Assembly (NCBI GenBank): GCA_037447655.1
Contig: JBBHKE010001283.1
Span: forward strand, 567,173-631,172
Source: Zygnema cylindricum
Taxonomy: Eukaryota; Streptophyta; Zygnematophyceae; Zygnematales; Zygnemataceae
DNA length: 64,000 bases
Direction of reading: 5' to 3'
Below are positions 1-64,000 of this stretch, one piece after another. Position 1 is the first letter of the stretch. Every line of letters begins with the position of its first letter. Under the pieces are notes generated by a model. The model was not told where the DNA came from. It saw only the letters and a list, made by a program, of their open reading frames with translations, and did no database searches. Made by a program: the position numbers and the translations under genes.

Positions 1-588
1 CTTTTACTCACCTAGCTGCTCTCTCCCGGTACTTTTTCTTTTTTCTCTCAAGTGGACTCCACAACCTCAGCAACCAGAAATCAGTTTCTCTCCTTCCCCT
101 AATTTTTGCCTCCGTCATTTTCTCTCTCGTGTTTCCTCTATCAAATTTCTCCCCCATTTCTCCTCTCTCTCCCTCTCTATCATCTCCTCAACCTCTACAG
201 CCAAAAAATGGTTCCCTCTCTCATTTTCTTTCTCCTACTTCCTCAAATGTTTCCTCTTTCTCCCATTATCCTCGCTCCCTCTTTCCTCGCGATCTCCTTC
301 CTATCTCCCTCTTCCCTCTCACCCCTATTCTTTCTCCCTCTCCCCTATCCCTCTTCTTTCTAGTAGAACTATTTCACCCTCATGGCCCTCTCTCGTCGAT
401 CCACTCATTTTCTCAAACCCACTCTCCTACCTTTCCCCTCCCTGCCTCCCTCCCTCCCTCCATCCTTCTCCCCTTCCCAGTCTCCTTCCCACCCTCTCTC
501 ACAGTCACACACACTCGCTCTGAATCTCACACGCACCCTCACTCTTTCCTCTCCCTCTCTCTCTTTCTTCTCTCCCTCCTTTTTGTAG
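1..588 (+). other. Pyrimidine-rich intron of the first gene
   Basis: Almost every base from about 100 to 588 is C or T, in (CTCCCT)- and (CTTTCC)-like runs, and the stretch ends in TTTTTGTAG at 580-588, a strong 3' splice acceptor. Long open frames here are a by-product of stop-free pyrimidine sequence. I read this as the 3' part of an intron whose upstream exon lies before the window. Confidence 0.6.
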
Positions 589-3500
589 GTGAACTCCTCG
601 ACCTCTTCCACCAGAATTTGGTCATCACTCCTCCCTATGCAGACTCCGACGAAGAAGTGAGAATGGGAGGATCCTCGATCAGTTCTTGTGCGAGTACCAA
701 CATTCAAACAAAAACAAAAGCGAATGGTTTGAGTAGAAATGTGAGCGAATTGACGGAGGAAGTGAAGGAATTGAAGCGTCGATTACAAGAAGAGGAAGAC
801 TCCGCGAGAAAATTGCGAGAAAAGGTGAAATAATATACATCGATTCATCTCTTTCTCTCCCTCTCCCTATCCCTCTCCCTCTCCCTCTCCCGCTTGAGTT
901 TTTCCTTTGCAGCGGGTTAATAAGTTTGAAGGTATTTCTTTTACACTCACCAAAATTAGAGTGGTTGAATAGATATCTCGGATGGTAATGCAAGTATGCT
1001 TAAAAAAGGGATTTTTCCGAAAAAAATATTTTTTTTTCCTTTTTTTTTTATGCGTTTCTTTTGCATTTCCTTCAGATTTTTTTTCTGTCATCATCTTTTA
1101 ATCATTGTGTCTGGTGCCCAATATTAATATCGTTTACAATATTTACCGTGGGCTGTATTCAATCCATTTGAAAGTCGAAATTCTAGAAGTTTTCTTTGTG
1201 TTAAAAGCTTTTATTTGTAAACTTTTTTCCTCCGGGACTTTTTTTGTAGTCCGGAGTTCAATCAACAATTTCAGGACTTAAATGAATGCTTAAAACAAAC
1301 AGATAAAGGAATAAAAATAGAAGAAGGAAGAAAAAAAAATTAAACAAACGAAAAGAAACTGTCTTTTTGCAGGTACTTAATCTGCAACCGGGCGAAGAAA
1401 CTGAACACAAAGAAAAGGAAGATGTCGGCGATTCAGTTTTTTTTGACGTAAATCCGGAATCGGGAGTTGAACAGTTGGAGGAAAATGTCGAAAACATCGA
1501 TCCGAATCGACAAAAAATACAATCCATGGTTTCTGGAACGACAGATGGAGGAGACGGAATAAGTTATCTCAAATCGACGGAAGGAGTTGCAATGGAGTTT
1601 TCAACGTCCGGAAATGGAGAACAGTTTTCAACGACAAAACACAGAGGACCGACAGGAAATTTATATCGCCAATTTCTGAGCCAGTCAGTGAAGTAAGTTT
1701 TTTCTTTCTATTGATTTTTCTTTTCTATTTTTTTTATTTTGTTTATTTGTATTTTCATTTATTTTTTCTTTTTGTTGGAGTCAGGGTTTCTATTTATGGG
1801 TTTCTATGATGTGAGAATATGAAAGAATCTCTAACAAAGAATGATATTCCCCTTCAGTTAATTATTACATATTTATTATTTCGGAATTTGGTTTGGTTTT
1901 TTATTGGTTTCTTTACACGTAAGTGTAAACTTTTTGGAAATTCTATGTTTAGGAGAACTTTTGGGTAAAAAAAATAAACAAAAGAGTCAGCTTTTTCCTA
2001 TTCTAAATCGTATGTGTTGAATCCGAACGGACATGTGAAATTTTGAAAAAAACCAAACATGTTGCGTATGTTTTCTTTTGCTTCAGTCATTTCATTTATT
2101 TTTTAATTTCTGTATTGATTTTATTTGGCTTCTGATATTTGTTTTTGTTTTTGCTTTGTATATATGCAGTCGGGAAAATGGAACCCCCAAATTTTCTCCC
2201 AAACTCGACGAACCGGCGAGTTCTTACCAAGGGGATAATTTGAGTTCTGGAAATTGTTTAACTGAAAATGGTTTAACTGGAAATGATTTAACTGGAAATT
2301 TTGACGGAACTCCAAAATCCGATGCTGATTCTGCGTCGTTTTTCGAGAAAACCGACGTCGAAAATTCTTTCAGTGTCGTGAAAAAAATCAACTTTTCATC
2401 CGATGAAAAATGCAACAAAGATGCTCAAATTCAAATTAGTTTAGAAACGACAATCTTTCATCAAAAGCAAAAGCAAATTCCAGGGGAAGAAGAAAAAAGA
2501 GAATCGGAAATCGAAAAGGAGAAGCAAAACGAATCAGAAACCGATGTAATTTCTCTACAAAATCCCATCCAAGATAACTATATCTTAGAGACTCTGAAAA
2601 AGGAATTGGAGAGAGAGACATCGATGGAATCTGAACCCAGTTTTTGCCCAAAACTCGGTTTAACTCCTCGTCAAATAAATGAAAGTTCTGAATCTGTTCC
2701 TTGGGCAAGTGGTTTGAGAAGCTCCGGAGAAAGTGAATCTTCTTTTGCTCTCGCTCCTCCTCCTCTTTCGATTTCCTTAACTGAATCTCCCCAACTTTTA
2801 AAAAACAAGCAATCGATTTTGTTTTCGGAAGGTTCAGAAAACAAAGGGGAAACGACAGACGGAAATTCGATAATCTCGGATCAAATTTCTCCCTTTTCAG
2901 ATTGCGAAACACCGTACAAATCTGAAAGTTTTGGAGAAATCAAACCAAAAAAAATGGATTTAGAGGAAACTAATGAAGAGTCTGGGAATTATTATGACCC
3001 TGGTGGAGAAAACATTGAGACTTTCCAAAAGGACGAAAATGAGAACGAAGGAAAAGAAACATATCGCACAAAGCGGAAAACTTGGGGTGAAAGAGAACCC
3101 GAACAAATGGCAATTTTGGAAAATTGGGTGAAGTCAATAGATATTCAAAATAGAGAAGAAGGAGAAGGAGAAGGAGAAGGAGAAGGAGAAGGAGAAGGAG
3201 AAGGGGAAGGAGAAGGAGAAGGAGAGGGAGAACAAGAAGGAGAACGAGGAGAAGGTGAAGAGGACGAAGAAATTGGAGAGAAAATGGAGATTTTGGAATC
3301 ATTCGAATTATCAGTGTCTCCTTCAACTGAAATGTCGAGGCCCGGTTTTGAAAATTTTTGTGAGGATGAAAAAGAGGATGAAAATGAAGAAATCCAATCG
3401 AAAATTCGGTCGGAAATTTATGAAACTTCAAAGGATCAAGTTTTGGATATTGGTTCCGGAAATGGAGATTTGGAGGAATCCAATAATATTAGCGGTAAAA

Positions 3501-6500
3501 ATAATAATTCTCGACCTCCTGCACATACATTTCGGGGTAAAAAGAACTCAAATTTGGAAAATGAAGTTTCTCCTTTAGAGACAGAGATAACGAATCTTGG
3601 AAAAAAGGAAGAAATGAAAGGAGAAAATGATAGTTTGAATGAAGTTTTAGGAAACAATGTTGATTCTATTCCTACCAACTTACCGAATTCACCTCGAGGA
3701 AATCGATTTTTCTGGTTGGGAAGATCAAAATTTTCGAAAACCCCAAATGTTCAAAAAACCGAGGAACATAAATTCGGAGAAGCGGATGTTGTTGGAGAAA
3801 AGGGAAGAGAAGAAGGAGAGAAAACATCAACTTGGGATTCGACCATTGAAAAGGAGGAAGAAAACACAAAAGTCAACCAAAAAAATACACCGACAAAAAA
3901 AATTGAGGAGCTTATCGAAATCGATTCGAAAAAAATAGATGAAAAAGTAAAATTGGTTCCCTCGATCCAGGAACCACAAAACGGAGAGATTTCTCAAGAA
4001 AAAAGTGTGACTGCTGAGGCTTTGAATTTGGAAAATCAAATCAAAATTTGTGAGGATTCGGATTCTATTCCGAAAAATTCTAATTTTCATTTTTCTGTGG
4101 AACCATGTGATGGTTTAAATGGGGTATCTTCTCCACAAAATGGGTCCCAAATGGGAGGAAAAAACAAATTAAGCTTTCTTCAAAGAGCTTTGCATCTTGG
4201 GAGACATGTGAAAAGAAGTCCCGTTTCTAAAATGACAACAGAAATTTCTCAGGTGAGACAAACTCAAAATTTTCCAATTCCAATAACAGTTTTTCAGTTA
4301 TGAAAAATGAAATTTCATTTTTTTTACACTGGTGCCAACTTCCTGGTTGAAACCAAACACACTAAAATGTACTTTTGTAGGTTTTCAAATAACTGATAAG
4401 TTTTTGCCATTTTGTAATTTATGATTGAAATTTAAAAGGTAACAAGCAGGTCAAACTTGTGTCAGGTGGTATATGATTAGTTTAAAAAAAAAAGATAAAA
4501 AAACATTGGTCAAAAGGTATAATCTTCAAAAAACTTAACCGAGTGTCTATTTTTTTCCTTCCTTTTTGTTTCTTCCTTTCTATTTTTTTTAAATTGATTG
4601 TGATTAGACTGAAGGAGAACACAAAGGACAACCTGTCCCTGAGTTATCTTTTGATAGCTTCAGAGTTGAAAAGAAGGAGGGAGAAGGAGAGGAGATGGAG
4701 GGAGAAACGATTCTCTCGAAAGATACAAAAACTCAACAGAAAGTTTTCGAAGGAGAAACAGAAGATATTGAATTTCCAATCCAGAGTATGGAGTTTCAAT
4801 TACAAAAAATGGAATTTCCAACACAAAGAAAGGATGGTTTAGAAGAAAAGAAAAAGATGACTGCTTATTTGTCTTTGGAAAACCTCACAAAACCTTTGGG
4901 CTCTATAAGTTCACAAGAAAGCGAAAAAAGTGACAAAACCGACAGTGAAAAAAGTGAGAAAAGCGAAAGAAGTGGAATAAGTGAAACTAATTTTGGTTTT
5001 AATTCAACTCTTACAAGCGAGAGGCAAGAGCAGAAAAACTTTCAAAAGCAAGCAGTTAAGTTCGCCTCAAATACCGTATCTTCTGATTTGAATGGAAAAG
5101 GGACTAGAGAGAGAGAAGAGGAAACAGAAGATGATCGATTTTCACGAGAAAATTTGAAACTGAAAAGTCAACAAATGAACAAATTTATACTGGGAATGGA
5201 CAAAGTGGAGAAAGATAACAATTCAACGAGCTGGAAAATAGGGAAAAATGAAATCGCAGACAAATTGAAACAAGGAGAAAGTGGAGGAGGAGGAGGAGGA
5301 GGAGGAGTTCCAGGAATGAGTTTCTATAACAGAGAACAAGAAGGGGAGATTGGCTTCCGTGGAGATCAACAAACTCTAAAAAGGAGAGTCGTTCGAGGAA
5401 CAAGGCAAGAAAGGGAGAAAGAGAGGGAGAGGGAGAAGGAGAGGGAGAGCAGGGAGAGGGAGAGGGAGAGGGAGATGGAGAAAGAGAGGGGTAACTACGA
5501 AATGGAAGGTTTTGAATTCAGGCAAAAAACCACAATAAGTGTGTCTTCTAATGCAACTAAAGTGAAAGAAGTTGAAGATTTCTCAATGAAGAAAAGTGAA
5601 ATGGAAGGAATTAAACCGAAATTGGACTGGAGGAATAGTATCGGAACCGAGGAAACGTCGACGTCAAAAGGATTTTCGAAAACGAATGGTTCGAGTGGAT
5701 TTTCTATAGTTGCTCTCGCTCTTACTCCCAAAACAAGCTTCAAAACAAAAGTAAACAAAGAAATGGAAACAAACCAAGGAGGACTACCTGTTGAAACTGG
5801 ATTTGAGAGAGTTTCTTTCGAAAAAGTTTCTTTCGAAAACAATCCTTCGAGTCCCCAAAGCCCCGGAAATCGTAGTTTTTCCAAAAAAGGAGGAAGAAAT
5901 TCTGAGGGTTTTGTACCACAAAATCTGAATTCCGAAACAAAGATTGGGAACCAAAATGGAGGTTTTTTTAACAATTGGGGAGATAATGGGAGGATTTCAG
6001 GAAAAGAGGATTATGTGAATCAAAATTTGAGATTTGAAAAATTTCCAAACGAAACTTTGGAAATGCAAAACCATTCTCAATTTTGTCCCTCAAACCCCCA
6101 ATTCAATATGTGCAAAGGGCATAATAGTGGAATTCCTGATTTTAAAGAAAAAGAGAAAGGAAAGTCGAATAATAATCGAAATCATGGGTCTCAAACTACC
6201 CATTTGGCGATGAATAGGGGACCTCTTTTTCCCGCACAAGATTTAATGAATATTGATCCTTATTTGGACAGAAACACAGGAGAGAGACAACGACCAATGC
6301 ATATGTGGGAATCGATCGAAGAGTTCAACATAAAAAATAAGAATTTAATGACACCTCCTCCTCCTTCTCCTCCCTCTCCTCCCTCTCCTTCGTCCCCTCA
6401 TTTTCCTTCTCCTACTTCTGCTCCTTCTCTCTCTCCTCCTTCTTCTCTGTCTACTCCTTCCCTGTCCACTCCTCCTTCTCTGTCTCCTTCTTCTCTTGAA

Positions 6501-8141
6501 AAATCTCCCACTTCAAATGGGAGATATCCTTCCCCAAATGGAAATTTGACGGGAAATTTACGACAAGGAAGAGCCACTTGGAGCCCCGGAAACTCGAGGA
6601 TGTCGAATTTGGGAGGAGGAGGAGAGCATTTCGAGGGACGAGGAGGAGAAGGAGGGAGAGGTAGTAATAGTAGTTTGAGGTCGCCTAGAGCAATCTCTCC
6701 TCTTTCAGGAGCAGAAAAGCTTCTTTTGGGAAACCGAGGAGAGGATGGAGTCGGTGAGTCTCTGAGAGAAGGGAGAACTCCAGGAGGGAAGCAGCAGCAG
6801 GTGCGAAGTCGACTCTCTCTCTCCCCCTTTGTCTCCCTCCCTCCCTATTGTCTCCCTCTCCCTCTACATCCCTCCCTCTCCCTCTCCTTCTACATCCCTC
6901 CCTCTCCCTCTCCCTCTCCCTTTCTGTCTCCCTCTCCCTGTCTCCCTCTCCCCAATCCCCTCCCTCTCCCTTTCCCTCTCTCCTACCGGCCGTGTGAATA
7001 GCGAAATCCATGAGTTTAATTGGTATAACAAAGCTCATGATCATACATTCATGTTTTCTTTTGTGGAACTTTTTTTAACTTTTCGTCATTTCTCTCCAAT
7101 TCAAAAAAAATGTTTTTTTTCTCGACAATTCTCACTTAACTTTAAAATTTGATTTCATTTTAACAGGAGCATTGGATGTACCATCCGCCACCAGGAAATT
7201 TCACGTCTCAGAAATCTCTACCTGTTAATCGGTAAGTGGAAAGGCTACCTAACCTCGTTATTGTCGTAAGTGAGTGAATTATTCTTTTTTGTTGTTGTTG
7301 TTGTTTTTCTTGCTCGGTTTTTCATTGAAAATCAAAACTGAAATGGAAAAATAAGTCTTTTCTAAATTAAATAAGTGTGTGGGAGAAGCTCAGCAAGCAA
7401 TTCCATTCTTTGAAGCAAACAAATTTTGTGCCTAAACCTGTTTTGGTTTATATTTTAACCTAAAAAAAGGGTACACATGGGTGTAGTTGCAGTTCACCAA
7501 GATCTCCTGTCACGTCAGAGTTTTTATCACAAGAATTTTCTCCTCAGAGAGGCAGACCTACAGGAGATTTTGAAGGACAAAGTAAGTTTGTTTCAAAATG
7601 TTTACCTTCTTCAGTTCCTTTCTTCAGAAAATAAGGATAACGCTTGGATTAAAAGCACAAATCAGAGGGATCAATCAACTAACAAATAACTAAAAATCAT
7701 CACAAAGTCTCCTAAAATCCATACATAAGAGCTAAGTGCATTTGGAGGAGGACAAAATTGGTTTTATTTGATAAGTTTTGCTGAAAAACTGTAACTCAAG
7801 TCCTTTCCATAATGTCATAAAGAAATCATTAAATCGGCTTTTGATTGTACCATTCCCATATTTTTCATATCATTGTTTGCTTTAACCTTATTTTACCTCA
7901 TTGTTCCACATTCTTCAGATTTCAGAAAGTAACTCAACTTTTAACTTGATTGTGACATAATTCTGTCAAAAAGCAACACAACTTTTTGACTTGAATCTGA
8001 CACATATTACCATTTCTCTCAAAAAGCAACTCAACTTCTTAACTTGATTGTGACACAGTGAGTTATGCTCCAACTGCTTATGTTATGCCGAACAACCCTA
8101 AACGATTTGGATGGAGACCAAAACCAGTCACAGAAGGATAA
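589..8141 (+). CDS. Large disordered coiled-coil protein, 5' partial, seven exons
   Basis: Exons read by eye: 589-824, 1373-1692, 2170-4252, 4608-6800, 7167-7231, 7493-7581 and 8059-8141. Every junction has GT-AG ends and all phases agree, giving about 1,688 codons and a TAA stop at 8139-8141. The product is not recognised. The first exon ends in a heptad-like helix (ELTEEVKELKRRLQEEE) that continues into exon 2, so a coiled coil is likely. Exons 3 and 4 (about 1,425 residues) are hydrophilic and rich in E, S, N and K, with an (EG)n run, a polyglycine run, an (ER/EK)n run and a P/S-rich block at about 6350-6510. The last exons are less biased and end in RFGWRPKPVTEG. No catalytic motif, signal peptide or membrane segment is visible. 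A scaffold or cytoskeletal role would be guesswork. The start codon lies outside the window. Confidence 0.75.
3154..3247 (+). repeat. Coding (GGAGAA)n hexamer array
   Basis: Tandem GGAGAA units in exon 3 encode about 15 Glu-Gly pairs. The complementary hexamer TTCTCC/CTCCCT also appears in the introns of this gene and in the large array at 48411, so the same simple repeat occurs in coding and non-coding contexts. Confidence 0.9.
5405..5492 (+). repeat. Coding (GAGAGGGA)n-like array
   Basis: Purine-only tract in exon 4 encoding alternating charged residues ([10 protein letters not shown] pattern). It stays in frame with the flanking coding sequence, and is likely a single charged alpha helix. 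Confidence 0.8.
6811..6984 (+). repeat. Intronic CTCCCT-rich tract
   Basis: Starts about 10 bases after the exon 4 donor (GTGCGAAG at 6801) and is nearly pure pyrimidine, with CTCCCT and CTACATCC variants. The intron runs to the acceptor TTTTAACAG ending at 7166. Confidence 0.8.
7926..8058 (+). repeat. Three-copy tandem repeat ending at a splice acceptor
   Basis: Three imperfect copies (from about 7926, 7968 and 8021) share AAAAAGCAACTCAACTT followed by an AACTTGATTGTGACA-like half. The third copy ends in GTGACACAG, which supplies the acceptor used by the last exon. The other copies end GTGACATAA and CTGACACAT, without the AG. Confidence 0.75.
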
Positions 8142-9157
8142 GAAAAAGAGTAACAGGAGAAGACAGAAGCTCTTTGCAAGAATGGTAAGGTTTTTTATGC
8201 ACTCTCTTTTTGTTGTCTTCATTAAACATTTTCTATCAGCAATATATAAGATTATTTCGATTTTCCTTTTGCACTTCCAGTAGCACATTTATTAAAAAAA
8301 AAAAAAAAACGGATGACAGTGAAAACTGTGCTTTGGAAGAAATGGAGAATCAATCTCTGAAATTTGTCGCAAAGCAAAAGAAAGGTAGTGAAAATCATCT
8401 GGAATTGGGCACTCAACAATACATTGCAATATGGGATGCAATTTATATGACAATAAGTATTACAATATGTATGACAAGTATCACAATATGTATGACAAAA
8501 TGTATTAAATTATGTACTACAATATGATAATAAGTATTACATGTATGACAACAAGTAAGACTTCAAGACGTACAACATGTATTACCTGTTAGAATTATAA
8601 TATGTACTACAATATGCATGACAATATGCTGTTTGTGATCCAATGTTACATCTTCTGTTTTCTTGCAGAAAATGGATGGAACTTTCGTCATTTTACGCAA
8701 GTGACGGGATTGTTCAAAACCTATATGTGTTCAAACTAATCAGTAGGTTTCAGATCTTCTAAGTTTTGCAATATACCTTTGGTAGTTTTGTGTCAGAGCA
8801 ACTTCAGTCTTCTATCAAGTCTAATTGTATAAGTCCGTTAAATTTCAGTTTAACACGTGCTATTAAATTCACGTTTTGCATACTTAGATTCCCAATATCA
8901 ACTACTTTTGTGGCGATCAAGATATAGGAATGTTGTATAAAACCAGATTTATTGCCTGCAGTATGTGTATGTGTAACATAATATGTAGACTACTAGTGTG
9001 CAGAAAGGTACACACATCACTATGCTGCTTATAACTTGTATCACTTCTTTTTATAATTTTTACTTAATCTTTGACGAATATCAAATGGAGGATGATGTTC
9101 TTTTTCAGTTTTTCGACTTGCCATGAGCAATCGTGTGTATTGTAAATAAAAAATAAA
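8142..9157 (+). other. Presumed 3' UTR of the first gene
   Basis: No coding potential seen. A possible UTR intron runs from the donor at 8188 (ATG/GTAAGG) to CTTCCAG near 8280. A degenerate repeat around ACAATATGTATGACAA occupies about 8415-8630. AATAAA occurs at 9145 and again at 9152, a plausible polyadenylation region about 1 kb after the stop. Confidence 0.45.
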
Positions 9158-9391
9158 TATTGAGAGAATGTACAATATTTCTGTGAGAACCATTGCTGTG
9201 TAGATGATCCAGAGCATCAGAGTATAAACACCATAACTACAACGACTACATGTGGCAGCGTATTCTCCTACGAATTGGTTTTATGAACTATTTAATTGCA
9301 AAAGACAATTCGAACATACACTTCGAACCAGATTCAATAGTGCGATCGCACTTTAAAAATATGGGTCATAGCAGCGTTGCTCATCAGTGGT

Positions 9392-9887
9392 CAGAGCTCG
9401 CAATCGGGTACCCGAATCCGTACCCGACCGGTACCCGCCCGCCCGCGTCGGATCCGGAACGGATTCGGGCGCCAAATGTTGGGGGCCGGCCGGATTCGGC
9501 CGGGTGATTCAAAAAAAAAAAAACGAATCCGGGTACGGCTGGGTAAAGCAAAAAGCGAAAAGAATTGAAGGTTTCGTAGGTACGTTCCACTACAGTACTG
9601 TACTGTAGTGTCCATACTATCCAGCATTATTGTACTTTGTCCTCTTGGTATAGTGGAACGTATGAGGGAGATGTACCATTAATTTTGTATATATTGGGGT
9701 ACGGGCGGGTACGGGCAGTCGCGAGAAATCGAGTTCCGGTTAACTTTCTTTTCCGTAAATGCGTGTCGGGTAGCGGGTAACAATGTAGGATCGTACAATA
9801 ATGCCGCCAGATTTCGGGTGTACAGATTTTGAAAAAAAAAAAAATGTCGGGTTGGGGTATCTTAAATTTTGACTTTTGCAACCTCTA
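9392..9887. mobile_element. hAT-like non-autonomous element (tentative)
   Basis: Ends are weakly inverted: CAGAGCTCGCAA on the left, and TAGAGGTTGCAA when the right end is read on the other strand. The interior is dominated by CGGGTACCCG/CGGGTACGGG words, a composition I associate with some plant hAT elements. No 8-bp duplication could be confirmed, because a MITE starts at the very next base. Confidence 0.4.
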
Positions 9888-10405
9888 CACCGTGAATCGT
9901 AATTAGAGTTATGTACGCTAATTCCGTCGCCCCAAATTTTGACTCTATCACCCTAAATAGAGTACATAACTCTAAATTATTCTTTACATTATTTAAGGTA
10001 CATTTTGAATCAGCGTTAACAACTCTAATATAGTGCCGTTTTAAATAGTGTGTCGTACGGTCGGTGTCTGATCGTGCAAAATTATACTTTGTTAACTAAA
10101 AAGTACAAAAAATGATTTAATACAGGCCGTTATCATGTAACTGCGTTTTCACAAACCGCGTAGTGCAAACGTCACAATGACGTGAAACTGTACGTTTTGT
10201 CAGATTCTGTACGTGTACCTAATTTATAGTAAAGATATCAGCGCGGATAATTAGTACGGAAGTAATCCAAATTAGGGTTATTGATAAATTATAGTAAATT
10301 TGTTTTGAAAAAAAATGATTACACAAATTAGAGTTGATAACTAAAATTATTGTTTTTCTTTTTTTTACTCTAATAATTTCTTTACTCTAATTACGATTCG
10401 CGGTG
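9888..10405 (-). mobile_element. MITE family A, copy 1
   Basis: Ends CACCGTGAATCGTAATTAGAG and CTCTAATTACGATTCGCGGTG are inverted repeats, flanked on both sides by TA. The interior aligns in reverse orientation with the copy at 35857-36359 (shared CGTACAGAATCTG and AACGGCCTGTATTAAATCAT words). It carries no coding sequence. Confidence 0.8.
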
Positions 10406-10407
10406 TA

Positions 10408-11285
10408 CCTTTTCCTACGATTAGACAATAATTTAGGCAGAGGTAAGTTCCTTACTTTAACATAAGGCAAAAGTTTCAAATAAGTTCTACAAAAATAAAT
10501 TTTCTTACCAATAAAAGGTAATTTTTTGATGTTTTTGGAAATTTGATGTTTCTTTTACAATTTCTTTGAGAATATCCTTGGTGTAAAGTATTTTGGTTGT
10601 ATCATTTTCAATGATTTGAGGCCTTGAAAACAAATGGGCTCCATATGTTTTGTAGATGTTTAGATTGTAAAAGATAATGTATTATGATTTTTTTTCTTTC
10701 GAATTCAAAGCTGTAGGGTAAATATATTTAAACTAACAAGATTTTACATGCAGTTGTGTAATTAGGGTATAAATACAACTTTGGGTTGGAGTAGCTTCAT
10801 GGTAAGACTATCTATAAATGTTTTACTTCGTAGTTTTTCATCATTCTTTTTCTCTTTACTTTTTGATTGCCATTCTTTAATCATCATCACATAGGTCTAC
10901 CATTGTGTATTGTATTCAATGAGGATTATTTACAAGTTCGAAACTAGCACGAAATTTACTTAAAATGTAATTTAAGCCGATTTTGGATGCAACACAGCTC
11001 AACTGTGTCTTGTAGCTAAGATGCATGACCTTAGAATATGCAAATCCATGTAACCCTTTGCTCTTCCGGACTTTTCTTGCTTCCACCAATTCCTTTACCT
11101 TGGTCTTTACTATAATAGAGCCCACGTTAATGTGTGTCCGATTACCATATGACCAAAGTAAAAGCCCCCCAACGCACCTTGAGAAGCATTCCACTAGTAA
11201 GTTTCCCACTTAATTCCCTCCATCTTCATTTATCCAAGGCACTTGTTGCACGCTTCCTTTTTATGTCTCTTGTCCCAGCCTCTCT
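10408..11285. other. Intergenic, no feature recognised
   Basis: AT-rich single-copy-looking DNA. A minus-strand open frame at 10916-11209 has no recognisable motif and I do not treat it as a gene. Confidence 0.5.
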
Positions 11286-11831
11286 TGATAGGATCTCACA
11301 CAAAATCACAGTGCAAGACAACAACGGAAGCATTCACATAAATCACACAAGAGAGAGCTGCCCACGGAAGCCAATATATTCCATAGACTTTTCCTCCCAT
11401 TATAAGTTATCTCCCCTCTCCCTCTAAGCTGCAGTATATAGTACACCAACTGTGACGTCACTACTTCAAACTATAAATCAAACCAAACATAAAGTGCGCA
11501 CGAGGCGCCTACCAACCAATCTACGTCCACATGCAAAACACCGTAGCATTACAGTTCTAAGCATACGTGCACACAAAACCGTACAAAGCCATACAAAACG
11601 TTCACACTAAACGGCTACAACACCGTTCACACTAAATAACAACTGAACCTGGTCGTCACAAAACCGAATCAACGCGAGACCTAGAATCTACTAAACCACC
11701 TAACCCATGAAATAACAAAATCCAAACAGGACCACACGCTTGACTTAAAGACAAACTAGCTGGCCAGGTAAGGACAAACTAGCCAGCCGCGCGACAGACC
11801 GCGACGGCCGATTACAACATTGAACTTAACA
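11286..11831 (-). repeat. 3' LTR of the copia element
   Basis: The right edge is firm: on the minus strand the polypurine tract is followed by TGTTAAGTTC. The left edge at TGATAGGATC is inferred only from a terminal TG and cannot be confirmed without a 5' LTR. A TATA-like TACTATATAC lies near 11433. Confidence 0.55.
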
Positions 11832-11975
11832 ATCCCCCTCTCAAAGTTGTAATCATTACATCAAGCCTAATTTAGGTCTTCCCCTCATAAGTACATCATG
11901 TGCCGCAACTTTTCGTCAGCATATCCGCGGCTTCCTCCAATGTCGAAACATACAAAAACTGAACTTCGTTCGTAG

Positions 11976-12311
11976 CTACCAAATCACGTACAAAATGCCA
12001 TTGAATCGTGATATGCTCTGTCCTTTTGAGAATGACAGATTCTTCACCAAAGCCATCGAACTCATAATGTTTGAAAAGTTTTTCATGTAGCCAACAAAAA
12101 TCCCCAATTCTCTAAGTAGCTCCTTAATCCATATCGACGCTTTAGAAGTGTGACACGCCGCCATATATTCTGCTTTGGTTGAACTTAATGCTACAGTCCC
12201 TTGAAGTCGCGAACTCCAAGAAAGTGCCGCGCCGCCAAAAACAAAAGCATAACTAGACGTTGACTTTCCTGTGTCAAAGTCGCCACCCCAATCTGCGTCA
12301 CAATATCCCAC
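11976..12311 (-). pseudogene. Copia RNase H remnant
   Basis: Contains the copia RNase H signatures YCDADWGGD, STSSYAFVFGGAALSW and SSTKAEYMA. The D, E and D positions expected in the active site are present in part, but downstream sequence has drifted and the frame is cut off from the reverse transcriptase. Confidence 0.9.
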
Positions 12312-12420
12312 GCACTTTAAAGACTGCTGTCCACCTCGAAATTATAATCCAATCTCAATCCTATCTGCAAGGTAATGAAACATCCTCTTCGCGGCCTCCC
12401 AATGAATCTTCTTAGGAGCC

Positions 12421-12498
12421 TGACAAAATCGGCTCATGACAAAAACTGACAAAATCGGCTCATGATAAAAACTGACAAAATCGGCTCATGACAAAAAC
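12421..12498. repeat. 26-bp triplication inside the copia element
   Basis: Three consecutive copies beginning TGACAAAATCGGCTCATGA lie between the RNase H and reverse transcriptase remnants. It looks like a local expansion after the element died. Confidence 0.9.
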
Positions 12499-12579
12499 TA
12501 CCGCTGAGATATCCAGTCGCGTGGCCACACTTAAATACATTAAACTCCCAACAACTTCACGATAAAGCACGTGGATGGT

Positions 12580-13300
12580 TTTCTCCTCTACAAATTTGTG
12601 ATATTGAAGTTAAGAATCTAGTGGTGTAAAAACCGGCTTAGAATTCAACATAACAAATTTTGTCAGTACTTCTTTACAATATTGCGCGTGCGACAATTTA
12701 TTATCACCATTATCGTACCTTAAAACTTCCACTCGAAGAATATATCGTACGTCCCCCAAATTTGTGACTTTAAAATGTAGACGCATGTACTCGTTCAATT
12801 TCGTGATTCGCGTCAGCTTGTCACATATCATCAAAAAATCATCCACGTAGATTGAAAAATAAATTTGATCCTCCCCCTCACCTTTGTCGTAAACCCCAGA
12901 GTCGGAAAATGTACGTACGAATCTAAATTCTATTAGGACTTTGTGTAAACGTAATTACCATGTCCTTGGTGCTTGCTTTAGTCCGTACAAGGACTTTCGC
13001 AAACGCCATACCTTCCCCTTCTTCGACACTACCCCCTCCGTAACCTTCATGTACACCTCATCTTCTAAGTCACCATTTAAAAACGTCGTTTCTTCGTCCA
13101 TTTGGTGAATATGCTTCTTGCCGGCAGCGACAATAACAATAATCATTCTTAACGAATCAAATTTAATCACTGGTGCATATGTCTCCGTATAATCTACTCC
13201 TTCCCTTTGTTGAAAGCCCTTACAAACTAGCCGAGCCTTATGCTTCACTACTTCCCCTGATGGACCAGGTTTTGTTTTGAAGATCTACTTTGCATCAATA
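12580..13300 (-). pseudogene. Copia reverse transcriptase remnant
   Basis: The 5' part (13248-12955) carries KARLVCKGFQQREGVDY, ETYAPV, FLNGDLEDEVYM and LYGLKQAPR, all typical of copia reverse transcriptase. The catalytic YVDD box can be read near 12850, followed by the palm/thumb part at 12846-12610. Frameshifts separate the pieces. Confidence 0.92.
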
Positions 13301-13949
13301 GCCTTTTTACCCTCCGGTAGGCTTACCTCCTCAAATGTTTGGTTGTCGATAATAGATTGAAGTTCTCGTTCCCATGCTGGTTTCTAATGATTCTCCCAAT
13401 CGCATGATTTTCGTGCTTCCACATACGATTGCGGATCGCCCGACTTGTTCTCAAATAATGCTTGCTATAAAAGAAAATCATTCTCCCTCTCCGCCGAAAT
13501 AAAATAATACAAATTTTCCACATTTCCCTTACCATCAAAAGAAAGACGAGCCGGTTTCTTTCCCCTATTTTCCCCCATACTCCTCCTCGGCTCAAATTCT
13601 TCCTCGTCCTTTGCCGGTTTTTCCTCAATGATATTCGGTTCACTCGATTTAGAAGACGAAGATTTCCTCGTGTCCGAAGACATTCAGGAACTTTTGCTTC
13701 GTGAATCTCCACCAATGTTACCAAAATTTATATTTTCAACAATTTTACCTTTCCCCCTCTTAACATTGGAGGTGGATTTTGGCTCAATTTCCGAATCCGA
13801 GCCCTCAATGTCATTAAGATCACCAATTTCAAATTCCTCATGAAAATCAAGCTTAGAAGGTCACTTAGCCGATCGAGAAATTGTAGATTATAAATCCTCG
13901 TGAAAATCCACATTCCTTTATTCTTCAATTATATTTTGAACCGGATCAT

Positions 13950-14709
13950 AAACTTAATAAAGACTTCCTTTCGAACTATACCCCACAAAATATCCACTCC
14001 AACTCGTCGATGCAAATTTCCCCTTTCTTTTTTGTAATTGAATATAAACTGATGCGCGACATCCCCAAATCCGAATGTGGTGAAGAGTAGGTTTTCGGCC
14101 ATAGCACAACTCATACGGAGTTTTGTCACCCGGAACCGATGTAATCTTCCGATTGCAAATATAATTTGCCGTCAAAATCGCATCGCCCAATAAATTAATG
14201 CTCCTTTCGGATTCGTGTACCATAGATCGTACCATTTCTTGAAGTGTACAGTTCTTTCTTTCCGCCACTCGATTGGATTTTGGCGAGTAAGATGCATCAT
14301 ATTGGTGAAAAATTCTCCGTTCTTTACAAAAAGGATCAAAAGGAAGAAATTACCCACCATTATCCAATCTAATAGATTTTAGTTTTCTTTTACATTACCT
14401 TTCGGCCATCACATGCCACTCTTGAAAGCCTAAAAAGGCATCGGATTTGTGTTTAAGTAATATTACATATGTGAAGCGAGAGAAGTCGTCCACCACCACC
14501 ATAATATATTTGTTTCCACCTATCGTCTCTGGTTTTACGTCCCCACATAAATCAATATGCACTAGATCAAGCGGATGCTTAGATCGATGCATCGGATCCT
14601 TAGCCGGATGCGGCTTTCGAATTTGTCTCCCCTTACTACATCCATCACATCTGTTAATTTTCTCCCCCGACGCCAAATCAAATCCCTCTACCCTCCCATT
14701 TTTAATCAT
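13950..14709 (-). pseudogene. Copia integrase remnant
   Basis: 14709-14395 carries the GAG-pre-integrase/zinc-binding end (CDGCSKGRQ) and the start of the catalytic core (DLVHIDLCGD, YIMVVVDDFSR). 14268-13954 carries the later core and C-terminal part (AERKNCTLQEMVRSM, TPYELCYGRKP, GYFVGYS). A frameshifted stretch separates the two. Confidence 0.9.
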
Positions 14710-15049
14710 CCGTCATAGACTCCCCTCGAATGTGTGACACATCCAGTGGTGCCACAAAGTTAAACTCCCTTTGAATTCGAAGATTTACGAAGTAATGCCA
14801 CCGGAATTTGGGGGGGATTTTGGCCGACGCCATATTAGACGACAATGCATATAACCCGTGACTTCTCCTTCACCTATTTGTTCACCATCATATCGTACAA
14901 TTTTTTTTGTGGAGTCGTCATACGTAAGTACGTTGACGCTTGTTCGTTAAATTTGTGGTACACTGAGAAGGTTCCATGAACCTTCAAGTAAGTAAAAAAA
15001 AATTGTTAGTTAAGTTTGCGTTGCTTTTTCCACGCCACGTACGTACAAA

Positions 15050-15243
15050 GTTGGTAAATCCAAACGTACAGTATCCACTGTACCTATCTAAATCAATTGT
15101 CCACTTGCGACAGTGATTTGTTTTGGGACCGTGAGTTGACGCATCTTGTCAAAAACCGACGCGTTTGTATATACGTGGTGAGACGCGCCGGAATCAATAT
15201 TCCACTCATTTTCTTGTGGCGCACTGTTGTCCATAGCCTATTT
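15050..15243 (-). pseudogene. Copia aspartic protease remnant
   Basis: Minus-strand translation gives WNIDSGASHH, the catalytic DSG motif of copia proteases, followed by VYTNASVFDKMR. The frame opens near 15240, and nothing resembling a gag zinc knuckle lies upstream of it. Confidence 0.85.
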
Positions 15244-15524
15244 CAGCCATGGATTACTCACGGAAACACCCACAGACTACCTCAAAAACAGCTGTGTTTC
15301 AGACGACACAGATTACTCCACATTAAACAAAATGATCTCAAACTGCACCAATATGCAGTATACCATATACACTGTAAACTCCTAAAGTTACAGCCAAATC
15401 CACCAAGGCATCTAGAAGATATAAGCTTCAGAGTTTCCCAAATGTAGCTGACAGTTTCACAAACTAACCACTTAGACTGTTCACAGAATCTTACAGAGAT
15501 ACTGGAATACAATGAAACTTCTGT

Positions 15525-15829
15525 AAATCAACAACAATAATAATATATCCCTCTATTAATAACTGTTTGTTACAAATCACAATATTTCGTAATCTTTAAT
15601 TTAATATGTATTCTCAAGCATCAATTTAGTCGGGATGGCAAACGCGTACCTTTTCCTTTTTTGCTCTTGCGATATTAAATCAACAACAATAATAATATAT
15701 CCCTCTATTAATAACCGTTTCTTACGAATTACAATATTTCGTAATCTTTCATTTGATATGTATTTTTAGACATCAATTGAGTCGGGATGGCACACGTACC
15801 TTTTTCTTTTTTTTCTCTTGCGATGTATG
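15525..15829. repeat. 152-bp direct repeat, two copies
   Basis: Copies start at 15525 and 15677 with AAATCAACAACAATAATAAT and both end near CTCTTGCGAT. They lie about 90 bp outside the left edge of the retroelement array and are not part of it. Confidence 0.85.
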
Positions 15830-15922
15830 TTCAGGTATCAATTTTGCACCAATTGCACGTGGGAACATGGGTCGTGGTCATAAGGGACATCTTGTTTTGG
15901 GTCGCGCGGATATACAGACACC

Positions 15923-17092
15923 TGAAACTTTGAGACCTCTATTGGCCCTCAGAGTAGGCAAATCCAAAGAAGCTAATCTAGATAGTGCCGACTCCAAACT
16001 TGATATAAACCCAAATGATTGACCCCTTGACAGTCAAAACCCCAATATAGATTCACCCCTGTGAAATAACACTTTCTGTGTGCTCAGTTCCACCACAGAA
16101 TGCAAAGTTAAAATATGAGATTTGGACACATTCACCCACTTTGACTTTCCCTTAGAAATGCAGCCACCCTGGCAGACAAAACCACTGACCGACTATTTCC
16201 TTGTGTAGCCTAGACTCCCTTGAGTCTGCAGCAAAAAGAATCACTGAAAATGGTCAAGTAAATTGATAGTTATGGCTGGCCAAAGTTTGCCATTTATACA
16301 AGGTGCTCTCTGGGAGAGGCAGCTACCTACCCAAAATTTTCTAAGTCCTATTCCCCCCCTCTAAAACTCTATCTACTGGAAGTACGGCACCAATCAAATT
16401 AATGTGTCGTACAGAAAAGTACAGGTGCCGGTGTACTTTCTGTACGTTCATTGTACGACATGGCCAAAATGTCGACACGTGTAAATCAGGATTAGTTCCT
16501 ATAATCTCCGGAATTCCCGTAATCGAATGTTATCACGCCACGCGTCATCTGACGTGGCAAATACCGTAAAACGCCAAAAGTACCTTTTCTGTGATCGCGG
16601 CGCCTATCGCGGCCGTCAGATCAAAACCGGCTATAATCGTAGCCGCTAAAATTCGACGCGCGGTATTTGTTTCGCTATCGAAACAAAAGCGCGGTATCCG
16701 TTCTGTCCCCGTACCGTACTTCGTACTAAATCAAACTGTATCTATGCACTAAGTATCTATTCGTCGTTAAACGAATTAATCTACATGTGACGATTTATAT
16801 ATTTATCAAACCCTATGTATCGTAATATGTGTCCTAGACTTAACGGCTAGAGCTAACGGCTAATGCAAATTGACGTACGGCAGGGACAAGGATCAATTCT
16901 TGGGTCCGTCAACTAACTTTTGGTAAATCTACCTACTTTACCCCTTGTCTTCTCTAGAGAGCTTAGGCAGCCATGGCTCTAGCTCCCTATCCAGCCTTCA
17001 GTGACTACAACAAGTGTGGGGGCTTGGAGAGGGGAGTTAGAGGCACACTGCCTCTGCCTTTTTCTATCCTAGAAAATACACAAACATCAACA
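15923..17092 (-). repeat. Array LTR 1 (outer 3' LTR)
   Basis: 1,170 bp. The left edge is where homology to the other LTRs ends, next to the candidate duplication ACACC. Contains the GTAC hairpin at 16409-16446 and a second hairpin near 16883-16910. The potential gag ATG near its end reads ATA here. Confidence 0.85.
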
Positions 17093-19139
17093 CTCCCCTT
17101 ATTTTCTAGTCTATTTTCCTTTCAACTCCCACACACAAAAAAAACCAAAATACTCCCTCTAATTTATTTATTTTCACTTTTCCTTTTTCCTTTTCCTTTT
17201 ACAAACCTTTTTGACAATACCCTCACATCTTAAAAGGTCCATTAGATGAGCTGAAATAAACATTCGATCTTGCTGATCACATATTCTATTAAGCATCCCA
17301 ATTTTCATAACCCCGAGCAAAGATTTTATCCACCTCATCACTTTTTCATCCACACACAACCCGATTTCTCTCTTGCAATCCAAACAGCCAGCCCCATCTC
17401 CAATCTGCAACATATACCCGGATGATAACCCTTTTACAGGAACATCTTCAGAAGCGACATCACACCAAGTAGTGATGTCAAATCCATCCACCTCCAAATA
17501 TTCCCAAAAAACACTAGTCCCCACTAAGTTTCTCATAAGATCTACATCTTCCGTACTCATATTTTTATCTATGATAACTACCCCATTTTCTGAACTTTTC
17601 TCACTCTCTCCCATGGATTTCTTTCCACTCTCTCTTTCTAAATTTATTCCCAATAAGTATTTCTCCTCCCCTAAACCTTTCATTAAATATTCCTCTTCTC
17701 CCTTATATTTAAAAAACCCTTCTAGTTTCACTTCTCCCCTTTCCTCGGAGTCCGTTGTGGTCTCCTTTTCCGACCTGTTTTCTAATTCCAAAATACCTAT
17801 AAAATTATCCTCATTACTTTTATCTTTCCCGTTTTCACTCATGGATCCTAGATCCAACTTTCTCATTTCTAAGTCACACACTTTACACTCCTCAATATCC
17901 TCAAGTTCCTCCTCTCTCTTTACTTCCTTATACCTCCATAAGCACACTATTGCCTTCGAGCAATTTCTGTGTGCTTTTCTCTCTTCCCCATTCTACTGAT
18001 GTGAAGAAGCTCCAATTTTTCTTCATCCTCTTTCTCCTCTTCCTCTTCGTCCTCCTCATCCACATTCCAACTTCTAAGTTTTTCCAAACAAGGACATTCC
18101 TCTATATAATGACCCGGTTCCCTACAAAATATGCAAACCCTTTTTTTCAAAGCTCCTCTGTCTTTTCCTCTCTCTCTTTTTCCACCAAAGTTCCGATAAG
18201 GTTTACCTTTGTCTTTCTTCCTCTCATCACGCTTCTGTTCGTCACCACCGTTCCTCTCATCACGCTTCCGTTCGTCACCACGTTCCTCTCATCACGCTTC
18301 CGCTGGTCACCGCCTTCCTCTCATCACGCTTCCGCCAATCACCACCAGCTGTAAATGCAGTCACCCTTTCACTTCCCCTACGAAGCTCCAAAGTGCTTTC
18401 CCTCACAAGTATTATCCCCATGGTAACGCTCCAAGTCCACGAGGAGCCATCCATTTCCTGCATACGGTAAATGATGTCTTCGTACTCATCCGGGAGTTTC
18501 ATTATTAGAGTATTAATCTTTCTCTCCTCAGATTCTACATATCCCGCACTAGCAAGCTCAACATATAATGCAGCAATATCATTGCAAAACTCTATCATGC
18601 TACCGCCTTTATAAACATAGGCCTCTATTTCTTGTTTCACTAATTGCTGCCTCTGTATAGTCTCACTCTTATAAATCTGAATTAGTGCTTCCCATATTTT
18701 TGAAGACTTGGTTAGACTTAAAAGAGTGATAGCTATGGACTTAGACACATATCTAAGTATGAGATGTTTTGCTATAGTGTTTTTATAATCCCATATTTTT
18801 CTATCATTTTCTTCAGTTTTAATCCCTACAAGTGGTACCATAGCCGAGAGCCTAGCTCCCCTCACCATAGGTGTCCCTTTTTCCTTCTCCCCTATTTCCC
18901 CATCCACGGAAAGATTCTTCCCTTCACCTTGCGTTGCATTTGAACTCCGGTTGATATTCTGGGCAGCCTCAGATGAATCTCCATAGTAAGCACCTCCAAA
19001 GCCAGGTGGCCTACATCTCACTTGTCCCGAAACAATTCCCCATAAGTGCTTCTCGAAAAGCAATCCCTCCATTGTAAACTCTCAATAAGTGAAGCTTGTT
19101 TCATCAAACATAGGCACCCTAGATGGTGGGCCCATAACC
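17093..19139 (-). pseudogene. Array internal region 1: gag with intact zinc knuckle and C-terminal region
   Basis: Three frames in order: 19072-18275 (UBN2-type copia gag, e.g. AKHLILRYVSKSIA, YVYKGGSMIEFCNDIAALY), 18150-17947 (CCHC zinc knuckle, CIFCREPGHYIEEC, then an acidic linker), and 17947-17174 (257 aa, unrecognised C-terminal region with FDITTWCDV, GDGAGCLDC and RWIKSL). A stop replaces a conserved Trp before MEGLLFEKHLWGIV. About 32-33-bp repeats at 18206-18350, one of them a base short, shift the frame before the knuckle. A non-autonomous gag is the likely origin. Packaging of element RNA would be its family role, but this copy is broken. Confidence 0.85.
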
Positions 19140-20316
19140 TGAAACTCTGTGTGCTCCATTGCCCACAGAAATCGCAGATCCAAAAGAAGCTTATCTAGAT
19201 AGTGCCGACTCTAAGTTGATATAAACCCAAATGACTGACCCCTTGACAATCACAAACCCATTATAGCTTCACCCTTGTGAAATAAGACTTTATGTGTGCT
19301 CAGTTCCACCACAGAATGCAAAGTTAGAATATGAGTTTTGGACACATTCACCCACTTTGACTTTCCCTTAGAAATGCAGCAACCCTAGCAGGCAAAAACT
19401 CTGACCGACTACACTCCTGTGTAGCGTGGACTCCCCTGAGTCCGCAGCAAAAAAAATCACTTAAAATGGTCAAGTAAATTGATAGTTATGGCTGGCCAAA
19501 GTTTGCCATTTATACAAGGTGCTCTCTGGGAGAGGCAGCTACCTACCCAAAATTTTCTAAGTCCTATTCCCCCTCTAAAAATCTATCTACTAAGTACGGC
19601 ACCAATCAAATGACTGTGTCGTACAAAAAAGTACAGGTGCCGGTGTACTTTATGTACGACTATTGTACGACATGGCCAAAATGTCGACACGTGTCAAATG
19701 AGGATTAGTTCCTGTAATCTCCGGAATTCCCGTAATCCAATGTTATCACGCCACCTGTCATTTGACGTGGCAAAGACCATAAAACGCCAAAAGTGCCTTT
19801 TTCCTGATCGCGGCGCCTATCGCGGCCGTTCGATCAAAACCGGCTATAATCATAGCCGCTGAAATTGGACGCGCGGTATTTATTTCGCTATCAAAATAAA
19901 CGCGTGGTATCCTTCTCTCCCCATACCGTACTTCGTACTAAATCAAATTGTATCTATGCGCTAAGTATCTATTCGCCATTAAACGAATTAATCTACATGT
20001 GACGCTTTATATATTTATCAAACCTTATATATCCTAATATGTGTCCTAGACTTAACGGCTAGAGCTAAGAGCTACTTCATATTGACAGACGGCAGGGACC
20101 AGGATAAATTTCTGGGTCCGTCAACTAACTTTTGTTAGGTCTACCTAATTTACCCCCTGTCTTCTCCTGAGAGCTTAGGCAGCCATGGCTCTAGCTCCCT
20201 ATCTAGCCTTTAGTGACTACAACAAGTGTGGGGGCTTGGAGAGGGGAGTTAGAGGCACTCTGCCTCTGCCTTTTTCTATCCTATTTACAGACCTAGAAAA
20301 TACACAAATATCAACA
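19140..20316 (-). repeat. Array LTR 2
   Basis: 1,177 bp, shared between internal regions 1 and 2. Its gag-proximal end differs from the others: CTCTGTGTGCTCCATTGCCC replaces the usual GAGACCTCCATTGGCC. Confidence 0.85.
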
Positions 20317-22321
20317 CTCCCCTTATTTTCTAGTCTATTTTCCTTTCAACTCCCACACACAAAAAAAAACCAAAATACCCCCTCCCAATTTTTTATTTTT
20401 ATTTTTTTTCCTTTTCTTTTTTCCTTTTCCTTCTATAAACCTTTATGACAATGCCCTCACATTTTAAAAGGTCCATTAGATGAGCCGAAATAAACATTCG
20501 ATCTTGGTGATCACATATTTTATCAAGCATCCCAATTTTCATAACCCCGAGCAAAGATTATATCCACCTCATCACTTTTTCATCCACACACAACCCGATT
20601 TCTCTCTTGCAATCCAAACAGCCAGCCCCATCTCCCAATCTGCAACATATATCCGGATGATAACCCTTTTACAGGCACATCTTCACAAGTGACATCACAC
20701 CAAGTAGTGATGTCAAATCCATCCACCCCGAAATATTCCCAAAAAAACACTAGTCCCTACTAAGTTCCTCATAAGATCTACATCTTTCGTACTCATATTT
20801 TTATCCATGATAATTACCCCATTTTCTGAACTTCCCTCACTCTCTTCCATGGAATTCTTTCCACTATCACTTTCTGATTTAATTCCCAATAAATATTTCT
20901 TTTCTCCCCTATCCTTTAAAACCCTCTTCGAGTTTCACTTCTCCCCTTTCCTCGGAATCCCTTGAAGTCTCCCTTTCTGACCAGATTTTTTGTTTCCGTA
21001 TTATCTATAAAATTATCCTCATTAATTTTATCTTTCCCGTTTTCACTTATGGATCCTAAATCTGACTTTCTCATCTTTAAGTCATACACTCTACACTTCT
21101 CAACATCCTCAAGTACCTCCTCTCTCTTTACTTCCCTTATACCTCCAAAAGCACACTGTTGCCTTCGTGCAATATGTGTGTACTTTTCTCTCTTCCCCAT
21201 TCTACCGATGTGAAGAAGCTCCAATTTTTTCTTCATCCTCTCTCTCCTCTTCCTCTTCGTCCTCCTCATCCACATTACAACTTCTAAGTTTTTCCAAACA
21301 AGGGCATTCCTCCTTATAATGACCCGGTTCCCTACAAAAGAAGCAAACCCCTTTTTTTCAACGCTCCCGTGTCCTTTTCCTCTCCCTCTCTTTCCACCAA
21401 AGTTCCGATAAGGTTTACCTTTGTCTTTCTTCCTCTCATCACGCTTCCGCTCGTCACCCACCGTTCCTCTCATCACGCTTTCGCCAATCACCGTCGTTCC
21501 TCTCGTCACGCTTCGGCTAATCACCACCAGCTGTAAATGCATTCACCCTGTCACTTCCCCTACGAAGCTCCAAAGTGCTTTCCCTCACAAGAATTAACCC
21601 CATGGTAAAGCTCCCAAGTCCATGAGGAACCATCAAGTGCCTGCATACGACAAATGATGTTTTCGTACTCATATGGGAGTTTCATAAGTAGTGTATTAAT
21701 CTTACTCTCCTCTGATCTACATATCCCGCACTAGCTAGCTCAACATATAACGCAGCAATATCATTGCAAAACTCTATCATGCTACCGCCTTTATAAACAT
21801 AGGCCTTTATTTCCTATTTTACTAATTGATGCCTTTGAATAGTCTCACTCTTATAAATCTGACTTAGTGCTTCCGATATCTTAGAAGGACTTGGTTAGAC
21901 TTAAAAGAGTGATAGCTATGGACTTAAACACATATTAAGTATGAGATGTTTTGCTATAGTGTTTTTGTATTCCCATATTTTTCTGTCATTTTGTTCAGTT
22001 TTAATCCTTACATGTGGTACCATAGTTGAGAGCCTAGCTCCCCTCACCATAGGTGTCCCTTTTCCCTTCTCCCCTATTTCCCCATCCACGGAAAGATTTT
22101 TCCCTTCACCTTCCGTTGCATCTGAACTCCGGTTGATATTCTGGGCAGGCTCAGATGAATCTCCATAGTAAGCTCCTCCAAAGCCAAGTGGCGGACATCT
22201 CACTTGTCCCGAAACAATTCCCCATAATTGTTTCTCGAAAAGCAATCACGCCATTGTAAACTCCCAATAAGTGAAGCTTGTTCCATCAAACATAGGCACC
22301 CTAGATGGTGGGCCCATAACT
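20317..22321 (-). pseudogene. Array internal region 2: broken gag
   Basis: The N-terminal gag piece is at 22245-21916. A 208-aa frame at 21542-20916 runs across the zinc-knuckle region out of frame, so the CCHC residues are not read. The C-terminal region is fragmented. Several variants, such as the run of C/T before the polypurine tract and a CGTCGTTCCTCTCGTCACG insertion, are shared with region 4. Confidence 0.8.
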
Positions 22322-23503
22322 TGAAACTCTGAGACCTCCATTGGCCCTCAGAGTAAGCAGATCCAAAAAGAAGCTTATCTAGATAGTGCCGACTTGAAGG
22401 TTATATAAACCCAAATGACTGACCCTTTGACAATCAGAACCCAAATACAGATTCACCCCTGTGAAATAACACTTTCTGTGTGGTCAGTTCCACCACAGAA
22501 TGCAAAGTTAGAATATGAGATTTGGACACATTCACCCACTTTGACTTTCCCTTTGAAATGCAGCCACCTTGGCAGACAAAAACTCTGACCGACTTCAACC
22601 CTGTGTAGCGTGGACTCCCGTGAGTCTGCAGCAAAAAGAATCAATGAAAATGGTCAAGTAAATTGATAGTTATGGCTGCCCAAAGTTAGCCATTTATACA
22701 AGATGCTCCCTGGGAGAGGCGACTACCTACTCAAAATATTCTAAGTCCTATTCTCAATCTAAGACCCTATCTACTGACGTACGGCACCAATCATTCACTG
22801 TACCGTACAGATAAGTACAGGTGCCGTTGTACTTTCTGTACGACAATCGAACGATATGGCTGAAATGTCAACACATGTCATATATCTATTTGTTCCCGTA
22901 ATCTCCGGTGTCGCCGCAATCCAATGTTGACGTGCCATGTGTCATCCTATATGGCGATGACCGCAAACCGCCAAAAGTACATATCCCGCGATCGCGGCGC
23001 CTATCGTGGCCGTCCGATCAAATCCGGCTATATTTCTAGCCGTTGAAAATAGACGCGCGGTATTTGTTTTGCTGTCGAACCAAATGCGCGGTATCCGTTT
23101 CAATAAATAAATCTGTACTCCCTACTATCCATAACTGTATCTATGCAATACGTATATATTTCTTGTTAAATGAACTAGTCTACGTGTAACTATCTAAATA
23201 ATTATCAAACCCCATACGTCGTGATACCAGCTCTAGTCTAAATGGATAAAGTCACCGACTAACGGCGATTTGATGGACGGTAGGTACCAAGATCAATTCC
23301 TGGGTCCGTCAAACACCTTTTGGTAAGTCTTACTAATTTACCCCTTGTCTTCTCTAGAGAGCTTAGGCAGTCATGGCTCTAGCTCCCTATCCAGCCTTCA
23401 GTGACTACAACAAGTGTGGGGGCTTGGAGAGGGGAGTTAAAGGCAGATTGCCTCTGCGTTTTTCTATCCTATTACAGACCTAGAAAATACACAAATATCA
23501 ACA
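22322..23503 (-). repeat. Array LTR 3 (most divergent)
   Basis: 1,182 bp. It carries many substitutions not seen in the other five LTRs between about 22690 and 23300, including the GTAC hairpin region near 22800-22845, yet both ends are conserved. Confidence 0.85.
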
Positions 23504-25461
23504 CTCCCCTTATTTTCTAGTTTATTTTCCTTTCAACTCCCACACAAAAAAAACCAAAATACTCCCTCCCAATTTTTTATTTTTTATTTTTCTTTTCCTT
23601 TTCCTTTTCTTTTTATAAACCTTTATGACAATACCCTCACATTTTAAAAGGTCCATTAGATGAGCTGAAATAAACATTCGATCTTGCTGATCACATATTT
23701 TATTCAGCATCCCAATTTTCACAACCCCGAGCAAAGATTTTATCCACCTCATCACTTTTTCATCCACACACAACCCGATTTCTCTCTTGCAATCCAAACA
23801 GCCAGCCCCATCTCCAATCTGCAACATATACCCGGATGATACCCCTTTTACAGCACATCTTCACAAGTGACATCACACCAAGTAGTGATGTCAAATCCAT
23901 CCACCTCCAAATATTCCCAAAAAACACTAGTCCCCACTAAGTTCCTCATAAGATCTACATCTTCCGTACTCATATTTTTATCCATGATAACTACCCCATT
24001 TTCTGAACTTCCCTCACTCTCTCCCATGGAATTCTTTCCACTATCACTTTCTGATTTAATTCCCAATAAATATTTCTTTTCTCCCATATCCTTTAAAACC
24101 CTCTTCGAGTTTCACTTCTCCCCTTTCCTCGGAATCCTTGAAGTCTCCCTTTCTGACCAGATTTTTGTTTCCGTATTATCTATAAAATTATCCTCATTAA
24201 TTTATCTTTCCCCGTTTTCACTTATGGATCCTAAATCTGACTTTCTCATCTTTAAGTCATACACTCTACACTTCTCAACATCCTCAAGTACCTCCTCTCT
24301 CTTACTTCCCTTATACCTCCAAAAACACAGTGTTGCCTTCGTGCAATTTCTGTGTGCTTTTCTCTCTTCCCCATACTACTAATCCGTAGAAGCTCTAAAA
24401 AATCTTCATCCTCTTTCTCCTCTTCCCCTTCTTCCTCCTCATCCACATTCCAACTTCTAAGTTTTTCCAAACAAGGGCATTCTTCCATACAATGACCTGG
24501 ATCCTTACAAAAAAAACAAACCCTTTTTTTCAAAGCTCCTGTGTCTTTTCCTCTCCCTCTCTTTCTATCAAAGTTCCGATAAGGTTCACCTTTGTCTTTC
24601 ATCCTCTCATCACGCTTCCGTTTGTCACCGCCGTTCCTCTCATCACGCTTCCGCCAATCACCACCAGCTGAAAATGCATTCACCCTGTCACTTCCCCTAC
24701 GAAGCTCCAAAGAGCTTTCCCTCACAAGAATTATCCCCATGGTAAAGCTCCAAGTCCATGAGGAACCATCAAGTGCCTACATATGACAAATGATGTTGAC
24801 GTACTCATCTGGTAGTTTCATAAGCAGTGTATTAATCTTACTCTCCTCAGATTCTACATATCCCGCACTAGCTAGCTCAACATATAACGCAGCAATATCA
24901 TTGCAAAACTCTATCATGCTACCGCCTTTATAAACATAGGCCTTTATTTCCTATTTTACTAATTGCTGCCTTTGAATAGTCTCACTCTTATAAATCTGAC
25001 TTAGTGCTTCCGATATCTTAGAAGACTTGGTTAGACTTAAAAGAGTGATAGCTATGGACTTAAACACATATCTAAGTATGAGATGTTTTGCTATAGTGTT
25101 TTTTGTATTCCCATATTTTTATGTCACTTTCTTCATTTTTTAATCCCTACATGTGGTACCATAGCTGAGAGCCTAGCTCCCCTCACCATAGGTGTCCTTT
25201 TTTCCTTCTCCCCTATTTCCCTATCCACGGAAAGGTTTTTCCCTTCACCTTCCGTTGCATCTGAACTCCGGATGATATTCTGGGCAGCCTCAAATGATTC
25301 TCCATAGTAAGCTCCTCCAAAGCCAAGTGGTGGACATCTCACTTGTCCCGCAACAATTCCCCATAAGTGCTTCTCGAAAAGCAATCCCTCCATTTTAAAC
25401 ACACCAATAAGTGAAGCTTGTTCCATCGAACATAGGCACCCTAGATGGTCAGCCCATAACC
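23504..25461 (-). pseudogene. Array internal region 3: gag with readable zinc knuckle
   Basis: The frame 24740-24252 runs from the end of the UBN2 domain through basic RKRDER repeats into an intact CCHC knuckle (CFFCKDPGHCMEEC) and an acidic linker, showing that these parts belong to one protein. The N-terminal part is frameshifted near 25400 and the C-terminal region is split (24087-23848 and 23827-23522). Confidence 0.85.
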
Positions 25462-26650
25462 TGATAACTCTGAGACCTCCATTGGCCTCAGAGTAGGCAG
25501 ATCAAAAGAAGCTAATCTAGATAGTGCCGACTCCAAACTTGATATAAACCCAAATGATTGACCCCTTGACAGTCAAAACCCCAATATAGATTCACCCCTG
25601 TGAAATAACCCTTTCTGTGTGCCCAGTTCCACCACAGAATGCAAAGTTAGAATATGAGATTTGGACACATTCACCCACCTTGACTTTCCCTTAGAAATGC
25701 AGCCACCCCTGGCAAACAAAACCTCTGACCGACTATACCCTTGTGTAGCGTGGACCCCCCTGAGTCTGCAGCAAGAAAAATCACTGAAAATGGTCAAGTA
25801 AATTGATAGTTATGGCTGGCCAAAGTTTGCCATTTATACAAGGTGCTCTCTGGGAGAGGCAGCTACCTACCCAAAATTTTCTAAGTCCTATTCCCCCTCT
25901 AAAACTCTATCTACTGAAGTACGGCACCAATCAAATTAATGTGTCGTACAGAAAAGTACAGGTGCCGGTGTACTTTCTGTACGGTCATTGTACAACATGG
26001 CCAAAATGTTGACACGTGTCAAATTAGGATTAGTTCCTGTAATCTCCAGAATTCCCGTAATCCAATGTTATCGCGCCAACGTGTCATCTGACGTGGCAAA
26101 GATCGTAAAACGTCAAAAGTGCATTTTCCGTGATCGCGCGCCTATCGCGGCCGTCCGATCAAAACCGGCTATAATCCTAGGCGCTGAAATTCGACGCGCA
26201 GTATTTGTTTCGCTATCGAAACAAATGCGCGGTATCCGTTGTGTCCGAGTACCGTACTGCGTACTAAATCAAAATGTATTTATGCACTAAGTATCTGTTC
26301 GCCGTTAAACTAATTAATCTACTTGTAACAATTTATATATTTATCAAATACAATATATCCTAATATGTATCCTAGGCCTAACGGTTTAGAGCTAACGTCT
26401 AACGGAAGATGACGGACGGCAGGTACCAAGATCAATTCCTGGATTCGTCAATATCTTTTAGTATATATCTAATCCACCCCATGTCTTCTCTAGTGAGCAT
26501 TAGGCAGCCATGGCTCTAGCTCCCTATCAAGCCTTCAGTGACTACAACAAGTGTGGGGGTTTGTAGAAGGGAGTCAGGGACAGACTGCCTTTGCTCTTTT
26601 CTCCTTTGCTCTTTTTCTATAAAGACCTAGAAAATACTCAAATATCAACA
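25462..26650 (-). repeat. Array LTR 4
   Basis: 1,189 bp. It shares private variants with LTR 6 (for example CATTGGCCTCAGAGTAGG lacking a C, and AATCTCCAGAATTCCCG). Confidence 0.85.
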
Positions 26651-28673
26651 CTCCCCTTATTTTCTAGTCTATTTTCCTTTCAACTCCCACACCCACAAAA
26701 AAAACAAAATACCCCCTCCCAATTTTTTATTTTTATTTTTTTTTCCTTTTCTTTTTTCCTTTTCCTTCTATAAACCTTTATGACAATGCCCTCACATTTT
26801 AAAAGGTCCATTAGATGAGCCGAAATAAAACATTCGATCTTGGTGATCACATATTTTATCAAGCATCCCAATTTTCATAACCCCGAGCAAAGATTTTATC
26901 CACCTCATCACTTTTTCATCCACACACAACCCGATTTCTCTCTTGCAATCCAAACAGCCAGCCCCATCTCCAATCTGCAACATATATCCGGAATGGAATT
27001 GGAATAAATATTAAAGTGTGATAACCTTTTACAGGCACATCACAAGTGACATCACACCAAGTAGTGATGTCAAATCCATCCACCCCGAAATATTCCCAAA
27101 AAACACTAGTCCCTACTAAGTTCCTCATAAGATCTACATCTTTCGTACTCATATTTTTATCCATGATAATTACCCCCCATTTTCTGAACTTCCCTCACTC
27201 TCTTCCATGGAATTCTTTCCACTATCACTTTCTAATTTAATTCCCAATAAATATTTCTTTTCTCCCCTATCCTTTAAAACCTCTTCGAGTTTCACTTCTC
27301 CCCTTTCCTCGGAATCCCTTGAAGTCTCCCCTTTCGACCAGATTTTGTTTCCCTATTATCTATAAAATTATCCTCATTAATTTTATCTTTCCCGTTTTCA
27401 CTTATGGATCCTAAATCTGACTTTCTCATCTCTAAGTCATACACTCTACACTTCTCAACATCCTCAAGTACCTCCACTCTCTTTACTTCCCTTATACCTC
27501 CAAAAGCACACTGTTGCCTTCGTGCAATATCTGTGTACTTCTCTCTTTTCCCCATTCTACCGATGTGAGGAAGCTCCAATTTTTCTTCATCCTCTCTCTC
27601 CTCTTCCTCTTCGTCCTCCTCATCCACATTACAACTTCTAAGTTTTCCAAACAAGGGCATTCCTCCTTATAATGACCCCGGTTCCCTACAAAAGAAGCAA
27701 ACCCTTTTTTTCAAAGCTCCCGTGTCTTTTCCTCTCTCTCTCTTTCCACCAAAGTTCGGATAAGGTTTACCTTTGTCTTTCTTCCTCTCATCACGCTTCC
27801 GCTCGTCACCCACCGTTTCCTCTCATCACGCTTTCGCCAATCACCGTCGTTCCTCTCGTCACGCCTTCGGCTAATCACCACCAGCTGTAAATGCATTCAC
27901 CCTGTCACTTCCCCTACGAAGCTCCAAATGCTTTCCTTCACAAGAAATATCCCCATGGTAAAGCTCCAAGTCCATGAGGAGCCATCCATTGCCTGCATAC
28001 GACAAATGATGTTTTCATACTCATCTGGGAGTCTCATAAGTAGTGTATTAATCTTACTCTCCTCAGATTCTACATATCCCGCACTAGTAAGCTCAACGTA
28101 TAACGCAGCAATATCATTGCAAAAATCTATCATGCTACCGCCTTTATAAACGTAGGCATCTATTTCCTGTTTTATTAATTGCTGCCTCTGAATAGTCTCT
28201 TCCTTATAAATCTGAATTAGTGCTTCCCATATCTTTGAAGCTTTGGTTAGACTTAAAAGAGTGATAGCTATCGACTTAAACACATATCTAAGTATGAGAT
28301 GTTTTGCTATAGTGTTTTTGTATTCCCATATTTTAGTGTCATTTCTTCAGTTTTAATCCCTAAATGTGGTACCATAGCTGAGAGCCTAGCTCACCTCACC
28401 ATAGGTGTCCCTTTTTCCTTCTCCCCTATTTCCCTATCCAAGGAAAGATTTTTCCCTTCACCTTCCGTTACATCTGAGCTCTGGTTGATATTCTGGGCAG
28501 CCTCACATGAATCTCCATAGTAAGCTCCTCCAAAGCCAGGTGGCGGACATCTCACTTGTCCCGAAACAATTCCCCATAAGTGTTTCTCAAAAAGCAATCC
28601 CGACTTTGTAAACTCCCAATAGGTGAAGTCTGTTCCATCGAACATAGGCACCCTAGATGGTGGGCCCATAACC
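26651..28673 (-). pseudogene. Array internal region 4: broken gag
   Basis: Frames at 28669-28391 (start MGPPSRVPMFDGTDFTYW), 28283-27897 (UBN2 core), 27660-27292, 27164-26916 and 26983-26792. An insertion of about 25 bp at 26990-27020 interrupts the C-terminal region and is unique to this copy. The first frame shows the gag beginning four bases inside the internal region. Confidence 0.85.
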
Positions 28674-29851
28674 TGAAACTCTGAGACCTCAATTGGCCCT
28701 CATAGTATGCAGATCCAAAAGAAGCTAATCTAGATAGTGCCGACTCCAAGTTAATATAAACCCAAATGACTGACCCCTTGACAGTCACAATCCCAATATA
28801 GATTCACCCCTATGAAATAACACTTTCTGTGTGCTCAGTTCCACCACAGAATGCAAGTTAGAATATGAGATTTGGACACATTCACCCACTTTGACTTTCC
28901 CTTATAAATGCAGCCACCCTGGCAGACAAAAACTATGACCGATTACACCCATTTGTAGCCTGGACTCCCCTGATTCCGCAGCAAAAAGAATCACTCAAAA
29001 TGGTCAAGTAAATTGATAGTTATGGCTGGCCAAAGTTTGCCATTTATACAGAGTGCTCTCTGGGAGAGGCAGCTGCCTACCCAAAATTTTCTAAGTCCTA
29101 TTCCCTCTCTAAAACTCTATCTACTGAAGTACGGCACCAATCAAATTACTATGTCGTACAGAAAAGTACAGGTGCCGGTGTACTTTATGTACGGCCATTG
29201 TACGACATGGCCAAAATGTCGACACGTGTCAAATCATGATTAGTTCCTGTAATCTTCGGAATTCCCGTAGTCCAATGTTATCACGCCACGTGTCATCTGA
29301 CGTGGCAAAGACCGTAAAATGCCAAAAATGCCTTTTCCGTGATCGCGGCGCCTATCGCGGGTGTCTGATCAAAACCGGCTATAATCCTAGCCGCTGAAAT
29401 TCGACGCGCGGTATTTGTTTCGCTATCGAGACAAATGCGCGGTATCCGTTCTGTCCCCATACCGTACTTCGTACTAAATCAAACTGTATCTATGCACTTA
29501 GTATCTATTCGCCGTTAATTGAATTAATCTACATTTAACAATTTATATATTTATACAACCCAATATATCGTAATATGTTTCCTAGACTTAACGGCTAGAG
29601 CTAACGGCTAATGCAAATTGACGGACGGCAAGGACCAGGATCAATTCCTGGGTCCGTATCCTATCTTTTGGTAAGTGTACCTAATTTACCCCCTGTCTTT
29701 TCTAGAGAGCTTAGGCAGCCATGGCTGTAGCTCCCTATCCATCCTTCAGTGACAACAACAAGTGTGGGGGCTTGGAGAGGGGAGTTAGAGGCAGATAGCC
29801 TTTGCCTTTTTCTATCCTATTTACAGACCTAGAAAATACAAAATATCAACA
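28674..29851 (-). repeat. Array LTR 5
   Basis: 1,178 bp. GTAC hairpin near 29154-29196 and GGACCAGGATCAATTCCTGG hairpin near 29633-29653 are both well preserved. Confidence 0.85.
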
Positions 29852-31819
29852 CTCCCCTTATTTTCTAGTCTACTTCCTTTCAACTCTTACAAACAAATAA
29901 ACAAACACTCCTTCCCCTATTTCCTTTTTCTTTTCTTTTTATAAAACTTAAGAAAAATACTCTTGTATTTAAAACAATGCATTAGATGAACTGAAATAAT
30001 AATTGCATCACACATTTCATTTAGCACCTTACTTATCACAAATCTGATCAAAGATTTTATCCACCTCCTCCCCTTTTCATCCAACCAGAATCTACTTTCC
30101 CCTTTGCATTTCCAACAGTCAGCCCCATCCCCAACCTGCAACACATACCCGGATGATAACCCTTTTACAGGCACATCTTCACAAGCGACATCACACCAAG
30201 TAGTGATGTCAAATCCATCCACCCCCAAATATTCCCAAAAAACACTAGTCCCCACTAAGCTCCTCATAAGATCTACATCTTCCGTACTCATATTTTTATC
30301 CATGATAATTACCCCATTTTCTGAACTTCCCTCACTCTCTCCCATGGAATTCTTTCCACTATCACTTTCTAATTTAATTCCCAATAAATATTTCTTCTCC
30401 CCTAAACCTTTAATCAAATATTTCTCTTCTCCCCTATCCTTTAAAACCTCTTCGAGTTTCACTTCTCCCATTTCCTTGGAATCCGTTGAAGTCTCCCTTT
30501 CCGACCACTTTTCTGTTTCCCTATTATCAATAAAATTATTCTCATTAATTTTATCTTTCCCGTATTCACTTATGGATCCTAGATCTGACTTTCTCATTTC
30601 AAAGTCATACACTCTACACTCATCGACATCCTCAAGTACCTCTCTCTCTTACTTCCCTTATACCTCCAAAAGCACACTGTTGCCTTCGTGGAATTTTTGT
30701 GTACTTCTCTCTCTTCTCCATTCTACTGATGTGAAGAAGCTCCAAGATTTCTTCATCCTTTTTCTCCTCTTCCCCTTCTTCCTCCTCATTCACGTACCCA
30801 CTTCTAAGTTCTTCCAAAAAAAGGACACTACTCCATATAGTGACCCGGTTTCCTACAAGCAAAGCAAACCCCCTTTTTCAATGTTCCCCTTTCTTTTCCT
30901 CTCCCTCTTCTTCCACCGAAGTTTCAATAAGGTTTACCTTTCTCTTTCTTCCTCTCATCACGCTTCCGCTCGTCACCGCCGTTCCTCACATCACGCTTCC
31001 GCCAATAACCACCAGCTGTAAGTGAAGTCCCCTTGTCACTTCCCCAACGAAGCTCCAAAGTGCTTTCCCTCACAAGTATTATCCCCATGGTATTGCTCCA
31101 AGTCCATGAGGATCCATCCATTCCCTGCATACGGTTAATGATGTATTCGTACTCATATGGGAGTTTAATGATTAGTGTATTAATCTTTCTCTTCTCAGAT
31201 TCTACATATCCCGCAGTAGCAAGCTCAACATATAACGCAGCAATATCATTGCAAAACTCTATCATGCTACCGCCTTTATAAACATAGGCCTTTATTTCCT
31301 GTTTAACTAACTGCTGCCTCTGTATAGTCTCACTTTTATAAATTTGAATTAGTGTTTCCCAAATTTCCGAAGACTTAGTTAGATTCAAAAGAATGATAGC
31401 TATAGACTTCGACACATATCTAAGTATGAGATGTTTTGCTATAGTGTTTTTATATTCCCAAATGTTCCTATCATTTTCTTCAGTTTTTGGTTCAGTTATA
31501 ACCCCCACAAGTGGAACAGTAGCCGAGAGCCTAGCTCCCATCACCATCGGTGTCCCTTTATCCTTCTCCCCTAATTCCCCATTCACGGCAAGGTTTTTCC
31601 CTTCACCTTCCGTTGCATTTGAACTCCGGTTGATATTCTGGGCAGCCTCAGATGATTCTCCATAGTGAGCTCCTCCAAAGCCCGGTGGCAGACACCTCAC
31701 TTGTCCCGCAACAATTCCCCATAAGTGCTTCTCGAAAAGCAATCCCTCCATTTTTAACACCCAATAAGTGAAGCTTGTTCCATCGAACATAGGCACCCTA
31801 GATGGTCAGCCCCATAACC
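29852..31819 (-). pseudogene. Array internal region 5: most divergent gag copy
   Basis: A 290-aa frame (31796-30924) covers the PMFDG start, HLWGIV and the whole UBN2 domain without interruption. The zinc knuckle has decayed. The 231-aa frame at 30612-29917 keeps the core of the C-terminal region (VDLMRSLVGTSVFWEYL, FDITTWCDVACEDVPVKGL, GDGADCWKC) while its last 60 or so residues differ from region 1. Being next to the outer 5' LTR and the most divergent, it may come from an older element. Confidence 0.85.
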
Positions 31820-32993
31820 TGAAACTCTGAGACCTCCATTGGCCTCAGAGTAGGCAGATCAAAAGAAGCTAATCTAGATAGTGCCGACTCCAAACTTGAT
31901 ATAAACCCAAATGATTGACCCCTTGACAGTCAAAACCCCAATATAGATTCACCCCTGTGAAATAACACTTTCTGTGTGCCCAGTTCCACCACAGAATGCA
32001 AAGTTAGAATATGAGATTTGGACACATTCACCCACCTTGACTTTCCCTTAGAAATGCAGCCACCCTGGCAAACAAAACCTCTGACCGACTATACCTTTGT
32101 GTAGCGTGGACCCCCTTGAGTCTGCAGCAAGAAAAATCACTGAAAATGGTCAAGTAAATTGATAGTTATGGCTGGCCAAAGTTTGCCATTTATACAAGTT
32201 GCTCTCTGGGAGAGGCAGCTACCTACCCAAAATTTTCTAAGTCCTATTCCCCCTCTAAAACTCTATCTACTGAAGTACGGCACCAATCAAATTAATGTGT
32301 CGTACAGAAAAGTACAGGTGCCGGTGTACTTTCTGTACGGTCATTGTACAACATGGCCAAAATGTTGACATGTGTCAAATTAGGATTAGTTCCTGTAATC
32401 TCCAGAATTCCCGTAATCTAATGTTATCGCGCCACGTGTCATCTGACGTGGCAAAGATCGTAAAACGTCAAAAGTGCATTTTCCGTGATCGCGGCGCCTA
32501 ACAGGGTCGTCCGATCAAAACCGGCTATAATCCTAGCCGCTGAAATTTGACGCGCGGTATTTGTTTCGCTATCGAAACAAATGCGCGGTATCCGTTCTGT
32601 CCCCATACCGTATTTCGTACTAAATGAAACAGTATCCATGCACTAAGTATCTATTCGCCGTTAGACGAATTAATCTACATGTAACAATTTATATATTTAT
32701 CAAACCCAATATATCGTAATATGTTTCCTGGACTTAAAGGCTAGAGCTAACGGCTAAATTTGACGGACGGCAGGGACGAGGATCAATTCCTGGGTCCGTC
32801 AACTATCTTTTGGTAAGTCTACCTAATTTACCCCTGTCTTCTCTAGAGAGCTTAGGCAGCCATGGCTCTAGCTCCCTATCCAGCCTTCAGTGACTACAAC
32901 AAGTGTGGGGGCTTGGAGAGGGGAGTTAGAGGCAGACAACCTCTGCCTTTTTCTATCCTATTTACAGACCTAGAAAATACACAAATATCAACA
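31820..32993 (-). repeat. Array LTR 6 (outer 5' LTR)
   Basis: 1,174 bp. Homology to the other units stops exactly at ATCAACA (32993), followed by the candidate duplication ATACC and unrelated sequence. Confidence 0.88.
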
Positions 32994-33315
32994 ATACCGC
33001 CTCGCGCGCACACAGATATCACTTATTTAAGGTTTTCAACACTGCAGCCAAAGGTCTGTAATTTTAAATCGAAAAAACCGATTTTTAATTTTGTATTTTT
33101 TCTCTTGACACTAATAATACACTCTTCATGGGAACAAAACTATAGGGTGATTTGATCAGCTTAAAGTGTGTTTTTTTTTCGGTATTGCCGGTGGTAGTTC
33201 GTAGATACTGGCGGGCGGCAACGTTGCATTACACCATCGGTACAGCGGTCCGTAATGCGGACGGTCGTACGACAACGTTACATTGTGCCACGTACGGTGG
33301 TATGTACTGCTGACG

Positions 33316-33730
33316 GAAGGCGACGTAGAATTACCCCAGCGGGGGCAGCGTATAATTACGTCAGCTGGCAATAGCATACAATTAAGCCACCGAGCGGCAG
33401 CATGGAATTACGCCACCGAGTGGCAGCGTAGAATTACGCCAGCGGGCGCCAGCGTTTAATTACGCCAACTATCGGCGGCGTAGAATTACGACACTGAGCG
33501 GCAACGTATAATCAAGCCAGCCGGCGGCAGCTTAAAATTATGCCAGTAGGCGGCAGCGTAGTACCACGCCAGCGGGCGGCAGCGTAAACTTACGCCACCA
33601 AGCGGCAGCGTGTAATCCGCCACCAAGCGGCACCGTAAAATTATGCCGGCCGGCGGCAGCGTAGAATTATGCCACTAGGCGGGCGGCAGCGTAGAATTAT
33701 GCCACCGGGCGGGCGACAACATAGAATATT
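33316..33730. repeat. 26-bp minisatellite, about 16 degenerate units
   Basis: Units follow GCCACCGAGCGGCAGCGTAG followed by AATTAC, mostly 26 bp with two 30-bp variants at the right end. Flanking DNA on both sides (33180-33300 and 33725-33790) carries a longer related word, GGTACAGCGGTC. G+C content is well above the surroundings. Confidence 0.88.
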
Positions 33731-34297
33731 GCACGGTACAGCGGTCTGTACCGCGACGGGCGGCAGCGCTACATCGTGCCCGCGGTACGGCCGTGTGACG
33801 GAAAAAAATCGAGACAGACACGACGCCTATATAAGGGTTCCCCCGAAGGTGAACAACGTTCCCTTATTTATATGCCGATTTCAACTATGTCGTTTCTATG
33901 TTCCAAAAGTACGGATAGATCGTACAAACGTGAGAAGGGTCGCATGCATGTGAAATAGCGTATGATAGTTGCCGTATACCCGTATTGGATGCACGAAGAG
34001 GTAACATATTCAGAAAGGGAATTGCTAATCGCAGAGACGATTTTTGATGCGCGCAGGTAGTTGTCATAAATTGTACATGTGAAGTACAATTTCGTACAAG
34101 CTACGTACCTTTAAGTTCAGATTTGACGGTCAATCCGTCGAACAACTTTGACTGACGAAATATTGTAACGGCGGTTAAAAAACTGTCGCGCTTGCGAATG
34201 CCGACCGTCATGAAAAAAAAAACAATTCTCACGGCCAGTCAGATTTAGTGTAACAAAACTGCGGCAGCCACATATAAATAAAATGGCTGCGCGCATG

Positions 34298-34700
34298 TAG
34301 TTACTCACTTCACGTGAGCTCCACTGTGAAAGCACACACCGACAATATGAATCAATGTGAAGTATTTATTCAATGTAAGAATGTTAATTCGAAAATAGTG
34401 TGGTGGAATCAATGTGAAGTACGTTTTCAATGTAAAGATGTTGATTCGTAAAAAGTGTGGATTCATTTGGTCGCGCGTGACGACGCGTCATTTCAGTTTC
34501 ATTGATATTTATACGCGGGTACGCTTTTATATTTTGTACGAAGTTTATTTCGTTTCGTGCGAGTTTATACATGTCGTACGTCGTCCTTTAATTTGTGTCC
34601 AAGTTCAACGTAACGGTTCGCGATTAGATTCCATTTTTGCGGCTAAAGTCAAATGTCGGTGTGTGCTTTCACAGTGGAGCTCACGTGAAGTGAGTAACTA
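34298..34700. mobile_element. Small inverted-repeat element with 48-bp ends
   Basis: GTAGTTACTCACTTCACGTG at the left is mirrored by CACGTGAAGTGAGTAACTAC at the right, and the match extends about 48 bp inward through AGCTCCACTGTGAAAGCACA. The interior has a twice-repeated AATCAATGTGAAGTA motif. It abuts the next MITE. Confidence 0.7.
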
Positions 34701-34916
34701 CACCGCGCATCGTTATTAGTGTCAAAGTTTAAATAGCGTAAAAAAAAATAGTGTTATTGATTCTAATTAAGTGCGAGAGACGTGGCAAATTATGGTCCAC
34801 GTTTTTAAATAGCGTTGCTAATTTAATTTCGAAAATCATGTATACTAATTGCGGAAAAATATTAAAATTTTAAAAACCCAAATTAGTGACTTTGACACTA
34901 ATAACGATTCGCGGTG
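34701..34916. mobile_element. MITE family B, copy 1
   Basis: CACCGCGCATCGTTATTAGT on the left and ACTAATAACGATTCGCGGTG on the right, flanked by TA and TG. 216 bp, no coding sequence. Its right end lies two bases from the left end of a family A copy. Confidence 0.75.
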
Positions 34917-34918
34917 TG

Positions 34919-35534
34919 CACCGCGAATCGTAATTAGAGTAATGAAAAATTAGAGTAAAAAAACCAAAAACGTCAATTAGAGTAATTAACTATAATTTAT
35001 GTGATATAACTTTTTCACAGAGGAAGTTAACTCTAATTTATTTAAGTTCTCCATATTGGGTTATGTCGGCAATAATTATCCGCGCTGAAATTATGAACAC
35101 TAAATTACGTAGACGTACAAAATCTGTCATTCAGTATAGTTCTGACGTCATTATGACGTTATGACTATTTGTCGCGCTTAATGTCAGTTAATGTTCACAC
35201 TGACAACGATGTTGTCGAGAAACGATAGTTATGTGAACGGCTTTTTTTCGATGTGATTGATTTTTTGTTTAGTGTGATTTCACATGCGAGCGCGATTCTA
35301 TTAAATCATTATTTGTACCTTTTTACATGTAAAAGTACAATTTTGCACGGTCGGACGTCGTCCGTAAACCACACTATTTAAAACGAACCTATATTATATA
35401 TTTTTACGCTAATTAAACCTTACCTAAATTAGAATAATGAAAAAATTAGAATCATTTACTCTATTTGACGTGAAAGAGTCGAAATCTCGAGCGACTGAAT
35501 TAGCATTATTTACTCTAATTAATAATTCTCGGTT
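34919..35534 (+). mobile_element. MITE family A, copy 2
   Basis: The left end CACCGCGAATCGTAATTAGA is intact. The right end has decayed to TAATTCTCGGTT followed by TA. The interior matches copies 1 and 3. Confidence 0.75.
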
Positions 35535-35856
35535 TACCTGCGCGTAGCCATTTTATTTATATGTGGCTCCCTCATTTTTGTTTCAATAAACCTGCGCCGG
35601 CTGTGTGAATTGTTTTTTTTTATGACGGTCGACGTTCACAAGTGCGACAATTTTTAACCACCGTTACAATATTTTGCCTGTCAAAGTTGTTCGACGGATT
35701 GACCGTCAAATCTGAACTTAAAGGTACGTAGCTTGTACGAAACTGTACTTCACATGTACAATTTCTCACAACTATATGCGCGCAGCAAAAATCGTCTCTG
35801 CGATTAGCAATTCCCATTCAAAAAAGATATGATGGGAATTACTCCACATTATTGTA

Positions 35857-36359
35857 CACCGCGAATCGTAACTATAGTAAGGAAAAATTTAGAATACCAA
35901 AACTAAAAAAAAACAATTAGAGTAATGAACGCTAATTTATGTGATAAAGTTGTTTCAACTATGAAGTTTACTCTAATTTATTTAAGTATTTTAATTAGGC
36001 ACCCTAATATCCTCTTATGTAAATAGGGTATTCGTACAGAATCTGGCAAAACGTACAGTTTATGTCACTATGACGTTTGCACTACGTGGTTTGTTAAAAC
36101 GCAATTACATGATAACGGCCTGTATTAAATCATTATATGTACTTTTTTACTTAATAAAGTACAATTTTGCACGGTCGGACATCTTCCCTACTCCACACTA
36201 TTTAAAACGAACCTATATTAGAATTAAAAGCGCTTATTAAACTTTACCTTAAATAGAATAATGAAAAAATTATAATCATTTACTCTATTTCATGTGATAG
36301 AGTCGAAATTTCGAGCGACCGAATTAAGGTAACTTACTCTAATTACGATTCGCGATGTA
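35857..36359 (+). mobile_element. MITE family A, copy 3
   Basis: CACCGCGAATCGTAACTATA and CTCTAATTACGATTCGCGATG ends, flanked by TA at both sides. 503 bp, same interior as copy 1 in the opposite orientation. A 214-aa minus-strand open frame overlaps it but has no protein-like features. Confidence 0.8.
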
Positions 36360-36508
36360 CTGTAAAAGTACCCTGGCGGGCGTAAAGTTAATTCTCTGTT
36401 GTTGTGTTCAACGTGTTCAATATTAAAGGTTGCATTCAAGTACAAATTCATGAAAACCAGTGTTGCAAACTGAGTTTTGCTTGATCGTACACAGTCCAGC
36501 ATATGTAA

Positions 36509-37484
36509 GGGTACGTCCCCATGTAAGCAATACTTTGAAAAAGTATTTTGGACTGTAGTGAAGTGTTCCGTACTACTTTGAAAGGTGTCCCTATGTGCGA
36601 AAATGAAATCGGAACTTTGAAATGTGACGGTTGTAGACGTAGGTACAACTATGTAACGATTGACGACGACTACAAAACTTCCGACAATTGTTGACGCCAA
36701 CAAAAAAAGCGACGGTTGTAAACGTCTACATTTTTGTAATTTTGTGACATGGTAGATGTTTAGGGTTTTGTGACATTGTGACGCCATGCTCACTTGTGAC
36801 AGCGTCGATGTCACAAAATTCAATAACTTTCTACCATGGCTATCCGATTTCGTTTTTCTGACTTTTCTCAATCGACTTGCCATAAAAATATACATAAAGG
36901 TAGTCAAAATAATTATTTTAATAATATCTTTCATTTAATACCAGTTATGTTGTGCCTCATTCTAAAAAGTGAGAAATAAAAACGATAGTGTGAGAGGGAG
37001 AGGGGAGAAGCGATGACGTCTCAAAATTTTGCAAAGGACCCATGAATGAAAGTGGAGGTCCGATGACCCCTGCAGATTTTTTTCTGTACATGCTCGTCTT
37101 TTCCGTACATGCACGTGACGGGCAGGGAGAAAAATAGCGAGTGCTCTCCCTCGTCCTAAAATTTTACCACTCGTGTAGGGCGTGCGTGGACCATTTTTCA
37201 TTCGTTGTTTGGGCGGTACTTTCTCTGAAATCAAGTCGCGAGGTGATTTTTGATTAAGTTTTTTGACAGGCTGTATTATCTTGCCCGGGGGTCGAAAAAT
37301 GGAAAATGCCAAAATCCGTTAACTTGACGACAAACATGAAGTACATTCAAAGTACCGACTTGACGTTTGCTGTACTTTTAAAGAATTTGTTTTCTTGATC
37401 GGCTAAAGTTTTTCTCATACAGAACTGCGTTTTGGGTGAAAACGACAGGATAAAGTCGATACTTTAATACATAGGGACGTACCC
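36509..37484. mobile_element. Harbinger/Tourist-like element, TAA duplication
   Basis: Inverted ends GGGTACGTCCCCATGT and ACATAGGGACGTACCC, flanked by TAA at 36506-36508 and 37485-37487. 976 bp without a transposase. The same end type occurs at 59003-60027. Confidence 0.75.
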
Positions 37485-37487
37485 TAA

Positions 37488-39244
37488 TGCTCGACGATTG
37501 GTAGAAACCGATGTTAGTGTGTTTTTGTTTTGCGAGTTTTTGGTTTTTATAGTGTTTTTAGTGCTTTTACCTTTTAAGGCAATAAGTCTCTGATTTTGGA
37601 CGCTTCTATATTTTTTTGTGGAAATGGCTTTGAGCGGAGACAACATTAAAACAATATGCAATTTCATGCAATTAAAGAAAGTCAGGGTTACTAACAATGT
37701 CCGGCTGTCAAGCTGACAAACATCCAAACCCCCTTGATATTGGAAATATAAGATTTATAATATAAGATTGTCGATTTAGGTTTGATATAACACCAAAAAG
37801 GTGCACAAAAGAATGTCCGTTTTTATGGATAATATAGGCTGAAAATCTAATTTGCGCAGGTTTTTAACTTACACCTATATCAAGTGTGAAGTCACAAATG
37901 GCAAAATAATTTATGCATGGTTGACGATGGTTTAAATTCTTATAAAAAAGTTAACTCAAACTATTTATAAAATCAATTTTACATTTACTTGACTTGGAGG
38001 AACGTTAAAATAAATGTAAATATGAAACTAAAATGTACAATCTTTATGTTTTATCGAGAGTCGTGGCGAGTGATAATCCACTCTTTTAAATGATATCGTT
38101 ACCAAAAAGCTTATTAATATTTAACCAAAAAGAATAGAGGCCGTATTAGTGTTTTTAAATATCGCAACGACGAGTGGTGTATTGTGTAGTCATACACGTA
38201 CATGTTAAGGGGAGTTTGTTATGCCCAACCCTACGTATAACCACTAATGTTCGTTTGTTATGCGCAATTTGAGGTTAAATTTCAAGATATTTAGCTGACT
38301 ATGAAACGACGGCTTCGACGACGTCACATCAAACCGTTGGAACTTAGGTAGTTAAACTTTAGCATGTCTAACCAATATTTTATCGTTCATCTTTGTATGA
38401 TCTTACATTTAATTAATGAAAAAATAACGTTTATATCATGCTTCCTTGTTGTTGTTTAGTGAGTGACCTATTTTCAAAGATTGAAGTGAGAGCCTAAATC
38501 ATGTCTAGTTGTGGTAAAGATGTTGAAGACTCGATAGATGAATCATGGTGGCACCAAGGAAGTGCACAAAATTAAGTGAATTTGAGAGGCCCTTGTCTAT
38601 TTATATGTTCTAATTGTTGGACTCTTTCACTAATCCCCTTAATTTATACAATATCGCGAGACACTTGTTAATTGGTTATATCAAGGCGCTTTTGCGTTGG
38701 ACTAGTATGTCTACATGTCACAATCGATGTAAGAAGATTACAACTTACACAAAAACAAAAGCGTGTAACGCAAGAGTAAATTTCTCTGACCAAAAAAACT
38801 ACAAGTTTAACGTAGGACCTCAAAATTATAATGCATGCATGACTTGGTGTGACCCGATAATAAAATAACAATTTAAAATTTTGAATAGAAGACTTGGCTA
38901 CACCCTTGGTAAAATCTTAGTTTGTTGTGGTGTAAAACTTGTTGATTATGAAATGTTAAAGTAATCAATGATGTTTTTCTTTATTTGCATGAACACTAGA
39001 CAAAGTTCAATTTGGTTCGGTTTGTTTTATTTTGGGCCTAATGAAACCAAAAGGTTTTAAATCGGGCAAGGCAAGTGCCTCCCTCCCTCATTTTCTTCTA
39101 ACCGAACTGGTTTCATAAAATGCCCGAACTGAACCGAACAGTTTTAACCCGGTTTTGAATTTCAGAACCGAAACGTTTTGGTTTGGTTCGGTTCGGAATC
39201 GTCCCAAACCGGGTAGACTGCAAAGGCATCCCTACTGTACTGTA
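37488..39244. other. Intergenic, no gene; GGTTCGGTT-rich segment at the right
   Basis: AT-rich with no coding signal. About 39000-39230 contains repeated GGTTCGGTTT and AACCGAACC words ending in GGCATCCCTA, a composition like that of some hAT-derived repeats. Element ends could not be fixed. Confidence 0.4.
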
Positions 39245-39784
39245 CACCGCGAATCGTTATTAGTGTTAAAGTTTAAATAGTGCTGAAGAAAATTTACCGT
39301 AATTGATGCTAATTAAGAATTTGAAAATTAAAAAAAAAAAGGTGTATTCTAATTTCGGCGTTTATGCTAATTTGGGAACAGCAAAAATGGAATATTCGCC
39401 GTACGATTATATACATTAATATATGTATTCGTACAAAATATTAGAAATCGTACGCCGTCGCGAATTTAAAATGTCCGTACATGCTATACTAACTTACGTG
39501 TCAGACTAATCCCGTTTTTTTGAGCGCACGTTCCTATGCGTGCGCGTCTGATTTAATTCATTTTTTGTAAATTTTCACTTGAAAAGGTACATTTATGTAC
39601 GGTCCGACATCCACCGTACATCACACTATTTATATTTTATTGTACTTTCAGGCGTTACGCTATTTTGTACGGTACCTCAACTAACGTCAAGGAAAAATTA
39701 AAATCATGTATCCTATTTGAAAAAAAAAATCAAAATTTTAAGAATCCAAATTAGTGACTTTGACACTAATAACGATTCGCGGTG
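39245..39784. mobile_element. MITE family B, copy 2
   Basis: CACCGCGAATCGTTATTAGT and ACTAATAACGATTCGCGGTG are perfect 20-bp inverted ends flanked by TA on both sides. 540 bp, larger than copy 1 but with the same sub-terminal TTAAAGTTTAAATAG region. Confidence 0.82.
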
Positions 39785-40606
39785 TAGTTTTTCCGAATTC
39801 TATACGTTTTTATATTTGTTGTCGTAAAAACTCTCGTGCAAGTAAAAATCGCTCCTTCGAAAAAGTATTATTACCGTGCAGGACTTGACAAGGATTTGTC
39901 CTTAACTGTGAAACTGTGTAATGTTACCCCCAATGACAACGCTTTTTGAAGATGCTGAAGATCCGTACAAAAACGAGAAGCTCGACATAGAAACACCGTA
40001 GCCCTTGCTGTCAGTTAGAGAATCTCATCACGTATAGACAGCTTCTCGCTATCCACTTTTGTTCCCAACTTCCCAGGCATTCCTCGCACGTGTGGTCCAG
40101 CAGGCGAGTTTTCACACCACTCCGTACCAAAAGAAAACCAGTTTCAAAGTATCTTTGGTCATTCCGTTCCAAATGCCCGGCAGAAACCTCAGTCTCTCCA
40201 GTGCTAAGCTTCCCCAAACCAACGAACCTAATTTTTGATCATTCCCAAACCAGTTCCTGACCAATAACAAGCTTAGTTTCATATCTCAAAATATATCGGT
40301 TGAACGTCACGCCAGCCACCGCCGCCGACCTAACCGACCTCTTCCCTACCCTTCACCTCTTTCCTTTTCTTCCCATGGCCGCCCGTCCGCCGACAAATGA
40401 CACTCTCCCAGTCGGTGTCGCATCGTAAACTCCAGCCTGCCGACTATACATATTTCCGTACGGATATCATCGTACGGCGTCGCATGTCCGATCCCGAATC
40501 CAACGGCCTTTATTCAACCTATCATTCCGTACTGATACTCTCTATTACTCACTATTCTCTTAATACTCGCACAGTTCTCTGACTTTTCCCTCCCTCTGCC
40601 GACCTA

Positions 40607-40921
40607 CTCGAATTAGGGTTTCAGTAGAGTACTGTAGTAAACTTCTCGAATTAGGGTTTCAGTAGAGTACTGTAGTAAACTTCTCGAATTAGGGTTTCAG
40701 TAGAGTACTGTAGTAAACTTCTCGAATTAGGGTTTCAGTAGAGTACTGTAGTAAACTTCTCGAATTAGGGTTTCAGTAGAGTACTGTAGTAAACTTCTCG
40801 AATTAGGGTTTCAGTAGAGTACTGTAGTAAACTTCTCGAATTAGGGTTTCAGTAGAGTACTGTAGTAAACTTCTCGAATTAGGGTTTCAGTAGAGTAGTA
40901 AACTTCTCGAATTAGGGTTTC
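40607..40921 (+). promoter_or_regulatory. 38-bp telobox minisatellite upstream of the AP2 gene
   Basis: Nine copies of CTCGAATTAGGGTTTC start at 40607, 40645, 40683, 40721, 40759, 40797, 40835, 40873 and 40906. Spacing is exactly 38 bp except the last, 33 bp. Each unit carries TTAGGGTTT (the telobox core, AAACCCTAA on the other strand) and the GTAC-centred GAGTACTGTAGTA. The array ends about 75 bp before the ATG at 40995, so it lies in the core promoter or 5' UTR. Teloboxes are known binding sites for TRB/TRFL proteins and recruit Polycomb in plants. Function here is inferred. Confidence 0.85.
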
Positions 40922-40994
40922 TGTGAGACAGACTCTTTACCGAAAAAACAAAACCATTCCATTTCTAAATTTTTTTTTTTTTTTTTTTTTCTGT

Positions 40995-43900
40995 ATGGCG
41001 ACGACCGAATCTTCTCCGAACTTGCCCGTATCTCCGCCCTTACCAGATTCGAGTTCCGTACAGCCGAATCTGCTGCACATGATGAACCAAACACACACCC
41101 ACGGATTTCCGTACACCGTACCTTCCGCCATACCTATTTCCGAACCTGAGGCTTGGCTGGCGGTTCGGGATCAGTGGGAACAGCAGCAAAGGGCGATGTG
41201 GCAGCAACAATCGCAGCACCAATTTTCTGGAGGGCGTGACGTCACAGGGGAAGGAGGAAGGATGAGGATGATGGGAGAGGGAGACGGAGAGGGAGAAGGA
41301 GAGGGAGAGGAGGGAGAGGAAGAGGAGGCAGAGAGAGAGGTCGGAGAAGAGGATGAGGGTCAGAGAGGGGGAGAGGGAGAAAGAGGGGGAATGGGAGAGA
41401 GGGGGAGAGTGAGGGATCGAGGGGAAGTGGGAGGAGGAGGCAGAGAGAAGAGTACAGTGAAGAAGGCGAGAAAATTTGAGCATGTTCAAGATGACGTCAT
41501 CAACCGTGAGGATGACATCATTAACGAGGAAGATGACGAAAATGATGGGGACGAGGATAGGGATGAAGATGGTGTGGATATGTACGGAATGTACGGAATG
41601 AGCGGTGGTATGAATGGGAGGAGAGGGAGGGAAGTGGAGGGAGAATCGGGGAGGGAAGGAGGTGAGAGGGATGGTATTAGGGAAGGGGGAGATGATCGAG
41701 AGGATGATGGAGAAGAGGAGGAGGACGGGGGGGAGGGGGAGGAGGAGAGGAGAGAGAACATGAGGGCGTCATTCGCTTCAAGAGGAGGTAAGAGGGAGAG
41801 AAAAATTTAAACTAAAAATGGGAAGTAACGGCAAAATGGCACCTTTTTTTGTTTTTTTTTTCAATCGAAGCATTTTTTTTTGAGTTGTTTCTTTCTTTTT
41901 ATCGAGAGAGAGATCGAGAGCGTGCGGGGAAGAGAGGGAGAGTTAGAGCGAGGGAAAGAGATCGAGTGAGGTGTAGAGAGGGGGAGAGAGAGGGAGAGAG
42001 AGGAGGGAGAGCAAGAGTGAGAGAGAGAGAAAGAGAGATTGAACGACGGGAGTGAGAGATAGATCGAGTGTGAGGGAGAGAGAGGGCGAGAGAGAGAGGG
42101 AGACAGAGATGGAGAGAGAGAGTGAGGGAGAGAACAGGGAGGGGGAAAGGCAGAGGAGGGGGAGGGGGGCGGGGGATGGTGGGAAAGGTGGAGTGGGGTC
42201 AAGTGGGCCGAGGGAAAGGGGCGGGGGGGAAGGGGGGAGTGGAGTGGGGGAGGAGGGCGGGAAGGAAGGGAAGGAGGGAGGGTGGGAGGAGGGAGGGAAG
42301 GGACCGAGGGGAGGGGAGGGACCGAGGGAGGGAAAGGACCAAGGGAGGGATGGATGGCGGGGTAAGTGCAAAGAAAAAAAAAAACAAAAAACTGTACAAG
42401 CTTTCCAGTGTATGGATACAGGCCAGTTTTTTTTTGTTGTTGTCTTTTCAGGATCTCAAATAGAAATTCCGTTCTAAAAACCGTGCTGACCTGATTTTTT
42501 CTGATACTCTTGCTAACCCTTTTTTTTTTTTATTCTGCTTCACTGCTAATCGTTATTAGTGTTAAAGTTTTCATCGCCCCTTCAAACATCTTTTCTTTGT
42601 GCACGCTTGTCGGATTATCAATCCGATGGTTGCTATTGGAAGTCAAGATTCTCAGCTTCCTATTGGCAGTCTCCGATTGACAATCCGACAATTGTGCACA
42701 GAGGAATAATGTTTTTAAGTGGCGAAAAAAACTTTAACACTGATAACGATTAGCGGTGTAGTTTTGCTACTGTACCATTTTCAAACTCAGTGTTAACCCT
42801 AATTCTGATACGAATTCTCTACATTCCTTTCCCTTTTCTCCCTTTTCCTTCCCCTCTTCCATTTCACTTTTCTTCTCTTCTCTTCCCTTCCCTTCCCTTC
42901 CCTTCCCTTCCCTTCCCTTCCCTTCCCTTCCCTTCCCTTCCCTTCCCTTCCCTTCCCTTCCCTTCCCCCCTTCCCTTTTCTATCTTTGATCACTACAGCC
43001 CAACACCTCCTCCATTCTCCATCAAAACTTTCAATCCGAAAAAAACAAACAGACACAATCGAAAGAGACCTATCTCCTGACGGTTCGCCTTTCAACACCG
43101 GAGGTGTCAATTTAACAATAAGAGGAGTCGGCAACCACGACGATAAAGGAAAGAGAGAGACCGAATCGGGAGTCGCCGGTTTGGATCCTTTGGCCGGTGT
43201 CCCTCGACCGAAAAGATACAAAGGAGTACGACTTCGGAAATGGGGTAAATGGGTTTCGGAAATAAGGGAACCGGGGAAAAGGAGTCGGATATGGTTGGGA
43301 ACGTTCGACCACGCTGAAGACGCGGCCGAGGCGTATGATGTCGCGGCGTATCGACTTCGAGGGACGAAGGCGTTTTTGAATTTTCCTGACAGGTACTTTA
43401 GTTACTGACTAAAACCGACCAACAGATTAAATTTTTATAATTTGATTTCTGCTGGTTGAATAAGTTCTGTACTCTATTCTTTTTTCTTGTTTTGGAAATT
43501 TAGGTCATTACGCCGTTTATGTTTTTTATAATTTTTTTTAATCAACTTTTCTCTGTGCACATATGTCCAATTTCCATTTGGAGATCGTCAATCGGAAGGC
43601 AAGAAGAGAAAGAAAGAAAGAAAGAAGGAAAGAAGGAACAAATCTTACCTTTAGATCGCTACCTTTGGATCAATAATCCAAGAAGTGTGCACGGAGAAAA
43701 TTGAGTATAAAAGCTGTAATAAAATTTAAGTAGATTAAGTGTTTTTTGTGACCTGAATCAAGTTTTCTTTGTGCACACGCGTCCAATTTTCATTTGGAGA
43801 CCGTTTGGAAGATGACAAAATTACCTTTTCATTTGCGACCTTCGGATTAAATATCTGACAAGTGTGTACGAAGAAAAATGAGTATAAAGAAAGAGAAAAA

Positions 43901-46900
43901 AGTGACACTAATAGCGATACTTGGTGTAGTTTTGACGATATTTACGGTTTTGGACATTGAGTCTAGTCCAATGCAAATTGAACGACCTGATTCTGAAATT
44001 TTGCAAGCTTTGAGTTTTATTTTTTTTGGAAAACGAATCGGAAAGTGGGATTTTTTTTCGGCAGTTTTGCAATTTAAACAGATTTGCCAAAAATGGTATA
44101 TTACTGTTTGCTGATATATTATTTTGTACCTGTCAGAGAACCATCTTTTGTGTGTATATCGAGCTAATCACGTTAACTGCGGTATCTGTATCGTACAAAT
44201 TAATCAGTAAAAAGTAATATAAATAAATCAGTAATAATATAATTGAAAAACTATCATTAGTGTGTACCAAATTATTTGCAGAATCTGTAACATAAGTCAT
44301 TGTTCTTGTACAATTGGGAGAAAAATACTCAATGGGAGTCTTGAGTTTGTTACTGTCGATAGTAGTGTTGTGTATCCGTAGCATTTGCCGATAACCAATG
44401 CGCCCCTTTTTTTGGCCTACCGATAATCGATATATTGGCACGATATATCGGTACTGGTGTTATCGGTTTTTTATCGCGACAACACCGATTCGATAACTCT
44501 CGACGATAATTGTTCGGTTCATACCGTAGAGTTGTACGATTTATTCCGCTGTACTGAAATTCCGTTCTTCCGTTATGCAGAGTACGTAACAGATTGTCAT
44601 ATGTGGCATGCCACGCAGTATAAAGTGGAAAAATATAATACAATATATCATAAAGTACTGTTTTATATCGTACTATAATTTTTTATATCGTCAATAAGGA
44701 ATTTGTTGGTCTCGGAGCATAGTTGTTCAAATCGCGCCATTTTTTCATTTTTTCCGATTTTTACGTATTATTCGTGACTTAAAAATTGCAAAAAAATGCG
44801 ATGTACTTTCTGTCAGGTAAACTGAACGGACAATTCACAGAAACCGTACGGTGTTTTACGGTAACTGTACGGTTTTTTACGGGAAATGTATGGAATTTGA
44901 CTGAAAGATACGTTGCACGTATCAGTACTTTTCGTCCGGTAAACTGAACAAAAATTTCACGGATAATGTACGGAATTTTATCGTTCATGTACGGACAATT
45001 TCGAAAAGAGACATTGCAGCGTCACACTATTTGCGCGTGGTAAGTTTGAAATGTGTACGAACGTACAAACATGTACGAAATTGTACGGACAAAAATTCAT
45101 TAACGATTTTTACGATTTTTTCAAATCAACCTCTCCGATTTCTACGTATTATTCGCCCGTTTGAATCGTGCGTAAAATATGATTTGAACAACTATGTCTC
45201 AGAGCGATATATTGGGACCCCTCGCCGTTTGATAACCGATAACTATCGGTATCGGTTTTTGCGATAAGTTTTTTCCCGATACACAACACTAAGTAAATAG
45301 TTTACCTGCAAGTTCCTTGATAACGCTGACACATATCATTTTTAATCATAAAGTTTTTTATTTTCAGTCTTCAAATTGTCAAACTATCAACTCGTAAACA
45401 GTTTGTTAGTTGTAGGGAACTCTGAAAAAGCTATCATTTTTTGACTTTTTCACCGTCAAAATGTTTTTTGGGCTTTCTCAATTTTTTAGGTTCTTTTAGG
45501 GTTTTTTCTAAGTCAAATGCTTTACCAAATTCTTCTTATATTTTATCTTCTCTATCAAATTTTTGAACCATTTTTTACTTAATTTGACTTTTTCGCAGGT
45601 TACAAGGAAATTTAAATATGTTTTTACCAGGCCTCCCCGCTCCCAATGATGCCCCAAATGAAGTCGGAGGAACTACTGTTCAACCAAATCCTCTCTCTCC
45701 TCTCTCTCCACTCCCCCAAATCTTACAAAGATCCTCACAGTCTCCAGAAACGGAGCCTCTTCGTCCAAACTCCTCTCTTCCTACCCTATCTCTCTCGTCA
45801 CCCCCACAAGGGCATCTGCAACCCTCATCATCTGCTATGGTTCCCTCTCTCGTTCTCTCTCCTTCTCCCTCTAACCCTAAAGCTCGTGGAAAAGGAGGAG
45901 CTTGGAGTAATCCTCAAGGACAACCCCCACAGCCTCTCATGTCTTCAGAAGGGGGAGGAGGGGGAGGGGGAGGAGGAGGTGCTTCTTTTACTCAATCTCC
46001 TTCACAAATTCCTTCTCAACAGCCAATCCCAATGCTTCCTCCTAACCCAATTTTACTCGCGAATGGAAGTTTAGCGTCTCAACCCTCTCTCCCTCCCTCC
46101 CTCCCCTCCCTCCCTCTCCCTACCATCCAAGGATCTTCCGTGACCGTTGCGAGTCCTCCTTCCGGTGGACAACAAACGGTTCAAAACTCCAATATTCTCC
46201 AACCTCTCCTTACCACTCCTCCTCTCTCTCATCTCTCCCCCCAACAAACTCAAACTCCCACTTGGAATTTAGGTCTCACTCCCACCTGGCCCATCGCCCA
46301 ATTGTCTTTAGCGAATTTACAATCCCTAAATTGGCCTCTCTCTCTCTCTTCTCTCTCTCGTCCCAATATGGGAGGGGGACCGGTACTTACTCCTGTTTGG
46401 GGGAATGTGGCAATGCCGAGAGTTATGGTAGACTCCTCCCAAGGAGGGGGAGGAGGAGGAGGAGGATCCCAACAAACCCAACAAGATATATTGTGGGGAC
46501 AAGCTCAACAAGCGGCTCAATTAATGCTTTTACAAACCCAATTGGGTCAACAAATGGGTCAACAAATGATAGGGCAACAATTAGGTCAAATGGGTCAACC
46601 ATTAGGTCAACCAATGGGTCAAATGGGTCAGCAATTAGGTCAACAGTTTAGTCAACAATTAGGTCAAATGGGTCAACAAGTAGGTCAAATGGGTCAACAA
46701 GTAGGTCAACCAATGGGTCAACAAATAGCATCGGGAAATCGAATGGAAAACGTGGAAGACGGTAATAGGATGACTAAGAGAGATAGAACACCTGGAGGAG
46801 GAGGAGAACAGCAAAATCAGCCCCATCAAGAATTGAATCAACAACAACAACAACACCACCAACAATCTCACTCACAACCACAATCCCAACATCAAAACTT

Positions 46901-47070
46901 ATCCCAACATCATCAATCTCAACATCAAAACCAAAACCAATATCAATCCCAACATCATCAATCTCAAAATTATCAATCTCAACCTCAACATCAAAATCAA
47001 CACCAAAATCTAAATCAACATCAAAATCAAAATCAGTCTCACCAATTACATCAAAGTTCTCAAAACTCTC

Positions 47071-47105
<35 letters not shown>

Positions 47106-47699
47106 GAACAACAAAATCCACAAGTCATACATTCCCAACAAGTACAAGGACAAGTACAACAACAACAACAAAACAACAGGGTTTTAAATGTCGATAGTCA
47201 TAGTCGAGGAGGAGAGGGTTTTCTACCGTGGGGGGAAACAAGTGGGAGTCAAAGTGTAGGAAACCCAACTCCCCAAACGATTCATTCTTCGGTCGAGGGA
47301 AATCCCTCGAATCTCCAAAATCTCCAGAATCTACCAAATCTTGCGAGTAGTATATCCCATCTAGGATCTTCTTCTGGGGCTATTTTAGGAGGAGGAGCAG
47401 GAGGTTATGGTGCCCTTTATAACCCAAGACCTGGTGGGAATGTTTCAAATATATCAAATAACTCCGTTACCCCTTTGCGCCCTATGGCTCCGGAAGCTGC
47501 AGAAGAAGATATGCAGAGAGTCGACCAAAGGTTAATGGCGGAAATGAAAATGGGAGGGATGTTAATCCCTTCAGTTTCTGGAAATATTCCTCCAGAATAC
47601 GAAGAAATGAATGGAGGAGTTGCGAACGGAGGAGAGGAACAGGCTTCGGGATTGTTAGGTTTGGACTATTGGGGTCTTGGACACACTATAACACGATAA
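40995..47699 (+). CDS. DREB-class AP2/ERF transcription factor, about 1,095 aa, three exons
   Basis: Exons 40995-41787, 42999-43392 and 45599-47699 give 1,096 codons including TAA, with consistent phases (1 and 2). The start is the first ATG after a poly-T run. Residues 1-265 are acidic and Gly/Glu/Arg-rich. The single AP2 domain lies at about 337-395 ([20 protein letters not shown] ... IWLGTF ... [14 protein letters not shown]), with V14 and E19 as in DREB proteins that bind CCGAC-type elements. Some 700 residues follow, including polyglycine runs, a QMGQQLGQ repeat region, and a Q/H/N-rich segment with a polyglutamine stretch. Typical plant DREB proteins are 150-450 aa, so this one is exceptionally long. 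A nuclear transcription regulator is well supported. Target genes are unknown. Confidence 0.88.
41900..42365 (+). repeat. Intron 1 polypurine, G-rich tract
   Basis: About 460 bases with almost no pyrimidine on the sense strand, moving from (GA)n-like to GGGAGG/GGGGAGGGG words. Many runs of three or more G could support G-quadruplexes in DNA or RNA. Confidence 0.8.
42541..42758. mobile_element. MITE family B, copy 3, in AP2 intron 1
   Basis: Ends CACTGCTAATCGTTATTAGT and ACTGATAACGATTAGCGGTG are inverted. The right flank is TA, the left flank TT. It encloses a smaller palindromic piece with TTTGTGCAC and GTGCACAGA ends around CGGATT/AATCCG. Confidence 0.7.
42883..42970 (+). repeat. (CCCTT)n array forming the intron 1 acceptor tract
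   Basis: About 17 tandem pentamers, followed within 30 bases by the acceptor CACTACAG (ending 42998) of the AP2-domain exon. The microsatellite therefore serves as the polypyrimidine tract. Confidence 0.85.
43545..43885. repeat. Two small palindromic elements in AP2 intron 2
   Basis: 43548-43705 and 43762-43878 both begin with T(C)TTTGTGCACA and GTCCAATTT-like sequence and end with AAGTGTGCACGGAGAA-like sequence. They resemble the piece inside the family B MITE in intron 1. A degenerate family B right end (GACACTAATAGCGATACTTG) follows at 43903-43925. Confidence 0.6.
44363..45291. mobile_element. Inverted-repeat element in AP2 intron 2
   Basis: The 14-bp ends TAGTGTTGTGTATC and GATACACAACACTA are perfectly inverted. 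The sub-terminal regions are full of CGATA/TATCGG words. No clear 8-bp duplication. It hosts the nested element at 44718-45196. Confidence 0.65.
44718..45196. mobile_element. Nested hAT-type MITE, 8-bp duplication
   Basis: Ends CATAGTTGTTCAAATC and GATTTGAACAACTATG are perfect 16-bp inverted repeats. Flanks TCTCGGAG (44710-44717) and TCTCAGAG (45197-45204) form an 8-bp duplication with one mismatch, as expected for hAT transposition. 479 bp, non-coding. Confidence 0.8.
46531..47110 (+). repeat. Coding Q-rich repeats of the AP2 protein
   Basis: 46531-46725 repeats GGTCAAATGGGTCAACAA-type units encoding GQMGQQ. 46825-47110 is a CAA/CAT/CAC-rich stretch ending in about 12 consecutive Gln codons. 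The resulting protein composition resembles prion-like or glutamine-rich activation regions. Confidence 0.85.
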
Positions 47700-47924
47700 G
47701 GAATTGGACGAGGGAATTTTCTGGAAGGTCATTATGTCTGTCTACATCTCTGACTGAGTTTGCTGTCAATTTCAGTGGGAGGAGGGATAAAAGAGAGGAA
47801 AGAGAGATGAAAGAGAGACGAATAAGGGTCGTAAGAGAGGCGAAAAAGAGACAAAGAAATGGCTTTAGAGGAAGACAAGTGATGTTAGGTCGAGAAATTT
47901 GTGGGGAGTTTTTTGAGCAATGAC

Positions 47925-47935
47925 TAATAAATTTG
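47925..47935 (+). promoter_or_regulatory. Candidate polyadenylation signal of the AP2 gene
   Basis: AATAAA within GACTAATAAATTTG, about 230 bases after the stop and before the hexamer array. Confidence 0.4.
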
Positions 47936-48410
47936 TTTTTTTACGTAATGACCTGCTCGAGAACCGTAAAAAAGTAGACAGAAAAGGGTTAGAAGATATG
48001 GGTTTTTTTTTTTTCTCGATGTATAGTTTTTCGATAAGTGTACATCTTCTCGCTGTCATCAGTTGGACAAATTGGAACCGATCAGTCGAATCTCTTCTTG
48101 AGATTATACAGTGGGAAGGTGTCACATCTTTTTTCCGTTCCGTTGATCTCACTAACAGTAGATAAGGGAAGGGAGGAGGAATCAGGCTTGTATATCTCTT
48201 GTTTTTCCTTTTTAAAATATATGTATCTTTTAGTAGGTTTAAAGATAGTTTGTAATTCCTGTAAGGAAATAGGTTGAAGAATAATAATTTTCTTACTTAG
48301 GGTTTTTGCAGAGAGTCGGAAAAGCTAGTGGTTTTTGTAATCTGCAGTCAACTATTTTTAGGTTTTACTTTGAAGGAGGAAAAAAACTGAAAACTTTTGA
48401 CTAGTTTTTT

Positions 48411-49120
48411 CCCTCTCCCTCTCCCTCTCCCTCTCCCTCTCCCTCTCCCTCTCCCTCTCCCTCTCCCTCTCCCTCTCCCTCTCCCTCTCCCTCTCCCTCT
48501 CCCTCTCCCTCTCCCTCTCCCTCTCCCTCTCCCTCTCCCTCTCCCTCTCCCTCTCCCTCTCCCTCTCCCTCTCCCTCTCCCTCTCCCTCTCCCTCTCCCT
48601 CTCCCTCTCCCTCTCCCTCTCCTCTCCCTCTCCCTCTCCCTCTCCCTCTCCCTCTCCCTCTCCCCTCTCCCTCTCCCTCTCCCTCTCCCTCTCCCTCTCC
48701 CTCTCCCTCTCCCTCTCCCTCTCCCTCTCCCTCTCCCTCTCCCTCTCCCTCTCCCTCTCCCTCTCCCTCTCCCTCTCCCTCTCCCTCTCCCTCTCCCTCT
48801 CCCTCTCCCTCTCCCTCTCCCTCTCCCTCTCCCTCTCCCTCTCCCTCTCCCTCTCCCTCTCCCTCTCCCTCTCCCTCTCCCTCTCCCTCTCCCTCTCCCT
48901 ATCCCTCTCCCTCTCCCTCTCCCTCTCCCTATCCCTCTCCCTCTCCCTCTCCCTCTCCCTCTCCCTCTCCCTCCCTCTCCCTCTCCCTCTCCCTCTCCCT
49001 CTCCCTCTCCCTCTCCCTCTCCCTCTCCCACTCCCTCTCCCTCTCCCTATCCCTCTCCCTATCCCTCTCCCTCTCCCTCTCCCTCTCCCTCTCCCTCTCC
49101 CTCCCCCTCTCCCTCTCCCT
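48411..49120. repeat. 710-bp (CTCCCT)n hexamer array
   Basis: About 118 hexamers on the plus strand, with rare single-base slips (48620, 48660) and ATCCCT variants towards the right end. It yields long open frames of LP or RG repeats on opposite strands that are artefacts of the hexamer. It lies 0.7 kb downstream of the AP2 stop. Confidence 0.97.
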
Positions 49121-49915
49121 TCTCTACCTTTCTACTGGAGTGGCTCCTTTGCTTGAATTTTGAGAAAAGGAAGGTGTGTTAATTAGAACTAGAAAATAAT
49201 CGGCATAAATTGGAAAAAGAACGGTTTTTGTACAGTAACTCCTGGAAAAATTCAAAAAATTATGTGTCAGAGAAATAGAGAAGGTTTAATTGTAAAATAC
49301 TCGTGTGGTGTCTCCAAGTGTACCAAACAAACGTAAATGAGGAAGGACATATATTAATGATTTGTTTACTAAATAATGATCTTGAACTAGGTAACGTTTT
49401 TTCATACATATTCTTTAATCGCCCGTGCGAATATGCCCTTGAATATATATATACAGTTGTGAACTATTCATATCGTCTTGTTTAGTACAATGTGAATCGC
49501 TTTTAGAGTATCAGTAAAACCGATTTGAGTCCCTATGTTTTTTGCCCTCTAAACATATAATAATGTAGTTGATATCATTTTTTTCTTCTTAGCGATAATT
49601 ATCTCAGCAATCGACAGTCGACCTTGTCACTTGGACCAAAAATAAAATTGTGAACACTTAAAGCTAATTATTTATTGTTGCTAATATCGACTGATGGTGT
49701 CACTAAGCCATTTAGAAGGGTTGGAGGGCTCCCTCTTGTATACAGGAAAATATTTACATATATTTATATATAGAAGAATATTTCCATAAAAATAAAAATA
49801 TTGCAGGATAAATTAAAAAGCACGATGGTAAACCATCTGAGTCTTGGGGTACAAAAGGGGTGGCATGACCAAAACTGAAAAACAAAAAAAAAAAACAAAA
49901 AGAGCGAAAAAAACA

Positions 49916-49946
<31 letters not shown>

Positions 49947-50090
49947 AACAACATATGGGAGAAATGTAATATATTGTGGATGGTCCATGCCATTTGCTTT
50001 CAGCCCAGGCTTCTGGATTACTTTTTGTCACATCAAAGGGAAACGAAGGCGTTGAGAGAAAGAGAGCGTGAGGGAGAGGGAGAGGAAGAA
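49121..50090. other. Intergenic, no gene recognised
   Basis: AT-rich, with poly-A runs at 49887-49945. No supported coding or RNA gene. Confidence 0.5.
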
Positions 50091-50190
50091 GGATAAGGAA
50101 AGGTAGACGGAGAGGGAGAAGGATAAGGAAAGGTGGACGGAGAGGGAGAAGGATAAGGGAAGGTGGATGGAGAGGGAGAAGGATAAGGAA
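50091..50190. repeat. 30-bp minisatellite, 3.3 copies
   Basis: Units begin GGATAAGGAAAGGTGGACGG and end AGAGGGAGAA, starting at 50091, 50121, 50151 and 50181. Confidence 0.9.
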
Positions 50191-51177
50191 CGGAGGACAA
50201 CACTGTATACGTGGTTGTATCGAAGTGGAGGCTGTGAGGCACAACATTCAGGTTTGATGGAATGTCAAATGCCTTTAATACTGTGAACCATGACATTATT
50301 TCCCTAAGCTCTTGGTAGCCCCAATGCATATTGTCAAAAATCTTCCATTTGTGCAAAAAAAAAATACTTTTTTTCTTTCAACTTTTTTTCTTTGAAGTAT
50401 ATTGTCTCGCTGAGAGTGGTCTACTCTCTCTCCCTCTCCTTGAGATAGACACTTGTCAAGATGACCTTTTAGAGGACACTTTTTCGTCTTTTCTCATATT
50501 CGTGAACTACGACCTTGTACTTCAACTTTCCCTTCTCGCCAGTTTCACTTAACGGTGACGACGAACCAATAACTGATCACATGGAAGCCGCTCCGACAAA
50601 CAATTTTTTCACTCGTAGAACTTTAACTTTCCTTTCCAACCATCTTTAGGGTTTTTTTTGGGTTTTTAGGAAAACCTTAAAAAACCCTACACTAAAAAAC
50701 CCTAATGTATGTCGCTTAGTCGCCCTCTTTTTTCTAGTGGACTCCCCGGTTTCCGGACCTCCACCCAAGAGTTTCAAATGTTAAATACCGTAAGACTTAC
50801 CTTGGGCTCGAGTTCCTTGGTGACTTAGTTTCTTAACTCCCAACTATTCACGTGAAAAACTCTCTCAAGCTCCTTAACTAACAAAAAAAAGGGGTTTTTC
50901 TCTTTTGGTGAGATGTTTCGCTCGATAAACCTTCCTACCTCACATGCACTTCGTCTCCTTATTTCATTTATTTAATTTATTTGGTCTCTCTCAACTTTCG
51001 AGGGTCGCCTCCCTGAAATTCTCTGAGTCGTCCAAGTTTTTTTTTTTTTTTTTTCTTCGACCAAGAGCTTTCGATGGAGAATTGGGGCTTAGGGCTGGCA
51101 TTTATACATTTCTTCCCATATTTGTTAAGGGTTTAGGTTTACTCCCTACTGCCATATATATCGCCGGTAGTATATCA

Positions 51178-51306
51178 CCCTAAAAACCCTAAAAACTCTA
51201 AAGCACATAAAAACTCTGAAAACCCTAAAAATCCTAAAAACCCAAAAAACTTTAAAAACCCTAAAAACCCTGAAAACTCTAAAAACCCTAAAAACTCTAA
51301 AAAGAG
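51178..51306. repeat. Telomere-like degenerate CCCTAAAAA tract
   Basis: About a dozen AACCCTAAAA or AACTCTAAAA units of 9-10 bp. Similar shorter tracts lie at 50650-50705 and 52960-53130. They resemble the plant telomere unit CCCTAAA but are too degenerate to be a chromosome end. Confidence 0.7.
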
Positions 51307-51309
51307 CCC

Positions 51310-53220
51310 TTCTTCCATTGTTTTGATGCTAGTCTCTCTTTTCTTGGTTAGAGATATTCTTGTTCTTAGCCCTATCTTTTCTCGTGTTGGAGATGGTGCC
51401 CTCGTTTTCTAACAATATTTTTTGGAAGCAATATTGTCTTTTCCCTCCCTCGATCTAATATTGTTATCTTGTGAAGATGGTCGTTTCCCTCTCTCTCGTT
51501 TAGGAGTTAGTTATGCGAGTCCAAGAACTGGTTTTAGAAAGGTCTTCTCTACCACTCGATTGACCTTTTCGAGGTTTTTTCATCTCTACCTTTTCATGTG
51601 CCCAATATCTTCCTCGTGATTTCTCACTCCTACTTCTATGGCTTTCCAACAGTTACTGTCATGTACATTACTATTATTAAATGTTATTAAGTGTTATTAC
51701 TGTTCAGTGAATTTAGGTGATGCCAAGTAGTCAACAATTATCTTTTATCGCCATACAAGTTGAAAGAATTCAACGTGAAGGAGGATTTTATTTTTAAGGT
51801 TTTTAGGTTTAAGCCATTTAGGTGTGTAGCATGATTAAAATGGAAATTGTTGACTTTCATTTAATCGAATTGATGCCAATGTATTGTTAGTTTAATTTGC
51901 ACATTCTCCGGATGTTTTTAGGTACGCTAAACATTTAGTTCATATGACGCTTAGTTGAAAAAAATCACGCCTTTGTTAAGATCTCCGCCGTCAATCTTTG
52001 AACTGATTACAGTGTTTGCTTGTTTCTATGTTAATGTCGAAGTACCGTTTTCATGCACGTTTTACACGTCCTTCCGTGCCTTAAAACTGAAACATTTCAA
52101 ATTTGTATTTTGTCCTCATACAGATTAGTAAAGTTTGTAGTAAGTAAACTTTATCTTCTATCTAATGCGAACTGCTTGATACAGTAATAGAACAGTTAAT
52201 GCAATTTGTTTTACAATTGTGGTGAATAAATTAAGATTAAATACCGACAAATTGGTAGCTTCACCATTTATACCATTTATAAATTCAGGAATTACACTTG
52301 ACAGGAGTTTTAAAACTTCGGTTGCTCAATTAGAGACCATTGTAATAGTGGTGGGAAACTCTACCATGAAGACATATTTTCTTGTTAGGTCATCAAATTT
52401 ACAAGTGAAACTTGATAATAATACATCATTTTATTATCTAATAAAACAAATGTTCTCTTGACATTCAAATTGGCGTTCAATATCAAGAAAACATCGGAAA
52501 ACATAATCTTTTTTTTGATGTTGTAGTTTTACTGTCTCAAAAAAAGACGAAAACCATTCGATAACCTATAAACCCTAAACGAAAAAGAAAATATTGACAA
52601 AGAAAGAAAAACCCTATAGAAACAGATTCTAAAATAGAAAAATTATCACCTGAGTCTCTTTCTCAAAAAAATTTGAAGTGAAAAGATCAAGAAAACTTTT
52701 ATTTCTTTTGTTTCCGCAAAAGGAAACATTTTGAGTTTATCTACACAAGTTTATCTCTCATTTAGACCCCAATGGTACCCTATTTCTAACAAAAATAATA
52801 CAAATCAGACACTATGAAAAGACTTAGAAAACGTGAACATGGAACAAAAGAGATATTTGTTTTCTACTCTTTTCATATCTGAACCCTAAAACATTTCACC
52901 ATTTCTTCAAAACTTTGTTTATTTTTTTGTAATTTCTCCCTCTTTCATGGTTTTACTCCCTAAAAACGTTAAAAACTCTACAACCCTAACAAGCCCAAAA
53001 CAGCCTCCAAGCAACATAAAAACGTTTAAACCCCAAAAAACCAAAAACCCTAAAAGTCCCCAGTAGCCTCAAAACACTTCAAAAACTCAAGAAACCCAAA
53101 AACACCCTAAAAACCTTAGGAAACCCTAAAGCCTCAATCCCTATCTCTCATGTGGGAACCAAAAAATCTTTTTTGTCTTATCTAACATAACCTTGTTCAT
53201 GTACCTTCCTCTTCGGTTTT
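51310..53220. other. Intergenic, no gene recognised
   Basis: AT-rich sequence without coding signal apart from the telomere-like stretch near 53000. Short open frames (for example 52219-52461) show no motif. Confidence 0.5.
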
Positions 53221-53788
53221 TTTTTTGTACTTTGGAATTGTTTATGTACTTTCCATATTTGTCTTTCTAGGGATTGTTTTTGTACCGTCTTCTTCGTCTT
53301 TTTCCTCCCAGAAAATTGATCCTCCCTCCAAATTCTCCTCTTTCTTGGACTCCCTCGTTGTCTTCTTTTTTTGTCTTATTCACATTTTGACTTCTCTTTC
53401 TTTCCCTCCTTCCCCTTCTTCTCCCTCTTTACCTCTTGTCCTTCCTCCTGTCTTTCCATTCACCTTTTCCTCTCTTTTTGCTGTCCTCTCTCTCTCCCTC
53501 CCTCTTTCTCTCCCTCATCTCCTCCTTCTCTCTTCCCTTCCCTCCCCCTCCTTTCTCTCTTCCTCCGACGCGAAAACCAAAGTTGTCCATCATCATCTTA
53601 ACCAGGAAGTTTCCCGGAAACTGCCAAAATCCGTACGCAATGAGTATGTCGAATCCGTACCAGACCTCAGCCGTGGTACTCTGCACGCCATTCCGTACAA
53701 TGCAATCGTCCGTACAAACCGACAAACCTCCGTTTCGATAAGTGTCCGTACAGAACGGCTTCCAATTTCAAAATCTCCGTACACCTTT

Positions 53789-53968
53789 CCGTACGGTTAT
53801 TGTTCACCAGGTAACCAGTACTTTTCCTTTCAACATCCGTACGACTTGATTTTCCGTACGATTATTGTTCGCGAGGTAACCAGTACTTTTCGTGTCAACA
53901 TCCGTACGATTTGGTTTTCCGTACGGTCATTGATCACTTCGAATCAGTACTTTTCGTTTCCGTATCTG
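53789..53968. repeat. 65-bp tandem repeat rich in CCGTACG
   Basis: Copies start at 53789, 53854 and 53919, the last incomplete. Each begins CCGTACGRTTATTGTTC and contains AACCAGTACTTTTC. Because 65 is not a multiple of 3, the open frame that spans them (53225-54130) reads each copy differently, which argues against coding. Confidence 0.88.
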
Positions 53969-54167
53969 CCACCCTGTGCAAAACGACAACGGGAATCGTA
54001 CTGGTTTGACTTTCGGGATCGCACAGTTGCCAGTACGGCTCTTCCTGTACGGAATCCGAGTCAGTCCAAAAGGACCAAATCACGGACAGGAGGAAAGAGA
54101 CAAAAAGGCCGACCAGGGGAACGACATTAATGGCGATGACGAGGTAGAGGAGGATATTCATTTTGAG

Positions 54168-54256
54168 AGGCGGGGGGGGGAGGGGGGGAGGAGGGAAGGG
54201 AGGGGAGGGGGGGGGGAGGGACGGGGAGGGATAGAAAAGGAGGGAAGAAGGGAGAG
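54168..54256. repeat. G-rich purine tract
   Basis: Runs of up to 10 G within GGGAGGGG words, a likely quadruplex former. Overlapping open frames continue to 54359 and 54484. The second ends in a moderately protein-like stretch (FEIRRLDESRKVFIKSHLD), but no splice context supports a gene. Confidence 0.6.
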
Positions 54257-54489
54257 GAACATGATCACAAGGAAGGAATGGAGGAAGGTGATGTCCATTC
54301 GTACTTTGAGATCAGGCGATTGGACGAGTCAAGGAAGGTTTTCATCAAATCCCACTTAGACCGGCAGCCGGAAATAATCGCTTGTGATTGGTCTAAAAAT
54401 GTTACAGGCTGGCGACGTACAGCTCCTGGATTTTGTACTTTCAATGTCTGGGCGGTGGTACGGACAAATCAGGTGGTTCAGTAAGAGAT

Positions 54490-55977
54490 TGGAACCAATC
54501 AGGATCGACGATGGAAGATGGAAACATGAATAAGAATGGATGATAAGATTTTATCTGAATTCTTAAAAATGAAATCTACTGTACTGTTTATTGAAAATGA
54601 CATTCGACGCGGTGAAGCGAATAACAATAATAAATAATAAAATAAAATAAAATAATGAGTTTGAAATCATAAATTCTGAAAACATATCTGGAACGTTAAA
54701 CCTACATATTTGACGGTCTAGATAACAGTTTGCAGTTGGAGACTTGCATGCATTACTAAATTTATTTTATACCGACAAATTTACAGCTTTCCTGACCTCA
54801 GATCTGTTACGGTATCTAGAGAGAATCTCCGTATCTATATCGACGTCAGAGAGTCACTATTCCGACAGCCCGGCAGGAAAATACAAATAGCCTTAGCGGA
54901 GAATCATTACTGCGGAGTCGTCAATATCCTCGACACGCATGCGTCAACGACAGAAAGGTACGGAATGACAGCGAAGCAAGACTTCCTTTATTCCGGGTCC
55001 TTTTTGTACTTTTATGCCACTTGGCAATAGTGAAGAGAATGACTACTGACAAGAAAGGGTTAATGGACAAGCTTCCAGCTTAGGCATATCTTCGCCAATT
55101 GGCAAAAAGTACAATTTCAACTGGCCGCCAACGGCCACAAACTGAGAGCTACCGTACAGTACAGTACAAGTTGCCGTCTATATTTCAAAAGACGATACCT
55201 TTTACGAGTTAGCGGTTGAGATTTCAGCCGGCGACTCTTTACGAGCATTTCTTGTTCCAAAATTTTGGCGACTCTAATTGGACCATATATTCAGCTTTCC
55301 ATACCCTCCAGTAGCTGAAAACTGCACGTGATTGGTCCATACACTTCTGAGAGCGCCAAGCGTGCGAGATAATTTTCTCTCGCACTCAAGATATGGGATA
55401 TCCAGCGGAAAGACGCAATTGTGACAAATGTCTATCGTAACGGAGAGCCCTTCCTTTAAAAGCTTGTCTTGTGTACTGCAGTAATGTACTTTAGTGCTTT
55501 GCACCACACAATTCTATTGGCCGAATTTCCTGTTTAATAGAAGGAGAAGTGCTCACGCGTCCGTTTTTTCCGGACTCTCCGGTTACATTGAACATTTGTC
55601 GTTAGTCAAATTCTTAAATTTCCGGGAAATATCCTCAAATTCAGCCGCTTGTTTTGAGACCAACGGCAGTCCCAAATGCCAGACAGACGCGTCGAACGCC
55701 GTCAATATTTTCACTGACGAGGTGAAAAACTGACGGTAAGACCCGACGGCCGTCACAAAATATCCTTCTATCATAACTGGAGTTTCGGTTTCAAAAGTTT
55801 TCGTTGTCCGCATGATTTTCCTGGAGGGAAAATTTCCATCGAAACATATCTCAATGCGTTGCGCTGTCGGAACCCTAAACGTTAAGCGTCCAGCCAGAAA
55901 AGATACGCAAATTTTGTGACGTTTTTCCTAACAGTTAACAAATACGACAGGGTAACATATTAAAATATGCGCCGATG
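54490..55977. other. Intergenic, no gene recognised
   Basis: No supported gene, RNA or complete element. Scattered GTAC-rich words only. Confidence 0.5.
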
Positions 55978-55985
55978 GATATTTC

Positions 55986-56291
55986 CATAGTTCAAAAGTA
56001 GGCGTTTTTCTGGTAGGCCTTTGGTAGGCGCCTTTATCGTAAGTTGTGTTATTGGCTTTTCATGTGATCTTCTTAGATCGCTACTTTGATCAACGACCGT
56101 CAGATTTTCAGAATCTGACGGTGTAAATAAAAAAATTTGGTACGAATGTTTTAATTGGTCCAATTTTTGGTCCGAATGTTTTAATTGGTCCGAATAGGTC
56201 CTAATACAATATGGGTATTAAGGTCATATTGTATGTTTTGCATACAATAGGCATATTGTATGGGCCTACTTTCACCTACTTTTGAACTATG
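55986..56291. mobile_element. hAT-type MITE, perfect 8-bp duplication
   Basis: Ends CATAGTTCAAAAGTAGG and CCTACTTTTGAACTATG are inverted. GATATTTC flanks both sides (55978-55985 and 56292-56299). 306 bp. The end sequence begins CATAGTT like the nested element in the AP2 intron. Confidence 0.85.
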
Positions 56292-56530
56292 GATATTTCT
56301 CCTTAATGATTCGCCACGTCTACAGTGCAGTGACAAGAGAAAGTACAAATAACAGCTGGCAACTCTTCCATTTTCTTGGTCGCTTTCGCACTTTTAGGTT
56401 TTAAAGGTGGACCACGTCACATAACGAATTCGCGATTTTCGTTTACCAGTCGCGGTCCAGTCGCAATACAAAGTATATGTACGGCACAGTATATGTTACT
56501 ATGCCGTACGCTGGATCCTCGTATCACGGC

Positions 56531-56961
56531 CCTTTCACACTACAGCCTTTCCGTCGCTGTCGCCGTCAAGTCTTTTGCAATCATTGCAGCCGGAAACCGG
56601 CCGGCAAAAAAACACAGGAGCACGGCTCTGTTAACAGAAACAGAGCAAGAAAGCCGTCGCCAAAACTTTCGGCCGCATTCCTTCCTTCCCCCACTATGTG
56701 TTCATCGACGGCTGAAAGCGCGCCTCATCGACGGTCACAGTGAAACGAGATCTTCTGGATTATCTCCTAAATTTGAAAAGGACAGTTGTACAACCGAGAA
56801 GATTTGACAGGCGAGACATCCTCATTGTGCATCCCAATTTGTCTTCTTGTGTTCCCTTCTGTAGGTAACCGTCACCCGCACGAAATAAATTTAAATTTAA
56901 AATTTCGCATGTTGTAAGCATGTTTGACAGCGACGGCGGCGGAAAACTTTAGTGTGAAACG
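56531..56961. mobile_element. Inverted-repeat element, about 430 bp
   Basis: CCTTTCACACTACAGCCTTT with CGTCGCTGTCGCCGTCA inside on the left is mirrored by TGACAGCGACGGCGGCGG and AACTTTAGTGTGAAACG on the right. The flanking duplication is unclear. An overlapping open frame (56376-56807) is not convincing. Confidence 0.6.
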
Positions 56962-57369
56962 CTATTCAAATTTTCCGTACTTTAGCGGTACGGTAGCACG
57001 AACTACAGTACTGTACTGTACCTCATTTGTTTGTCGTGTCTTTCTGCCGAGATTCTACAGTCGTCTTGTCCAGTTGTCAACGCAAGATGAAGACAACCGT
57101 CGTTGTGACATACATATCCGTACGAGTCAAAAGCTGAGATTGGTATGCGACATTTAATGATTACATACCTGTTATGTTTCGGAAGACCAGGCGATATTCA
57201 TCGTCGATTTTGCCGATTTAAACTTTTGAATCACACTCGGGGCATTCTCACTTGCCCAGGAAGGGTGAAGCTCATAGCTGTCCCGTGCGCATAATACGCA
57301 CGAAACGAACGCGCGAATACTACGCACGATACGCATTTAACGATGATGAAAATGTAATAAAATGCGTAC

Positions 57370-57900
57370 CAGACTACGTATCCATACTTTTTCGTACATT
57401 TGCGTACTGTCTTCGTACATTTCAGTACTTTTAGGGTTATTAAAGGGGGTTTGAGGAATTTTAGGGTACATTCTCGTGCATTCTCATATATTTCCGTTAA
57501 GCAGCCAGCTTTTATTCGTACATTTACGTACAGTGTCCGTATTTTTTCGTACTTTTGACGGTTATTATTTTGAGTGTTTTAGGGTACATTTTCGTATGTT
57601 TCCGTATATTTCAGTTATACGGACTTACATCTTTTGTACATCTACGTACAACTTCCGTATATTTCAGTACTTTTAGGGTTATTGAAGGTGAGAATGTAGG
57701 GTGTTTAGGATACTTCCCATGCAGTTCGTACATTGGGGTAAATTACAGTACAACTGCCTTGCATTATCCATACTCTTAGGTTTTTTAGGGTGCACCTTTC
57801 GTACAATGCCGTACATTTTCGTATGTTTTTCGTACGTTCTAGGATTTTTTAAGGAATTTTTAGGGTTAAAGGGATAGTTTCCGTACGTTTTCGTACATCG
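57370..57900. repeat. Degenerate GTAC-rich repeat region
   Basis: Repeated words such as TTCGTACATTT, CAGTACTTTTAGGGTTATT (57423 and 57665) and TTTAGGGTACATT recur irregularly at about 100-250 bp spacing. The array is too decayed to define a unit. Confidence 0.6.
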
Positions 57901-57993
57901 TACAGCGAAAACTAACGAACGGTATGAAATGAACGAATACTACGTAAAAATCGTGAAACAGTCGAAATCCGTACGAATAGGACAACTAGACTG

Positions 57994-58484
57994 ATAGCCT
58001 ATTCCCACCGGAGCATTTGTAACTTTTTGCCCATTCCAATGATTTTCCGAGAACTCATCGGAAAACGGGTCTTGTTCACACCAAAATTTTGGCAAGTAAC
58101 TCTGATTCAAGGTGTCTTGTGACACGTCACACGCTTTGACGTCATCAACCATAGGCGCAAAAACAAACCTGCAGATTTTCAAATTTACTATGTTCGAAAG
58201 ACGACGACGGTGGTTCAAAGTCTTGCAGATTTTTGGCGCGAAAACAACGAAATAGCCGATCGGATGTTGTTTTTGCTACGTCAGCTTTTCGGGTTACCGT
58301 TGGTCTGTTTCACAGAAATACGCTAGTTTAACCCGACTTCAATATCCCCCAATATTTTGAGGAAGTTAGTATGTACGGTTTTCCGAAAATTTCCGAAAAC
58401 AAAAAAGTCGGTGCTCGGAAAACAATACATTATTTGAACGCTCGTCTGTTGCGGAAGTGAAATTTTTCCGGTGGGAACAGGCTA
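57994..58484. mobile_element. Inverted-repeat element, TAGCCTATTCCCACCGG ends
   Basis: TAGCCTATTCCCACCGG on the left and CCGGTGGGAACAGGCTA on the right, 491 bp. A minus-strand open frame at 58218-57940 lies inside but shows no motif I recognise. Confidence 0.65.
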
Positions 58485-58995
58485 TGAAGCTCCATCGGAC
58501 GAAAAGCGAGATTGTTCACAGAAACAATCGGTTACGTAACTGACCACCCACCTCCTCAAGGTGGCTAGTCAATTATAGAAATTATACAATCTCGACACGT
58601 GGATCATAAAGATACGTTTCACAATGTACTACCAATGTAATTCTCAAAACGTGCACATGTTATGTACCTTCGGACAAAGTGGACGCGAGTCTACCAAAAT
58701 CCAACCGAAAATCAATGTTATTTCGTAACTCTATTTCGTCACGGTATTTCTGCCATCCTTTCAACTTCGTGGTGTCCTGCGCCTTTATTAATAAAGATTC
58801 GAATTAAAATTGGTCGGTGTGAAAAATCTATGACGATTTTTAATATCCGATCTTAACTTCCGTGGTACCATTCAAATTAGAGCACACGTGATTTACAAAC
58901 TACACGATGACCCCTCGTCCAAAATAGTACAGCCAGCAATGTTGGCCGTACAATTAGAGAAACTGCCCGATGGATCTTCGAACCCAAGTAATGTT
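58485..58995 (+). mobile_element. Truncated relative of the 60538-61711 element
   Basis: Starts with CATCGGACGAAAAGCGAGAT, matching the terminal repeat of the element at 60538, and shares collinear interior words (CACGTGATTTACAAACTACA against CACGTGGTTTATAGACTCTT). The right end is missing where the next element starts. Confidence 0.55.
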
Positions 58996-59002
58996 TCGAT
59001 AA

Positions 59003-60027
59003 GGGTGCGTCTCCATGTGCCAAAGTAAGGGTTTTTTTCTCTCGTTTTCCTTTAAAACTTAGAGCCGTACCGCATAAGTTTCAACTGCACAAAAAAATAG
59101 AAAAAAAGAAATGTACATTTTGCGTCATCGTCAAATTTAGGATGTACTACATGCTGTCGTTTTGTGTTCTTCGACCCACGGCCACGTCAAAAAACGTCAT
59201 CTTCAAACTTTTCTTTAAAACACAAGGCCGATGTGTTTTAAAACAAAGTATTTTTGAAAAACAAATAGGAACACGTATTCGCACGTGTAACATTTTCTAC
59301 AAAAAAATCAAACAATTCAAGCGTCGGTGAAAGGTACACTATTCGTTATGTTTTGTCCGTTTGCGTCCATCAAAGTACACAAATTGTTTTGTTTGTCGCG
59401 TTTCTTTCAGTACAGACTTTTCCATTAATGGGGTCTGAAAATTACGATGTCGTTTCACGAAATCGTGAGAAATCTCTGAGGGCGCCTCATCAAGTCGCAC
59501 ACGCCGGCTCTCTCACGCAGCCTCACATTCTCTCCTTTAAATTTCATCACTCCTTCAAACTTCACTAATCCTCATCCTTTCACGAGGCGGCTCTACGCTG
59601 ACCGGTGGGAAGCTGGAGAAAACAGTGAGAGTGTCGTTTATTCGACCACAACCAAAGGTATTTAAGCACTTTTTTTGCCTCAAAGTGCGTGGAATTTGCC
59701 AAAGAGGGCAACCGTACAGGAAAGGTAGCAGAAACGACACTTCTTCAGCCAAGGACATCCTCCATGGCAGAGTGTTGGAAGGCTGGGCGTCTACAAATGT
59801 CACACAAGGTTATGTGACGTTCAAAGCAATTTTTCACCATTTGGTGCGTCATCACAAATTGTACATTGTCGACACCCGTCACGGGCATTGTCGGCGTATA
59901 CAATCGTCACGCCCTTAAGTGACAACTTCGTTCGGTACACATAGGGACACCTGAAATCCGGGTCCGCCGGTTCTGCGCTAAAAATCAAAGTTTTTTCGCT
60001 AAGTTACAAGTACATGGAGACGCACCC
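59003..60027. mobile_element. Harbinger/Tourist-like element, TAA duplication
   Basis: Inverted ends GGGTGCGTCTCCATGT and ACATGGAGACGCACCC, flanked by TAA at 59000-59002 and 60028-60030. 1,025 bp. The ends match those at 36509. An internal minus-strand frame at 59803-59555 is moderately protein-like but not a recognised transposase, so a captured fragment is possible. Confidence 0.78.
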
Positions 60028-60380
60028 TAATGTTCGACTGTAGATTTGATAGGGTTTAAAAATTGAATGGTATCAAAATCTCAATCAAAACTGTCGTGCT
60101 TATTATGGGAAGGTGACAGTATGTCATATTGGACACGGCGACCTGAAAACTATTCTGATTCGCAATCTCCTGGTGTTTATTGTACGAGCCCTTTAATCTA
60201 ATATTTACAATATTTTAGGAGGGGGCTAATCGACCTAACAAACAAAATTTAGAAAAGAAAACGAAAATTTAAAATAAAATTACTCAATGAAAGAATATTT
60301 TAAGCGTTTTTAATTACAGCTCTGCCCGCTCCTTTGCGCATAATATTTTTGTGGGAATCGCAAAGTTTTTTCTACGCTTA

Positions 60381-60534
60381 GGGTGGAGTTACATCCGACG
60401 AAAAGTGAGGTATTTTACAGAATTTTGTACTTTACCGTACCATACCGTACTAATAACATTCCAAAAATCAGTAAATCTTTGGTGTCGTGTTGTCTGGTCG
60501 ACCAATCTCTATCGCTGGATTATAATTAGCCGTC
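60381..60534 (+). mobile_element. Left-end fragment of the long-TIR family
   Basis: GGGTGGAGTTACATCCGACG preceded by TTA, followed by AAAAGTGAGGTATTTTACAG and a TACCGTACCATACCG segment, matching the first 70 or so bases of the adjacent complete element. No matching right end. Confidence 0.6.
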
Positions 60535-60537
60535 TAA

Positions 60538-61711
60538 GGGTCGAGTGTCATCGGTCGAAAAGTGGGGTAGTTTACAGAAATTCTCGCCTATCCGTACCAA
60601 ACCATACCGCTTATTTTGTTTGTATACGCTAAACAACAATACATAATCTTGCCAATACTCCCCGAAGGTCTGGGAGGTAACACTGACCGTCGATATTCAT
60701 TCGCGAGGCGTTCGCTTCATTTTCCTCTGTAGGTGTAGGTGACAACGTTGCTGTAGGAGGTGGGTTGACAGATACATAAAAAATGAATCGCGACACGTTG
60801 GACGATTAAGCTACGTGTCACGATGGACAACCAACGAAAAATCACAAGATTTGCACATGGTATGTACCTTTCAAAATGCAACTGAAAATAAAAAAAGTAA
60901 TCTTGAAACGGTCCTTTGTCGCGCTATTTCTGGCAACGCTCTTTCGTCACACTATTTTTGGCAAAGGATTTTCGTCATGTTGGAAATAGGAACTCTAAAA
61001 ATGAGCTGGCGTAGAAGACTAAAGTACAAACGTTCTGTCATATTATGACTTGGTACGCAAGTGAAGATTTGAAGTGAAATTTATCGGTGTTAAAAAATTG
61101 AAGGATATTCAATATCGGATCGTAGCTTACGTGGTGCCACTCAATGCATAACACGTGGTTTATAGACTCTTCGTGATGGAACATTGACTCAGGGTGGCCT
61201 TCCATTAGGCATTTTAGTAATTGTATGGAAAAGTTTACTGAAGGACGTGCCTTCTATTAGGTCGCGTTAGTAAACCACTTTTTATTTGCGTGGTTGGTAA
61301 TACGTAGGTTAATATTCGATGCTTAAAATCTTGAAAGAATCTTCGAATGCAAAGTCTGAACGCATTATCTGTGTAATATCTGTACCCTCAATCAACCCGG
61401 CCCGTAAAGTTGGCCGTATGATTACAGCAACGACTGATGGAACACGACCTAGTTGTGTGTCAAAGTGTCGCGGTTCATTTTTTTTTGTAGCTGTCAACCC
61501 AACTCCTACAGCAACGTTACTCCTACAGCAACGTTATCAGCAACAGAGAGAAATGAAGCGAACGCCTCGCGAATGAATGTCCGACGGTCAGTGTGCAAGA
61601 TTCTCTGTAATGTTGTTTCGCTTATAAAAACAAAATAAGCGGCATGGTTTGGTACTGATAGGCGCAGATTTTTGTAAACTACCCCACTTTTCGACCGATG
61701 GAAATTCACCC
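60538..61711. mobile_element. Foldback-like element with about 280-bp terminal repeats, TAA duplication
   Basis: The left arm begins GGGTCGAGTGTCATCGGTCG. The right arm, read on the other strand, begins GGGTGAATTTCCATCGGTCG. Similarity extends inward for about 280 bp on each side through GTGGGGTAGTTTAC and CGCGAGGCGTTCGCTTCATT. TAA flanks at 60535-60537 and 61712-61714. No transposase seen. Confidence 0.8.
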
Positions 61712-61844
61712 TAAATTTTATGCAATCTTTGTTCTAAGATCAATTCATAAATCTATGTAAATTTTATCAAATTTGTAGCTGATTACTTACTATTGTCGAG
61801 CAGCTTCAGTTTCCAAGGAATGGCCCAGCTTCAACTTCAAAGGA

Positions 61845-61912
61845 TTGACCCATACGAGTTTCGAACGTGTGACCTAGGTTTTATTAGGACCATGCTGTGA
61901 GCTAATTTTCCA
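61845..61912 (-). pseudogene. tRNA-Ile-like relic
   Basis: On the minus strand, ATTAGCTCA, CCTAATAA (anticodon-loop position AAU), AGGTCAC, GTTCGAAAC and ATGGGTCA follow the order of a plant isoleucine tRNA. The D-loop is about 9 bases too short and stems do not pair well, so this is a decayed tRNA or the head of a tRNA-derived SINE rather than a working gene. Confidence 0.5.
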
Positions 61913-61914
61913 GC

Positions 61915-63130
61915 GACTCTTAGAGCTTTAAAGTTTTTTATTTTGATAATATAAACACATTTAAAAAAATGGTTTGTGAGTCTATCAGATTATTCAAAAA
62001 GGTTCATTTTTCTAGTATGAATTCCCTCTCTCGCAATTGAGCTTTCGTGCTCCAAATGTGATTTTTTTTTGTAATAAACTTTAATCGATGATTATGGATT
62101 ACCACAGGCCAAGATTGGCTGCCAGAATACGATGTTAGTTATCCCAACCTTGATTCTATCCAAACCACAAAACATTGTTTGTACAATTATCCCAATTATT
62201 TTTTAATGAGAGAAAAAAGCAGAATGCCATTACAAAGTTTAGGCAAAGATGCACACAAATTTTAATATGGACATAGTAATACTCATGTTCATCTGCCCAT
62301 CACTTCACATTTGATGCTTGGCAATTCAAAACATTTCGTTAACACAATGCATTCCAACTATTAGTGACACTTACAAAAATTGGACAACAGTAAACAATAG
62401 AACAAAAAAAAAACTGAAAACGCACCTGAATTACGAAACAACATGGAAAAACAGAACGCACTTCCGATCCATGGTATGAACAACACAAATTAGTTTGGAT
62501 CAAAGAACCCTAGAAGACAAAATGGTCGGAGAACAATGTCCATAAGATTCATTACAAAGATTCATCAAATTTTTCTAGACATATTATCCATGTCAATAAA
62601 AGCCACATGTTGCCCCAAGGTTCACGAAGTTTCTTGAGAGAATATTGACAATGTTTATAACTGTTAAAAACTTCACAACTTGGGATTTGTGAAAACAATA
62701 GACATGTCCTGAATACCACCGTACAAATTCCGTTTAGCGGAGACAAAAAGTCACAAAAAAGTTGAGAAAAAACTCACGGCTGCTGATTATGATTAACGCA
62801 CCAAAATACATTTGATATAGGAAATTTAATTAGAAACTGTGCTAATTTCTAGCTATGTGGTAAGCCTAAAACCTAATTACACTTCGAAATACAACAAACA
62901 ACCCCTAACCCAAACAACCTGTTTGGGTAAAAATAGGAAGGTGAGATTGATAAACGTAAGAAAAAGAAAATTAATGCGATTTTCAAGATAAAGAAGAACA
63001 ATGTCAATAATGGGATGAACTAACTGCAAAAAACTAAAGAGTGCAAAACTAATGAACTAGAATAAAGAAAGTCTGAACGGAAAAAAAGAGGGAAAAGAAA
63101 ACAGGTACACCTTCCAGAATTGTAAAGAAT
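61915..63130. other. Intergenic, no gene recognised
   Basis: AT-rich single-copy-looking sequence. No coding, RNA or element signal that I can support. Confidence 0.5.
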
Positions 63131-63136
63131 TTTATT
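63131..63136 (-). promoter_or_regulatory. Candidate polyadenylation signal of the GH5 gene
   Basis: TTTATT on the plus strand, AATAAA on the gene strand, 56 bases past the stop codon. Confidence 0.5.
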
Positions 63137-63191
63137 TGATAAATGCAATATTCTAATAAAATACAAGACCGAAAATGAAGGAACAAAAAGA

Positions 63192-63913
63192 CTAATACCA
63201 AGTTCCGGTTTCGGGATTTTTTGGTAGCCAACCATTGGCTCTACTTTTGTACCAACTCCAATGATCGTATCCTGTGATCAGACAAAAAGACAAATCGGTA
63301 TTAATAAGAAAAATCCTTTCAAACAATTGCAAGTGGAACACGTGAACAACTGACAACTTGCCAAAAATGCCATACTCTTCCTTTGTGCCTATTGTAGATG
63401 TGCCTATAATTTTAGCATTTTGGATACAATTGCTCTCTAAATGCTCAAATATTCATAATTAATTTCTCGTATCCATCATAATAATGTCGATAGTTAATTA
63501 ACACAAAACTTGAAGAATCAAGAACACACAAATAACAACATGTAACAATCATGACGTCACAATCACCAACCTCATCCCTCACCACAGTACATGATAGTTC
63601 TAAAGTGCGGAAAATGAGACATCATACATTTACGTTCGAATTATATTGAAAAATCAAATATCGTGCGTCGTGCATCACATATCACATGCCGCTTATATCA
63701 CGTCACGTAACATTTCACAATCCAACGGCTAAAAATTTACGATGGTACGGACTTACCTCCTCTCGCCAATCTGAGCGACCAAAAAAACCATCCGTTTGTC
63801 GCATTCGCCAATGTACGGACTTGCGCTAACGACCATCGTTTCTGTTCGTCCGGAGTGGCAGCAGCGTACATCGCGTTGCTGAACTCACCGACCAGAACCG
63901 TACGGCCGGGTCT
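63192..63913 (-). CDS. Glycoside hydrolase family 5, exo-1,3-beta-glucosidase-like, 3' end only
   Basis: Two exons on the minus strand: 63913-63757 and 63271-63192, joined through GAG/GTAAGT and TCACAG/GATACG with matching phase 1, ending in TAG at 63192-63194. The readable part is about 78 residues. VLVGEFSNAM carries the glutamate expected to be the catalytic nucleophile of this family, and ATNGWFFWSL is the usual barrel strand 8 region with its Trp residues. The end reads GWLPKNP...TGTWY. Family members hydrolyse beta-1,3-glucan from the non-reducing end in the cell wall or secretory path. The acid/base residue, signal peptide and most of the barrel lie beyond 64000. The exact subfamily cannot be told from this fragment. 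Confidence 0.78.
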
Positions 63914-64000
63914 CTGGAATGTACGGAAAGGGGAAGGTAGAAGGGGAAGGATGAGGTTAGGAGTTTGGTTTCTTTTTTTTACCCCCTTAGTACTTTGATG

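Follow-up and report, generated by a model that had tools for sequence, protein, structure and literature searches.

Tandem LTR elements have already been described (PMC11899658, PMC4717578, PMC7215508). The tandem LTR-retrotransposons of rice and other plants reported in PMC11899658 follow the order LTR-internal-LTR-internal-LTR with shared inner LTRs, and the one 5-bp target-site duplication (TSD) around the whole is read there as a single insertion; at locus TLI1 the units have diverged, to 94% for the internals and 85–89% for the LTRs. These tandems are mainly Gypsy elements, the two loci treated in detail are dimers, and the authors of PMC11899658 remain undecided between a complex insertion and recombination, both of which seem possible to them. 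Tandem TRIMs, as presented in PMC4717578, are short non-autonomous elements (<1.5 kb) without retrotransposon proteins, which in maize form arrays such as L3I2 and L5I4 with TSDs. Cassandra arrays consist of up to 12 head-to-tail LTR/internal units that are almost identical and carry 5S sequences, and PMC7215508 remarks that units should come to differ through ectopic exchange. TR-GAG elements, finally, have two LTRs around a gag-coding internal region, without RT or integrase, and the types listed for sunflower, TR-GAG, TR-RT, TR-RT-RH, TR-RH and TR-INT-RT, include none that combines gag with RH (PMC6022998, PMC9784723).

Here we describe an array from Zygnema cylindricum, located in a window of 64,000 nucleotides on contig JBBHKE010001283.1, the whole stretch of DNA that was analysed. 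The array is real, and tandem LTR arrays of this kind are known from plants. It has the shared inner LTRs, a probable single surrounding TSD (four of five positions) and the diverged units of the tandems in PMC11899658, the short, non-autonomous character of TRIMs, the head-to-tail order of Cassandra and the gag-coding internal region of TR-GAG. It differs, however, from the mainly Gypsy dimers in being a short non-autonomous Copia element with six LTRs, from the TRIMs in its unit of ~3.2 kb and in dispersed copies that can encode gag, from Cassandra in internals that differ by K2P 0.04–0.15, in agreement with the remark in PMC7215508, and from TR-GAG in an ORF whose end seems to be a remnant of RNase H. 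Compared with PMC11899658, the present family adds younger arrays with a recombination signature, as well as tracts common to dispersed copies, and these younger arrays show how such arrays can form. In the window itself, the element was probably inserted once, its body then multiplying in place to five head-to-tail units.

Results

Self-comparison and boundary scans of the window revealed, between positions 15923 and 32993 on the minus strand, six LTRs (about 1.17–1.19 kb) alternating with five internal regions of ~1.96–2.05 kb each, all units being co-oriented with zero unrelated sequence between them; the unbroken alternation with shared LTRs that a sequence-only reading had claimed was thus borne out. 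The orientation of the element follows from its PF14223 gag match on the minus strand. LTR1 (15923..17092), the outer 3' LTR, is followed along the window by internal region 1 (17093..19139), which carries gag, a zinc knuckle and the RNase H remnant in a broken frame, LTR2 (19140..20316), internal region 2 (20317..22321), LTR3 (22322..23503), internal region 3 (23504..25461), LTR4 (25462..26650), internal region 4 (26651..28673), LTR5 (28674..29851), internal region 5 (29852..31819) and LTR6 (31820..32993), the outer 5' LTR. The scans also showed that the LTRs end in TG..CA. Regions 2, 3 and 4 are likewise broken, and the longest open gag piece of region 5 (30924–31805) is broken downstream, such that an uninterrupted single frame across the whole internal region is absent from all five. 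The PBS reads exactly GGTTATGGGCCCACC in internals 1 and 4, and is degenerate in unit 5, where it adjoins the 5' outer LTR (31805..31819, minus strand). Pairwise identity is far above chance for both LTRs (82–94%) and internals (86–96%). Among the internals INT5 is an outlier (K2P 0.138–0.153 to the other four), while adjacent LTRs differ by K2P 0.079–0.208, LTR3 being the outlier LTR.

The internal region encodes a Copia-type gag, matched by PF14223 at E 2.7e-15 and 9e-17 in two profile searches, and its core aligns with the VLP protein of Drosophila copia (structures 8s41 and 8vvw, compared by sequence) at E 6e-7; protein searches with gag as the query found no relatives at E 0.001. Drosophila copia is an autonomous insect element, primed by a half-tRNA of initiator Met, whereas the present element lacks pol. 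Directly after the LTR, 12 of the 17 internals listed carry GTTATGGGCCCACC, which may be complementary to the anticodon region of plant initiator tRNA-Met and would then serve as a half-tRNA PBS. Two dispersed copies retain one ORF in which Copia gag and a zinc knuckle are joined to what appears to be a remnant of RNase H without the catalytic-Glu block. The C-terminal part of this ORF, which has no match in Pfam, first resembled an unknown domain. Its ~130 aa are 29–34% identical to what follows RT in Copia relatives (E down to 1.3e-17), and we presume it to be RNase H from its position and motifs; the post-RT piece of a pol-bearing relative itself has no matches in PDB or Pfam. Since the ORF end matches the region after RT, the label gag-only needs correction and we dropped the plain gag-only reading: gag is present, as had been claimed, but does not fully account for the internal region, whose last part, read in the direction of the element, resembles what is left of an RNase H.

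The family is high-copy, with 5,732 PBS-junction matches (within 3 mismatches), and includes many singletons. Of 20 examined loci, ten are singletons that are complete or almost so, the kind of LTR-gag-LTR copy for which the sequence-only reading had suggested a search; their internals of 1,958–2,048 bp leave no room for pol, and every RT motif detected among the 20 loci lies outside the elements. Twelve elements, including L011 and the dimer remnant L024, were tested for TSDs, yielding seven perfect 5-bp duplications, three with 4/5 matches and two for which none was found. Family members also occur inserted in or beside relatives. Pol-bearing Copia relatives occur in the flanks of dispersed loci. 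The flanks of L009 contain, in element orientation, gag, Pol_BBD, rve and an SH3-like domain (Pfam), then RT (motif), and L025 has an RVT_2 match at 1.5e-67 (Pfam). The Copia-type gag, together with a pol order in the autonomous relative that puts integrase ahead of RT, places these elements in Ty1/Copia; the relative's gag is ~40% identical to that of the array element and it is therefore kin, not the same family. Candidate autonomous partners, which might mobilise the element in trans, are suggested by similarity in LTR end and PBS context at 4/5 gag starts among those shown. The suggestion of a TR-GAG-like family holds for the dispersed LTR-gag-LTR copies with TSDs, but gag is not the sole coding domain, a pol remnant standing at the C terminus; judged from its sequence, the element would work like a TR-GAG, as a variant carrying this remnant.

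The array is flanked by the sequences ACACC (15918..15922) and ATACC (32994..32998; both plus strand), a TSD matching at four of five positions. The outer pair LTR1-LTR6 differs by K2P 0.061, within the 0.033–0.070 of the own-LTR pairs of 10 dispersed elements, and a value this low was reached by 1/394 non-own dispersed pairs (1/163 within the main LTR subfamily). Only two of 174 array-dispersed pairs are closer, LTR1-L023 (0.040, owing to a shared tract) and LTR1-L010 (0.059). When converted rows are left out or masked, LTR1 and LTR6 come out as sisters (SH-aLRT 88.0–95.7); their sisterhood is rejected with all rows unmasked (AU p 0.0014). The LTR1/LTR4/LTR6 group does not take in LTR2 or LTR5 (AU p 3.6e-4 to 0.009), and a single clade of array LTRs as against dispersed copies is rejected (AU p 2.7e-60; 3.8e-7 with L023 and LTR4 dropped), while one clade of array internals is not (AU p 0.094).

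Candidates for further arrays were called from PBS pairs; unit-spaced LTR matches were dropped as proof, as they may be the two LTRs of single elements. At least four further clean arrays exist in the genome: C544 (L3I2, TSD ACACA/ACACA), C117 (L3I2, GGCTG/GGCTG), C321 (L5I4, CTTGT/CTTGT) and C19 (L3I2, TTGGC/CTGGC, 4/5); a further candidate, C575, was not a clean array. Given these, and the arrays reported among TRIMs, in Cassandra and in ordinary LTR elements, the view that such arrays are unusual finds no support. In all three dimers the internals are closer than the outer LTRs: 1/1982 versus 18/1126 differences at C544 (one-sided p 1.4e-7), 0/1894 versus 5/1175 at C19 (p 0.008) and 3/1886 versus 6/1194 at C117 (p 0.086, not significant alone). 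In two of them, moreover, the middle LTR switches from the 3'-outer to the 5'-outer type, in the predicted order. At C544 it has, after a 229-bp duplication, one 3'-type followed by 17 5'-type substitution sites, and its first 295 bp contribute another three sites of the 3' type; at C117 four 3'-type sites, three of them within 4 bp, precede two of the 5' type. At C19 all five sites are 3'-type, and hence uninformative for a chimera. Closer internals and the switch in the middle LTR together indicate that unequal LTR exchange took place after insertion. The C321 LTRs form one clade (support 100), and its internals differ more (K2P 0.012–0.061) than its LTRs (0.006–0.025), which plain duplication does not predict; its chimera counts are mixed, partly because one LTR piece is cut at its end, and were not used as support. 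In the window array, the chimera signature is not clean.

Two tracts link the window array to dispersed copies, the only two donor tracts found. One of 677 bp (16483..17159, minus strand; 610 bp of LTR1 and 67 bp of internal 1) is identical to L023 on contig C2651, and one of ~952 bp in LTR3 (22471..23422, minus strand, edges approximate) shows zero differences to the truncated copy L031 on contig C438. The latter terminates inside the LTR, excluding the neighbouring internal, and largely explains why LTR3 is an outlier. Within the array, LTR4 and LTR6 are almost the same over their 3' halves (element orientation), with 8 differences in 673 bp; the internals that follow do not match. As adjacent LTRs and several internals diverge beyond the outer pair (0.061), foreign sequence must have entered; we infer that the zero-difference tracts arose by gene conversion, and the window array seems to be an older case overprinted by it.

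Discussion

We favour, at a probability of roughly 0.6, a single insertion followed by unequal LTR exchange that added units, and by later conversion with dispersed copies. The starting point would have been one short non-autonomous Copia element, composed of an LTR, a half-tRNA-type PBS overlapping the start codon, a single ORF for gag, zinc knuckle and dead RNase H, a PPT and a second LTR. Two copies of the locus, on sister chromatids or on homologues, would then recombine unequally, the 3' LTR of one with the 5' LTR of the other; each such exchange would add one more unit, whose shared LTR is a chimera, and repeated exchange would lead to five units. Later the units would decay, and array LTRs would swap tracts with each other and with dispersed members by gene conversion, owing to which units may seem to be of different sources. 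By analogy with its sister arrays, the window array would have grown by the same route. That one insertion site was later expanded, as the sequence-only reading had proposed, is supported by the 4/5 TSD, by outer LTRs that lie within the range of own pairs and are sisters after masking or dropping of converted tracts, and by the post-insertion duplication in the sister arrays.

Units could also have come from outside, extrachromosomal cDNA or one-LTR circles of other members recombining into the resident's LTRs and each adding a foreign unit, for which PMC11899658 cites a case from yeast where entry into elements already present did not depend on integrase. Recruitment from different elements was what the LTR tree first favoured; the rejected LTR clade and the outliers INT5 and LTR3 argue for it, and it is compatible with outer LTRs and a TSD that still resemble one insertion. 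It was weakened, however, by the zero-difference tracts of LTR1 and LTR3, the latter of which stops short of the neighbouring internal, by the three younger dimers, each of which duplicates its own internal, and by array internals that may form one clade; we keep it as an unlikely but serious rival. Integration of a multi-unit cDNA in one event, after template switching or read-through of a tandem locus, is deemed possible in PMC7215508 and PMC11899658 and would place TSDs around whole arrays, as at C321, C544, C117 and the window. Internals far closer than the outer LTRs at C544 and C19 (C117 tends the same way), where already C544 disfavours such an event, chimeric middle LTRs in two of three dimers and a length of 17 kb, presumably very long for a cDNA of such an element, nevertheless make it improbable.

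Differing units, and members inserted in or beside relatives, would also be expected if neighbouring co-oriented insertions had been fused by LTR-LTR deletion of the intervening DNA. No such DNA is seen, a 4/5 outer TSD at fixed LTR ends would arise by chance in only ~1.6% of cases with equal bases, and the outer LTRs are no further apart than own pairs, all of which renders fusion highly improbable. We regard it as very unlikely, too, that the assembly chained contigs of separate loci via the high-copy LTR, even though the genome is in 2,689 contigs and misused reads might produce zero-difference tracts like those that LTR1 and LTR3 share with other contigs: outer TSD and outer LTR kinship link both ends of the array, the internals, at K2P 0.04–0.15, are distinguishable by reads, and four further arrays have matching or 4/5 TSDs. 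Single junctions of the array may still contain an assembly error.

The proposal that the array is a satellite in formation is so far not borne out, since satellite DNA comprises long homogenised arrays of tens of kb or more, and here 17 kb hold five units with little homogenisation. On a broader and tentative reading, which we consider possible though doubtful, unequal LTR exchange would time and again turn single insertions of this very high-copy gag-RNase H family into tandem arrays, with tracts passing between its LTRs across the whole genome. The window array would then be an early satellite, its monomers evolving through conversion with dispersed copies and not through local homogenisation, and the genome would display successive stages in the birth of a satellite, from dimers up to L6I5.

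While PMC11899658 leaves the origin of tandem LTR-retrotransposons open, the dimers of the present family allow an answer to be read off at single loci, their pattern fitting what post-insertion unequal LTR exchange predicts, with a chimeric middle LTR in two of three and closer internals in all three (two significantly). The ORF of gag and dead RNase H, in turn, illustrates how a deletion of pol can leave a non-autonomous element that propagates.

Structure of the array

Self-comparison of the window and boundary scans resolved six LTRs in alternation with five internals of about 2 kb, with no foreign sequence between them, so that the unbroken arrangement proposed in the sequence-only reading is borne out. 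The element is oriented on the minus strand; numbered by rising coordinate, the LTRs occupy 15923-17092 (LTR1), 19140-20316 (LTR2), 22322-23503 (LTR3), 25462-26650 (LTR4), 28674-29851 (LTR5) and 31820-32993 (LTR6), all on the minus strand. Read in the element's own direction, they start with TGTTGAT and end with TTTCA, or nearly so. GTTATGGGCCCACC, a candidate primer-binding site (PBS) predicted to pair with the anticodon arm of initiator tRNA-Met of plants, directly follows the LTR in 12 of the 17 internals listed (three of five in the window), while AAGGGGAG ends all five window internals before the next LTR. The outer ends of the array are flanked by GGTAT/GGTGT (element orientation), a target-site duplication (TSD) matching at four of five positions.

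Several other repeats populate the window. A 152-bp tandem pair (15524-15824) lies just left of the array, and a 26-bp minisatellite (33324-33712; about 15 copies, 70% matches) is close to its right end. Farther away are a 38-bp minisatellite (40607-40921; 8.4 copies, 98% matches), some 119 copies of the hexamer TCCCTC (48410-49120), similar pyrimidine- or purine-rich short repeats of which recur across the window, and 14 copies of the nine-base unit ACCCTAAAA (51177-51303), presumably a telomere-like repeat. Another repeat has direct and inverted copies of 75-89% identity at 9886-10408 and 34013-36359, and an AP2-domain gene (PF00847, E 3.7e-14), which points to a host of the plant lineage, is found at 42809-43408.

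The element family and its coding content

In the genome (352.8 Mb, 2,689 contigs), a 33-base pattern across the LTR/PBS/gag-start junction was matched with three mismatches or fewer 5,732 times, compared to six for the reversed control, these being junctions rather than verified copies. We fetched 20 loci, a non-random set comprising the best outside the window out of 43 matches to part of unit 2. LTR-internal-LTR singletons exist elsewhere: ten of the 20 loci (L009, L010, L015, L016, L017, L018, L020, L021, L022 and L027) each hold an entire or almost entire one, and their internals measure 1,958-2,048 bp. L011 is an element with an internal deletion and L024 a dimer remnant; the remaining eight comprise truncated, nested and complex copies and copies lying at a contig end. 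Using a script that chose the best pair near each element end, we found perfect TSDs in seven of 12 dispersed elements and four of five matches in three (one at a non-canonical LTR start); in two, none was found. The L010 singleton (1257-6531) lies between two related-LTR pieces of opposite orientation whose ends meet, and seems to have inserted into a related LTR. The LTRs of L022 (3245-4462 and 6511-7689) have 710 bp in common with four differences, compared to an overall identity of 93.5% with gaps counted, which suggests conversion between both LTRs of one element.

In two of 12 dispersed internals, L009 and L024, a single ORF of 653-660 codons takes up almost the entire internal; none of the five array internals has such an ORF. 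In both intact copies its first Met codon lies inside GTTATGGGCCCACC. The ORFs match Retrotran_gag_2 in Pfam (E 5e-16 and 9e-17), with a zinc knuckle scoring below the cut-off, and the ORF core is similar to the Copia VLP protein of Drosophila (E 6e-7). Between the two copies, dN is 0.046 and dS 0.098. In the dispersed internals, codon positions 1-2 vary less than the third position within gag and CCHC, but not in the part after CCHC, so that it is the intact pair only that points to C-terminal constraint.

The C-terminal ~130 residues are 29-34% identical to the post-RT region of Copia relatives in the flanks of five loci (L025, E 1.3e-17; L018, L011, L009 and L010). Judged by its place after RVT_2 and by Copia motifs, this region is apparently RNase H, and a relative's post-RT piece had no match in Pfam or PDB searches. 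The element lacks a block around STMEAEYM that the relatives have and that presumably holds the catalytic Glu of Copia RNase H. The element is therefore only in part the gag-only element first proposed: gag is present and RT is missing inside the elements, while the ORF's C-terminus resembles a post-RT region. It is most aptly described as a TR-GAG-like pol-deletion derivative with what looks like a dead RNase H tail.

Pol genes in intact family copies would have spoken against this; all RT motifs found in the 20 fetched loci lie outside the elements. Many Copia RT matches among the genomic candidates scored barely differ in score and have open frames of about 1,454 codons, so that the same genome probably harbours a young autonomous Copia family. 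The flanks of L009 hold a relative with gag, Pol_BBD, integrase and SH3-like domains, and RVT_2 is seen in L025; the relatives' domains stand in Copia order, and their gag is ~40% identical to the element's ORF. A similar LTR end and PBS context accompanies four of the five gag starts shown for the relatives; the one in L017 lacks it. RVT_2 matches in the genome, with 150 of 22,405 candidates scored, have open frames of up to 1,489 aa and are candidates for an autonomous partner.

Evidence on a probable single insertion

The flanking four-of-five TSD favours the earlier proposal of one insertion site later expanded, and so does the K2P distance between the outer LTRs, LTR1 and LTR6, which at 0.061 falls within the range for the two LTRs of one element (0.033-0.070 in ten dispersed elements). 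Among dispersed LTRs from different elements, one of 394 pairs, and one of 163 within the main subfamily, was at or below 0.061. LTR1-LTR6 is the closest of all array pairs, adjacent LTRs being separated by 0.094, 0.208, 0.205, 0.116 and 0.079; of the 174 array-dispersed pairs, two have smaller distances, both involving LTR1 (L023, 0.040; L010, 0.059).

In the unmasked LTR tree, a single clade of the six array LTRs was rejected (AU p 2.7e-60), as was LTR1/LTR6 sisterhood (p 0.0014); a single clade of the array internals was not rejected (p 0.094). LTR1 and 67 bp of internal 1 form a 677-bp identity to L023 on contig C2651. Over ~952 bp, LTR3 shows no difference from a truncated copy on contig C438, the other 38 LTR3 matches scored (of 11,363 candidates) reaching 94-95%, and LTR4 and LTR6 have 673 bp in common with eight differences. 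In the 22 highest-scoring pairs out of 595 LTR pairs sampled, tracts of at least 500 bp occurred only in pairs from one element, in LTR1-L023 and in LTR4-LTR6. Short shared tracts of this kind distort the LTR tree. LTR1 and LTR6 became sisters when L023 and LTR4 were dropped (support 88.6, not starred), and likewise when the LTR1 tract was masked and LTR3 and LTR4 were dropped (95.7). LTR2 and LTR5 still fell outside in the masked, reduced tree (AU p 3.6e-4), and a five-LTR clade with LTR4 kept was rejected (p 0.009). We read the locus as one insertion in which conversion or recombination with other copies would have replaced parts of the inner units.

Sister arrays

Five loci were fetched, non-randomly, via PBS pairs whose distance was one unit or close to a multiple of it, among the first exact matches listed. 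Four are further arrays, each with a flanking TSD pair: C544 (ACACA/ACACA), C117 (GGCTG/GGCTG) and C19 (TTGGC/CTGGC, four of five positions matching), each with three LTRs and two internals (L3I2), and C321 (CTTGT/CTTGT), with five LTRs and four internals (L5I4) at 41530-55521. C575, picked by the same spacing, is not a clean array. The genome thus holds at least five arrays, including that of the window.

Counted with exact LTR edges, the outer LTRs differ at 18/1126 positions in C544, compared to 1/1982 for the internals (one-sided p 1.4e-7), and at 5/1175 compared to 0/1894 in C19 (p 0.008). In both, this excess in the outer LTRs argues that the internal was duplicated once the insertion had already aged; C117 points in the same direction without significance (6/1194 compared to 3/1886, p 0.086). 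Unequal exchange between one copy's 3' LTR and another's 5' LTR predicts a middle LTR that is first 3'-type and later 5'-type. In C544, after a 229-bp duplication in the 5' LTR, one and then 17 sites follow this order (chance 1/18); the first 295 bp add three sites, all 3'-type, one at the LTR offset of a site already counted. In C117, four and then two sites do so (chance 1/15), and since three of the four lie within 4 bp they perhaps represent fewer events than sites; two more are private to the middle LTR. The C19 middle LTR is 3'-type at all five sites and hence uninformative on order. In C321, sites 4, 197 and 353 of the inner LTRs are 3'-type, and those between 355 and 1070 mostly 5'-type; the pattern has exceptions, and a cut LTR piece produced an artefact at the end, so we did not count this locus as chimera support. 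Its internals are farther apart (K2P 0.012-0.061) than its LTRs (0.006-0.025), so that sequence exchange may affect young arrays too.

Discussion

Arrays of this kind had been thought unusual, a view that is not supported given their number in this genome and those already described: LTR elements in tandem that share LTRs and have one TSD in rice, and tandems in Arabidopsis, almond and cotton (PMC11899658), tandem TRIMs in maize, including L3I2 and L5I4 forms (PMC4717578), and Cassandra arrays of up to 12 units (PMC7215508). For Cassandra, the unit differences expected under ectopic exchange are reported as not seen (PMC7215508), whereas the window array has them. TR-GAG elements are treated in PMC6022998 and PMC9784723; the sunflower type list of the latter has no combination of gag and RNase H, unlike the element here with its apparent RNase H remnant, and the titles and abstract openings listed for related literature do not mention such a form, which is weak evidence of absence. 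Satellites can originate from tandem repeats inside retrotransposons (PMC7004042); circular retrotransposon DNA in Arabidopsis (PMC10462705) bears on the present case indirectly.

The window locus carries an insertion signature and shared tracts, and the sister arrays carry the signature of exchange; we infer that the window array grew as they did, by repeated unequal LTR exchange. A clean switch from 3'- to 5'-type is no longer seen in its own inner LTRs. The main rival is the addition of foreign units through cDNA recombination, because no local source was found for internal 5, LTR2 or LTR5. Expansion from one insertion is the most likely history of the window array: the element would have inserted once at this site, repeated unequal LTR exchange would have expanded the locus, and its units would then have decayed and exchanged tracts with dispersed copies of the family.
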